From assembly GCA_902728285.1 (NCBI GenBank), contig CACVBU010000682.1, forward strand, positions 587,970 to 651,969: 64,000 bases of DNA, in the 5' to 3' direction. Numbering within the stretch: position 1 is the first letter of the stretch; the number at the start of each line of letters is the position of its first letter. A program made the position numbers and the translations under genes. This document shows positions 1 through 64,000 of the stretch, one piece after another. The notes beneath the pieces were generated by a model. The model was not told where the DNA came from and searched no databases. It saw only the letters and a program-made list of their open reading frames with translations. The stretch is from Clytia hemisphaerica (Eukaryota > Cnidaria > Hydrozoa > Leptothecata > Clytiidae).

Positions 1-109
1 GTTATTCAATAGACCGTCGAGTTCGCCTAAAGGACTATTATATTTCAAGTCATCGCCCATGAAATGTTCTAGCTTTTGGCACCAAATATCAACTTTGATC
101 CATTGAAAC

Positions 110-526
110 TTTTAGTCATTAATTTGAGGGGGTGGGGTTTTCAAAAGTTAGTTTTGGTGTGAAAAGAAATCAAAGGTATACCTTTTTTGTGAAAATTCAT
201 TACCACCAAAACCACACTTTACTTTTTATAAGCTTTCGAAAATATATTTGTGTATGAATTATATGAAAATTTGTGCTCGCATAATCCCATTGGTTCTGCC
301 ATGATGTCATTACATCATGATTTCATTGTTAGCGCGATCGAGCGAACCACATCGCACAAGTGGGTAAAGAAGTTGGTACGCATAAAAGCACGACACAGAC
401 CTAGCATCAAGTAAAGCCAATACGAGGTCATTAGTTAAAAGAACATACAGTGCACGCTCAGGTACAACCAAGTACGGACTTTGCGATGGAAAGTTGTCAA
501 ATGAATATGAACGGGTCCCCTTAGGC
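110..526 (-). repeat. Dispersed repeat, copy A
   Basis: Read on the minus strand, this block matches most of 24470-25690 (plus strand), including the shared stretches GTCCGTACTTGGTTGTACC, GATGTGGTTCGCTCGATCGCG and AACCAATGGGATTATGCGAG. The match starts at a GGGGACCCGT end and runs to a C-rich tract. A 72-codon ORF inside it is not convincing coding sequence. It is an interspersed repeat of unknown class. The second copy carries a MITE that this copy lacks. Confidence 0.7.
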
Positions 527-740
527 AAAAAGTCCTGACTGTTGCAAGAGGCAGCTGCCTCTTAAAATCTTGACCAACAACAAAAAAAACTTTGAAATAC
601 CAAATCAGTCACGGTAAATTTGAGACCACCAAGTAAACTTTTAACTGTCAGACTATGATAAATTGGCTCGATCAGAGAATCAATAACTGTAAATTATTAT
701 AACAGTAAAACACCACGTGAGAAAAATGTGATTTATTTAC

Positions 741-850
741 CCAGTCGATAGTGGTATACATTGCTGTTCTGTAAACATAGCTTGCTCAAATTCTTCTTCA
801 TCATTTATTAGTGATTGTGATTGTGTAGCCAATGTAGACGTGTCCTCCAT
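741..850 (-). CDS. Possible first coding exon of an unrecognised gene
   Basis: On the minus strand an ATG in good context (AACATGG) opens 36 codons beginning MEDTSTLATQSQSL and ending before a consensus-like donor (GG|GTAAAT at 740-735). The peptide is acidic and Ser/Thr/Gln-rich, and no domain is visible. I could not find a following exon between 1 and 735, so the gene would continue beyond the left edge or past the repeat there. It faces away from the ORF at 1391, so the 540 bp between them could be a bidirectional promoter. It may be a chance ORF: the evidence is only the start context, the open frame and the donor. Confidence 0.35.
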
Positions 851-1390
851 GTTGCTCGGTTTGGTAGTTTTGTAGAAAGAAAGAACAGAAGAATGGAATG
901 GCGTTCACATAAAGCGGCAAATGGTATCGGTTTATTTCGGAATTTTATCGGGAAATCTTTCAGTTTCGGGTAGTATAACGGGCTCATACAATAGTTAAGG
1001 GCACATATACACTAAATTAAGGTAATGTATGCCGGGCCATGCGAAGCAAAATGACGTAATAAACCGCAAAGCACTTATGTGGTTCATTTTGTGGTCGCAT
1101 TCCTGGTGCACGCGATAACATGATGTTAATCCAGACATGGCGATACGTACCTGGATGTTCGCGGTCGGACCGCCTATGTTCGCGATCCATATTTTTCTAC
1201 TTTCTGTTTCGTATTGGGCTGCCCAAATTTAATTAGAAAAAGTCCGTGAAAGAGATATTTTTTAGCGCGCATCGAATCACCGCGCTTTTTTCCCGCTTTT
1301 TATGTGTTGAAGCTCTCTGTCTTTATTCACGCTTGCAGACTGGTGGACGTTCAATCAATCTTTTTCCAATAATATTGTTATCTTGTAATT
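851..1390. promoter_or_regulatory. Intergenic stretch between divergent ORFs
   Basis: No convincing ORF is seen. It lies between the start of the possible minus-strand exon (850) and the start of the plus-strand ORF (1391), so it would hold both promoters if both genes are real. There is no clear TATA box at a fixed distance. CG-containing words are more common here (around 1130-1300) than in the flanks. Confidence 0.3.
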
Positions 1391-2275
1391 ATGTTTAACA
1401 TCTCAGAAGAACATCTTGAAAGATTACTCAAACTTGAAAGAGACTCAACTACGTTTTTAGGTGATCATTTAAAAGAAAAAATCGTTGAAAGTAACAAAGC
1501 GAAAAGCAATTTGAAGAACCCTCACCTCCGCCATATTGCTTCTCATCCTTGCCACAAGTATGTTTTTGAGGAATGTTTTCATAAGTCTAACATCCATGAA
1601 GAGGAATTCCTCATTCAAGACAATTTGAATTGCAGTATCAGACTCACAGAGTTTCACAGAGTCTGTGAAATATTGGAACAAGACTGTTGTGTAAAAATGT
1701 TATCTCATTCAGACGTTTTATTTGTTTGCCCCTGGATGTACTTGAAGAAAAACATTTCAATTGAGAAAGATAATGACTCTCATATGTTGGAAAAAGGACG
1801 TCTTGTAGTACCCCTCAAATCGTACCCGTTAATGGATGGTAAAACTACTGTTTTTCTGCCGTCTGGAGGACCTAGAGATTTGCCATCTTTTTTTAAAAAA
1901 CTCTCTGTAGAGGAACTTTTTCCAGTTGGGAAACTACCATTGAAGACTGTTCCTCTTGATAAAAAGCTAGAAAATGTTGTCGTGGAGAAGCAATTTGACT
2001 TTTTCAACACACCGAGGAAGGAAATGAAAGAAGGTGATGTATTTTGTTTTAGTGGGAAACGTTACAGAGTGGAAAGTGTCTCCTTGGACATTTTCAATCC
2101 TTGGCTAGATTATGTCTCGATAGGACCTGGTAAGACATTTCATCAAAATAACAAAAAACGCCCTATGAAATTTGGATCAGTTCCTGAAATTAGGGGTTCC
2201 ATTCTGCACTTGAATAAAAGTGATCTTGAACTTTACAATGCTGTTGATATTCAGTACAAAACGATTAAAAGTTAA
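1391..2275 (+). CDS. Orphan intronless ORF, 294 aa, function unknown
   Basis: A complete ORF from ATG to TAA, begins MFNISEEHLERLL, and is followed about 210 bp later by an AATAAA signal. The protein is soluble, with no signal peptide or membrane segment. It is Lys/Glu-rich at the N-terminus, has scattered Cys/His (HPCHKYVFEECFH near residues 52-64, a possible metal site), and a beta-rich C-terminal half with a KEGDVFCFSGKRYRVESV stretch (about 213-230). I do not recognise the family. A 294-codon open frame in DNA this AT-rich is unlikely by chance. The lack of introns next to intron-rich genes suggests a retrogene or a transposon-encoded protein. No terminal repeats were found around it. Confidence 0.7.
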   Translation: MFNISEEHLERLLKLERDSTTFLGDHLKEKIVESNKAKSNLKNPHLRHIASHPCHKYVFEECFHKSNIHEEEFLIQDNLNCSIRLTEFHRVCEILEQDCCVKMLSHSDVLFVCPWMYLKKNISIEKDNDSHMLEKGRLVVPLKSYPLMDGKTTVFLPSGGPRDLPSFFKKLSVEELFPVGKLPLKTVPLDKKLENVVVEKQFDFFNTPRKEMKEGDVFCFSGKRYRVESVSLDIFNPWLDYVSIGPGKTFHQNNKKRPMKFGSVPEIRGSILHLNKSDLELYNAVDIQYKTIKS

Positions 2276-2485
2276 GATGACATGGGAGTTGTAAATGTTT
2301 TATACAAGAATGCTATTTTTAATGAAGCTGGTAACCTAACTCATGATGTTGCTATTATTCCTTAGTTTCTCATTGTTTTTTAAGGTATCTGTTCCTTTGT
2401 TAGCCAAACTGAAACTTTTTTGAATCTTTCTCATTTATTTTACTGTACAATTACCCAAGCAGTTCCTTGTCTAGATCTTATTGAA

Positions 2486-2491
2486 AATAAA
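2486..2491 (+). terminator. Candidate polyadenylation signal for the 294-aa ORF
   Basis: Canonical AATAAA about 210 bp after the stop of the ORF ending at 2275, in an AT-rich 3' UTR and followed by TTGAGTTTGT, a GT-rich element. This fits a Pol II transcript end near 2510. Confidence 0.45.
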
Positions 2492-2501
2492 GACTTGAGT
2501 T

Positions 2502-2820
2502 TGTCCAATTATGCGCGTTTCGTGCAAAAACTGGCACTTAGGAAGTTTGCGTTGTAGACATCCTTGTTTTCATAATATTCTGGGCACTGCATCAAAATTA
2601 AAAGTTCTTTGTAATCCTTTGATAGTTAGTAGATATTTTTTCATTTTCCTTAATTTCAATTTCAATAATCATAGTATTTTTGAAACCTTGCAATTAGCTT
2701 CGTTCAAATTAAGGTCACAGACATTTTCAAAATTTTTAAGTGGAAACATTTGTGTCCGGTTATGCGCGTTTCGTGCAAAAACTGGCACATGGGAAGTTTG
2801 CGTTGTAGACATCCTTGTTT
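2502..2820 (+). repeat. Two direct repeats of about 68 bp, 251 bp apart
   Basis: The blocks at 2502-2570 and 2753-2820 both contain TGCGCGTTTCGTGCAAAAAC followed by TGGCAC, GGAAGTTTGCGTTGTAGACA and TCCTTGTTT, with only a few differences. The DNA between them is unrelated AT-rich sequence. They could be the ends of a short unit or a segmental duplication. They start just after the candidate polyadenylation signal of the orphan ORF. Confidence 0.75.
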
Positions 2821-2821
2821 C

Positions 2822-5602
2822 AACTTCTGATTAATCAATTTCTTTCCTTAATCCAGGCAAAGCAGCTTGAAAATATTGAAATTTGTATTCTTATTTTGTA
2901 TTGAAACTTTCTGGAAAATAATTGTACAACTGCACTACATTTTCTCTCTCTGTTTTAGCTTCTGATTTTAAAATATCAAGTCAAGTATTTCTTTATTTTA
3001 TTTTTAGGATTTTTTTCAGCACTTTTAGCACTTTATTTCTACTTAGAATAAGTTAGTTCATTTTTAGATGTTTGTATAATTTTATATTTGATTTAGGAAA
3101 TAATCACATGTGTATTTTTGAAACATTTTTTAGGACTGGGACAGTTAACTGTCATTTTTAATGTACATTTTACTGGGACTTGTAAATATTTGGTACTTTT
3201 TATTTGAGTTTTGCCCCATTTCATTTTTAAAAAGTCAAGAATATTTTACTACTATGGATTTCATTAAGTTTTCTCCCAAACTAGTTTCCAGATTAATTAA
3301 AAGGTTATTTCCCCTTTTCAAAACTATAGTTTAACTTTCACTATGGACTATGTAAGGCTTTCAAGACCAAATTTCAAAGTATCCTTTAATTGTTAAATCT
3401 CAAGAATTGAAATTATTTGTGTCGTTTTATTGTTTTTCATTGGTCTTTCCAACCTTTTAGCTCAAATTGTTCTAAAATATTCTAAACCGCTTCAGTGTAT
3501 AAATAAACATCCTATTTATCGATTAGCATGAATGAGCCTGTTTCCTTGCGTGATTTCAATTCTTTATGTGAAATTTGTTTTAGCTTAGATTCTCCTATCT
3601 ATGTTAATAATCTCCCCTCAGCTCAACTTTCCGGGTAGCTACTTATCAATCAGATTGACCTGATTGCTTAATTTTCTCTCATTTTTTGGTTTTGAACTTG
3701 CAAGATTGAACTGCCTGATCGGTTATCTTAAATGAAATGATATGAAATGATAAGCGGCCTTCCTGATTAATATTAACCAATGAAATACCTTATCGGTGAA
3801 AACTTCGTCGGGGAAAAGTGACCAAATTTTGGACAAGTGACAAATATTTTCCCCGACGAAAATTAAATAAGAAAGTAAAATAATAAAGTAGGCGGCAAAC
3901 GCTATTTCGCTATATCTGTGTCAAATCAAATCCCACCACGCAGTTTCGCTTCTAGCCCCTTGGTAGCTTTTCCTTCATTAGTTTTGATCTTTCAAATTTC
4001 CAGGTTATTCCCGAAGCCTGCCGGTGAATTTCAAAAGAAAGGTTCATGGATTACGGGTCCGTAAATACTCTGGGGTGCCTAATAAACATACCCCCTCCTC
4101 GCTAATTAATTTTTTATACAGGACATTCTTAATCCAGCCCCTCCCCCGCTTATTAATTTTTGGAAAAATATTTTTGAAAGTTCCTTATTTTACCCCAATT
4201 CTTCTTTATTAGCCAAAAGTCTAAAACAAAGAAACTCCTAGATCAAATCATTTAATTCGTCTTCATGATGATAACGACGAAAATATACTAAAGTTTCAGT
4301 TTTTAAAGTTTTTGTTGACTAAGAAAGGTTGAAGATTCTACTTTATCCCCTTTCAATATCTGTTTTTTGGAGTGGCGGGGAAGAATTTTTGATTGTATCG
4401 CTATTTTCTAATTTTCGATTATGATTTTGTAAACACGTCAAGAATTTTCCAGAGAATCTAATTAAGGCCACCGATACGCTATATGATATCAGATAACTAA
4501 ATTTATTAGAAACGAATGGTATGGTCGTAATTGATCTATTATTCTAGGAGAAATGCCCGACATAAATTTTTCCAATCTGTAAAATTGTTCCAACTGAATG
4601 TATCCAAATTAAATATATAATTGCCGGCGAAAACTTTGTGTAAGGATAATGAACACAAGAATTTTTTGGAAATTTATTCTGATTTTTATCAGCAAAAACA
4701 CGTCTACCGTCAAATGGCCTTAGATTCTCCAGGCCGGTCTAAGATTCAACGTTGCAAAGGGCGCAAAAATTCAGGATTTGTTTCGGATTTTTTTAGTCAA
4801 AGGGATTGATTCTTGCATGCACCAGGCTGGCGTACTAAAAAAAACAATCCGTTTAAATCTAAAAACAATAACTTTATCTTGGGCTAGCTATATGCTGCGC
4901 AATTCGGGTTCGCTCTGTATGCCCGAAAAAATTTCCGAAACTGACAGTTTGGAGAGAACCTTAAGACGGCTTGGAGAATGTGTAAGGCTTTTTGACAGTA
5001 ATGAAATTATCGATTTATCCGTGTTTTCCGAGCTTTAGCATGTCCGGAGCAAGTTTAACCGTTACATTTTCTAAACAGTTAGGAATTCTTATGTACTTGT
5101 GTGGACAAAGGAGATGAATCACGACTAAGGTAGAAAAAATATTTCTCAAAACTATCGAAAATTAAATAGGGAACATTATGGATTCGACTCGTTAAACTTT
5201 TATTCCGTAATTATAAATTTTGGTATATTCAAAGATTGAAACAATGGTCGTAAATGAGAGTTGTTAGTTTCAATTATTAGTAAAAATTAAACTCTTCCAA
5301 CGAAAACAATCAATAGTATTTGTAAAAGCAAAAATTATATGCAAAAAAGAAGTCTGGAGCCTAATTGTGTGGGACTCAAACTCTGCAAATTCTGCCTACG
5401 TTAATAATGAAATGGAAAAAGAAAGATACCTAATCGAAACAAAAGAGAAATAAAGTATAATGAAAAAAACTTAAAACAAAAAAAAACAATCTTGAAGTGA
5501 ATGTCCGGTAGAGTAACTTTATTCAAATAAAATCCTAGTGTTAGTGGTGATATTATTCACAATTAAATTTGCAAATCCAAAAAAGTCATAAAAGCATATC
5601 AA
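2822..5602. other. AT-rich intergenic DNA without a recognisable gene
   Basis: Only short ORFs without family resemblance. At 4060-4210 there is a stretch with C-rich runs and TTAATTTTT words (CCTAATAAACATACCCCCTC, CCCCCGCTTATTAATTTTTG) that resembles, in the opposite orientation, the G-run element at 61192-61432. I see nothing else I can name. Confidence 0.4.
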
Positions 5603-5870
5603 TCAAAAGTGATATTTCAACAGTTCAACTCTTTTGATAATCTGTGAAATTTCCGGCCGTTTTTCTGGAGTATCGTTCTTCATATCCTGACACAAAAGTC
5701 CAAGCTTTGGAGATTTGATCTCTTCATTGATCAATTCGAAATTATATCCCAGAGAATATAAATCCGTTTTAACTGATTGCACCGAACGAGGTACGTTGCG
5801 TAATTCGAATGCCAAATGCAAATGTCGGGTATTATATATTTTACGCTTTGCAGGGGCGACATTATACACA
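5603..5870 (-). pseudogene. Protein kinase C-terminal lobe fragment
   Basis: On the minus strand about 88 codons end in a stop at 5603 and align by motif with kinase subdomains VIII-XI: HLAFELRN in the place of the APE motif, KTDLYSLGYNFELI for the D-x-W/Y-S-x-G helix F motif, then GLLCQDMKNDTPEKRP, where the final Arg is the conserved subdomain XI residue. The catalytic HRD and DFG segments are missing: upstream sequence is replaced by a tandem duplication and then a reverse transcriptase in the opposite orientation. APE has become AFE. It is best read as a truncated kinase gene, or as the last exon of one whose earlier exons were displaced. Established: these motifs define the eukaryotic protein kinase C-lobe. 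Inferred: loss of function. Confidence 0.6.
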
Positions 5871-5912
5871 ACAGGATCTTCAAGTACCAAAACAGGATCT
5901 TCAAGTACCAAA
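5871..5912 (+). repeat. Perfect 21-bp tandem duplication at a junction
   Basis: Two identical 21-bp units (5871-5891 and 5892-5912, each beginning ACAGGATCTTC) sit exactly between the kinase fragment and the reverse transcriptase. This looks like a filler or target-site duplication made when the truncated LINE was inserted. Confidence 0.8.
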
Positions 5913-7294
5913 ACACCACGTCGTCAGCCTTTCTATTGTCACAAGGGGTCAGACAGGGCTCTATACTTTCGCCGTATTTATATAATATATACACAGAGGA
6001 CATCCTCAAGGAAATAAGAGACTTAAACATTGGAACCTTCTTTGATCCTGGTATCAACACTTCTATCATCGCTTTCGCTGACGACCTGATATTGCTTAGT
6101 CCAAACCTCAAACATCTTCAGCAAATGCTTTCGTTATGTGAATCCTACGGTCTAGCTACGGGACTAAAATTTAACAGCAAAAAGACACAGTTTGTTATAT
6201 CTGGAGATTGTCCATTCCAAAATCCTACAGTCATCATTAACGACAAAGAAGTAAAACTGCAATCAACTCTCAAACACTTAGGTGTTTTTTTCAAGTGGAA
6301 CCAGAAACTCAAGGCTGCCAAGTATCGCTATGAATTGGTCAGTAATGAAATATTTGGTGTGGGTGGATCATCAATGCAAGCCATTGAGTCTAACCTTGAT
6401 AATTTTCTTGGAAAATGGTGTTCAAAGAAATCAGTTGCAGTCAATCATCCAATTCTGACCCAATTGACAACACTTCAGAAGATTTCTTCATTCATGAAGA
6501 TAGCCAATATTGAGGAAATAATTTCTAAGTCGCACAAACAAAGAGAGATGTGTTTCAGAGATGAAGTTCTTGAATATGGAAAGGTTGATAACCTATTAAA
6601 TGCTGGATTTGAAAAGGAACAATTCATCGTTTTTGAATCTGACACCAATGGTCTTTTGTCAACCATAGCCACAGAAATCTCAAAGCTTTGCTCTGTCAAG
6701 AAAGATTGTGCGAAGCTTTTAGAATCCAAGGGATTCACAACGGATGCAATGGGTAATTTTCAAGTACTTTGTAAAAACCAAATTTCAAATATTTTCATGG
6801 CTGCTGATTTTATTGAGATTGTATTCATTATCTTTACTTCATCTTCCGTTCTCCCTGTACTCCCAATTTTTCCAAACAAACATGTATATGAAACAAGAAA
6901 TAATTGGATCATGATTTCATATGACCAGTCAGGGTACACCCCAATTAAGGAGAAAGGTTCAAAACAATTGGGGCAAAAAAAACCCCGTTCTGCCTGTTCA
7001 TGTGGAAGAACCTCAAAAAAGGAGAACTCTACAAGCTGCAATTCAGATGAAAGGAAATCCCGCTGCCCCTGTCTAGCATACGAGTCTGGCTGTCTTGTCA
7101 CTTGTAAATGTTTTAATTGTGCTAACCCTCTTGGAACAAGACCTATCGCAAAGTTAGAGACAAGTAACCGGCAACGCCCAGCACCACAGTTATCCAACAC
7201 AAGAAAAACAACTCGTGACTTTATGTTTGAAAAAGGAGAAAAAGCTTCAAAAGGAAAGTGGTCTTCTCTTGAAACACTCTTGCTGTACGATTAA
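5912..7294 (+). mobile_element. 5'-truncated non-LTR reverse transcriptase with C-terminal CXC-like cysteine cluster
   Basis: The open frame starts in the middle of a reverse transcriptase: GVRQGSILSPYLYN (motif 4) and AFADDLILLS (the catalytic F/YADD motif 5), followed by GLKFNSKKTQFV and LKHLGVFFKW (motifs 6-7). The fingers region and any endonuclease are missing. About 150 residues later comes CSCGRTSKKENSTSCNSDER then CPCLAYESGCLVTCKC and FNCANPLG, a spacing like the tesmin/TSO1 CXC zinc-binding domain. The LINE clade is unclear. The frame stays open for about 460 codons up to TAA at 7292-7294, so the copy is fairly young despite the truncation. The frame upstream (5816-5911) overlaps the kinase fragment and is not part of the element. 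Confidence 0.75.
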
Positions 7295-7471
7295 ATGTCA
7301 AAAAACGATGGCACATCATTAATAACAAAAGTGTTCAATAATGAAGTGAAAGTTCTTAGAAGTGCTTGTTATGAAATAGATGAGAAAACTGAAGCTGAAA
7401 TATCTTCAAAGATTCGATATAGCAAATCTGCAAGAGAGTGGCTGAATCTCGAGCGTAAAATAGCAATTTGA
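7295..7471 (+). CDS. In-frame continuation after the RT stop, 58 aa
   Basis: The TAA that ends the reverse-transcriptase frame is followed immediately, in the same frame, by ATG and 57 more sense codons (MSKNDGTSLITKVFNNEV to LNLERKIAI) before TGA at 7469-7471. This is either the natural C-terminus of the element's protein cut by a nonsense mutation, or a separate small ORF. The peptide is charged and helical-looking, with no recognised domain. Confidence 0.4.
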   Translation: MSKNDGTSLITKVFNNEVKVLRSACYEIDEKTEAEISSKIRYSKSAREWLNLERKIAI

Positions 7472-7817
7472 TTGTATCTATGTTTATTTAGTTTTTCCCT
7501 TTTATTTCATCTCAAATTTTTCTAATTTGTTTTCAAGGGAAATAGAGCTCCTTACATTTAGCAGGGAACTAATTTTAGCGGAGTATTGATCATAGAATAT
7601 TTGTGAATTAAATCTTACTGATGGTTGCCATGCTTGATTGTGTTTGATAATATAAAGAGAATTAATTTTATGGGAGCCTGCCCGTAAAAATTAGTTTATA
7701 CCATACACGTTTTTTTTTTTTAAGAAACTAGTTTTACCAAGCAGGCTCAATGTTTCTTAAGAAATCAGCCTTTTGAGCCTTAAATGTTTCTTACATGTTT
7801 CTAAACTTTTTGACATA

Positions 7818-8101
7818 CCTTAAAGGAAGAAAATTTGGCGGATTTGGCCAGAATCCGCCAAATTAAGTTCCGCCAAAATTTCTTTTTTCTGCCATCCGCC
7901 AAATTAAATTCCCGCAAAATATCTCTTTTAAGGTGGTTTCGCAATTTTTTTGCTGTTTTTACACCATTTTACGGATAAATCTTTCAGCAAACGCCAAATT
8001 AAATTCCCGCCAAATTTAGCTTTTTTCAACCATCCGCCAAATTAAATTCCCTCTAATAAACTTTTTTGGCCATCCGCCAAATTAAATTTCTTCCTTTAAG
8101 G
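7818..8101. mobile_element. TA-flanked foldback MITE (family a)
   Basis: Terminal inverted repeats begin CCTTAAAGGAAGAAAATTTG on the left and end TTAAATTTCTTCCTTTAAGG on the right, with TA on both sides (7816-7817 and 8102-8103). The inside holds several copies of CCGCCAAATTAAATT, which is the inner part of its own inverted repeat. There is no coding capacity. The TA target and size fit a Tc1/mariner-like non-autonomous element. The design is shared with 12561-12896 and 17675-18029. Confidence 0.75.
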
Positions 8102-8103
8102 TA

Positions 8104-8713
8104 ATCAGCCTCATGGAAGGCTGGATTGGAAGGTTCTTAAAAAAACGAATTTGAATATGCTATTTTCTCATTCTCAGCCTCAGCATGTTTCTTAGTTTTT
8201 AGGCATTCTGAGCCTCATGTTTCTTAAAAGTGTGTTTCTTAAAAAAAAACGTGTATTATTTATATGCAAAGCTTGAGGATTCTTTTTCTTGTCATGCAGC
8301 CATTATAGGAAAAATGTACTTTTGTTGAAGGTGAAGTTTTTTTTAAAGAATTTGCCAAAATTTAAGGTGAAATAGTTTCTTTTATTTGCTTTTATTTAAT
8401 TTTTTTTGTCCTCAGGAAGGCTTCTTACCAGAGCAAAGATACAATTTAACCTCCAATTATCTTTATCAAACTAACCTTTTACTCCCATTATGCTCACTTT
8501 CATCTGAGCTGTGCAATTTTATTATAGCCGGTTTTTCTCTTCAGTTATATGTGACACAATATATTTTATTAAATAAGAACTTATTCAAAATTGAAATTAA
8601 AAATTTTTTTGTTAAAACATGTCTTTGTCTTTTTTCCCATGATCTATGGGTGTTATTAAAATTTAAGGGTTTCTGAATATTGTGGGAATTATCTTTTCTT
8701 ATTTTAATTTCAG
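8104..8713. other. Upstream region of the ATPase gene
   Basis: AT-rich, no domain-bearing ORF. The first coding exon of the ATPase gene is preceded by a good acceptor (TTTCAG at 8708-8713), so a 5' untranslated exon and the promoter should lie in this region or further left. I could not locate them. A donor-like GTAAG is not obvious. Confidence 0.35.
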
Positions 8714-8729
8714 ATCATTATAAATCAAA

Positions 8730-11700
8730 ATGGAATCACAAGAGCTTATTGAAATCCAGGTAATTTTAATTCATTAAATCTTTCTCTGAAAATTGATTGT
8801 GCAGTTAGTGTAGTTAAAGATTACAATGTTACAATGTAATAATACAATGTAGATGTTATGTCGATTGTTTTAATAGTATATTTTCTTGTTTCAGGAAAAT
8901 GAACCAGTTTCTTTCATAATTTCAAATGGGAAGACTTACGTTCGTTCTGGCGAGGGGCCGATTCTTCGGGCTTTCTCTTTCGTAATAAGAAAAGTTGGCT
9001 TTTTAAAGAAAAATGATAGTTTGAAAAAGGTTCATTGTGCTTATGTTATTAGTGGGCAGGAAGTTAACTCCAACGAGATCATCGAAAGGTAATTTTTTTT
9101 TAAATCTTTAGTAAAATATTATTACTGTCATTGAGGTGTTAATTCCTATCTTCCCCCTCCCCTTATAAAGAGGAGTACCAGCAGTCTATATTTTTTTAAG
9201 ACAAGTAGATAAAGCATTGAAGTCTTTTTTCAGAACATCCCTTGACTTCAAATCTAAAGATATCTTTTGGAAATCTCTCGAAGAGGTTGAGGATATCTCA
9301 GTCCATATATACGACGTTGTAAAAACTAATGTTATGGATAGTTTTTACAATTATTTGGAGTCAATGATCGATCGTAGTGAATTAAGGGAATACAGGCTTG
9401 CTCCCTTTATTGGCTTCCAGAATGGTGTATGGGTACTTTCTGATAAGGTAAGAACAATATCCCAAGTAGGAATTTTGGTACTGAGTGTATCTCACAATTA
9501 TTTTTTTGAAGTTAACTCCTTTACATTGTCTCTTTGATAAAAAAATTTCCATACTGAGACCTCTGTGATGAAGTATGATTTTAAAAGCAGAAATATTTCT
9601 CTCTTCACCTCTCATTTCTCACCAAACTTTGCTGCACCTGGATTTGCCAAAATTAGCCAAAATTAAATATTTTGCTACATCATCAAAAATAAAATTCTTA
9701 GTAGTTTGCTAAAATAGTTCCTGAATATCATCAAAATTGCTGAAAAAGCGCAAAATATTCTTTCGCCAAAATTACTTCCAAACCAAAAGATTTTACCATT
9801 CACTAAAATGAGTTCTCGGGTAACTTAATGCATGTCCCAGAATTGCATTAATTTTTCCGCCCCAGTTCCAGTCCCTAAACCATAACAAACTTTACATTTT
9901 TAAAAGCGTATTTGGATGTAGAATACCGTATTCGATGTAACTTAAATTCTTTCTCAGTATAATTAGAGATATCTTAAGAAAACCTGATTATGACGTCATG
10001 ATTGATGACGTCATAAATACAAAAAGTTGAATATCTCGAGAAATATAAATCAAAACTTTATGAAATTTGGACCAGTGGTAGAGTACATTGAGATGTTTCA
10101 AAAAATTTTGAAAAAATTTACCAAAATTAATGACATCAGCAGAAATTGCAAGAATTCGAATTTTTGCGATAAAATGCTGACATCAGCAAATTTTAAATTT
10201 TTTTAAAAAAGATTCTCCTCCTCTTGATGAGTTCTTTCATTGGTCCAAATTTTATAAAGTTTTGAGTATTAGTTCTTGAGATATTTAACTTTTTAAAATT
10301 ATGACGTCATAAATAATGACGTCATAATCAAGTTTTCTTAAAAAAACTCAAATTCTGCTGAGAAAGAATTTAAGTTACACCGAATACGGTATTCTACATC
10401 CAAATACGCTTCCAAAAATGTATACTTTGTTATGGTTTAGGGACTGGAACTGGGGCGGAAAAATTAATGCATTTTTGGGACATGCATTAAGTTACCCGAG
10501 TTATTGGCAAAATGAAAGATTTCATGTCTTCAAATTATTTATTTTATAGATTCACATTAAAGATGGATTTATCCTATCCAAAGTTCAAAAATCTCACATC
10601 ATTTCCAAGGAATTGCAAGGTTGTCAATTCGAAGTAAAAGAAAAAGTTTGGAAGGTATCTTTTCTCTTTTTATTCAATTTACTAATACCTTTTCTGATGA
10701 TTGAAAACAAAGAGATTTTTACAAGGAAAAAAAGAAAATAACCATCAGGGCTTTTAGAAAATTAGTAAATAATGATAAAGCCTTGCCCTTGCCTGAAATA
10801 TTTCAAACATTATTTGTCAGGGAGATTCCCTCAAGGTATTGTTGTCTATGAGAAAATGAACTACTTTGTCTGAAGCTGTATCTAGTTGTTATTTTTTCCT
10901 TTGTATAGTATATTATCATTGACAAAACATTACCGATGTAATCGAGATGCTGTGATACAAGCAATCTCATTCACATTGACACGGCTCTTGAGCGTAATGC
11001 ACCACGAAACGCTTGCAGGTATAGAAATACTATCCCCTTTTCAATTGCCACTAATCTCAATCAAAACTCCATTAGTAGAGGTCACTATTTGTCATCAAAA
11101 TTTGCCTTGTCTGGGGGTAATTTGGTGTGTCCGGGGGGCCAAAAGTCACCCTGTCCGGGGGTAAATCACTAAAAATTGTTATATCCTCCACCCCCATGTA
11201 AATTTTTTTTCTGGAAGAGCCCATTGACTTCTTTATATCTATGATTTAGATAATTATGACTGAGAGTAGTACTTACACATTTTTTAGCTGAATCAAAGTA
11301 TGCTGTACTTGCAACTGGGGATAAGTCTGTTGGGAAGTCTTCCATTCAAAAATTGGTAGCTCATGGCCAAGGAATACCTTCAACCAGCCATCCTTTTGCT
11401 GCTGCTGGTGGTGATGGCAGTGGTGCTGGAACAACTTTGTAAGTTTGTCTCTTTAAAATCTTTTAAGCAGGGAATAAAGTTATTTACTTTGAGAAGGTAT
11501 TGTAGGTAACTTTTTAGTACTTTGAAATTTTTGCGCAATTACACAGACGCCTGAAAATTCCTAACCTACATCTTGGGGACCATGAATAAAGCTTTCTGTT
11601 TTCAAATATAAAATGCACCATCAGACTGATGATTTTTTATTTCTTTTACTTAAGGACAAAACAATTACAAATATTAGCTTTGTCTAATATGGTCATTATA

Positions 11701-14700
11701 TTCAATGAGCTAGAGATTGCTTCGCCAATGGTTGGAAAGGCATTAAACCAAGCTCACGACAACTATGGGTGTCATTCAGTTGGTCGTGGAACACTTAAAC
11801 CGAAAGCATCTCTGCTCGCCTCGTCAAATCAACTGATACCACACATAAAGTAATTATCTAATTTAATTTTAATTAAATACGTTCTCGAACAGTCTTGACT
11901 ACTTTAATACAGTCATTTTACATTTTTTTACATTTTTCCATTCACTAGAGGGATTCAATATTCTCAACTTTAGTTGAGTTAGAATATTGTGTGTATGTAT
12001 GTAACTGTGTCTGTCAGTCCCCTCAAAGCTTTGGGGCAAGCCGAAGACTTCTTTTTTTTTTCATTTTTAGGGTGGTCACAAGTTTTAGCCCGAAACGAGG
12101 TTAAAAACTTTGGGCCAGGCTGGAGACATAATTATCTAATATGATTTTCATATTGCTAAAGTTTTCTACGTTTGATCCTTGGGTGTGGATTCAAATTAGC
12201 TTGGCTTACATGGATTTTACAATTGGGCCTACGAATGACTTTAAAGATACTGAAATTGTGTCAGTGCGGTTAGCAAGTTAAAGAGTAGAATAAGTCATTG
12301 GTCAATTTTCTTTAGGCTGGACACACGAATCCAAATTATGACGTGTGAAGAGGGGGAAGACTTCGACAAAGTCGTAGACAAAAGGGCTTTGGATAATGAT
12401 TTGACAAAATTGGTTGAATCAAATCCTGTAAGTAATTGTTTTTTTTGTTTTCGAAGGCTTTTACTTAATTCTATTAGAATCACATTGAAAACAGAGTTTA
12501 TAGAAAAGAATGAGAGTATTGGTGATTTACTCTTTTGAAAATCATAGGTGAAAAATTATACCTTAAGGGAAGAAATTTTTGCGGGAATTTAATTTTGCGG
12601 TTGATCAAATTATTTTTTTTCGCGGGAATTTAATTTCGCGGCTCAGCAATTTTCGACAAATTCGCGGGAATTTAATTTCGCGGTTGCAGGATATTTTTGG
12701 CCAAAAGCGTTATTAAATAAGCAAAAAACCTATTTTAAGGCTTGAAATAGTACGAATTTGGGGAATGCGTTAAATAAATTAAATTTCGCGGGAATTTAAT
12801 TTTGCGGATTGGCAATTTTGTAAAATTTCGCGGGAACTTAATTTCGCGGTTTTAGGCAAAATCCGCGAAAAACCGCGAAAATTTCTTCCCTTAAGGTAAT
12901 GGTTCACAGTGCTCAAGCGGTGTGTTTAATGACAACCTGTGACATGGCAACACCAAAAAATATTTCATGTTTCATTCTCTTGATTTTAGGGATTTCTCAT
13001 CGCCTGGTGTACCTGGCACAATGATATGGTTTGTAAAGCGATGGAAAGATTTGCAGACAAAGTTGCCAATGAAATTATCAGTTCACGCAACGACATTAAA
13101 TCTCGCTTGTTGGACGCCAAGCTCGACAACGTGATAATTGCTTTCCTGGTTGGTGATTTTTTATTGTGCTTTTCATTCTTTTCTTTTTTTGAATCTTTGT
13201 GGAAGTCCTATGAAAGTTCGTTAGTTATTTTGTCCGTTCGTTAGTTTGCTCATATTCGTTACCAGCTTTTCTCAAAATTGGCTCATTCAACTTTTCAGAT
13301 TTTTTGCACAAAGATGCTAGTTATTAACCCTTTAATAATACAGAGCTTGATTTCCAGGAAATTTTTCTTTCAAATTTCTACAATAGACAAAAGACAATCA
13401 GGTACATGCTCCAGAATGCAAATCTGTGGTTTTCTTCTTTTTCGTTGAAAAGATGAAAGTTTACGTTGAGTAATGAGGCAAAATAAGTGAAAAGTTTTCG
13501 AATGCTCTACGAAAATGTAATGCGCCCTGCATCATTGTGTTTACAACGAGAAAACTGAGATCATGTTTATTGCCCTTAAAGCCCACTATTGAGAAAGAGA
13601 TGAGAAGCTTCGTAGTTTACCAAATTTGTTGTCCTCGCTGTAACGCGAGCTATGTCGGTCAGACGATGCGACATTTACTAAGTCGTTTCAAAGAACATCG
13701 CTATGTCTCAAGTCCCGTGGGATCACATTTTAGTAGATGCAATAAAACTGTAACAATAGATGACGTTTCCATTGTTGATTCATCTATGCGTTCCGTAGAG
13801 GCTGAGTTAATGACCCTAGAGGCTATCAAGATAAAAGAAAATTAAAAACCGTCGTTAAACACTAAAAACGAATACAAGAGCAAGGCGCTTGTGATTGATT
13901 TGACTTGAAATAGAATTTTTTTTTCAGTTATGCTTTGAAATTGTAAGGGTAAGATGTATGTTTGATATGATGTGTTTGTTACAACAAATATTATATAGAT
14001 TTCTATATATTTTTACATATTTTTTCTTCTTTCTTAGACTTGAAAATGAAACACAGTTTTCGAAATATATTGTCAAATCAAATTAAATTGTTGGCTACAT
14101 ATTTATATATATTTCTTCTTTTTAGCTCCTCGCTCAGTATGAGAATGATAGGGACTATATTAGCCCCTCAGCTATCTACAACAAGATTGTTGGCCAGTCC
14201 GTCCATACCAATTCGATTGATAAAGAAAAGTTTTGGGTTGAAGTCCTGGATCTAATTAAATCTGATACCGAGGTAAGTTTTTAGAAACGGAAAGAAAGTC
14301 CATTCGCATTATATGTGCACTTTCATTTGATATTCTCAAGGTAATGAGAGAAGTCTCTTGAGAGTGGTCGCCACATGGTATCAAATAAAGGTGCATTTTT
14401 TTACATCGAAACTTTTCGGTAATAAAATGTAACTAAAGTCAGTTCACAATAAGTGTGCACTCTTTTTTCTTTTACCTATAACTTTTGAAGGAATTCTTCA
14501 AAATTTGGTATCGTTGGAGAGATATTTGTGAGTGGAACAATTTAAAATAAAAAAGTTTTTAAAAAGATTCTAAAAAGATCTTGTAGAAAGCTGCTATACC
14601 TTACATTTTCACTGGAGAAATTCTTTGATCTTAGGAGGTCATCACTGTGAAGAAATTTCCCTGAAATATTTATTCAATACAAAGTTAATAAGTGACTGAC

Positions 14701-15333
14701 CCCAAAAAACAGCAGAAAACAGCGTTTTTAGACGTCAATAAGCTTATAACTTTGTTTGATATCTTTTGACTGAATGATTGTTTTTGAGAAATTTTTTCAC
14801 AGTGATGGTGTTCGATGATCAAGGATTCACTTCAGTGAAAATGATAGTCATACCACTTTTCTACAAGATCTTCATTTTTTTCTTCATTTTTAGAATTTTT
14901 TCAAAGAATTCTTTATTTCAAATTGTTCCACTCACAAATATCTCTCCAACGAAACCAAATTTATAAAGATTGAAGCCGGAAAAACAGTTTTATTGAAAAT
15001 CTACTAAATATTTTTTCATCAATTTTCACACTGATGCAAAATTGCAATGCCCAAAGAAAAGCGGAGCCCGATTTTAGATGGTAGATGTTATAGCTTGCAT
15101 GGACCGGAAATGTACTCAAATAGTTTTTTTCTCGAGAAAACTTTTGTCCCATTTCTTTTGTCTTTAGATTTTGCCGTCCTCATAAATATTGTTTTATGTT
15201 TTCAGGCAACCACTTGGTTCCATCCCTTTACAGGATTTAAAAGAACAGATACTAAAGGGAAAGAAAGAGGTGATATAATCCCAGCAGTGACAATCCATTC
15301 AGACAAGATGAAATGCCTTCATTCAGTCACTTT
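8730..15333 (+). CDS. Intron-rich P-loop ATPase, DUF927/SF3-helicase-like layout (3' end in gap)
   Basis: Coding exons: 8730-8759, 8895-9088, 9234-9447, 10550-10619 (or to 10654), 10715-10835, 10909-11018, 11288-11438, 11655-11849, 12316-12427, 12990-13148, 14126-14272, 15206-15333. All junctions are GT/AG, and phases agree except at exon 4/5. About 543 residues are visible. An N-terminal region contains APFIGFQNGVWVLSDK. It is followed by Walker A GDKSVGKSS (about 257-265), Walker B MVIIFNELE (309-317), then LLASSNQLI (350-358), like the SF3 sensor-1 Asn motif, and LDTR (363-366), a possible arginine finger. This order resembles DUF927 and D5/SF3 primase-helicases of phages and mobile elements. 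That resemblance is my inference, not a database match. ATG chosen as first in frame after an acceptor at 8713. The last exon is still open where the N-run starts. It may be a domesticated or element-encoded helicase. Confidence 0.65.
9815..10500. mobile_element. Long palindromic (foldback) element in ATPase intron 3
   Basis: The two halves are inverted copies over most of their length. Ends read CTCGGGTAACTTAATGCATG and its complement, and shared inner blocks include AATACCGTATTCG and AACTTAAATTCTTTCTCAG. Both arms carry pairs of TGACGTCA, a CRE-type palindrome. There is no coding capacity. No clear target-site duplication was found. It lies in the intron between 9447 and 10550. Confidence 0.8.
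12561..12896. mobile_element. TA-flanked foldback MITE (family b) in ATPase intron 9
   Basis: Inverted termini CCTTAAGGGAAGAAATTTTT and its near-complement are flanked by TA (12559-12560 and 12897-12898). Inside, the motif GCGGGAATTTAATTTCGCGG recurs in exact or near-exact form about five times. There is no ORF. The end sequence is clearly related to 7818-8101, while the internal repeat is different in sequence but the same in kind. Confidence 0.8.
13489..13908 (+). pseudogene. Penelope-type GIY-YIG endonuclease fragment
   Basis: A frame of about 118 codons carries FVVYQICCPRCNASYVGQTM and LLSRFKEH, the CCHH-linked GIY-YIG nuclease pattern typical of Penelope-like retroelement C-termini (Y-x-I-x-C-x2-C, YVGQT, R-x3-H). 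The usual ending K-P-S-L-N-T-K is present after an in-frame TAA at 13843-13845, so one codon has become a stop, and the frame then runs to TGA at 13906-13908. Everything upstream (reverse transcriptase) is missing. It lies in the ATPase intron 13149-14125 in the same orientation. A GTCCGTTCGTTAG/TTACCAGCTTTTCTC piece of the GGACCTACC repeat family precedes it (about 13190-13320). Confidence 0.7.
14495..14965. repeat. Inverted-repeat (foldback) element in ATPase intron 11
   Basis: GAATTCTTCAAAATTTGGT and GGAGAGATATTTGTGAGTGG (left) are mirrored by CCACTCACAAATATCTCTCC and ACCAAATTTATA (right). Further inside, AGATCTTGTAGAAA and TCACTGTGAAGAAATTT are mirrored by TTTCTACAAGATCTTC and AATTTTTTCACAGTGA. 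There is no ORF of note. Confidence 0.7.
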
Positions 15334-16272
15334 NNNNNNNNNNNNNNNNNNNNNNNNNNNNNNNNNNNNNNNNNNNNNNNNNNNNNNNNNNNNNNNNNNN
15401 NNNNNNNNNNNNNNNNNNNNNNNNNNNNNNNNNNNNNNNNNNNNNNNNNNNNNNNNNNNNNNNNNNNNNNNNNNNNNNNNNNNNNNNNNNNNNNNNNNNN
15501 NNNNNNNNNNNNNNNNNNNNNNNNNNNNNNNNNNNNNNNNNNNNNNNNNNNNNNNNNNNNNNNNNNNNNNNNNNNNNNNNNNNNNNNNNNNNNNNNNNNN
15601 NNNNNNNNNNNNNNNNNNNNNNNNNNNNNNNNNNNNNNNNNNNNNNNNNNNNNNNNNNNNNNNNNNNNNNNNNNNNNNNNNNNNNNNNNNNNNNNNNNNN
15701 NNNNNNNNNNNNNNNNNNNNNNNNNNNNNNNNNNNNNNNNNNNNNNNNNNNNNNNNNNNNNNNNNNNNNNNNNNNNNNNNNNNNNNNNNNNNNNNNNNNN
15801 NNNNNNNNNNNNNNNNNNNNNNNNNNNNNNNNNNNNNNNNNNNNNNNNNNNNNNNNNNNNNNNNNNNNNNNNNNNNNNNNNNNNNNNNNNNNNNNNNNNN
15901 NNNNNNNNNNNNNNNNNNNNNNNNNNNNNNNNNNNNNNNNNNNNNNNNNNNNNNNNNNNNNNNNNNNNNNNNNNNNNNNNNNNNNNNNNNNNNNNNNNNN
16001 NNNNNNNNNNNNNNNNNNNNNNNNNNNNNNNNNNNNNNNNNNNNNNNNNNNNNNNNNNNNNNNNNNNNNNNNNNNNNNNNNNNNNNNNNNNNNNNNNNNN
16101 NNNNNNNNNNNNNNNNNNNNNNNNNNNNNNNNNNNNNNNNNNNNNNNNNNNNNNNNNNNNNNNNNNNNNNNNNNNNNNNNNNNNNNNNNNNNNNNNNNNN
16201 NNNNNNNNNNNNNNNNNNNNNNNNNNNNNNNNNNNNNNNNNNNNNNNNNNNNNNNNNNNNNNNNNNNNNNNN
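15334..16272. other. Assembly gap (939 N)
   Basis: A run of N. It begins inside an open coding exon of the ATPase gene, so at least the rest of that exon is hidden. The sequence right of the gap (16273-16530) shows no continuation of that protein in any frame. Confidence 0.99.
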
Positions 16273-16527
16273 TATAACACCATCAATCCCCCCTAGAGGC
16301 AAACAAGAAAAATATGTTTTTATTGCCAAAAACTAATAAAAAGCAGCAATAAAAAGTATCAGAAAATTCAACATAAACAAAAACTTGAGCAAACGGCTTT
16401 TTTAAACCTTCAAAAGGTGTAGAAAAAGAATCCCCTTGATGAAAATCATGTGTTTGATTTGCCGAGTTAAAAAAATAAATGACAGAAATTGAAGCTTGCA
16501 ACAGATTTACACTGGAAATACTTTGGT

Positions 16528-16757
16528 ACAACACTGACTTATCACATCTGACTTATCGCTTGAGCCGCCATCTTGAAATACCACATTATGATCTGTAAAA
16601 ACAACGCACGCTAAAAGTACCCAAAAAGTTAACCCGATCGGAACAACACTGACTTATCACATCTGACTTATCGCTTTAGCCGCCATCTTGAAACACCACA
16701 TTATGATCTGTAAAAACAACGCACGCTAAAAGTACCCAAAAAGTTAACCCGATCGGA
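16528..16757. repeat. 115-bp tandem duplication containing a YY1-like motif
   Basis: The units 16528-16642 and 16643-16757 are nearly identical (a few substitutions). Each holds GCCGCCATCTTGAAA, the reverse complement of the AAGATGGCGGC YY1/5'-UTR motif, and TTAACCCGATCGG. On the minus strand each copy gives a very short ORF starting ATGGCGGC. It could be a duplicated promoter or first exon, or part of a repeat. Confidence 0.85.
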
Positions 16758-16929
16758 AGAAAGTTTAAAAATCAAAGTGAGATCGGGAAATCGGATTTTT
16801 TTTTTGCCGTCTTATGATGATGGAAGAAGAAATGAATTTTACGGATTTGAATGCTCAGCTTAGGCTGACCAAAAAGTAAAAAATATAAGTGCATGGATAT
16901 ACCGCACATTCAAACAAGAAGAAATGAAA

Positions 16930-17541
16930 CCATGTTAACTTTATGGAAATGACTAGCCATCCCTCATTTTGGACTACTGTTCTCAACTCTGGTCTCCCTG
17001 GAAGCGTGGTCTTATCCAGTAACTGGAAGAAGTTCAGAAATCATTTTTACATGGAATTCCATCCCTCAGACATCTTAATTATTGGGAAAAACTCAAATCA
17101 GTAAAACTGTATAGCCTTGAAAGAGACAGAGAGAGCGGTATCAAATAATTTATACCTGGAACGTCGTCATTGAAGGGAACGTCCCGAATTTTGATTATGA
17201 CAAAAGTAAAGGAGGCATTTCCTACCATATAAATCAGAGATTGGGGAGAATTTGTAATCTAAAAGCTGTCAATATTAAACACAAAAATATCTGGCCAGGG
17301 AAGTCTTTCCCAAGAAGGCCCTCAATTATTCAACACCCTTCCCAGACCAATAAGAGATTTGACAAACTGCCCCAAAGAAGTATTCAAAAAACACCTAGAC
17401 ACCTTCCTCACAACTGTTCCGGACGAACCTCTGCTTGCCCACTATTTCAACCTTAGGCAAGCTGACTCCAACAGCCTCTCAAGCACTCAGGGAAATCCCT
17501 CAATTGCGGTATACTGCAATTGCGGTAGTTTTCAATCGTGA
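16930..17541 (+). pseudogene. Decayed LINE reverse-transcriptase 3' end
   Basis: Pieces in different frames read like the thumb and C-terminal part of a non-LTR retrotransposon ORF2: LNYWEKLKSVKLYSLERDRE, then YQIIYTWNVVIEGNVPNF, then a segment resembling LPRPIRDLTNCPKEVFKKHL and DTFLTTVPDEP. Several frameshifts and stops separate them. It is a dead 5'-truncated copy, unrelated in detail to the LINE at 18905. Confidence 0.65.
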
Positions 17542-17674
17542 TTAGCCTACAAAGGCTTATAACAGCTACATATATCGACTGTAAAAAATTGTACGAGAAT
17601 AGCTTTTCTTTATCAATAGAATCTGATCTACGGAAAAAATATTTTGTCTGTGCGTTAAAAAGATATGATCAATT

Positions 17675-18029
17675 ACTTTAATCGTAGAAATTTTAGCGAG
17701 ACTAATTTTAGCGTTTTAGCGAGTTTTCCCTACTTTTGCTAAAATAAATCTCGCTAAAACACGCCGAATCAACAGATCGCTAAAATTAATCCGCACGAAA
17801 TTTTTGGTTTTATTGCCTTGATACATTTTTATCAATACGAAGGGTCTCAGTGCAGAGAAATGCTAGAAAAGGAACTCAGTCAATAATGTAATACAAATAT
17901 TCGCTAAAATTTATCCACGCGAAACTTTTCGAAATCGTGATTCGCTAAAATAAATCCAAAAAAATCGAGATTTTCCTGACTCGCTAAAATACGCTAAAAT
18001 TAGTCTCGTTAAAATTTCTACGATTAAAG
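17675..18029. mobile_element. TA-flanked foldback MITE (family c)
   Basis: Inverted ends CTTTAATCGTAGAAATTTTA and TAAAATTTCTACGATTAAAG are flanked by TA (17673-17674 and 18030-18031). The interior repeats short CGCTAAAAT-type words in both orientations. No coding potential. Same design as 7818-8101 and 12561-12896. A palindrome, TACTGCAATTGCAGTA-like, recurs just outside it at about 17510, 18075 and 18130. Confidence 0.8.
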
Positions 18030-18491
18030 TATGTACAAAAATTGCCTGTTTTCTCCTTGAATCTTGAATTCTGTTTCTTGAGTATACTGCAATTGCGGTA
18101 TATACATAAAAAATTTGAAAGTGACGTTTATACTGCAATTGCAGTAAGAAATTACTACCGCCGCAATACACCGTTTAACAGTGTCGACTGCGCACAGGTA
18201 TGAACAATTTTTCATTGTTTTGATTTTGCCAACCACGGGAAACTTCACTTTACCCCATAAAAAATGGTAGGTAAACATCCAGTTCTCATAAGAAAACCCA
18301 GCAGAGAAATGGTAAGTAAAGAATTTCATTTAATCATAACTTCTTTTCCTCTAGATGAATTTTTGTGGAATTTTCAGGAGAGATACATAAAATTGTCATT
18401 AATATCATGTTCAAACATCTAAAACATTCTATTTAAAGAAAAGAAAAAAAATAGCAATGTTTACATTTCTCTAACCTTCCACAATACTAAA

Positions 18492-18779
18492 GTGAGCATT
18501 TTTACCTACCGCCTCTACGGTGGAGATGGCGAGACTGTTAAACAGTGTATCTTAAAATCATGCCAACAATCAACACAAGATATTAAATCAGTAAAGTTTG
18601 TATTCAGTGACATTGAAGGTAATCTCAAAGTATGCTTTGTCGATAAAAAACACAAGAACAGAAACATTCACACGTTTGATTCCGAAGAACACCTCGCCAA
18701 CTTGATCCTTGACCATGAACACTCTGCAGAACTTCCGTTAAATGAAATTGACCAAAATCCAAGAAATTCCATAAACTGA
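18492..18779 (+). CDS. 95-codon ORF upstream of the LINE; possible ORF1 remnant
   Basis: The frame starts at a GTG (no ATG) and reads FTYRLYGGDGETVKQCIL to NEIDQNPRNSIN, stopping 125 bp before the PHD-finger ORF. Codon use looks coding and the peptide is a mixed alpha/beta-type sequence with no domain I can name. It could be the end of ORF1 of the LINE, or an exon of an unknown gene (an acceptor-like CTAAAG precedes it). Confidence 0.4.
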   Translation: MSIFTYRLYGGDGETVKQCILKSCQQSTQDIKSVKFVFSDIEGNLKVCFVDKKHKNRNIHTFDSEEHLANLILDHEHSAELPLNEIDQNPRNSIN

Positions 18780-18904
18780 CATAATGTTCACATCAGATTA
18801 TTGATTTAATCTTTTAAAGACTACTTTACGTAAGATACTTTATATTTCACCTTTCCCTATTTTAGTTTTCTTTTGAACACTTATATAAGCTCTAAGGCCC
18901 TTGT

Positions 18905-21900
18905 ATGTATTACTGCTCTGTCTGCCATAAGCTTGTAAACGACAACTCCAATTCTATACAATGTGATGTCTGCAATCTCTGGGTCCATCATAAAAAGTGC
19001 TCTGGCCTAAGTCGTGAAGAATTCCTTACTCTGTGTGAACCGAATAATAATGACAACTGGTTCTGCCCATGTTGTATCAATAATGCTCTCCCTCTACCCC
19101 CTGATGAAAATCCTCAAAATCCTGATAATACTGGCTCTAATCTCAACGAAAATCTTAAATCTATCCTTTCTGATCTCAACAACATAGTTTCAGATTTAAC
19201 AACCAATGATGACGACGAAAACTTCGATGAAATACAATTCCAATCTAATTCCTGCTCTTATGTAACTTGTGAAGAATTTAATTCACTTCTCTCTCCCAAG
19301 TCTGAAAGTCTCTCTGCTTTCCATCTAAACATCTCCTCAATGTCTAAACACTATGATGCGCTCCATACACTTTTGAATCAACTTAAGATTGAGTTTAATT
19401 TTATAGGTATCTCAGAATCTAGAAACACAATCAATGAGGAAAACCTTGCTCCCTCTACGGAGAGGGTACAAGATTTTCCGCTAACAAATTACAAAAAATT
19501 CTTCACTCCAACTGAATCCTCAGCTGGTGGAGTGTCCTTGTATATTTCTAAATCCCTTGTTCCAATACCAAGAAAGGATCTAGATAGCATCTGATATCTA
19601 GCAAAGAATCTTGAATCTATCTTTGTTGAAATTCCCAGACCAGCCGAAACAAACCTAGTTGTTGGTACCATTTACCAACATCCATGCATGTCGATAGACT
19701 CTTTTAACTCTGACTTTCTGAAGCCTCTTATCCACAAACTCTCGAAAGAAAAAAAACAAATTCTTCTCCTTGGTGACTTCAATATCAACCTTTTGAAATG
19801 TGACGAAGAACCAGTAAACTCTTTCCTTGATATTCTTGGCTCTAACCTTTTACTTCCTCAAATTCTACTTCCCACTAGAGTGACAAATCAATCTAAAACC
19901 CTTATTGACAACATTCTCTCAGGCCCTGCCACTTCTATGACTATATCTGGTAACCTTTGCTATTCTATTTCTGACCATTTACCCCAGTTTTGTCTTTTCC
20001 CTGAACTCAACTTCAACAAAATCAAGGATTCTGGTCCTTTTTTTAAACAAAACTGGTCTAAATTTGATAAAGATAACTTTATCAAACATTATACCTCAAT
20101 CAACTGGGATTCCCTATTCGATAGGTTTGACTTGGATCCCAACAAATGCTTTAATATTTTCAATGATAAAATGAAGGTACTTGTAGATCGACACGTTCCC
20201 ACAGTCAGGCTTACCAAGAGAGAGGTTGAATCTAAACTTAAGCCCTGGATCACACCTGGCATAGTTAAATCAATTTCAAAGAGGGACTTCTTTCAAAGGA
20301 AATCTCTCAAATCAAAAAATCAAGCAACTGCAGATCACTTTGACAGCCTTTACAGGACCTACCGAAACCAAATAGTCAATCTAACCAAATTAAGTAAAAA
20401 AAATTACTACACAAGCTTTTTTCAAAGATATTCCAATAATATGAAAAAAGTCTGGTCCGGGATCCGTGACATTATTTCATCTAAAACTCAAACTAATTCC
20501 AATATCTCCGTAACAATTGATGGTCAGATTCAATCGAAGCCTGACAAAGTTGCTAACCATTTTAACAACTTTTTCACTTCCATTGCTGATGACATCAGGG
20601 ACAAGATTCCCCCCTCCTATCAACACTTCTCCTCTTTCCTCAAACACAAAAATCAAAACTCCATTTTCCTCAGACCTACATCACCTGATGAAGTCGCAAA
20701 AATTATTGGATCCTTCTCCTCCTCTAAGTCATCTGGACCAAACAGTATCCCAATAAAAATTCTCAAAATCCTTCAAGATAAGATCTCAAATCCCCTTTCG
20801 ACTCTAATCAATCGATCCTATCATACAGGGGTATTTCCTGAAGTACTAAAAATCTCGAAGGTTATTCCAGTCTTCAAAAACAAAGGCTCCCCGCTCGATG
20901 TATCAAACTATCGCCCAATTTCTCTCTTATCTAACATAGAAAAGATCTATGAAAAAATTATGTATTCGCGGGTCGTGGAATTTTTAAACCAATTCAATCA
21001 AATATATATACTCTAGACAATTTGGTTTTCGTAAAGGTCATTCAACAACACATACTCTCATGAACATCTTGGAAGTATTAGAGAACACCTTGATGATGGT
21101 GGGTTTGCTTGTGGTGTATTTGTCGATCTACAAAAGGCCTTTGACACTGTGGATCATGAAATACTAATATCTAAGCTAAACCACTATGGCATCCGAGGTA
21201 ATACTAAAGACTGGTTCAAGTCATATCTCTCGGAAAGGTCCCAATATCTTTCAATCTCGGGAACAAAATCAAAACATAAACCAATTAAACACGGTGTACC
21301 TCAGGGCTCTGTCCTGGGTCCTCTATTATTTCTTGTATACATTAATGATCTCCATTACTGTATCAGAACCTCAGAAACCTATCACTTTGCCGACGACACT
21401 CATCTACTAAATCTCTCTCAAACTGTCTGGTCTCTGTGTGGGAGAGTGAACTCTGATCTCAGAGTTCTTGTTAGCTGGCTGAATGCTAACAAAATATCGC
21501 TTAACGCTAGCAAGACCGAATTTATCATCTTTAGGTCCAATAGGCGCCGTCTTGATACTATCCCGAAAATCGAAATCTCGGGTAAGCGCTTAACTCCAAG
21601 TAAAATCATCAAATATCTAGGTGTCCATCTTGATGAACACCTCTCTTGGAAACAACATGTTGCTGTTGTTACTGCCAAACTTCGTCGTGCAAATGGGGCT
21701 ATCTCTAAACTCCGTCACTATCTCCCTCTTCCAAACCTTATCAACGTCTACCATGCTATCTTCTCCTCTCACATTCGCTATGCTTGTCAAACTTGGGGCC
21801 TCTGTGATAACACTGTCACCCACAGAATCCAAGTCCTACAAAATACTGCTATCAGGATTATGACCTTCCAAGAACCAAGGGCCTCTGTCACTCCCACCTA

Positions 21901-22105
21901 TAATGAACTCAAAATCTTAAAATTCTTTGATCTCGTTGAAACACTCAATATTATGTTCATATACCGCTACCTGAATAGATACCTTCCTTCTGACTGTCTT
22001 TCTACTTTTACCTTTTCTGTAATTCCTCAAAACTGCTTACCTTTTAGCACTTTGACAAGCCAGTCCACTTTCTCTTCCAAACTTAAACTAAAACTCGTCA
22101 GTTAA
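18905..22105 (+). pseudogene. CR1/L2-like LINE ORF2: PHD finger, endonuclease, reverse transcriptase
   Basis: The first part (18905-19594) opens with a C4HC3 PHD finger (CSVCHKLV, CDVCNLWVHHKKC, WFCPCC), then the start of an AP-type endonuclease (FHLNISSM, FIGISESR). An in-frame TGA at 19592-19594 interrupts it. The same frame continues with ILLLGDFNINLL and SISDHLPQF (endonuclease catalytic Asp/Asn and SDH), then reverse transcriptase: VIPVFKNKG, SNYRPISLLS, FVDLQKAFDTVDH, HGVPQGSVLGPLLF, YHFADDTHLL, KYLGVHLDEHLSWK. Between 21005 and 21090 the frame is lost and regained by two small indels (the FGFRKGHSTT segment is in another frame). So the copy is nearly full length but disabled. CR1/Jockey-group assignment rests on the PHD finger and FADDT. 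Confidence 0.85.
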
Positions 22106-22395
22106 ATCTGCAATTTCCACCACTTCCATCATCCAAAAAAAATATTCCTTGCTGCTGCCAAAGCAACTTATAAAATAATTATGTATATATCTATTCTCTC
22201 CTCCATTTCAGCTCATTTCTATTTTTCTCTTCTTATAGTTTTTATTTCTTAGATTTTTAACATTATATGTATCATTATAGTTTTTACTTCCAACCGACCT
22301 TGTAAACCCTTAGGGTTATTTCGTGTTAGGAATATTTAAATGTACATAAGCTCGTAAAACGAAAATAAACTTGAAACTTGAAACTTGAACTTGAA
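18905..22395 (+). mobile_element. LINE insertion with CTTGAAA-repeat tail
   Basis: The 3' UTR after 22105 ends in short tandem CTTGAAA units (about 22363-22393), the sort of microsatellite tail that CR1/L2-type elements carry instead of poly(A). The 5' boundary is uncertain and may include the ORF at 18492. Immediately downstream lies the 3' part of another LINE. Confidence 0.7.
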
Positions 22396-23176
22396 ATTGG
22401 GACTAGAGCCAACCATATCAGCCTCCTTTTTATCAGGAACGTCAATACAACCACCTTTGGCAGTGCTGCAAATAAGGCAATTTCAGTTGGCCGGTAATTT
22501 TTCGAATGTAACGAGCATCTTTGTAGTCATTTATTACAGATTGACTTATTGGATTATTAGATTGACTAAACACCTATTTTAATTTAAAAGCTGTTCCTCC
22601 TTTAAATAGAAGCGCTAAGTATTAATCTAAGCCTCTAATCTTCAAATTTTAACCGGACAAAATGAAAAACTGAGCTTCAGAATGGCCGGTAGAAACTACG
22701 AAATGACCGGTAATTACCGGTCACCGGCCGTTATTTGCAGCACTGCTTTGGCCTCCAACTCTCTCACACGGCTTGCTTCACGTCAATGGAATAATTTACA
22801 AGAGCATCTTGAAGACAAAAATCTACAAATCATTGAACCACTAGATTTACTATCACATATTCATGAATTTTACCTCAACAAATACGCCCCTCGGGAACCC
22901 CCTCAGCAACAGTAATTGCATACCAGAGTCTCATTATTTTTAACTGTATATATTTCATGAAAAAAAAACTAAAAATGTAAATACAAAAGCTTTATTTAGG
23001 ATATAGGATATTTTAAAACTTTATTATTTGTTATTATATTTTATTTTATTTTATTTTTGCTTAAAACTTTTAATTTTTTTATTAGGTTGCACCATTTGTA
23101 ATTAGGTTTCTAAACTTGGTGTCCCTTCCTTCGGGTAAATATATGTTTTGAATTGAATTGAATTGAATTGAATTGA
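22396..23176 (+). pseudogene. Older LINE 3' end, split by a MITE
   Basis: Coding of the extreme C-terminus reads SFLSGTSIQPPL up to 22460 and resumes as ASNSLTRLASRQWNNLQEHL from 22752. Removing the MITE and one 6-bp duplication joins the two in frame. A 3' UTR follows and ends in ATTGA tandem units (about 23148-23176), again a LINE-type tail. It stops at TAA 22913-22915. Confidence 0.65.
22461..22745. mobile_element. hAT-like MITE with 6-bp target-site duplication
   Basis: Inverted ends CAGTGCTGCAAATAAGGC and GCCGTTATTTGCAGCACTG, with GGCCGGTAAT/ACCGGTAATTACCGG inside both ends. CTTTGG is duplicated at 22455-22460 and 22746-22751. The CAGTG start is typical of hAT-group termini. There is no transposase. 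A similar end, CAGGGCTGCAAATAAAT, occurs at 26234. Confidence 0.85.
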
Positions 23177-23770
23177 TGGATTTCCCTGGGCCTGACTGTC
23201 AAGGAAATGTCGAAAACGAAGCATCGGACTCAACGAGTTGGATGAGCTGTTCAAGCAGAAGCCAAAAAAAGGTACAAAAGAGGTAGGTAAGCCAATAATT
23301 GGCTGGAAACAAAAGGCTTACTAGATGTTTTGATGACGAGTGATGATGAGACTTATTTTAACTGTTATAATGTAAAAGATATTGAAATTGAAATTGATGA
23401 GAGATCAGGTGTTTTGGCTTGGGCCCGTTTCCCGCGCAAAAAGTTTAAGGCCATGTCTATACTGACAACATTTTGCAGACTATTATATTTTGACTAACAA
23501 ATAACAACTATACAAATAATACATTATTGATTCATATCAGTATATTTTGAAGATTTTAAAAATTTCTAATCTTATATTTTTAAAGGAAAAATAACATTTT
23601 TTGACGTAAAACAATCTTTCAAAATCTATAAAACGAGGTCTGGAATTTACATTTAATTTTTTCGCTGACCTCTTTTTTTTTGATCAAAACTTTTCGGCCA
23701 AAAGGACGAAGACTAGCACGCGGCTTGTCAAAGATTCAGATCAGTGGTTTACTTCTCGAAAAAAATCAAG
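23177..23770. promoter_or_regulatory. 5' flank and presumed promoter of SF3B6
   Basis: No confident ORF. A short frame at 23205-23320 (SIGLNELDELFKQKPKK) looks coding-like but is broken and unassigned. The start codon of SF3B6 at 23771 follows TCAAG in an ATG context of AAGATGGCGATGC, which overlaps a YY1-like AAGATGGCG core-promoter motif often found at the start of housekeeping genes. Confidence 0.4.
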
Positions 23771-26700
23771 ATGGCGATGCAAAAAAGGAATAACGTAAGA
23801 TTTTCATTTTTAGACCCTCTTTTATTAGTCATTATTTAGAGGGAGAACGAATATGTATGTTTTGTTACTACTTAAATATATAGATAGATAGACTCGGCTT
23901 ATTAGAATACTTTTCTGATAACTGAAACAAATTTAGACCAAAAATCAGAAAAAAATTTACAGCACTACATTAACAATTAAAGGAGAATCTTGCTTCCCAA
24001 CAACTTCCCCATTTTTTGAAGGAAATGTCATGGAATCCTGTTTTTTTTGTAAAAAAGGAACTTTGTTTTCTCTTGCAAAAACCCTCTTTTGTGAATCTCC
24101 TCACACAAAGCTCTAAAGCAGCATTTAAATAACTTACATGGAAACCAGAATTATGATTCTTTTTTTTTTTCTATTTCTATTTGGTTGAGTTGCAGGAGGC
24201 TTTAGAGGCCTATTCTCGCAACTATAGACGCTTACTAATGAGCATCCCGTCAGCACCATGAACTGACTACCCAATTCCCCTCACATGGCATGGGTTGACC
24301 CGGGCGAAGGAACGTTCACACAAGTGAACTGCCGTGAGTGGGAATCGAACCCTGGCCGCCTGCACAGAAGCCAAGGTCGACTACCACTATACTACGGCAC
24401 CTTCAATGACACAATGGGTTCTACCATTTTGTGTGCGGTTTGAGTCTATTATTGATTACCTTTAAGGGACCCGTCCACCATATTCATTTGACAACTTATA
24501 ACGTCAAATTGAGGTTATCCTCTGAAACCCCCACCCCCCACAGATAACGTCAAGCGATGTACCGATGTATACCAAAAGTTGTGTAGCCATTTTTCATATG
24601 ACCCTGGGTAACGCCCACACATGCCCGTACATTTGCCGGCGTTTGCGGGCAAAATTTTGACTTAGGATTTGTAACGTCGCCCGAACGCGCCCGGTCAAAG
24701 ATTTCCAGAGTATAAAAAAACATTTTCAGGAACTCTAAACATAAATTTAATGATGCAGTTTAAAATGTTTTTGGTCAGTAAAATATATACTTATATCGCG
24801 CGTTCTGATTGGTCGGAGAAAAGGAAAGTGGTTTTTGCGCGTTCTGATTGGTCGAAGAAAACGAAAGTGGTTTTCCTTTGTGAATCGTGCATTTTTATTG
24901 GGTGAGATAAACTCGGTTTTAGTTTCCGACATGCTTCTAATTCTAAATTAAAGATGGCGGCGCATGAGGGAACATGACTTTGTGAAAGTTTAAACACGAA
25001 GGAAATATGATTAGATTTAAAGGTTAAAACTCTTTATTTTTCTCTTAGTTTGATAATCAAAAGATTCTACAATGTTTTGGGAGTCTAAATATCCAAAGGT
25101 TTTTTGTTTTCAATGGGAAAAAGTTATCGTGTATATATACTTTTTGATCGAAAAAATCAAAAATTAAGGGAACAGAGACGAGGAGCGAAAATCTCATTTG
25201 CGGGCAAAATTTTGACTTAGAATGGCTCCGCCCGCAAATGTGCGGGAATGTGCGGGCGTTACCCAGGGTCGTTTTTTCATCAAAGTTTTCTCGTTCCGTC
25301 GCAAAGTCCGTACTTGGTTGTACCCGTGCGCATATGTGTTCTTTTAACTAATGACCTTTATTTTAAAAGAAATTAAAAGCTCCACTTGGCGCTAGGTCCG
25401 TGCAGTGCTTTAGGCGAGCCACCTTCTTTGCCCACTTGTGCGATGTGGTTCGCTCGATCGCGCAAACAATGACAATATGATGTAATGATATCATAGCGCA
25501 AACCAATGGGATTATGCGAGCAGCAAATTTCCTTGTACTTCATACACAAATATATTTTCGACAGCTTATAAAGTATAGTGTGGTTGGTGGTTACAAATAT
25601 CCGCGATTTTCACAAAAAGGTATACCTATGATTTCTTATAACGTCAAACCTAACTAACTTTTGAAAACCCCTCCACCCCCTCATAACCGCTTGTAATAAT
25701 TATGCATTGCCAAATTTGGTTCTCCATCGATGGTGACGTCACCTAAGCATAAAAAAGAAAGGATTTCGTCAGTTTTATGCATATATTAATTTGCGAGATA
25801 TTCTATTCGCCGCGCGAGCGAACTTTTCGTAGACTAGTCAAAATACTTTCTTTTACTTGCGGGATTGATGGTAACTTTTCATCTTCGTTATTTTTAAAAT
25901 GAAGCACAACCGAAAATAAATGAAATTTCAGAAAGTTGCGTACTTCCAGTGAGTAAACGATTCTGACAATTAAAAAAATTGATGATGATGATTTTTTTCG
26001 GTCTTTTGTTTGACTGAACTCAAGAAAAGCTCAAAAAACTAACTTTCCCTAAGGAAACGCAGGCAAAAACGGGGTTTGTTTACCTCCAGAGCCCAAACGC
26101 TGGAGAGCATCAAAATAATGTGCACGCATTAGTTTTACGAATTACGGGAAAGGTGTATATATTGTAAATAAAATTTTCTCAACCTCAAATTCCACGATTA
26201 TTTTTTCCCTTGAAATCCAAATTACTTCACCCGCAGGGCTGCAAATAAATATCTTTAGTCAATAGGACATCATGTCCAACAGAAATGAAACCCTGTCGGT
26301 CAAACTCAAAATCCTGTCAGTCATTCGGTGTATTTCTTTTCTAAAATTATTCAGTCTTGAAAATTACAGAGAAAGCCAGTAGGTAAAATAAAAGTGACCT
26401 TGGAACAATTCGTTACTATAACAGAGAAATTGATTTGATAAAAGTGATCTTAGAAGCACCCGTGAAAGTTTCAAAGAAAGCGAGTGGATAAAAGTGATCT
26501 CTTAGAAATACTCTTAAAAGTTAGAATCTATAAAAGTAATCTTTGCAATACGGTGCGGTGGAGAGCGAAGTATTGTCTTTCTTTTGTTTCAGAAAACAAT
26601 CGATGTACAGGCTTTGGTTGCAAAGGACAACTGTCATGGCGGCTCGAAGGACTCTGATTAATACTCTTATTTCTAAAAAGCTCTCTAACTTTTTCTAAGC

Positions 26701-29700
26701 GTACTTTTGCTGGCCAAAAGTTTGAAAATAAATACTAGAATACCAAGCGAATACATTTATGAAATCTAGTGTGAGAAAAACATCATCAGACGAGTAAATT
26801 CAAACAAAATGCTTATAATGACACAAAATTTTGAATTGGGTATATCTTTCCAATATTTCTCCGAGAAGAGCTGAAATTGACATGTATTAGACGTGAGTCT
26901 CCTAGCTCCACTGGTATGAAAATCTTTTGGTGGCACGTGGTGAGGTTGAGGTTGAAGTTTAGAAATTTCTGGTGTCAATATTCAATTTCTTATAGCATGT
27001 TTTTGCATCTTCCTCGCATTTTAAAATGTCATAACGACGTATAATCAGTAATTAACTAGATGAGGTTGACTCTCGGAGGAGAACTTAAAGGCTCATTTGG
27101 GAATTGAATAAGTGTATTTTGATGAGAAATGCAATTAAAATGCTATGAAGAATCATGTTAATGGTGGAAGGAGGGTGAACAATAATGTCATTACTGCAGA
27201 CAAGGCTTGTACATTAGAAATTGGCAAAAATCAGCAAGTTGTTTTTCCAGTGTGTATAATAATTCCTTGGTGCTAACAAGGGGTATTTCGGGTCCCATAT
27301 CTTTCAAAGGACTTTTCCATTTGCCTTGAAATTTGACAACTTACTTAACCTAAGGATGAGCTACCACTGGTGTAAAAATGAAGGCTGTAGCATAAGTTTA
27401 AAATAGCTCATTTTTCGCATTCACAAATTTAACCACTAAAAATCACAAATTTTTCAACCAAAAATACATTCAAATATTGAGCTTTTGATTCTCTAAAAGA
27501 AGCAAAAAAAATTTCCACAAAAAATTTGACTATCAAAAGTTACAAGCATTCTTGTTTCTACTGCCAATTATCTGGATACACTTTAGATTCAGTTATATTA
27601 ACTCAAAAATACTTTTTTGTCATTTTCAGGTTCGTTTGCCACCAGAAGTCAATAGAATTCTCTACGTCAGGTTGGTTTTTCTGTTCTGATTCTATTTTCT
27701 CAAAACTGAACAATGAACACTTCCAGTTTCAAGGTCCAGAACACTGTTTGTATACGGCTTTCTATTAATTCAATATTTTTGGACCTATCTTGGAGGTCCT
27801 TTAAATTTAACGTTCGTTCGTTTGCTCGTTCGTTTGTCGTTCGTCTGTTACCAGCTTTTCTTGGGACTGGCTCATTAGTTTCTCTGATTTTTTGAGGAAA
27901 TTGCAGTTTTTGCAGATTTTCATTTGCAGGCTTCCCAAGCGGTTAAAGTACCTGAAAATCAGACTGATCTTGGTTCGGTATTACAAGCGGTCTAGTAGCG
28001 GTCAAGTTTTTTTTTAGATCGGTCTCCAGACCTTCTAGAAATGTGATCTCTAACGGTTCTGGCTGCTTCTAGATGCTCGTGGTCGCTCACTAGACCGGTT
28101 TGGGCCGTTCGTTAGACCGGTCCAGGCCGCTAGTTAGTGATTTTTAGGAACAATTACATCAAAGAATTCTTGTAAAAGGATGTCGACCTTGGATGGGACC
28201 GGACGGCAGCGGCAGCTAAATTAACTAGACTCGTCATAGCAGCCTTTTGGTAAATTTATACCGGTTATCTACCGGCCCTTAACCCTATTAGCCCCAGGGG
28301 GTAGAATCTACCACGCTGGTGTTCTTTTGTGTATATCTCAGAGAAAAATTTTTGAAACGACTTGAAACTTTCTGACTTTTAATAAAATTATAGTAAGAGT
28401 ACTTGTGCAAAATTTTAGGGTCATAGGTCCTCTCGGTCAGGTTTTATGATTTTATTGTGAAACATGACATAAAACCAAGCTAAAATCGCTTAAAACTCAA
28501 AATTTTAAAATTACGATAGCTTCTGAAGTATTGATCCAATCATATTCAAATTTTGACAGGTAATAGGTATTATTAATGTGATTTAAAAATAATGTAAAAA
28601 AATATTTGAAATGATGACGTCATCATTTATGACGTCATCAAATTCTGTAAATTTTACTCATTTTCAGCATGGATTTTAACAAAAAATCTTAATGGGAAAT
28701 AGTAAACTGGCAATTATATTTAAATAAACCAGCTGCGCTGGAAGGTCAGCCCAATAAGTTTAAAACGATTAGAAGGAAGTACAATCAAGAAACCTAATTC
28801 GTTGTTAAAGTCAAAGAGGTTGAAGAGCTCATTTTGGCTGAAACTTCAGACGAAAAAATGTTTAACACAAAGTTGGATTTGTCCAAAGTGAACATGGGAT
28901 AGATGTTGGAATTTCACCTGGGGGGATACTAGGTTTACGAGGTGACGGGTGTCCGAGCCGAAATTCGACCCTTTGAGAGACAAAATTTTGATGATTTTGG
29001 GACCCTTTGAGAGACTTTCCTAAAATTTTGGTAGATTTTTTCCAAATTTTGGTCAAAATTTCTGGAAATCGTGTCCTTTTTAGAGAAAAATTTTCGATAG
29101 AGACTAACTTATGAATTTGTACCCCTCTGAGAGACTTTTGAGGCCTGAAAAAAGGTACCCTTATGGTTCGCATCCATTTTGCCTAAGTAAACCCCCCGGG
29201 AAATTTCACCTAAATCTGTTCGTTAGAATGTCTTAAACCTGTTCGTTATTCTCTGAGAAAGTATGAGGCCCCCTAGCGGTTTGCGTGATGGCGTGATCAA
29301 GATTTTGGCGTGATGCGTGATAGAGCAAAAATTTGAGGCGTGATGCGTGATTTGGGCTATTTTTCGCTATTTTTTGCGTGATGACAAATTTTAGCGATTT
29401 TCGTGATGCGTGATGGAGAAAATATTTTTGCGTGATTGCGTGATTAGGTGTGCCGCTGGGGGGGGCTCGTATATCCGAGGCGGTCGCTTTAGATGTTCAC
29501 TGTTCACTGCAGCTTTCATCACATTTGTCAGATTGATTTAAATGACGTGTTGAACCAAGTAGGCCCCTAGTATAATGTGAATGAGTAGGGGCATTTTATA
29601 TTGAGGAAGCTGCGTCGAAAATTCCGTCCAGTTTCGATAACTCAATCGAAAGTTATGATGATTCCAAGTTTCTGTTACGCCACACTTTAACACACAAAAA

Positions 29701-32391
29701 CTCTCTCTCCACACAAGAAAGCCTCAAAACCAATCATAAAAAACTTTCTTTTATACTCTCTATTTATTTACAATGCAACAGGGGGGGGGGGTCATGCAGT
29801 TATTATATAAACACTATGACAATTACTACCGTGGTGGTATATAAACCAAAATTTGGGAAAACAGTTACTCCACCAGTGGACTAACTGCAAAATGGGTGGT
29901 GCCTAAGCCTAAAATTGTCGATTTTGGTAGGATATGGTGTACTAAGTGAGCACATTTTTCAATTTTTCACTTAAAATTTTAGGTTTTTAAAAATTCCGGA
30001 AGCAAAAAAATTCAAAACATTTTTCAAAAGTCAAAAAAAAATCACAAAATTTTTTCTTCAATCAAGGCATGAAAGATATTTTAACAAACTTGGAAAATGA
30101 TTGAGATATTTAACTCTTGAACGGTCGTTAATAACACGTCCCCAGTAAAATGGTATCAAAAATGAGGAATTCAGTGAAAAAATTGCCAAATTTGGCATTT
30201 TTGGGGGTGGTATACACCAATTTGGAGGGTAAAATCAGTTAGTACACTATGGAATAACTGCAAGGGTGGTGGTGTCTGTAGAAAATGTCCAAAATTGCAG
30301 TTACTCCACATAGTGTCAAGGAGTAACTGCAAGGCCCCCCCTGAATGCAATAGCTTCTTTCAATTTATTGAATAAACAAAAAATTTTCATTTTTACTACT
30401 TTCTTCTTTTATATAGTGTTCTTTTATTATTCTGATATCATGCGCAAATCTTAATAAATGAAGTGACGTGTTTCTTTTCTCTTCCAAAAGAAAATATTTT
30501 TCGCGCCAAAGTTTTACCGATAACTTGTTTTCCGAAAATAAAATAATTCGAAATCGGATTTAAAAAACAAGTCCAAATGCGCTGCGGATGCTGGAAAAAA
30601 AATCGCGGAACCGATTTAAGGGTCACCGGGGCTGACCAAAAACACCTTTTATCTTTCAGAATCTTCAAACAGAATCTCAATATCTTTATTGCTTCGACTG
30701 TGAGAGACATTTTTGTAAACCATTCACTTTTGCTTTTTTCCGACAAGGTGGAAATTTTGTGATGCATCAAATTTTTTTTTCTTCCTGGAAGTTTGTGTCA
30801 TAATGGAGAACACATGTACCAATTGTCATGACCATAGCTCTTCTAGATAAAAAACAATCGAGGGTGGTAGATTCTACCCCCCCCTGGGGCTACAAAAATC
30901 AAAAAAGGTTGGGGTTAATGGGGTTAAAAGACCGTCTAAAGACCAGTCCCATTTTCAGGTACTTTAAATCGCTTGGGGGAGTCGCATATTTCATTGTTTT
31001 TTCTCCCAAAAACATTATTGATAACAATGCCCACCATCTAGCATAATTCAATTGTCAATAAAACTGATTTTTGCAACTGGGACCTTCTATTTATTTTTTC
31101 CCTACTCTCCCCCTCCCCCTATCAACAATCAATGATGAAATTTAATGCGTTATGCATTTTTGCTAAGCGCTATATTTGCTGACTGATTATTTTCATTTTT
31201 CTCCTTATTGCTATCTAACTTTCATCATCAGGTAGGTCCATTCAGCATCTAGCTTGTTTATGTTTGCATTATATCAAAGCAAAAAATCCTTGAAAAAGAT
31301 AAAGAATGGGATTTTTCATATATTCATGTCTTTTTCAGGAATTTACCATACAAAATTACATCTGAAGAAATCTATGACATCTTTGGAAAATATGGTGCTC
31401 TTCGACAAGTGCGATTGTGAGTTTTAATGATGAATTTATTTGACCTTGTTGGTTTATGGCCTTTTCATTAGAAACACCACTATACGCTTTCATCTAATGT
31501 TACCGGTCTTCAAACTTCTCTTGTCTGGTGTTTTTCCCCTGCCAGATCCATTTTGAATCTGATTTCACTTTTGTCTAATCTTTTTGTTTTGTACAATACA
31601 TTTGTGACTTAAGCACTTTTGGGAAGAACAATGCCCAAAACAGCGTTTGAAAACTTTCTGGTCATTGACAACATTGCCATTTTTCATCCTTAAAAAATAT
31701 TCATTTTTTTCGACAGGGGAGTGACAAATGAGACACGTGGAACGGCCTACATTGTTTACGAAGATATCTTTGATGCCAAGATGGCGTGTGATCATTTATC
31801 TGGATTCAATGTTTGTAATCGATATCTGATCGTCCTTTATTACCAACCCACTAAGGTACGTTCACTAAGCATGTTTGAAATTCGTCAATGTGTTCACTAG
31901 TGTAATGTGTCACCCTGAGACTTAGAATGTAAGATTCTTTCGGATAAGTAAGATAAGAAAGACAATCCGCTAAACACGCTCGAATTCCTCTCTTTGCCAA
32001 CAGATTTATAAAACCCGGCCTGCATGCTTCGGCTGAAAAGTGTGCCATATTTCGGTAGGAAATCCTACCGAGGTCACGTGACATTACAATATAATTTCAG
32101 CGCTTGACCAATCAGAAGCTTCGCGACTTTTCGAAAACAATAGGAACAATATAATTTGCAATTTTCATTTGCTTGGAAAAGCTTAAAACTAGCCCTTCGG
32201 GCTTTACAGAAATCTGAGTCTTTGCCGATCCTGTCGTTCTCTTTGTTGGTCTAAATCTTCAGCTCTCCTAAATTCATGGACGCTTTTCTCTTTCCGTTTA
32301 GATGTTCCAAAAGATGGACAAAGAGAAGAAGCAAGATCAGATCGATAAATTGAAAGAGAAATATGGAGTGACAACAACCCCTGCACGGTAG
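23771..32391 (+). CDS. SF3B6: Splicing factor 3b subunit 6 (p14, branch-site protein)
   Basis: Five exons join in phase to 123 residues: 23771-23794, 27630-27670, 31339-31416, 31717-31855, 32302-32391. The protein starts MAMQKRNN and carries one RRM: RNP2 as [15 protein letters not shown]1 as RGTAYIVYE, then the signature [16 protein letters not shown] and a basic C-terminal helix KLKEKYGV. The human protein is 125 residues. Tyr20 here corresponds to human Tyr22, which contacts the branch-point adenosine. Known role: this subunit of the U2 snRNP SF3b complex binds the SF3B1 N-terminal region next to the bulged branch A. The first exon has only eight codons and introns 1 and 2 are nearly 4 kb, filled with mobile elements. 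The remaining two introns are short. I see no inactivating change. Confidence 0.95.
24180..24404 (-). repeat. tRNA-derived SINE
   Basis: Read on the minus strand, the head is tRNA-like: GCCGTAGTATAGTGGTAGTC (A-box region) and GGGTTCGATTCCC (B box) about 35 bp later. A non-tRNA body with CGTTCCTTCGCCCGGGTC follows. It lies in SF3B6 intron 1. Its body differs from the other two SINEs in the window. Confidence 0.7.
24470..25690 (+). repeat. Dispersed repeat, copy B, split by a MITE
   Basis: Same repeat as 110-526 but in the opposite orientation. Its left piece (AAGGGACCCGT, TATTCATTTGACAACTT) and its right piece (GCAAAGTCCGTACTTGG onward) are contiguous in copy A and are separated here by the element at 24598-25272. 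It ends in a C-rich tract near 25690. It lies in SF3B6 intron 1. Confidence 0.75.
24598..25272. mobile_element. DNA transposon/MITE with 8-bp target-site duplication
   Basis: Inverted ends ATGACCCTGGGTAACGCCC and its complement ending GGTCGT, with GCGGGCAAAATTTTGACTTA repeated near both ends. TTTTTCAT is duplicated at 24590-24597 and 25273-25280. The 675-bp interior has two GCGCGTTCTGATTGGTCG-type repeats and AAAGATGGCGGC, but no transposase. An 8-bp duplication suggests a hAT- or P-like enzyme. Confidence 0.8.
25691..27629. other. Rest of SF3B6 intron 1
   Basis: AT-rich, without a gene. A hAT-like end (CAGGGCTGCAAATAAATATC) starts at 26234. I could not find its partner. Three AAAAGTGATCT-containing words recur between 26390 and 26500. 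The rest shows nothing I can name. Confidence 0.4.
27931..30979. mobile_element. 3-kb inverted-end element inserted in the GGACCTACC repeat
   Basis: Left end CTTCCCAAGCGGTTAAAGTACCTGAAAAT is mirrored at the right by TTTTCAGGTACTTTAAATCG and CTTGGG. A second inverted pair further in is AGCCCCAGGGGGTAGAATCT (28289) against AGATTCTACCCCCCCCTGGG (30872). A TTTCATT word flanks both sides, consistent with a target duplication. No transposase ORF was found. Contents include paired TGACGTCAT sites (28612-28636), a GCGTGAT array, a G-run near 29782 and repeated AGTTACTCCAC words (29845-30330). It is probably a composite of several insertions. Confidence 0.6.
29281..29452 (+). repeat. GCGTGAT interspersed array
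   Basis: About ten copies of GCGTGAT(G) in 170 bp, mostly in adjacent pairs, separated by short A/T-rich spacers. Not a strict tandem repeat. It may be a protein-binding array or a degenerate minisatellite inside the 3-kb element. Confidence 0.8.
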
Positions 32392-33259
32392 AAGGTCGTC
32401 CGGTGTTATGTAGCCTGTATATAATGGTAAACGATCCACGTACAACGCTGGTTGTGGAAAGAGATTTTTCATGTGACCAAAGTGGTTACCCGATGTGACG
32501 GAAAAGCGCAGATACTTTGGTTGGTTGAATGGAACTCAAAAAAAACATTTTTCAAAAAAGTAAATGGGCAGAATATTTATTAATATTTTTTACAGTGGTT
32601 TTTGAATTCCTGATATGACTAGAATATTTCTATTTGAATAATTCTAGTGTGTTATTTGAAATTAATTCACTTCTCCTGATCACTAATTTTTGTGGTGACG
32701 GCAGGAGTCGAACAATTCAACGCCCAATACTCAGATCAGAAGTTGTGTATACTAAGTTTCGAATTCATTCTATTTGAGAACAGCCAATTTCGCCCCTTAA
32801 AAGCTTTCATTTATAATGATTCAATTTTTAAGAAAGGATTGTAAAATACTTATGGCAATAAATGTTAAAGCTCAATCTACACGACCACGACAATTTAGTA
32901 GTGTTTAGCTGTCACTGTTCTTGATACCTTACATTTTCAGCTTTGAAAAACATCGTTTCAGTGAATACAAAACTAAAACCGATATCTTATTCGAATTTTA
33001 TCAAAAATCACATTAAATTCTTTTGTCTACGCTGCATATTATATTGAGACGAACGTAAGTTCCAACTTCTTAGGATCGTAATTCAACCACTTCTAGAATA
33101 GCTAGAAGCAAGTTTGGAGGCTTAGAGTTTTTTGTTAGATTCCTCGTTAACACATTCACACTTTTCAGCCCTTTTGATAAATCGAAAATTTCACCTCTTA
33201 GAATTTTTCGAAAATTTGACATTCAAATGTTCCTATTGCCTCAGTTCACATCAACTTTT
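32392..33259 (+). other. SF3B6 3' UTR and flank
   Basis: A candidate polyadenylation signal AATAAA lies at 32857-32862, about 465 bp after the SF3B6 stop, followed by T/G-rich sequence. No ORF of note in the rest. Confidence 0.45.
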
Positions 33260-34148
33260 TGGACCTACCTTGGAGGTCCTATAAATTAACCGATGTCCGT
33301 CCGTCTATTACCAGCTTTCTCGAGATTGGATCATTAGTTTTTTCTGATTTTTGGCACAATGATGCAAAATGGTAATGCCTAAAATGTGACGGAGCCCGAT
33401 TTTCGAAAAAAAATGAAAATTGTTTTTTTGGCATTTTTGTTTTTTCACACAAAAACATTGTTAATAGCAATGTCCACGATCATGGTTCAATTGTCAATAA
33501 AACTGATTTTTGAAGCCGGAACTTTCTAAAAATCGCCGGAACAACCGATTTTCGCCGGAAAAACGGTATTTCTTGAATTTCTCGAGCTGTACTTTATATT
33601 TTTTTATGAAATTTAGCACACTGATGCAATATGACAATACCTAAAATGTGACGGAGCCCGATTCTAGAAAAACATTTTTTTCCGGCCGAAAATGCCGGGA
33701 ATATGCCTGAAAAACCGTTTTTTTTACATTTTCTCGAATTTACATCAAAACACAAAAGTTTTTTCTGATTTTTTACAGAAAGATGCGTATTCGCAATGCT
33801 CAAAACATGGCCGAGTTCGATTTTTGAGAAATTTTTTTTTTCGGTTGAAATTCCGGAAATCGCCGTTTTTGCAGATTTTCATTTTATTTTTTCCTTGTAT
33901 TTCTATGTTTTTCACACAAAAACATTATTGACAACAATGCTCACCATCAAGCATGATTCAATTGCCAATAAAACTGATTTTTGCGACCAGGACTTTCAAT
34001 TTCTTTTTTCCCTACAACCCTTTCCTCTCCCCCCATCAACAATCAATGATGAATTTATTGCGTTATACATTTTCGCTAAATGCGATATTTTTTGACTGAT
34101 TTTTTTCTCCTCGTATTGCTATCCAACTTTCATCATCAGGTAGGTCCA
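33260..34148 (+). repeat. GGACCTACC-family repeat, most complete copy
   Basis: Begins TGGACCTACCTTGGAGGTCC (itself a small hairpin) and ends GGTAGGTCCA, so the termini are inverted. After a GTCCGTCCG tract comes TTACCAGCTTTCTCGAGATT. An internal unit with GATGCAAAATGG/CAATGCC and GTGACGGAGCCCGATTT occurs about three times (about 33360, 33620, 33790). No coding capacity. Copies in this window: 27780, 33260, 54942 (minus), and fragments near 13200 and 15040. Confidence 0.75.
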
Positions 34149-35946
34149 TTCAGCATCTAGCTTGTTTTTACTGATGTCATCAAAAATTGTGGGTTTTTTA
34201 GGTTTTTTCGAGCTTTAAGCCTTTTGTATCATCTGACAGACAGATTCATGATCACATCTTGAATTAGAGTACTTTAAGTGGATAAATTTTCGCGAGACAA
34301 TTTTTTTCAAAAATAATTTATTTTCGTGATTCGTTACCACTTTAAGGGCTCTGACCATAGTCGGAAAATTGATTTTACTTGTTTGAACATAAAAGTTATA
34401 TTTTAGGTTCTTTAACACTTTTAACAAAGAATTGCCTTTATAAATTGTTTTTTAATCAAATCCCTTACTAGTAAGAGTAATTAAAAATGTAATCGTCAGC
34501 CGTGCAAAATTACTCGAATCTGATTGGTTTAGAGGAGTGCAATTAATCGTTAATTGCACTATTACCACTTTTTGCACTCTTCGGCGGGGGGACACTTTTG
34601 TCCCCTTATTCTTTTCTCTCCCAAGTCCTGTGTCAGAGACTTTTTTTTACTATATAATAAAACACAGCGATCTGCTATCGGATTCAAAATATCGATAAAT
34701 CTTAACTTTTGTAGAAAAATTTATCATTCAACAAAAAATTTTTGCTTTATCCTTATTGAATTTATGATCTGGTCCTTCAGTCAAAATTTTAGGTCTGTAG
34801 CACCACTACAGTCGGAATTATGTGAATTCCGATTTGCGGGATCTCAGAGGGGATTTTTAGGGATTTTGAGGGATCTGAGAAAACGAAAGTGCTCTGTTTC
34901 AAGAAACCTTATTGCCCCCGCAGGAGCGCAGCGACGAGGAGGCACTCATAGCTTCACGCATAGATATTGGACTGGAATCTCGAATCTTTGCGTTTTTGTT
35001 TGTAATTTGATTTCCGGCCAATTAAGTGTTCCGCAAAAATATGGCGGTAAATTATACAGCGGTAAATGTTATACACATTTTCATATTACGTTATATGCTA
35101 TTACCATTATTATATATTACATTTCATTAGTTTTGATTTTAGCACTGAAAAGCTGAAGCGAGTGTTATAAATGCAAATTATAGAAAAAGTCAAGGGGGAA
35201 ATATGCATTGTCTGAAAGGGAATATCTATGGAACGAACATTTGAGGGGGGTTTTAAATATTCAAAAAACTTTGAAAAGCTGATTTTTATACTTGTGACTG
35301 ATTCTGTATATACACTATTTATTTGTGACACATGATATAATTTTTATTTATCTATTTTTAGAACTAAAAACACTGATGATGATTATTAAATCGAAACATG
35401 TATGAAAAATAAAAATTAACATGCTTGGTTAAGTTTACCGACTATGCCTTCACTACTCATTTATTATAGAAAAAGTATATAATTACACCATAACACGAGT
35501 TACAATATTACTTTTGCAAATCAAAACAAACAAAATGGCAGACTGGTTATGAGCTGATTCTTTCGTCTTTGACTGGAAAAAGTGTTTTGTATGGCTAATT
35601 TTGTTTCTTGTCTTTAAAACTGAATAAATACTGTAATTTAGTCAGCTCCAATTCTGGCTTTCCAAGTTAGGAGGGACCTTCCCGAAGGCATTTAACGGTG
35701 GTTAGACTAGGCACACAGACAGTCATACAGAAACACCATGAAGTGAAAGTATATAGCTATAAACTCAAAAAGTCTAGCTTCCTGAAGGCACGTCTCTTCA
35801 TTGTCTGCGCTGCGATCATCTTAATGGATTCAATCCTTTCAGCTTGGAGAAAAGATTGCATCATGAAATTAAGTACTATGAACTTTGGCGCATTTCAACT
35901 TTTCTCGACTGTACGTCTGAATGGACCACAATGGCATTCCTTTATT

Positions 35947-36176
35947 ACCGTAAGTTGGTCTAATGTCGACATCTGTCTTCTAATTTCGACACCCTACTTT
36001 GAAGATAGGAATGATGGGAAGGTGGGAACTTTGATGGAGAAATCTTTATTTCCTCTCTGATTGCTTCACAAAGAAAATTAGTTTCAATCAGCGATTCCGA
36101 CCTTGCTAATTTTCCTATCTCTAAAGAAGGATGTCAAAATTAGAAGACGGGTGTCGACATTAGACCAACTTACGGT
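35947..36176. mobile_element. 230-bp palindromic MITE
   Basis: Ends ACCGTAAGTTGGTCTAATGT and its exact complement ACATTAGACCAACTTACGGT. Inner blocks GTCTTCTAATTT and CTTTGAAGATAGGAA are also mirrored. ATT lies on both sides and could be a 3-bp target duplication, as in PIF/Harbinger-type elements. Confidence 0.8.
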
Positions 36177-36373
36177 ATTTTCTTTTGACCAACAACATAA
36201 AAGATTTTGCTTGAGAAGTGCAATCACAGCGTAGGTGAGTGGAGTCCGGGCCTTAGCTAGGATTGGTTTCTATTTCGCCCTATTTAAGATGGCGCAGAAC
36301 TTTTTGATGAATTTTATCCGCAGTATCCTCTTGACTATTGTTTATTAGGCAAAGTAGCAATAGAGAATCAATT

Positions 36374-36404
<31 letters not shown>

Positions 36405-36880
36405 AATCAAATCAATTAATTATTCCTGATTATTTTTTATGTTTCAATCTTTAAAGCATTTATAAATCTTTAAAGCATTAAAAGCTTTATAAGTACATGT
36501 CATGACCTTTCAGTGGGGGCATTTAGTGAAAGCTATGACTAGTTATAGTTTTCGAAAATTTTAGATTTTAGTCTATTTCGTATATCAATTGCACTAAATA
36601 CACAAATTTCCATCTTCATTCGACTACTAAAACTCGAGTTATTATAAAAAACGAGTCAAAGTTTCCCCGATTTTTCATACTTCCAACACCAGATCACCGT
36701 GAAAAACAAAGACATTTTTTTTCTTCAATATAAAAAAGAACAAAGAAATTTTACGTTACAATAGCTTCTTTTAATTGAAAACAAAGAATTCGAATGTCAA
36801 AAATTTTCCCTTTTTCTGAAAAAACTATGATTTACTAATGATTATTTACTGATGATTACCTCGGAATCGTATGTTTTGTC

Positions 36881-36972
36881 GTGCAATTAACGATTAATCA
36901 CTCGTAACAAAGGAGAAAATACCGTAATTACTATTTTCTCCTTTGTTACTCGTGATTAATCGTTAATTGCAC
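36881..36972. repeat. Near-perfect 92-bp palindrome
   Basis: Arms of about 41 bp (GTGCAATTAACGATTAATCA on the left, mirrored on the right) around a roughly 10-bp centre (CCGTAATTAC). It would form a long hairpin. A shorter relative, GTGCAATTAATCGTTAATTGCAC, lies near 34538. Confidence 0.85.
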
Positions 36973-37538
36973 TCCAAACCATACGATTACTAGTACTAAT
37001 TGCAAAAATGACGTTATGAGTTTAAAAAAAGACGTTAATAATATGTTGCATTACCTTCTTTTATAAAAAGTGCTAAGTTTTAATGGGTAATCAACCTTTT
37101 TGTTTCAAAGTTTTTTTAAACTGTCTGCAAAGAATTAAAATCTAAATTAATGCATCAAAAGTTATGGCTGTTTTTCTATGAAAAATTGGGATGGAAAATT
37201 GGTCAAAAAGAATTATATTCAAGATTTTGTTGAAGCAAATAAGATTTTAGAAAAATTTTCCGAAAAAATATTTTAGTTCGGTAAAAGATACACCAATTAC
37301 CGCAAAAAAATTCTCAAAATGTTTTATCTTCGCCGAAATAATAAGCTTTTCAAAGTTGTAATACTCTTCTTCGCAAAAGTCTTCATTTTCTTTTTCATCA
37401 AGTTTTTTCATTGCGATTCTTAAATTTTCAGACACACGGATAATACACTCTTCTCGAGATGCATAAATTTATTGTTGTCCTCGTTTTCAAACAGATTTCA
37501 TTGCTATAAAATTACATATTCACAATGATAATTGTGTT

Positions 37539-38070
37539 TGTGACGGCCGCTGGCCTTTGTTTTGATATGTTTTAATTTTATATTACGTCATTAGTCACTT
37601 GGGATTGCGTCTCATTGTCTTCAGTGTATTCGATTTTATTGCGTCTTTTGTGTGTCATCTTAGTAATATTTATAATGTATATAATTAGGTCATTAGGGAA
37701 TTGTAGAATTTTGAGGCGTATGAATTAAATTGTAAACGAATTTTCTACTTTTATGTAACAGTAGTAATGTTGTGTATGTGATGTGAAGTCCAATTTTTGG
37801 TGTGCTTGTTTTGGTGTCGTGGAAAACTTTTTTAGTTAGTATCTATTTTGGTTTGTATTTAGTCAGTAAACTTTTATTTCTATCCTATCTATGTTCTAAT
37901 GTGTTTGCTTGTATAGCCCTAGGTTAAGATAGCTTTAGGATAAAGTTTTTCGTTTGTACATATTCTAAGAGTTTGTATTTTTTGTGTTTTAGCGTTTGGA
38001 ATAGCAATCCAATCAGTGAAAATTATCGCACACCTTTCGTATCCTCCCAACGTCCCCTGTGGCCGTTACA
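37539..38070 (+). repeat. 5' LTR
   Basis: 532 bp, TG...CA ends. It differs from the 3' LTR by a handful of 1-6-bp indels (for example TTAGTCACTTGGG here against TTAGTACTGGG there). Confidence 0.9.
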
Positions 38071-38084
38071 GTAAAAAAGTTATC

Positions 38085-38660
38085 ACCATATCGTATGCTT
38101 CGCATTGCTATCTCAACCGTTTCGTTTCGATTCTCGTTTCTTACCGATTCTCGTATCGTATCGAATCTCGTATCTAATTTCGTATTTAACCAGTTTGCAA
38201 AAACTGGTCTCGTATCTCGTATCCAATCGAATCTCTATTGACTCGATTTCGTATCGTATTTAGTCGATTCCGGCCAAATCGACCTCGTATCCTCAAAATC
38301 ATCAAATGTTGTTTTGATTTGAACTCGTATCGATCTAATCGAATTTTATCGATTCTATCGAATCCAATCGAATTTTATCGATCTAATCGAAATCAATCGA
38401 ATTTTATCGATTTCATCGAATTCAATCGATTTCATCGAAATTTATCGATTTCATCGAATCCAATCGAATTTTATCGAATTAATCGAATCGAGCCGATTTT
38501 CATGTCTCATCGATTCATATCGTTTTATCAAAAAATCGACTCGTGTACAGTCGCTTTGAATCGAATTTATCGAATCCAATCGTGTTATCGATTTCTGTTC
38601 GCAATCGTATCGCACATATCGTTATCGCTATTTTATCGTTTTACATCCAGCCAGTTTTCT
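38085..38660 (+). repeat. Degenerate TCGTATC/ATCGAATT satellite in the element leader
   Basis: Dozens of short words such as TCGTATCG, ATCGAATTTTATCG and ATTTCATCGA follow each other between the 5' LTR and the gag start. The period is irregular (about 8-25 bp). The tract is unlike the surrounding DNA. Confidence 0.8.
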
Positions 38661-38685
38661 ACCGTGTTCATTCACTCGCATTTCA

Positions 38686-40916
38686 ATGGCGTCTAAACGC
38701 GCGGGCCGCGGCGTGCAGCACCGCCCAGTAACACGTGGTATATTGACACAGCACGCCCTTTGGCAAGAAGATCGCTTGAAACTCCAGAAAATCGTTAAAG
38801 AAAAGATTGCTAAAGTAAAGGCTATGTTAGAGATCAATTCAGAAGATGTCGAAGAAGGTTATGCAGAGTTAGAAAGATATTTCAAACAGTTGCTAGTGGC
38901 TCACACAAAATGTCAGATGTTGTTAGAACATGACGAACCGAAGTATTCTGACTTGGTCGAAAAACTAGACAAATCAGTTCATCTCATCAGAGAAGAATCA
39001 TTGAAAGATCGTTGAATGGATCTGTTGGTCCCAGTAGTCAAGAACCAAGAACTCCACAGAACTCCACAGAACTTAGAACTCTACAAGAACAAGTCGAATC
39101 AAGAAAGCTAGAATCTGAGGCAGGTGCTATCAAGAACGCTCATCTGATGGAGTTAGCCAGACTCAAACAGCTAAAGTTAGAGCAACAGTATATCACGAAA
39201 AAGAGGCAAGCTCAAATCGAGGCAGAATTGATCGATAATGAACTCCAAATTGCCATTGCTCAGTCGAAGCTAGAAGTATTCTCCAAAACAGATCCATTAG
39301 TAGACATACCTTACGACATTCCATCAAATGAAAGCTATGTCAATGATTATGTTGCCAAGCACAGTACTCCTGCTGTCGATGCTCCAATCAAGGTGCCACA
39401 CCCTCCATCTCTGCCAAAATCTTACGCTGTTTCTTCTGCCAGTCTATCTTTCAGAAGACGATTGTCACCACTGAATAATGATGCTTTGTCTGTAGCTCCA
39501 TCTCAGAGTATCTCCGTCGCTCCACCTCTTCCAGTTTCTGGGTACACCCAAGGAAACCTGCCACGCCCTCAGGCTGCTTCAAACGACTTGTTAAATCACC
39601 CAATCAATTTATCAAAAAGGGCGTATACCATTCGAAACAATCCACAGAGTTCTTCTTCTTCACTTGCTGTGGCTGAGACCTCACTTCGTCATTCACCACA
39701 ACGACCGGTGGACCAGACTTATGACCTGTTTTCACAGATGATGGGTTATCTTCAAGCCCCAGATGCTGATATCAGTCCATTCTATGGAAACCCCTTGAAC
39801 TTCGAATTCTTCATGGCTTCTTTCCATGAGGCTGTCGAACGGAAAATCAGAGATCCAAAAGGCTGTCTTACAAGACTTCTCCGTTATCTGAAAGGTGAAC
39901 CACACGAACTCGTTCAAGGATGCATTCATATGGCTTCAGATCAAGGATTCAAATATGCCAAGGAATTGCTGAAAAAACGTTATGGAGACCCATACAGAGT
40001 GTACAGCGAGTACATGAAAGAACTCAAAGAATGGCCAAAGATCAAACCAAATGACGCCCAAGCCTTCAGGAAATTTCATTCGTTTCTGATCAAATTCAAG
40101 TCAACTACAGATTGTCACAAGTCGTCCAGATCGAACAGTCCAGAAGTGCTTCAAACCCTCAGTAAAAAGATACCATCTTACCTGCAAAACCGTTGGGGAA
40201 AGATTGTTCTGAAGGTACGTAAAGTCAGTGGCGAAGCTACATTGGAACATTTCATTCAACTCATCGAAGATGAAGTTACGTTGGTGAATGACCCATTGTT
40301 TTCTCATGGTGCATTGAGTGACCCAAAGTCAAAGCCGGAGAAGAAAGGACCTTTCGTGAAGACTGGGCTCAACAAAGTACCTCCTTCTGACAACAGACGT
40401 AAACTTAAGTGCATATTATGTGATCAAAATCATGACTTGGATGATTGTGCCAATTTCATCAAGCTACCTCCAAAGGATCGCCATGACTACGTATTCAACA
40501 AGCGACTCTGTTATTGCTGCTTGAAGCCAACAAGCAGTAAACACACAGCAAAGACATGCAACCGAAAGAAGAAGTGCACATCTTGTGAAGAGCTGCACCC
40601 AACAAGTCTACATGACTACTATGTCCCGCCAACGAAAACAGGACGTATTGCTTCTAATCTCGACGACTCGATTGGATTATGTGTCGTACCAGTCAGGCTG
40701 TTTCACAAAGACAGTCCAAATTTCGTAAAAACCTTTGCTCTTTTGGATAATGGGAGTCAAGGGACGTTTATCAACACTGATTTTCTACAAGAAATCGATG
40801 CTAGTAGTACCACCACTTCATTATCCATCAAGACAATTCATGGCGAGAAAACAGAAAGATGCAGGGCTGTCGATTTACTCGTCCAGGCTGATCGGACAAG
40901 CGTCGAGTCCGAATAA
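38686..40916 (+). pseudogene. BEL/Pao gag with partial protease, frameshifted
   Basis: A first frame (MASKRAGRG... to SLKDR, stop at 39013-39015) passes by a -1 shift near 39010 into a 634-codon frame. Domains in order: a coiled-coil-like charged N-terminus (about 38760-39290), a proline/serine-rich linker, a gag core with DADISPFYGNPLNFEFFMAS and LKGEPHELVQG (the pattern of Pao gag domain DUF1759), zinc knuckles (CILCDQNHDLDDC, CYCCLKPTSSKHTAKTC, CTSCEELHP), and the start of a retropepsin-like protease with ALLDNGSQGTFI. The frame stops soon after, so the protease is incomplete. The shift may be a simple indel or a programmed site. I cannot tell from one copy. Confidence 0.85.
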
Positions 40917-40926
40917 AACGTTCGCT

Positions 40927-41067
40927 CCTGTGCTGTGTTCCTGCTGGGGCCGCCGGTGAGGCCGAAGACCTTTCCTGTGCTGTGTTCCTGTTGGGGCCGC
41001 CGGTGAGGCCGAAGTCCTTTCCTGTGCTGAGTTCCTGCTGGGGCCGCCGGTGAGGCCGAAGATCGTT
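40927..41067 (+). repeat. GC-rich 47-bp unit, three tandem copies
   Basis: Units starting CCTGTGCTG at 40927, 40974 and 41021, each with GGGGCCGCCGGTGAGGCCGA. Copies are almost identical. It is strikingly GC-rich against the AT-rich window and stands where pol should be. Confidence 0.9.
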
Positions 41068-41201
41068 TTAATGGTTGTATGTTGTAGTATGTTGTGTTAT
41101 GATAGTGATACGATACTTTTATATCACGAACTGAATTTGGTATGTTGATTCCCCGCCGAGGATGCTCAATAAGAGAAAAGATGAACTTTTCTGGGGAGCC
41201 A

Positions 41202-41732
41202 TGTGACGGCCGCTGGCCTTTGTTTTGATATGTTTTAATTTTATATTACGTCATTAGTACTGGGATTGCGTCTCATTGTCTTCAGTGTATTCGATTTATT
41301 GCGTCTTTTCTTTTTGTGTGTCATCTTATAATATTATAATGTATATAATTAGGTCATTAGGGAATTGTAGAATTTTGAGGCGTATGAATTAAATTGTAAA
41401 CGAATTTTCTACTTTTATGTAACAGTAGTAATGTTGTGTATGTGATGTGAAGTCCAATTTTTGGTGTGCTTGTTTTGGTGTCGTGGAAACTTTTTAGTTA
41501 GTATCTATTTTGGTTTGTATTTAGTCAGTAAACTTTTATTTCTATCCTATCTATGTTCTAATGTGTTTGCTTGTATAGCCCTAGGTTAAGATAGCTTTAG
41601 GATAAAGTTTTTCGTTTGTACATATTCTAAGAGTTTGTATTTTTTGTGTTTTAGCGTTTGGAATAGCAATCCAATCAGTGAAAATTATCGCACACCTTTC
41701 GTATCCTCCCAACGTCCCCTGTGGCCGTTACA
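41202..41732 (+). repeat. 3' LTR
   Basis: 531 bp, near-identical to the 5' LTR and ending CCGTTACA before the GTGTT duplication. Confidence 0.9.
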
Positions 41733-42249
41733 GTGTTGTTTACACCTCATGAGACATTTTGAATTTCATGTACTTTTGTTTTAGAGGTAATGTTTGCCTT
41801 TTGGGAATTTAAATTGGTTTAAATGTATAATTTCATAGCAATGAAATCTGTTTGAAAACGAGGACAACAATAAATTTATGCATCTCGAGAAGAGTGTATT
41901 GGCCTAACAGAAAATGTATAACATGCCACAGTTTTGTGCGGGCTACATCAAGTAGAACTTTATATTTTGTAAGTGGCAAATATTAAAAATTCACTATGGT
42001 CAGAGCCCTTAAACTAATTTCTTTAATTTCCCTAGGCTAGGGGTTTTGAAAGTCCTGGTTTAAAATTTTCACGAGAAGAATCTTAAACCTTTCTCTAATA
42101 GAACAAAAAAGTTAAAGCATTAAGCTTTCAGACCAAGGTTTTTTATAAGGACAATGGTGAGAACTACCATTTTACTACCGGGCCACTTTATTGCGGCATC
42201 CAGTCTAGCAAAAAGCTTTAAGTGGACCCCGGGCTAATTTTGAATACGA

Positions 42250-43640
42250 TGCATTTGAACATGAACATATAAACGACTGGACATCTATCTTTTATTGTCT
42301 CTTTGATTTGAAGTGAACTTCGTTGCCGCCTGTATGTCAAAATTGGTATGAAAAATCCGACAATATTCCGTCATAATTTTATTTCTTTGAATTATTTAGC
42401 TAAAAGGATCGATATATCTTGAACATTACTCCTAATGCACAAAAAAATTATTTTCAAATTTTTTTACAAGTTTGTAATATATTTTATCAACATTTTCAAC
42501 TCTTAAATGCAGAATTTCAACTGCGTGTATATTTTTGAATCCCTTTTGTCACTCCGATAATATTTTTTTATGACTTGAAAAAATAGCTTCCCAAAGTTGA
42601 GAGCCTGTGTAATAACATGGAGGTAATAAGAAATAGATGGAGAATAAATGACTCGGTAATGGCCTAAGTTATCGTTAAATTCTTTTTGATTTACTATCAT
42701 TGGAAGCAAAAAAATCCGAAATGTAAATTTATAAGAACAGAAGTGAGAATGTTATCCTGATTGAAATAAACATTTTATGCAAAAGGTTCTTGTTCAAACG
42801 CGATACAAAAATAATTTTCTCGTAGTAAGGTTACAATAGTTCTATGATTTCATATCGATGTATTTTTGGGCAAACATATTGCTAATTTTGAGAGTTTCAG
42901 CACATTTTCCTTGAAAATTTCTTCATTAGAAATCTTTACGTCTAAAAGGGATGGGGCTTTCAAATTCTGATGGATGATTAATTTAAAGGTTACCTGATCG
43001 CAATATAGATTTTTTTTTAAATCTATCGGTGATTTTATGAGAGGGGGCCCTTAAAAATATAGGATTTTGTGCTTGTTCCGGCAAGCTTTTTCTCATTTTG
43101 ATCAACAAAGCTATTATCTCACAATAGAGCTGTTAAAAATCCAACACCTTTTTATTCAGTTTTTTATGAACTTAAATATTCCCATGAGTGCACACAAAAT
43201 TAATCACTTTTTCCCATTGCAACCAAGGAGCCGTTTGCTTCCGATGATTAGGTACAATGAAATAAAAGTCATTTATTCTCCATCTATTTCTTATTACCTC
43301 CATGGTAATAATAATATCGAAATTAGAATGTGACACTTTTAAGTCAAAGTTTAGAAATATTAGTCGGAGTTTTGACAAGCTGACGATGATTTTGCCTCTG
43401 TTATCTTTGTTATGATATAGATAAAAGACTTGAGAAGAGTAGAACAACAGAGACTTTTGTCGAAGTTTTGACGTTGTTAGCAAGGTATTCCCAAGTGGTA
43501 TATCATCAAAATCTATTGTTTCATTTTATACTTTTAACGAGGCAGCAACGAAGCTAGCTGTGTTATCTTCAAAAAGACAAAAGAGATGGATGTCCAGTCG
43601 TTTATATGTTCATGATTTGAATAAATTATATGTTTATGGG
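42250..43640. repeat. Long foldback element
   Basis: Outer arms share ATGTCCAGTCGTTTATATGT in opposite orientation (42265-42295 and 43588-43612) with GGCAACGAAG/GCAGCAACGAAG just inside. An inner pair mirrors CTCCATCTATTTCTTATTAC and TACCTCCATG (42610-42650 and 43275-43310). The arms are diverged, so this is an old element. The 106-codon ORF at its right edge has no known domain. Confidence 0.65.
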
Positions 43641-44666
43641 AAAGTTCGTGAAGCTTTGAAACAACTGAAAAAGGGTAATTTAACGTTGAACGGCGCTTGT
43701 AAATCTAGCACTCTCGATGCATTTACACTGATTACACTTATTACTGATGAACCTAGGATGCCACTTTCAAAAAAACTCGATCAAAGATTTTTGTTGGATG
43801 GGATCAGGAAACTGTTTCCAGGATTTATCATTATTCCTCAAAATCCTTCTCCACCAATAAGATTCGCGTCATGGTGTTAGGTAGACTCCATTGTGGGATT
43901 GTTTCGGGAGTATTGCAATAAATTCCCACGAGGAATTCCTAAGAGATTTCTATTTTAAAACTTCCAAAACCATCCCACAATGCATCGCTTTTTTAGAAAA
44001 ATCAAAAACTCTGATAAGATCTATTAGAGATCCGTGTCATGGTGTTGGGTAGACTCCAGTGAGGTAAATCAATTTCCAGTAAGCAGGCATTGCATTGGAA
44101 TGTCAGGAACAATTGTTTTCTATTCTTCACTAAATGACTAAGGTAAATAAGATTAAAAGAAGTTTAAAAAAAGTGTATTTACAAAAAATATTAAAGTTTA
44201 AAATCATCGCTACCCCCGTCTTTGAGATTTCTGTCGGCAAGGGTGACGTCACTCGCCTCATTCTTCAACATCAGGGGAGCCACGCTTTCGACGCTTGGCC
44301 GCCTAAAAATGAAGGATTGGTTCAAGGTTCAAGTAGTTCATGAAGAGATTTTTCATCTAACGAGTAGAATTGTACTTAGACGTTGTTTTCCAAGGCCATT
44401 TATTTCTGACGATAAAATCCTGGATAGAACATACAAACGCAAGATTAAAAAGATACTGTTTCTTATTACAGGATCAGCTAGAGAGTGCAGATTAGTCAGG
44501 GCATTCAAAGAATGTTGCATACAGCGTGTCTGGAAAAAACGGAACAGAATTCAAACATATTTTACACGGAATTTTACGACCTAAATTCTAAATTTCATTA
44601 ACCCAATTTGTAACCTTTAGAATCGAATACAAACTTAATGAACAAAGAAATTCCATCTCATTTGAA
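43641..44666. other. Downstream flank of STAG
   Basis: Small ORFs without family resemblance (for example 44222-44584, basic). On the minus strand an AATAAA hexamer (plus positions 44399-44404) lies about 263 bp past the STAG stop and could be its polyadenylation signal. Confidence 0.35.
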
Positions 44667-46827
44667 TCACTTATGGATTTTGAGGATCTGTTCCGCTTTT
44701 TTCCCTAAGTAATGCATGAAGGAACTCACCCTTGCCTCTCTTGATTGAGAGCTTGAAGCAACACTGCTGACGTCACTGTCTTGACTACTATCGTCCAGCG
44801 TCCTGTCCAAAGAGAAGGAGAAAGTGTTATGAGCAAAAGTAAAAATCACACGAAAACTTTCGACCCACACTCCCCCCCTACCGATTTCACCAAACCCAGA
44901 TAAGTAGACCCAAATACCTGATCTAGTTAAAAAAGAGGTCAATAAGCAACATTCTAAAAGTCGGGAATAGGCATCCACGGGCAGTCAAAAAAAGGTCACT
45001 TTTTATAGGGTTTTTAAACATTTTTCCAAACATTTTTCAAAAATCCTCACATGCTCTACTATCACCGCCATACATAATAGCGAGTTTATGTATATGCACT
45101 TTTGAGGACGGTAAAGTGACTGAAGCGATTTGGAAAAACCCGCACTTCTGACCCGAGGACGGTAAAAGTGCTGATTTACCGTCGTCCTCGGCTGGTTAGG
45201 ATCTAGCCAAATTAGAACCTTGCCGTCTCTGACATAAACTCGGTACTAATTTATCAGCAGGAAACCAAAATAGGATTGGGAATATCGAGGGGTGTAAACA
45301 AAGCTTACTTTCGTTTACTGAGATTGTTTTCATTGATGCTGTAATCTTTATTCGGTTTTCGTGACGATTTGCTTTCCAACCATGATTTCTGAGATGAAGC
45401 GCTGAAAAGAAAAGGAAAGTTATAAATCCATTAAGAAAGAAGATGCTCTTACGAAAACTAACGATAACACTCGACTAAAGACATAATTGAAGAACAGGCT
45501 CGGTTATGTTTAGCTATATTTTTGAAATCAAGCTCAAATTAGGCTGACGATATGCTTATTTAGGAGATTGATTTTTTCTATAAGGTTAAAATTTGGCGTT
45601 TAAACAATTGTTTTTTTAGCGCCAAGCACACAACCCACGACCTATGACCCATGACCGATATGTTTATTATTTTCACAGATTCCAGGTCTCAGTATGTCAT
45701 GATGATGTAAAGCTTCATATTTTCTTTAGGCTTGTTTTACATCTAAAGGACCAAGCTGTGGAAAGAATTAAACGCACTCGTCATCAGGAATACTGGAATT
45801 CATTTCGCTCTCCTCTTCTTCTTGTTGTTCTTCTTCGCTTTGGTTTTGCGCCTCCTCTACATCGTCCTCTTCAGCTGCAGTCTAAAGAAACGGAGCATGA
45901 AAGTTGTTCGTTTAACAACACTTTTGTCATCGAAGGGATTAGGAGAATAGAATGTACAATAAATCTTGTTTTGAAAAAAAAGAACACCCATTGCTCTTAA
46001 GAGGAAACAAGGTTGAATTTTGAAATGAAAGCTTGGTCATTTTGCCTAATTCTGCCATATCCGCCGAACTGTGATTGGCCAAGGAATATTTCATTGAGGA
46101 AGAATTTTGGTCACCCACTTGAACATCTAAACAAAAAGCACACCTCGTCATTGGTAGTTTCACCGCTTAATTTGATTGGATCGTTTGCGACGGAGCCTTT
46201 TTTCGTCGATCGTCGGAAATCGATGTCAGCTGACGATTGGATGGTCTCGTCGGCAGATTTGTTGAGTTTGGGGATTCCTTTGGCGACTTTCGAGAGCGGC
46301 GCTTGTTCATCGGAGTCGCTTTCTTCTGTCAGCGTTTTCTTACTCAACCAACTGTCGCTTGTGACTGGAAAGTAAGAAGATGGTGTTTATGGGTTGTTTT
46401 TTTTGGGTGTTGAGAGTAACAGCGAAATTTCGCGGTACTGTAGGTCTTCGCATTTTCAGAAATTTTAAAGTTCACATTAAAGATTGCCATAAAGTATACT
46501 CTCAAGACAGAATAACGGAGCTGACTTGCTTGGCACCTGTTGCTAATGTATCATCCTGTAGTTGAGTTTGGCTGAGTAGGATTTGATGTAACATTCCAGG
46601 ACTGATACACGATGGAATCTCGCCACTAAGAGTTGTATAAAACTGCTGCATGACGAAATATATTTGCATACCTTTACTCATGGACAATTTCTTCTTTGCC
46701 GCTTGTTGTTTACTCTGGTTTTTGTCAGCTGAAGAAGGAGCAAGTTTTTTCTTGGCTTGATCTTCAAAAGAGATGGATTTCTTGTTGCCGCCTTTTTTCT
46801 TCTTCTTTTCTTCAAGGGCCATGGCAG
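44667..46827 (-). CDS. STAG: STAG C-terminal tail: basic then acidic, low complexity
   Basis: The last five exons encode a Lys-rich stretch ([24 protein letters not shown]), then acidic Ser/Glu-rich sequence ([32 protein letters not shown]) and a Ser-rich end. The tail is diverged from vertebrates, where it is also disordered and phosphorylated. In the last exon a consensus donor GTGAGT (plus 44729-44724) follows GAGGCAAGG in frame. If used, the reading to the stop at 44667 would be replaced by further exons I could not find. Confidence 0.75.
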
Positions 46828-49800
46828 CTGTTGATAAGGTAATGGGTATTGGGTAATTAAAAAAGCAAATTAAAAAGGATGAAGTGATGAGTATGAACAC
46901 TATTGAAGATTCGAAATCACATTTAAATTTAGTAAATAATTCCATAAACTCGAACATGCACGGGGAACGAACACAAATTTGTTCGAGTTAAGGAAATTTC
47001 GAGATATGGAGCAAGGCTAATAAGGCATTGTTAACTAAAAGGACCATAAAACTTTTTCTGTCATTTTCGAGTTATAGAGGTTCGAGTTAAGACTCCACTG
47101 TACTGAAATGTTTCCAATAGATAAACAATTAGCGATCAACCAATAAGGAAAAAGTGTGCAAAGAACATGCCTACTTCTTAAAGATTAGAACAAATAAATG
47201 TCAAAGCTGCAGAGGGAAAAGGGGCATGGTTCAATGATTTCATCAAATCCTATCTCACCTTGTAATTCGTCTTCAGCTTCGCCACTCTGTGTGGTCTCAC
47301 TCTCTATACCTGTCGTCCCTGCTTCCAAGCTTGATTTATAAGAACGGTAAGATGACCAGGCATGCCCTTTTGTCTCCGCAAAGCCTCTGGAAACTTCATT
47401 GAAATGTCTGATTCTACGGAGAGAAAGAAGTCGACTTTGGAGTTTCTTGAAGTTTATTGTTTGTTCGTCTGTTACGTCATGACTATCACGGACAAAGTGA
47501 CGCAATAACGGAAAACATGCTACAAAACAAGCTCGGTCGTTACTTGACCTCGGGCAATATTTCTCAGTACAGCCCTCACTAACCGGACAATAGTTAATTC
47601 CATATCAAAGTTTGCTAACTCTGAGCTCCAACATTAAAACTTATCAAGGGAAAAAAGCCACAAAAGGCTCAACGAAAAAAGACATGGGAAGCTAGAGATG
47701 ATGGTGGGATGAGATAATGGAATGGAATGGATTTAGAAGACACAAATCTACATGCAAAACCAAAGGGAAACAATTTAAGAAATAGCAATTGTGTGAAAGA
47801 CAAAGAAGACAAAGCCTTACATGACTTTTTTGTCAGTTTTGATGATTTTGAAGACAAACTCGTGGAGGACTTCTAAGAAGAGTAGGTTCGGAGGGACGTC
47901 AGGAACTTGCTGGTCATCATTCATCGTTTCTGCTGGATAACTGAGTGCGTAGTTGATCCCTTCCCTAGATGAAGACGAAAGATTGCTTAGTTTGTCTTAC
48001 AAAACCCCGAGCCTGAGAAGAGTAAACTGGAAAACAGATATTTTTTTATCCAAAATTGCTAATAGCTTCGTTAAAGCGATGTATTTCAACCTTGAATTTC
48101 CCACAAAAGTCTTGTTGCACAGACAGCAAAGAAACAACTAGTCTACACAATAGACAGCTCCAGGCTTTTGGGCCTTACTCTTGGTCTATAGGCACTGCTA
48201 TAGGCGGCCACTAGTGACCACCACCGGGAATTCGTTTATTAATAGGATTAAACATAATAGAAATTTTTAACAAAAGAATTTTATCAATAGAGATTTCAAA
48301 TAAAAGAATGTTTAAAACACAGCTGATTGGCTCAGCTTTTGAAACTCTCTATTGTTTCATCAAAACCTCAGTGCGCATGCTATTCAAAACAAGAGTAGTG
48401 CACATATCCCGAAGAGTTTTACGCTGGAAACGAAGGAAGATATGACGTAGCCTAGGAAGCAACAAACACTCCCCTCTTTTTCATTTGTTTACAACGCGTA
48501 GAAACTAACAAAATCAATCCAAACGAGGAATCAATGTGGAGTAAGTTTCCGTGAAATGAGAGAAATGTTTTGATGTTGATACCTGTGGATGACGATGGTG
48601 CTCTTCCGTGTTCCATCTTGGTTACTATTGACACCCAGCAACAAAGCAAACCTCCTGGCAAGGTCCTGAAATATTGCAAGAATGAAATTGAAAACTATTA
48701 TTTGGCCTCGTGTAGGTTTAATTCAATTTAATCTAGAATAAACTGTCGCTAATCTGAACTCGAACGGGGAATCTGATTTGTTCGAATTAAAGAGATTATT
48801 ATGGAAATTATGGAAAAATTATGGAAAGTTTTTTAAGAGGGTTTCTCCTTGACGGGGACTGGAAACAAGTTAGAATTATAGAAAGATTTGAATAGTAGAA
48901 TTTCGAATAATACTGCAATACTGAATATTCAAAGACGTATGAGTCCTCAATGACATTATGGGTTTGATTCGAATCTATTTAAAAAAACAACTGAACAAAA
49001 CCTGAGTTGAGTAAATGTCGGGAAAGTCAATTTAAGGCCAGGAAAGCGACATTCAACGAACAACGAGCAGTGAAAAACAACAAACCTTAATTTTAACGAA
49101 ATCACTTGATCGTGCTTCTATTTCTCCTTCATTCTCTTCCCGAAGACTCTCGAACGCCTGAAAAGAAAAATAATTCTTCACATACAAAACCTGTTTAAAA
49201 CGTCAAAATGTAAATATTTGGAGAAAACAACTTTAAAACACAGGGGGATATTTCTGACGATTTTTTTCCACCGTCGTACAATTTAATTCTAGTTCGGGAA
49301 AGTCATTTTTTTGAACGGAACAGAAAACGAAATCAAAGCCAGTAAAAGAAAATAAAAGTTTCCAGCTCAAGCTGATAATACAGGAAGGTCTCTTTAAGGC
49401 GAAAAATGTACACAGAATAGCCTTTTAGGGTGCTTCAACCATAAATTTTCTATGTCAACCAATTGAACTCAATTTCTTGAGAAGATTGGGTTGAAATGAA
49501 ATTGCTTGCAAAATGAGCATTTGGAAAGCATCGCAGACCAAATTCCATCAACATTCCCCACAACAGGTGTGTTTAAAGGTACAGTATGCATGTTATTCGA
49601 AAATTTAAAGAAAGTTCTCTGACACAAGTTGCTATTTCTTCGGATTTTTTTCTAGAATATTTTACAATGATAGCAAGATGGTCTTACCTGTTGGAGAGCG
49701 AAGAGGAGAACTTTGGAGAACTTGACGATATCGTTTTCTCTGCAAATGCTCATCAATTGTTTGATGATGTCAGAATAATCGGCAAACGCCTGTCCGAGAT

Positions 49801-52800
49801 ATAGATGAGTTAAAGTGTTAATGATTTAAGGCTTAGCAAAAACAAAATACTTCAGATGCTAGAACAGATAGGCTATGAACGGAAAATGAAGGTACTAGTT
49901 GCGAGTATTTTGAGAGTTTTAGCGTAAACACGCAAGGAAAATTACAAATTATATTTTTTTGACATGACCCTTCGACTCCGAGCAGAGAGTGCAAGCCTTC
50001 TTTAGCCTTCTTAAGTAAGCAATAAGGGAGAGAGTTGATTTTTTAAAACGTAAGTTCATACAGATTACATACCCTGAGAAATTGAGCGTAGATGGGTGCA
50101 GCCAATCGAATGTCGAAGATTTCGTACGCGATTAGTTTACAAAAGCCGGCCAACAATTCCCGCTTTTCGCTCAACTGGCGTGATTTCACTTCATCTTCTT
50201 CTGAAGGATTCAAGGGGAAAGAAAATACAAATTAAGAAGACGAAAAAATATTTTTACATTTTTTCCATTTTTCTTTTTTTATTCTTTTTTTTTTCTTATT
50301 ACTTTTAAAATTTTTTGTGTTTCCGTTTCATATCAGACACATATTTCATATCAGGACAGTGTCTTGCTATTGTTATATTATGCTGATATAAGCAAAAAAA
50401 AGTTTTTCTTTTCCTCTTTCTGACCAATCTTTTGCTCCACATCCATGCTAATCCAATGTTAAAAAGCTCTCGAATTAAAATTGACGAGTAAGCAAATGAT
50501 ATCACTTTTATTTAAAAACAAAACCTTTCAAACTTCAACCGCTAAATACAGTTAAAATAAACATGCTTTGTGATACTTTAGGAAAAAGAGTCAATTGGTA
50601 TTTTACACGATTAGTTCCTGGTGCCATATACACAATAAAAGACAGATACCGAAATGAAGAAAGCAATACAGAACTGTTGATGAAGAAAAAAAACACGCCT
50701 TTTTTTTAAAGGAAAATGTTTGGCAACTGAACCCACAAACTAGCGAAAAAATCTCAAGAAAAAATATTCGACAGAATCAATGGTAAAGATCATTGACGGA
50801 AATAGTTCAAAACAAATACAAACAGACAGACCTTCATCTTCAGTCTCCGATTGTTCGTCTTCGTCCGAAATCTCACTGAACACGTGACTAATGACGTAAT
50901 CACGCATGCGCACTTGAACTTCTGGAGGAGGTTGACTAACAATCTGTCCGAACTTTTGTTCTGTAATAAAATAAATGAAAAAATGAAACTAATGTTGACC
51001 GGGTTCTCCTCCACGTTTATCGTTTGTATTTTTCAGATCAATTCTCATCCGCTGAAAAAAAAATTAACAAGAAAGCCTAAGCGGCGTTAAGGCCCAGCAG
51101 TGTTGGTACTGTCAACATAATTTCCATTGCAGAGTCGCCATACAACTTAATTTACAGGAACGAATTTTTTCGATATATAGGGAAACTCGAATCGGGCGAG
51201 CAATTAATAATGAATTAATTAGGTGCTTAAGTTCTTTTGTGAAAAATATTTCTTACAGTTTAAAAGGAGAGATTTGACCACATTACTCGGAGGTATTAAT
51301 TATATGTGTTTTTTTCTTACGAATGCGCACAATAGTAAGTCAGATGACTCGATTTTTAGTCTGGATTCGTCAATTGATAATTGCGCGCACAGGCCCCGAC
51401 AAAGTCAAATCTTTTCAACCAGTTGCGTTTTAAAGGCCCATTCCGCTGCACGCTGGGTCAATGACGATCATCAGACGTATTTAAAAGCAAGAGAAGGTTC
51501 ACCTTTGTTCAGAAGTTGTCTCGGGAAGAACATAAAGAAATCGCAGAATAACTTGAACACCTAGAAGGAGAAAAAGACATACCGTAAAACCGCAACACTG
51601 TTCGGAAGCGGGAAAGTAACCAACTAGTTTTATACTGAACTTACCCATAACAATCAAACGCTTTTTCTGAGCACTGATTGGTTCATTTATTCATCATTAT
51701 TTGAGTTTCAACCAGTCAGATCTATTTGATTGATGAGCGGAATTTTGGATTGTTATAGGTAAGTACCGTACACGGCAAAACCTTTTTCAAAGTAGAAAAT
51801 TCAATAAAATCTGACAATATCGGACGCTGAACCCCGTTTTAAGCACGTCGACAGGAAAATTTTCTTCTTTGAGAGAAAAGTAAGAAACCGACTCCACTTT
51901 GATACTTTTGTCTATTTAAACACCGAGGACCACGAGGGCGGTAGGGGGCGGCAGGGGAACAGTGGGGATTACCTCTGTTTTGATCTCAGTGCTTCCGTAC
52001 TGCAAAAGTTCATCCAGTTGGCGAACGTAAATCTTCTGGTGTTTTCGAAGTTGTTTCAACTCAACCTGGAAGAAAAATTTAGAAAATAATTCTTCAGTAA
52101 AAGGTAGTGAAAAAAGTTGTGGGCGAGCTGGTCGCAATGTTCTGCAAGTGTTAAGTGAAGGTAGGACTCGTTTTGTAAAATCTAGCTGGGTTCTAGCTTG
52201 TACACTCATAGTTTCTACCCCCCCCCTACATTTAGAGGGGGGTCTTGGGTTTTGATGGACCAAAAGCAAGAGGGGTGTTAAAAGTTTGACTTTCCTAAGG
52301 GGGGGTTGCCAGTTGGGGGGGGGGGTGTTCTTACCTAAGGGGGGTCTTCTTAGATAAGGGGGATCTTCCTTGAATTTTGACTCTTGTACAATCGTTTCAT
52401 TTATACTGATTTTCTAAGGGGGGGGGGGTGTGAAATTTTAAATTAATTTCCTAAGGGGGATTAGCACTTAAGGGGGGTCCTCTTACCTAAGGGGGTCTTG
52501 ACCCCTCTAGAAACTAAGACTATACGGTCGCTTTACTAGTGACTAGTGGCAGCACTATAATTATGCAATAAGAAACTCATCATTTCGATAATTAATACAC
52601 CCCCTTCTCAGAGACCCATTGGGACCCCTTCCCCTCTGGGAAAATTGTCCAAAATATCATCCCCGGTGGTAAATTATCCCCCAATTTTTGTCCCCATTGA
52701 AAATAATCAAATAAAGCAATTCTCACTGCCAAATGTTATGCTATATTTTTCCTATCCCCCTTGTATTTCTTACTTCAACAAAAGAATTGAAATCCCCAGT

Positions 52801-55800
52801 CATAAACATATGGGAATATCAATCCCCATCGAATTTCAGTCCGTTATATTTATCCCCACCAGCTGAATAAATTCTACCGGGTCTGTGAGAAGGGGTGTAT
52901 TAGTATTGCTGGAACCCTAGCCCTGACGAAAAGGAGAATACTGATCTCAAAATCAATTCACCTTCTCCGGCTCTTCGGAATCGAAAGCACAAAGTTTTTG
53001 AAGAAAGGTGTGGAACATCACATGTAACGCCAACTTGAGGATCTGAAAACAAAACAGAAATAAGATCCAGCCGATATGAAATATAACTGTTTCCTAAACA
53101 AAAAGAAAATTCAGACAAAATTTCTGCATTTATACCCTCTAGTTTCTGAAACTAATGTACACACTTTTTTATAAGAATGGTGTTTTTTCATTTCATCATG
53201 GATATTCATAACTCTATAGCAAAAATTATCCTAAAGATTGCCTACTCATCAAGGGTCCTTTACAAGTAGAATTTTGAACGTCTGAGTAGTGAAAGTTTGA
53301 TATTTCCATCAAATTCAGCTCGTTGAGACGGCGAAAAAATTGGGTAGTTTGTTAAGTTTTGACCATGCTGATTTTTATGTCGTGTCGTGACGTTGTTCTA
53401 TTTTATTTTGTAGGCAGATGATCAAGAGAATAAACTTCTTGAACAAATCAAGCAAGATTGCATCGAAGCTGTAGTGGATGACATCGAAGCTGTTTTCTGT
53501 CATGAGTTTACCTTGCTTTACAAAGAAGGGTCGATAAACTTCTTGAACAAATCAAGCAAGATGGCATCGAAGCTGTTTTCTGTCATGAGTTTGCCTTGCA
53601 TTACAAAGAAGGGTCGATAAACTTCTTGAACAAATCAAGCAAGATTGCATCGAAGCTGTTTTCTGTCATGAATTTGCCTTGCATTACAAAGAAGGGTTGA
53701 TAAACTTCTTGAACAAATCAAGCAAGATGGCATCGAAGCCGTAGTGAATGACATCGAAGCTGTTTTATTTTCCTTGATTTTCTTTTTTAGTACAGACATT
53801 GAATAAATCGTTTTCTAGACCTTGTTAACTCAATCAACTCTGCCTGATCTACACGTTCATTAACATCAGCTTATGTTCATGTTTAACTGACCATAGGTAG
53901 ATCATCGGCTACGGTGTGCAAGGTTGTGGGTTCGTTCCCCAGCCGGGTCATACAAAGGATTCCCAAGATGGTGCTTGTTGCCTCTCTGCTTGATGCTCAG
54001 CAATTAAGAGACGGATCAAGGGTAAGTGGAGAAATCCAGGGAAAGGAGTGGCGCCCTCCCCTACCTTTGGGTAGACAGCTATAAGAAAAGGGAGCCTTCG
54101 GGTCGCCGCCGACTGCGGTCGCAAACTTACTTACTTTGTTCATGTAAAAATCGCCTTTCCGTTTCATTTGTAAGTGGCGTTTTTTTTCCAGACGTCCAAT
54201 AAGTTTGCATATAAAAATATTTTTCTATAAAGAATTTTTTCTATAGAACTATCCTATTCCTTTGAGAACGAGCCGAAAGATGTCGGGAAGAATCAAATAA
54301 TAATAAAAATTATATTATAGCTGCATTATATTATAGCTGCATAATGTTTCACCGTTCAACTTAAATAGATTGTTCACTGTCATTTTTGATAGCTAGGTAA
54401 GTATATCTCAACTAGCCGGTACCCGGCGTCGCACGCCGGTTAAGCTGTAGCTGAACGCACTAAAAGTCCTATGGATGAAGTCCATATTTTTAAGCTAGCT
54501 TAAAAAAACGATCCCTCGATCCCTCCCCTGGAGATCTTTTTCTCACTTCACTCGCATTAAATACGCCGTGCAGTTTTCGACAATTTGAGAAAATGTCATG
54601 GTAAAGAGGAGTGAAATGTAAAAATGACAATTCTTCAGGAAAAAGCGGGAAAGTCACAAAGAATAGTGCAACTTTGTTTTTATCAGATTTAAAAAGATAA
54701 ATACTTTTTAACAGTAACGACGACTTGAAATTTCTTCTCTTGCTTTTTATCGCCCTTTGAATGCTGTTATTGTTCGAAAAACCTTTTAATTTTTATGTTT
54801 TGATTTACATTTGAGATGTTCTTTTCTATAAAAGAAACTTGTTTTGTTTTGAAAAGAATTCGAATGTCATTAATAAATACGATCGTTAAATACATTCGAA
54901 AACATTTCAAGCAAAAGAAAATAGAACAAGTGATACTTTTATGGACCTACCTGGTTATGCATTTAACACATATATAATTGATATCTACATAAGCGTGACC
55001 ATGAAACAATCATTCAGAACACAAATAGTGACGATCTATTAAAATTAGTTGTTTGTTTCTTATAAAAAAACGTTTAGAAACCAAAATTTCATGCTCTTGA
55101 AATATTCTTTCATATTCAAGACTTCGAGAGCAAAAAAACATATCTCATCAAAAAATTCAGTAATTTCAAGAACGTTGATGTATGCTTATTAATATTGATT
55201 CTTATAAATAAAGATGCGTTTTTTGAGCTGAAAAATTATTTTTTTACAAAAATCTGCTTGAGCCATCTTTTACCTACTTTCATGCAAAAAGTCAGAAAAA
55301 ATAATGATCCAATATTTCACAAAGTCCAAAAAACCCTTTTTTTAGCCGTTTTTTAGCTGAAATTTACCCCTAAATTTATTTTTTCGAAAATCGGGCTCCG
55401 TCACATTCGAGGGTTTATAGTTATGCACCTTTGCTCAAAAAATCATAAAGAATGAAAGAGCCAATCTCGAGAAGAGCTAATACCTAAGTAATTGATAATG
55501 TGCTTATAAAAGATAAACATGCGTTTTTTGAGCCAACAAAATTTTTTTGCAAAAATCTGCTTAAGCCATCTTTTACCCACGATGGTACCCTACTTCCATG
55601 CAAAAAATCAGAAAAAATTAACGACCTAATTTTTCACAAAGTCCAAAAAACCCGTTTTTTAGCCGTTTTTTGGCCCAAATTTGCCCAAAAAATTTTTTTT
55701 GGAAATCGGGCTCCGTCACATTCCAGGGTTTATAGTTATGCATCTTTGTGCAAAAAATCAGAAAAAACTAATGAGCCAATCATGAGGAAAGGTAATAACA

Positions 55801-58800
55801 TACGAACGAACGAACGAACGAACGAACGGACAAAGGTTAATTTATAGGACCTCCACCGGGTAGGTCCAAAAACAGGATCGGGCAAAGCTGGGCAGAAATT
55901 AAAATTACTAAATGTAGTAAATTTCAAAACAAAGGCTGAATAAAGTCTAATGTGGCCCGTCTTTTGCAAATGGCGCGAATCCAATAGAACAAATATGTGG
56001 AGCAAGAGACTAAAAGCCATAATTTTAAAACACAAACAAAGCGAAAACGAAAGTGGTGACACACAGACACACAAAGCACCGCTATTAATATATAGATATC
56101 GATGAAGTCCACATTCTCAAAGCAAATGTCAGTATTGGCTAAATAACCAAAGATCTTTCGGAAATTTTGAAATAAAACTCAAAAACACTTAAGGATTATC
56201 CCATAATCTTTTGAAATTCTCTATTATAGGTTCAAACCAACCCAACTAAAAAAAAACGCCCAACGCCTCATTCGTACACCCTCCATCCGCCGCCACTCAC
56301 CTCGTCCTCTACATTTCCTTTAACGCCCTCTTCGATGATGGGATTGACGTCATCATACACATTCCAATCTGTCAAATCGTGATTTTTGCTGAACGCTAAC
56401 ACACGCTTCAATCCGGTCAAAATGTTGTAATAACCTTGTGTTTCTTTCTCTTTGCCATCCTGAAAAAAAGAAAAAGAAATTTTGCTTCATCAGAAAAACG
56501 CAAACAATTTTTATTCTTGCAAAAAAATTTCGAGAATCCAAATCTTAAGAAGTAAGCTCTTCGACCCCCCCCCTTAGCTGCCTGGCCTCTTAACTTAATC
56601 TTTTTGAGTTGGGTTGATTGTAAAAAAGGCATAGTTTTCGGCAGCTTTGATCTTTGGTGGGAGTGCTTTTAGAGAAGATAGGGGCTAAATTGGAATCTAT
56701 ATTATAATATGTTTAAATCCGGACTCTCCGATTCTTGCAAGAAGCATTTCTGCCGTGATCTGACAAAAGGAAGTAACTGCATTTTTCCTATTTTGAGATA
56801 ATTGCATAAACGAGTTGACCTTATTCAAGATCAATGGTATCGTTTTAAGATCAAAACTTTTGCTGATTGTGAAAGACCAAACCCTAGAATAGTATAATAT
56901 CTAAAAGGAAGGAGTTAAAAGAAGTTTAACATCTTGATTTTGGAAAAATCCACACAAGTTTTACTCTACTCAAGCTCTTTCAAGCTAAAAATTTTAGAGT
57001 TACTTCTTTTTGTCAGAAAATAAACTGCAAAATATTGCAAGCAACTATAATTTTTCAGGCTATAAAAAGAAGTAAGTGACTTACTTCCTTTTGTCAGAAA
57101 ATAAAATGAAACTTTAGTCCAAAAAAATTGATAAAAAGAAGTCTTTTACTAGAAATCAACTACTGGAAAACACAAGCTGGACTGTCAGGAGTTGATTTTT
57201 GCAAAAATATGAATTTTCAAAAATTGATGGTTACTTCCTTTTGTCAGAACACGGCAGATTTTCTCTAGCGTTTTTTATTTAAGCATTTTCCGCGCCTTTT
57301 CTGTGTTGATCTTTAAGTGAAAATAAAAGCCGTGAAAATAAAATGTTTTCCTTTCTTTTTCTAATCTTCTTTGTTGAACATTTCTAAGAGCGTTTTGAAA
57401 TTGAAAACACTCATTATCTGTTTCCTTTCCATTTTGGAATATCTAATTTTCAAATTTTCAAAGCTAGTCTTTCAAAGTCACCCTCGAATGTCTACGCCCG
57501 ACGTAACCAAGCATAAGAAAGGCTTTTACACGATACTCTTGATGGTGGTAGATTTTAACAATTCAAGATCTTTCAAAATAACTATTCTTTATCTTTCTTA
57601 AGACATAGAGCGATTTTTCTTGAAAAATCAACTTGAAAAAAATTACTTTAGTTAGTTTTCTTAGAACATTTTCTTTATAGAACAGTGTCTAATGTAATTT
57701 TCCTTGGAAAATACAAAAAACTGAATTTGCTTTAGGTTGTTTTCCTTGCCAAATGCAAGAAATTATTTTAGGTAATTTTCCTTGGAAAATACAAAAAATT
57801 TGTTTTATTTGCCATTCAATATAAAAGCAAATATTTTATCTAATTTTCCTTTTAAAATACAGCAAATTGTTTGCGGTAATTCTCATAAAAGTAAAAAATA
57901 AATTTAATTTTTCAAAAGTAGCAGCGAGGTTAATTATCATGGTAAAGAGTCGTCTAGGCAGGTCTAGGACAATCCCGGGACGGCTAGTCAGGTATAAAAG
58001 GCTTTCTCCATTTCTTTCTTGTCCAAAAGTTAAGTTTAAAAGTGTCAAGCTTTTAGAAATGTAATAAAATGATCACAATTAGCACATCAAATGAAAAGAG
58101 AACTTACACTGGGCACTCCGTGTACCAGACTCTTCTTGAACTTCGTGAAAATTGTGTCTATCAGTCTGTTGACCGAAATATCCTATAAGGGAAGCAAAAG
58201 AAAAACAATGAAGTTGTAATATAATAACCATGCTAAAATAAATTCCAAACGAATCGTAGGAGATCATCTAAGTTTTATTGGTTTAACTTTCATAGTTTGC
58301 AGAGGGGTATGAACCCCATTAGGTTTATTTCATCCCCCCTATATACCCACCCCCTTTCTGTAATGAAACCTTTCCCCCTTTTTCAAGACAGACTGTGAAT
58401 ATTTGTATATGATTGAGTTGATCAACCCCCCTTTCTTATTTGATCCCCCTACATTTCCATCTCCCCCAGTTTTTTGACAAATCTTGGTACCCCCCCTACA
58501 AAGGCCCGCAAAGAATTTGGCACCCCCCCCCCTATTAAAAAAGGAAGGGGGTGCAATCTATGAACTTTCCTTCCTTGATAAAATGTAACTCCATTTCGAT
58601 GCGACAGAGTGAGACCTCCAGTGAAATTCACGTTAATTCAAAATATTGTCATGAACTCAGCGTAGAAATTTTCTTTGAATTTTTCTCCCAAAACGTTGGC
58701 CTTCTCCTTGATGTTTTTAGTCACTCATAATGTAACTAAATAATTATTAGAAGGGTAGAGACTTACGACGACTTGATGGATGACCAGTTCATTCTGCAGT

Positions 58801-61800
58801 AGAAAGTGATACGTCGAAGATATCGTTTCTAAAAGCTGGATAAGGAAAGGTTGGAAATAAAATTCGCTTATGTTTTTATTTTACTGGAAAAATAATAAAG
58901 AAAAGGTTTGTTGTTTTGGACTTTTGAGGTGTAGCAAACTTACTTCAGTGTCGGCACTCTTCGTTACAATGTCTTCCATGTGTTCGAGCAGAGTGTCCAA
59001 ATTCTGAAAAAGAAAGTAGTTGATTGTTGTTGTTTTGATTGTACGTTGTACGTTTTTCAAGTGAAAAAAGATAATCTAAATAAAAAGTCTTATCTTTTGT
59101 ATTATCTTTTTTCTTACTATCTATGTTTTACTATCAGCAAGAGTAAAACAAGCTTATTGACAAGGGCTTTGATCTGGTTTGAAAAAAAAAACCTAGGTCA
59201 TAACGAAAGTTGATAGTCAACAATCTCGAACGTTACTGCAGTAAAATGCTAGTTTATTTCAATCAAGGCATATGAAAGATTTCCCGCCAAGAATGCTCAA
59301 TTCACACCCTAGAGAAATTGTAAAGAGTCGACTGACGTCATCTATATACCTTTGTCAGCCTTTTTTCTGGGTACAACTCCAAGTCGAAATATTGAGGTAG
59401 TGTCAACAATGCATTCGTCTTTGAAACATCCGCTTTATACTAAAAAAATTGTTATTTCTTTAGGATTGACAGAAGAGAACAGAGAGATTGAATGGCTCAA
59501 TAGGTTACAAGAATACAAGACGGCTCCTGGTAAGGCTTGATTGGTGGGGAAGTTTTACACCCGGTTAGTTCTTCCTCGCGTATTTATGAGATACATAGGG
59601 AGGTCATGGGTGGGTTATGGGAGATCATTGCTTTATTTTATCTAGTTGTTACCTTTTCAACGAGTTTGGGCAGGTACTCCATAAAATGAACGCTTAGATT
59701 AGCTCGATCATCCTCCATTGTTCGTTTTTCTTTGATACTCAACTAAAAACAGAAGACAAGAAGAATTTGAAATATGCTGAACAGAGTTTAACATAATTTT
59801 GAACAAATTATAACAAATTGAAGAATAAATAGTATAAATGGAAAAATTAATATCTTGTGAAGTGAAGGGCATTCAATTTATTTCCTTCCGCCTTCCGTGC
59901 AATTGAAGGAGCTTAACCTTTTTATTGAGGCTTCTACCAGGAGGGCTGACAGCTGTAGCAGCTTGTTTGCACGCACAACACATCAAATCAATCAACGCAC
60001 TTTCTTCTTCGTCGTCTAAGTCTGGAAAAATAAATAAAAAATTTGTTGCTTGATTAATTGACGAAAAGACGCTAATTAAGAATAAACGGAGCAATGCACT
60101 TTTCTTCAAATAAATCTTAATTTTCTCTCTAGGAGTATTCATTTTATAATCATGAGAAATTCGTATTATTCAAAGATTCGTTCATGCATGTTTGGCTCTG
60201 CACTTTAGATTTTGAAAATTTTTAAAAGAGTGAAGGAGCTATAGTTATACACATATAAAAGCTGTTGGCAATAACATTCCTATTGCTTTTTTTCTCAAGA
60301 TTTTGAGCCAATGTCACTTACCGATCATGGAGTTTTGGTGCAGTAAGAGGTTCGTCAAAGTTTTCCAGTTCTTGAGTAGGTCAGTATGTTCCCAGAGACT
60401 GTCCACGATGTATGTGCAATGTTGGTGGATCTAACAGAAGAAGAATGATATCATATGAGCAGTAATCAAGCTTCATGCTTTAAAAATTTCAAAACAATTA
60501 TCGAAAAAACCTAGAGGCATACTTTCCTGCGGGGTTGATACCCCACCCTCGAAAACAGCCCCCACTCTTTTCCATCCTGTTCCATCAATCCTGTCATAAG
60601 CCAAGAAATCCCTGTAAACCCACCCTTTTCGACTTTTTTGGAAAACCGTTCAAACCAACCATCTAGCTAGGGTGGGTTGGAAAGTATGGGCAGAATAAGG
60701 GTTAGCTTCATTCTTTAAAAATTTTAAAAAGTTTATGATTGGCTGCAAAGTGAATGAGATCTCTTTGCTGTTCCCAATGTTATGTTAAAGCCAGTAATTT
60801 TCAACATGATAAAGAGAGTATGCTTAAATGATTACTATCAACTATGTGCATTCATGAAAGGTTTATACCTCAGTTTTGATAAAGAACTCAAGAATGGCTT
60901 TGATGTTCATCTGTTCCAGATAAGCATCTTTCGATCCTATAAATAAAGAATAGTTAGCAATTATATACAAAACAACAAAGCAAAACAAAGGAAAAATCGA
61001 ATTTTCAATTGAGTTTCATGACGTTACTCTTTTTAAGAGCGAAATGTAAAAACATTCGACAGTGCGTTTTGCCTAGAGGTGGACGATAATTCAATATATC
61101 CAAAACTTATTCAATCATATTGGGAATTGAATATCTATTGATTGAATAACAGAGAATTTTCTTACTTATTCCAATTATTCAAAAACCTGTTTACTCTCGG
61201 GTACCTAATAGCCGGGGGATTGGAATAAGCGGGGGGGGGGGGGTTGGAAAAATCTCAAAACCTAATAAGCGGGGGGGGGGGGGGGGGGGGTTTGGAATAA
61301 AAATGTCCTGGGTGGAAAATTTTTGAAAAGGAGGCTGATGCAGCAGAATTAGGACAAAAGAAGGAACTTTCAAAAACATTTTCCCAAAAATTAATTAGCG
61401 GGGGGGGGACGGCTATTAGGTACCCGAGAGTAGATAAGGGTTAACTTTAACAAAAATTTGGACCTTTAATTTTTTTGGGTGAGGCAGCAAGAGAGAGTCG
61501 TATAATACGAAGGGCGAGAAATTCTCCAGCAGCATGAGCGATTCCTCGTTGGTCACAAAAAACAAGTTGTTCTACTTGACTGCAATCCTCTTCTTCCAAA
61601 ACGTTGTACCTTGGCAAGAGAGAAAAAACACTTGGTAATTCATACAATTAAAAACCCATAAGGTGAGTCTCAACTTTCGCGCGAAATGAGCGAAAACTTT
61701 TTGACGTTTTTTTTCAATTCCATTGGTCGAAATTGACGTAACGGATGAAAACTTTTCTTTTTGTCTGAGCGAAACCTTTTTAATGATGTAATCTTTTCTT

Positions 61801-64000
61801 CAGGCAAAAAAGGTTGAGAAAAAAACTGTCACCCATTTCGCGCGAAAGTTGAGACCGACCTTTAGTATTCATTGGCGTGTAATCTTTATTTGTGGAACAA
61901 TGAAATATGAGAAAGGATATTTTACTTCCACTTTGATTCAGTCAATATATTCTTCCAATTGTAAAAGAATCAAAACTTTTCAGAACAGCTTTTGATTCTA
62001 CCTTCCTAAAGTGACTTTCAAGTATTTGATTTTTGACTTTTAACAAAACTTGGTTGATGCATGATTGAAAGAAAAAAAAATTGAACCAACTTGTAAAGTA
62101 GTGTTGTTAATTTGATTGCTTTGACTGCAACCTCAGTGTCTGTGTCCAAAGTCATGTGCACCAAACGACTCTGTGGTGAGAATAAAAGGAGCAATACACA
62201 CGTATTCTAGAGGCAAAACGTAATAAGTAACTACACACGGAGGCTCCTCTTTCTATAGCTATCTACCCAAGGTAGGGGATGGCACACTCTTTCTCCCTGG
62301 ATTTCTCCACTTACCTTTGATCCTTCTCTTAATTGCTGAGCATCAAGCAGAGAGGCATCAAGTATCATTTTGGGAATCTTTGTTATGACCCGGCTGGGGG
62401 TTGAACCCACAACCCTGCGAACTGTAGCCAGATGCTCTACCACTGCACTACGGTCGCTTATGAAAACGTAATGACATGAGGAATTACAGTATAAAGATAT
62501 TTGGGTTGAGAAGACGTTGTGCCCCGTTGCTGCATCTCGCTCTTTTTTAGGGTAGAATGCAAATAAAAGGGATGCAAAGTATGTTGTACCTGAAATCTGT
62601 TGGTGAATAATTCCAGTTTGTTCAAAAAATCTTCGTTTTTGTAAATTTCTTCTAAAGCATTCAGAACTTGCAATCGAACTTCTCCAACCTGGAAAAATAA
62701 AAAGACAAGAAATTTGAAAGGTGGCTGCAGATCAAAAGGTTCTTTTGTTAAAGTTTTAGCTTTTTTTTTTGTGAATCAAAATAATGGATACATAGTTTTA
62801 CCTTATCATACAATGTCCATCCAAAATATTTCAAATAATTTTCATCAAGGAAGTATTGACTGTATTTATTCATCCATTGCCCCATTTCAGCAATACAAAT
62901 TTTCCTTATCTCTGGTCGAATATCCCTAACGGAAAAAGAAAATACAAAACAGTGAAATGGTGTTAATTTCAACTTCTGTTGCTGGGATTCTCACTAATGG
63001 TAAACATTAAATAAAGGTGTTTTTTGATAAGCCTTTTTCTGTTCAATGAAAAATAATAATAATAATAATACCTTCCTATACAATATCTAGAGTTATATTT
63101 AAAAACATCCAGAACCCTACTCTAGTTAAGAATTCTAGGTGTACTTGATTTACATACTGCCCCTAGAACATTATCCTAGTTAAAAATTTTAGGTGTTACA
63201 TACCTATATCTGTGCATGAAGATACTGGAAAATAAGCGATACATCATATCTTCGAGGTCTTTTTTGTTATGGTTTAACTGATAGCAAGAAAAGTGAATTA
63301 TTTTTAGGTTAACAAGACAAAAGCCAATTAATAGCTATAAGAATTTAAGGGAGATATAGTGAGATAAAAAATAAACAGGTTCATCATTGAACAAGCACGT
63401 TAGTATTAACCATATAGTCAATAAAGTTATAAGGAAATCCATCCCAAAGAACAAGAATCTTCAACGTGAATGTGAACTTAAGGAGATAAATGCAACCGTT
63501 CCAGAGATTGAGAATACCACCATGAAAGATGAAATTTTAGAACAAAGGAACAGTCTCTCTGGTCAACTTTGACCATCACTGCAAGATGATGCATACCTCC
63601 TCTCTTCTTCTTTTCAACTTTTCTATTTTCTCCCGTGATTTTTTGTTGCCAGTTTTTGAACTTTCTGCATCCAGTTGTCTCTGTTAGATAACAAAAAAGA
63701 ACGGTCAAACTCAACAGTTGATTCTGTTTCTGAACGCTTCGAATTCAATGAATCTAAATGAATAGGATCAATGAGAATTACAAAATTTGCTTACTTGCGT
63801 ATGATCCATTTCAACGCCAACTTTCAAAGCAACATCAATCAAACATGAAACTATCTTCATCCCTAAAAAAATTGAAAATAAACAAACATTCATTTATTTT
63901 GAAGGCTCCTAGGTATGTTACAAAATATAGTAAATGTTTTAAAGAGTTAATTAGTCTAAAGTGAATAGACCAACCTGCCAAAGTACTGGTGTGACGAAAC
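44667..64000 (-). CDS. STAG: Cohesin subunit SA/STAG (N-terminus outside window)
   Basis: Minus-strand exons in coding order: 64000-63975 (partial), 63862-63795, 63680-63597, 63277-63204, 62925-62802, 62688-62590, 62170-62091, 61609-61464, 60936-60869, 60430-60322, 60021-59918, 59742-59653, 59439-59350, 59003-58944, 58835-58767, 58182-58108, 56459-56301, 53042-52962, 52065-51973, 51560-51503, 50960-50832, 50200-50073, 49789-49688, 49157-49086, 48665-48583, 47964-47821, 47482-47259, 46827-46672, 46364-46144, 45881-45778, 45401-45309, 44802-44667. All phases agree; about 1115 residues. It follows vertebrate STAG1/2 in order: FRHTSTLA, the [39 protein letters not shown]. Known role: a HEAT-repeat scaffold that binds SCC1/RAD21 and helps load and hold cohesin on DNA. 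About the first 250-290 residues lie beyond the right edge. No disabling change seen. Confidence 0.95.
52209..52516. mobile_element. G-run MITE in STAG intron
   Basis: Ends TAGTTTCTACCCC and its mirror CCCCTCTAGAAACTA enclose repeated CCTAAGGGGGG units with G-runs of 6-11. There is no ORF. It lies between the STAG exons at 51973-52065 and 52962-53042. Confidence 0.65.
53430..53783 (+). repeat. Four-copy tandem repeat (83/104-bp units)
   Basis: Units beginning TAAACTTCTTGAACAAATCA start at 53431, 53535, 53618 and 53701. Units two and three are 83 bp. The first is 104 bp, with an extra GTAGTGGATGACATCGAAGC that returns in the last. The first unit reads openly on the plus strand after an acceptor-like TTTTGTAG ([19 protein letters not shown]), but 83 is not a multiple of three, so later units shift frame. 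It lies in a STAG intron. Confidence 0.85.
53891..54126 (+). repeat. tRNA-derived SINE (family 2), plus strand
   Basis: B-box GGTTGTGGGTTCGTTCCC is followed by AGCCGGGTCATA and a body with CTCTGCTTGATGCTCAGCAA. The A-box region is damaged. It matches 62226-62460 in inverse orientation. The 3' tail is ACTTACTTACTTT-like. Confidence 0.8.
54942..55868 (-). repeat. GGACCTACC-family repeat, minus copy
   Basis: Ends TGGACCTACC (left) and GGTAGGTCCA (right), with a CGAA tetranucleotide run at 55802-55828 and two tandem units of about 280 bp carrying AAATCGGGCTCCGTCACATT. It lies in the STAG intron 53043-56300. Confidence 0.75.
56749..57258. mobile_element. Foldback element with TCTGCCGTG ends
   Basis: Left TCTGCCGTGATCTGACAAAA, right mirror TTTTGTCAGAACACGGCAGA, with GGAAGTAAC adjoining both. 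Two further internal copies of ACTTCNTTTTGTCAGAAAAT (about 57003 and 57082) repeat the terminal motif. It lies in a STAG intron. Confidence 0.8.
58291..58563. mobile_element. C/G-run MITE with 5-bp target-site duplication
   Basis: Inverted ends CATAGTTTGCAGAGGGG and GGGGGTGCAATCTATG. ACTTT lies on both sides (58286-58290 and 58564-58568). The interior is rich in C-runs (up to 10). It lies in the STAG intron between 58182 and 58767. Confidence 0.7.
61192..61432. mobile_element. Poly-G MITE with GGTACC-containing ends
   Basis: Ends TACTCTCGGGTACCTAATAG and its mirror CTATTAGGTACCCGAGAGTA enclose three AATAAGCGGGG/ATTAGCGGGG units with G-runs of 9-20. There is no ORF. It lies in the STAG intron 60937-61463, about 30 bp from the next exon. 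Confidence 0.8.
62091..63277 (-). CDS. STAG: STAG stromalin conservative domain (SCD) exons
   Basis: Exons 4-7 of the visible gene encode the most conserved part: [68 protein letters not shown], then [16 protein letters not shown]. In vertebrate STAG this segment forms the surface that, with RAD21, is bound by CTCF and shugoshin. The aromatic and basic positions of the segment are largely kept, so those contacts may exist here. This is inferred from similarity to the family. Confidence 0.9.
62226..62460 (-). repeat. tRNA-derived SINE (family 2), minus strand
   Basis: On the minus strand GCGACCGTAGTGCAGTGGTA then GAGC (A box) and GGTTGTGGGTTCAACCC (B box), followed by the same body as 53891-54126. 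The head is intact, so a Pol III promoter may be functional. It lies in a STAG intron. Confidence 0.85.

Follow-up and report, generated by a model that had tools for sequence, protein, structure and literature searches.

The P4 alpha or D5_N-DUF5906 type SF3 primase-helicases of phages and plasmids carry an NGV motif, a Walker A motif, a short Walker B, a motif C with Asn and Pro, an arginine and a G[FIL]L motif in this order, and the DUF927 helicases (Cch of SCCmec, SaPIbov1 Rep) have an N-terminal module about 80-95 residues ahead of the P-loop. According to a published account, Cch2, which is likened to Cch, forms multimers consistent with hexamers and unwinds in the 3'-to-5' direction (PMC7581432). 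In a window of 64,000 nucleotides from Clytia hemisphaerica we analyzed a gene (8730-15333, + strand) whose predicted protein shares the motif order of the P4/D5 type and the N-terminal module of the DUF927 helicases, but differs from the P4/D5 type in lying in an animal genome, in having introns, in motif intervals outside the P4/D5 range, and in lacking both a secure profile match and a detectable primase (residues 1-181 contain no Pfam domain). The window also holds a stromalin-domain/cohesin SA exon and is therefore animal DNA. Our best explanation, for and against which we find the scales evenly balanced, is that this is a functional animal host gene for an AAA+-class, SF3-like ATPase.

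The gene model consists of twelve in-phase exons with AG/GT borders at the joins, yielding 518 stop-free codons whose reading frame runs into an assembly gap of Ns (15334-16272). Both an in-phase join and the coding score back exon 1 (8730-8759; start ATG, residues 1-10), exon 4 (10550-10654), exon 7 (11288-11438; Walker A GDKSVGKSS), exon 8 (11655-11849; Walker B VIIFNELE and the motif C/sensor-1 element ASSNQ), exon 9 (12316-12427; LDTR), exon 11 (14126-14272; by eye, a possible winged-helix stretch, YISPSAIYNKIV) and exon 12 (15206-15333), which ends at the gap. Exon 3 (9234-9447), which encodes the N-terminal module with IGFQNGVWVLSDK, has the D5 profile alignment as further support, and exon 6 (10909-11018), which precedes Walker A, has the join and the coding score by a small margin (1.3 vs 1.0), as do some others. 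For exon 2 (8895-9088) the model frame scores best, with a slightly negative left-out score. Exon 10 (12990-13148) starts with GFLIAW of PGFLIAW and is followed by the donor GTTGGT, a weak point of the model. Exon 5 (10825-10835) is a proposed 11-nt microexon with the acceptor GGGAG and a rival acceptor that ends at 10885; it keeps the phase, receives no support from the coding score and is a guess.

When the exons were joined, the other two frames contained 30 and 43 stops, and none of 20,000 base-shuffled exon sets stayed open. The three-phase composition chi-square reached 64.7, whereas the highest value among 2,000 joined-intron windows was 7.8, and GC content was 39.7% in exons vs 31.6% in introns. 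In leave-one-out scoring of the exons, the model frame ranked highest in 11 of the 12 exons, the exception being the microexon, and the own-frame score was above zero in 10. These properties of the DNA confirm a real intron-rich, protein-coding animal gene, and the twelve exons with coherent phases of the preliminary description hold, as do the peptides that it quoted, all of which are found at their positions on the + strand.

The predicted protein qualifies as a P-loop NTPase by its Walker A motif and by the hydrophobic strand VIIFNELE, which ends acidic; in the latter, Asn replaces the first Asp and the Glu is retained. By eye, the first acidic Walker B residue is also absent from several fetched P4/D5 proteins. 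A motif C-like element, ASSNQLIP (with Asn and Pro), is followed by LDTR, which gives the SF3/D5 signature of a motif C strand ending in Asn and then a candidate finger arginine, and IGFQNGV lies upstream of Walker A in the N-terminal module. The elements described previously (Walker A, Walker B-like, motif C-like) are thus present and in SF3-type order, with the arginine last. None of the four motif intervals (94, 57, 41 and 11) falls within the 5-95% range of D5/SF3 proteins or within that of DUF927 proteins; the two that involve motif C (41 and 11) narrowly miss the D5 values of 42-46 and 15-16. The composite motif layout, a pattern composed after the query had been seen, occurs in 6/35 and 3/13 D5/SF3 proteins (the set of 13 including one misframed sequence), in 0/90 DUF927 and 0/7 MCM proteins, and in 0/688 other ORFs, only 6 of which are Walker A proteins. 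Shuffles that preserve the motifs reproduced it in 4 of 50,000 cases; single parts of it were common (871, 2,636 and 3,290 per 50,000). NG[VI] at a comparable distance is present in 14/35 and 7/13 D5/SF3 proteins, in none of the 90 DUF927 proteins or 688 other ORFs, and in 871 of 50,000 shuffles. This layout suggests an SF3/D5 kinship, which we take as a working lead.

A 12-sequence D5 profile aligned with residues 131-250, covering the NGV motif and the P-loop together (E 0.0066), a value equalled by 9 of 300 motif-preserving shuffles. The region ahead of the P-loop (residues 100-228) matched the D5 profile in the expected place (E 0.012; 1/250 shuffles), and the C-terminal part gave no signal against it (72/250 shuffles as good). 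A wider D5 profile of 28 sequences, built on match columns, kept only the P-loop (E 0.016), with the N-terminal segment shifted elsewhere (E 0.052); among 256 control ORFs without detectable kinship, three outscored the protein, all of them among the six with a Walker A motif. No significant SF3/D5 profile match emerged, since Pfam returned none and our own E values of 0.0066 and 0.016 lie within the control range. Judged by our home-made DUF927, D5/SF3 and MCM profiles, secure similarity thus appears to be limited to the P-loop. Searches of the whole protein and of cut segments against Pfam assigned no family, including the DUF927, D5 and SF3-type families for which a search of the spliced protein had been proposed; a DUF3405 match (E 0.18 and 0.054) was rejected, as it falls below its own cut-off and stops before Walker A. 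NCBIfam, PHROGs and PADLOC offered no fitting family for the predicted protein, and PDB sequences gave chance matches only (best E 0.2). Structure models of single exons (n=2) were all-helical and of low confidence (mean pLDDT 62.6 and 71.5), and uninformative.

By analogy with SF3/D5 helicases, the ATPase would assemble into a ring in which ATP is bound between subunits at the GDKSVGKSS/FNELE site, with the LDTR arginine, a possible arginine finger, completing the site of the neighbouring subunit. A hairpin ahead of ASSNQ would drive movement along DNA or RNA, and the N-terminal IGFQNGV module may correspond to the D5_N region. As to its cellular role, genome upkeep and defence against mobile DNA are guesses. 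In a fuller account of its origin, which we put forward tentatively and consider doubtful as a whole, an animal lineage captured a D5/SF3-type replicative helicase long ago. The gene would since have become fixed and intron-rich in its host, its ATPase site would have diverged (Asn for Asp in Walker B), and its product would be a ring ATPase that animals may use to maintain the genome or to counter mobile DNA and that escapes the models of Pfam, NCBIfam and PHROGs.

Scans of viral contigs with the whole protein, the core and two degenerate pattern sets (the first outside the ATPase motifs, the second on Walker A alone) gave 2, 10, 102 and 86 candidates, and tblastn upheld none of these stretches; distant relatives can be missed by these scans because they were seeded by a few short patterns. 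In phage sequences tblastn matched 39 records; of the 20 listed, with E values of 0.1 to 6, one came from an Erwinia phage and 19 from phages whose host is either enterobacterial (Salmonella, Escherichia, Shigella) or not named. Plasmids gave no match. Descent or capture from a mobile element is plausible and unproven. The captured helicase with acquired introns of the preliminary description survives as an intron-rich animal gene, while its capture lacks both a confirmed viral, phage or plasmid relative and, within 2300-18400, bracketing inverted repeats.

An unlikely alternative is that the protein is a divergent member of another hairpin-bearing cellular AAA+ group (MCM, MCM8/9-like or a eukaryotic family yet to be named) whose history involves no mobile element. 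Like the MCM replicative helicases, it has a GDxxxxKS-type Walker A and, by eye, a stretch resembling the MCM sensor-1 strand, TLKPKASLLASSNQ, and its P-loop matched a 7-sequence MCM profile (E 0.0042). Past Walker A, however, residues 241-400 gave no MCM signal (250/300 shuffles equal), and Pfam returned no MCM match. Residues 1-181, where an N-terminal oligonucleotide-binding/zinc domain like that of MCM would be sought, drew no Pfam match of any kind. The intervals are far from those of MCM (Walker A to B 57 vs 63-65; motif C to the arginine 11, much shorter than the 25-26 of MCM), and the NGV motif ahead of Walker A is absent from all seven MCM sequences, although two of these comprise just the core and could not show it. 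A signalling or motor P-loop NTPase (NACHT/STAND, dynein-like or GTPase), in which the motif C resemblance would be due to chance, is a less probable reading still: it fits a protein in which the P-loop alone is secure and whose profile scores are matched by motif-preserving shuffles (15/200 and 9/300), but no Pfam family of these kinds matched, cut segments included, and the composite layout is as rare in shuffles as given above.

We regard it as improbable that the protein is a DUF927 helicase (Cch/SaPIbov1 Rep type) and that an animal captured it. A first DUF927 profile of 12 sequences matched the N-terminal GF..VL and both Walker motifs in one collinear alignment (E 0.039), and no full shuffle of 200 scored higher, but 15 of 200 shuffles that kept the ATPase motifs equalled its score. 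Of a 90-sequence profile, the trimmed version matched over residues 110-252 (E 0.054) and the untrimmed one gave no meaningful match, and no DUF927 profile alignment was better than controls. One of four single members paired its GWHDGAYVLPD with MDSFYNYL...GFQNGVWVLSD of the query (E 0.072). GW, the Walker B Asp and GE, invariant in the 11 aligned DUF927 proteins (which do not include the outlying DUF927-like phage protein Rollin), are replaced in the query by GF, N and SN, so that it has NE for DE, and it has no GxGK; Rollin itself has TSN where others have GE. Of the DUF927/SF3-like ATPase described previously, then, the SF3/D5 part is suggested by the motif layout, and the DUF927 part finds no support in Pfam, profiles or invariant residues. 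A recently inserted virus or transposon gene, or a decaying pseudogene, is very improbable: transposon debris is abundant in the region, including inside the introns of the gene, but eleven introns, zero in-frame stops, intact periodicity, and the absence of bracketing inverted repeat pairs of at least 25 nt within 2300-18400 (gap excepted) and of a confirmed viral, phage or plasmid relative argue against this reading.

If the SF3/D5 kinship of the host ATPase is true, a replication motor of a mobile element became a lasting animal gene, whose orthologues could be traced and whose role could be tested; if it is false, the locus still encodes an animal AAA+-like protein missed by standard profile libraries. 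In the open-access literature we found no description of DUF927 in cnidarians, no paper on DUF927 that by title concerns animals, and no D5_N metazoan helicase; SF3 helicase, cnidaria and introns together led to cruciviruses as the only subject, and in broader searches the helicase term was absent among the matches listed. Since the literature covered is that of open-access papers, proteins of this kind may already stand in the databases under an uncharacterised label.

The C-terminus of the protein probably lies inside the gap, so that the 3' end of the gene is absent from the model. Downstream, a + strand exon scan of 16273-30000, by a procedure that recovers 7 of the 12 known exons, detected only stretches resembling transposon ORFs. 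At the other end, an acceptor-like TTTCAG, seen by eye upstream of exon 1, suggests a 5' untranslated exon.

The window is animal DNA, because an ORF at 62461-62775 (-) matches the Pfam stromalin conservative domain (E 2.2e-07) and, through its core peptide, the SA-1 and SA-2 cohesin subunits of known structure, representing one exon in the gene for a cohesin SA (STAG) subunit; the animal genome setting named in the preliminary description is thereby borne out. Twelve stretches with AG/GT borders at 8730-15333 (+) join in phase to give 518 codons with no stop, versus 30 and 43 stops in the other two frames of the joined sequence, and the 3' border of the twelfth falls in a gap of Ns (15334-16272). 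GC content is 39.7% in the exons versus 31.6% in the introns, and the three-phase composition chi-square reached 64.7 for the joined exons versus at most 7.8 in 2,000 joined-intron windows. When each exon was scored with a codon-position model trained on the remaining exons, the proposed frame was preferred in 11 of 12 and the score was positive in 10 of 12, so the originally described set of twelve phase-coherent exons holds up. The sole exon whose own frame failed to win is the 11-nt microexon at 10825-10835, proposed because without it exons 4 (10550-10654) and 6 (10909-11018) would be out of frame with each other; a rival acceptor, with its last base at 10885, could serve as well. Neither weak spot affects the ATPase exons. 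The C-terminus most likely lies in the gap: a coding scan of 16273-30000 (+) lists only transposon-ORF-like stretches, and since it recovers just 7 of the 12 known exons, a short last exon could escape it.

The spliced protein carries the Asn of IGFQNGV at residue 138, Walker A (GDKSVGKSS) from residue 232, a Walker B Asn at 289, the Asn of ASSNQ at 330 and the Arg of LDTR at 341. The Pfam profile search proposed at the outset assigned it to no family, nor did PHROGs, NCBIfam, PADLOC or PDB sequences; pattern-seeded scans of viral contigs and tblastn of plasmids confirmed no relatives, and structure predictions of individual exons were uninformative. The best 20 of 39 records in a phage tblastn had E values of 0.1 to 6, and the listed matches, to enterobacterial phages that we take to be T5-like, covered query residues ~89-253 (the N-terminal half and P-loop) at 23-25% identity and are probably due to chance.

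We compared the order of motifs in two D5/SF3 sets (n=35 and n=13, the latter including the misframed sequence L182), DUF927 (n=90), MCM (n=7, two being core pieces) and other ORFs (n=688, six with Walker A). NG[VI] upstream of Walker A occurred in 14/35 and 7/13 D5/SF3 proteins and in 0/90, 0/7 and 0/688 of the others, respectively; Walker A, Walker B and motif C with N..P in 27/35, 5/13, 1/90, 0/7 and 0/688; the three motifs followed by Arg in 31/35, 8/13, 16/90, 0/7 and 1/688; motif C, Arg and G[FIL]L in 17/35, 4/13, 0/90, 0/7 and 3/688; and the whole layout in 6/35, 3/13, 0/90, 0/7 and 0/688. When the sequence was shuffled 50,000 times around fixed ATPase motifs, the NGV element arose in 871 shuffles, the N..P element in 2,636, the R-G[FIL]L element in 3,290 and the whole layout in 4. 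As the layout was defined after seeing the protein, all these counts are suggestive of D5/SF3 and do not amount to a test. The protein's intervals (NGV-A 94, A-B 57, B-C 41, C-R 11) lie outside the 5-95% ranges of D5/SF3 (75-91, 48-54, 42-46 and 15-16; 11 proteins), DUF927 (78-86, 48-51, 44-47 and 18-24; 89 proteins, the first Ser in SSGE serving as the motif C position) and MCM (A-B 63-65, B-C 42-44, C-R 25-26; 7 proteins), D5/SF3 being nearest overall.

For D5/SF3 we took the phage P4 alpha gene as the starting point and added 12 other members and 80 viral-contig loci; L182, one of those 12, was left out of the profiles. By eye, the fetched proteins often have a single acidic residue in Walker B, and their motif C ends in Asn, with Pro soon after and then Arg; the protein agrees in kind on each point. 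A 12-sequence D5 core profile aligned with residues 131-250 (E 0.0066, matched by 9/300 motif-preserving shuffles), and residues 100-228 alone aligned in the expected place (E 0.012; 1/250 shuffles). Counting against D5/SF3, with a broader 28-sequence profile only the P-loop aligned (E 0.016) and the N-terminal segment shifted elsewhere (E 0.052); three of 256 mechanical ORFs that showed no detectable kinship outscored the protein, and all three belong to the six bearing Walker A. Its C-terminal part gave no signal against D5 (72/250 shuffles as good).

The preliminary description had called the protein DUF927/SF3-like; for DUF927 we gathered 173 open frames from phage, plasmid and viral-contig sequences as well as genomes and reduced them to 90 below 75% identity, leaving out five Legionella-type loci. 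An early 12-sequence profile aligned co-linearly with the protein at E 0.039, a score exceeded by 0/200 full shuffles and equalled or beaten by 15/200 that kept the three ATPase motifs; the 90-sequence profile gave nothing meaningful untrimmed and E 0.054 trimmed, and one of four single members aligned its own GW..VLPD with the protein's GF..VLSD (E 0.072). Membership of DUF927 is not supported, since GW, the Walker B Asp and GE, invariant in 11 aligned members, are replaced by GF, Asn and SN, although the last difference alone would not exclude DUF927, because an outlying phage member outside those 11 (L007) has TSN for GE. A 7-sequence MCM profile matched the P-loop only (E 0.0042), residues 241-400 scoring no better than shuffles (250/300 as good).

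In SF3 and AAA+ rings, ATP sits between one subunit's Walker motifs and the next subunit's arginine, and hairpins ahead of motif C track nucleic acid. By analogy, the protein would hold ATP between its Walker motifs and a neighbour's arginine and would track nucleic acid with hairpins ahead of motif C; the Asn that replaces the first Asp of Walker B might make the handling of metal slower. Mobile-element helicases with DUF927 or D5/primase C-terminal domains, as described in PMC10061031, PMC7581432 and PMC7689252, are possible functional analogues of the protein rather than established relatives.

Capture from a mobile element, as proposed in the preliminary description, is a plausible origin of the gene. 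The eleven introns argue for long residence of the gene in the animal genome; among the papers listed in literature searches there was no report of a comparable animal gene. Within 2300-18400, the gap of Ns aside, no inverted repeat pairs of at least 25 nt bracket the gene; many of the pairs either sit inside its introns or connect members of a single short repeat family, found at 7.8-8.1 kb and at 12.6-12.9 kb. Three introns contain foldback/MITE-like inverted repeats (9815-10500, 14492-14971 and 12559-12898), the last with inverted copies at 7.8-8.1 kb, and the intron at 13149-14125 holds a GIY-YIG endonuclease-like ORF (13477-13842 (+); E 0.00015, just under the curated Pfam cut-off), possibly debris of a Penelope-like element.

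Upstream lie an intronless ORF of ~296 residues without Pfam matches (1385-2275 (+)) and a reverse transcriptase ORF (5804-7291 (+); RVT_1, E 1.6e-18) that continues as a CXC-like region (MSL2-CXC, E 8.2e-05, under cut-off). A LINE-like element at 18896-22102 (+) has a reverse transcriptase ORF (RVT_1, E 1.6e-25) together with PHD-like (E 0.0006) and endonuclease-like (E 0.0017) ORFs, both under cut-off. At 37670-41734, direct repeats (37670-38072 and 41334-41734) that are 99-100% identical flank an ORF with DUF1759 (E 8.7e-11), as presumably in BEL/Pao elements; this LTR element is perhaps young and internally deleted.
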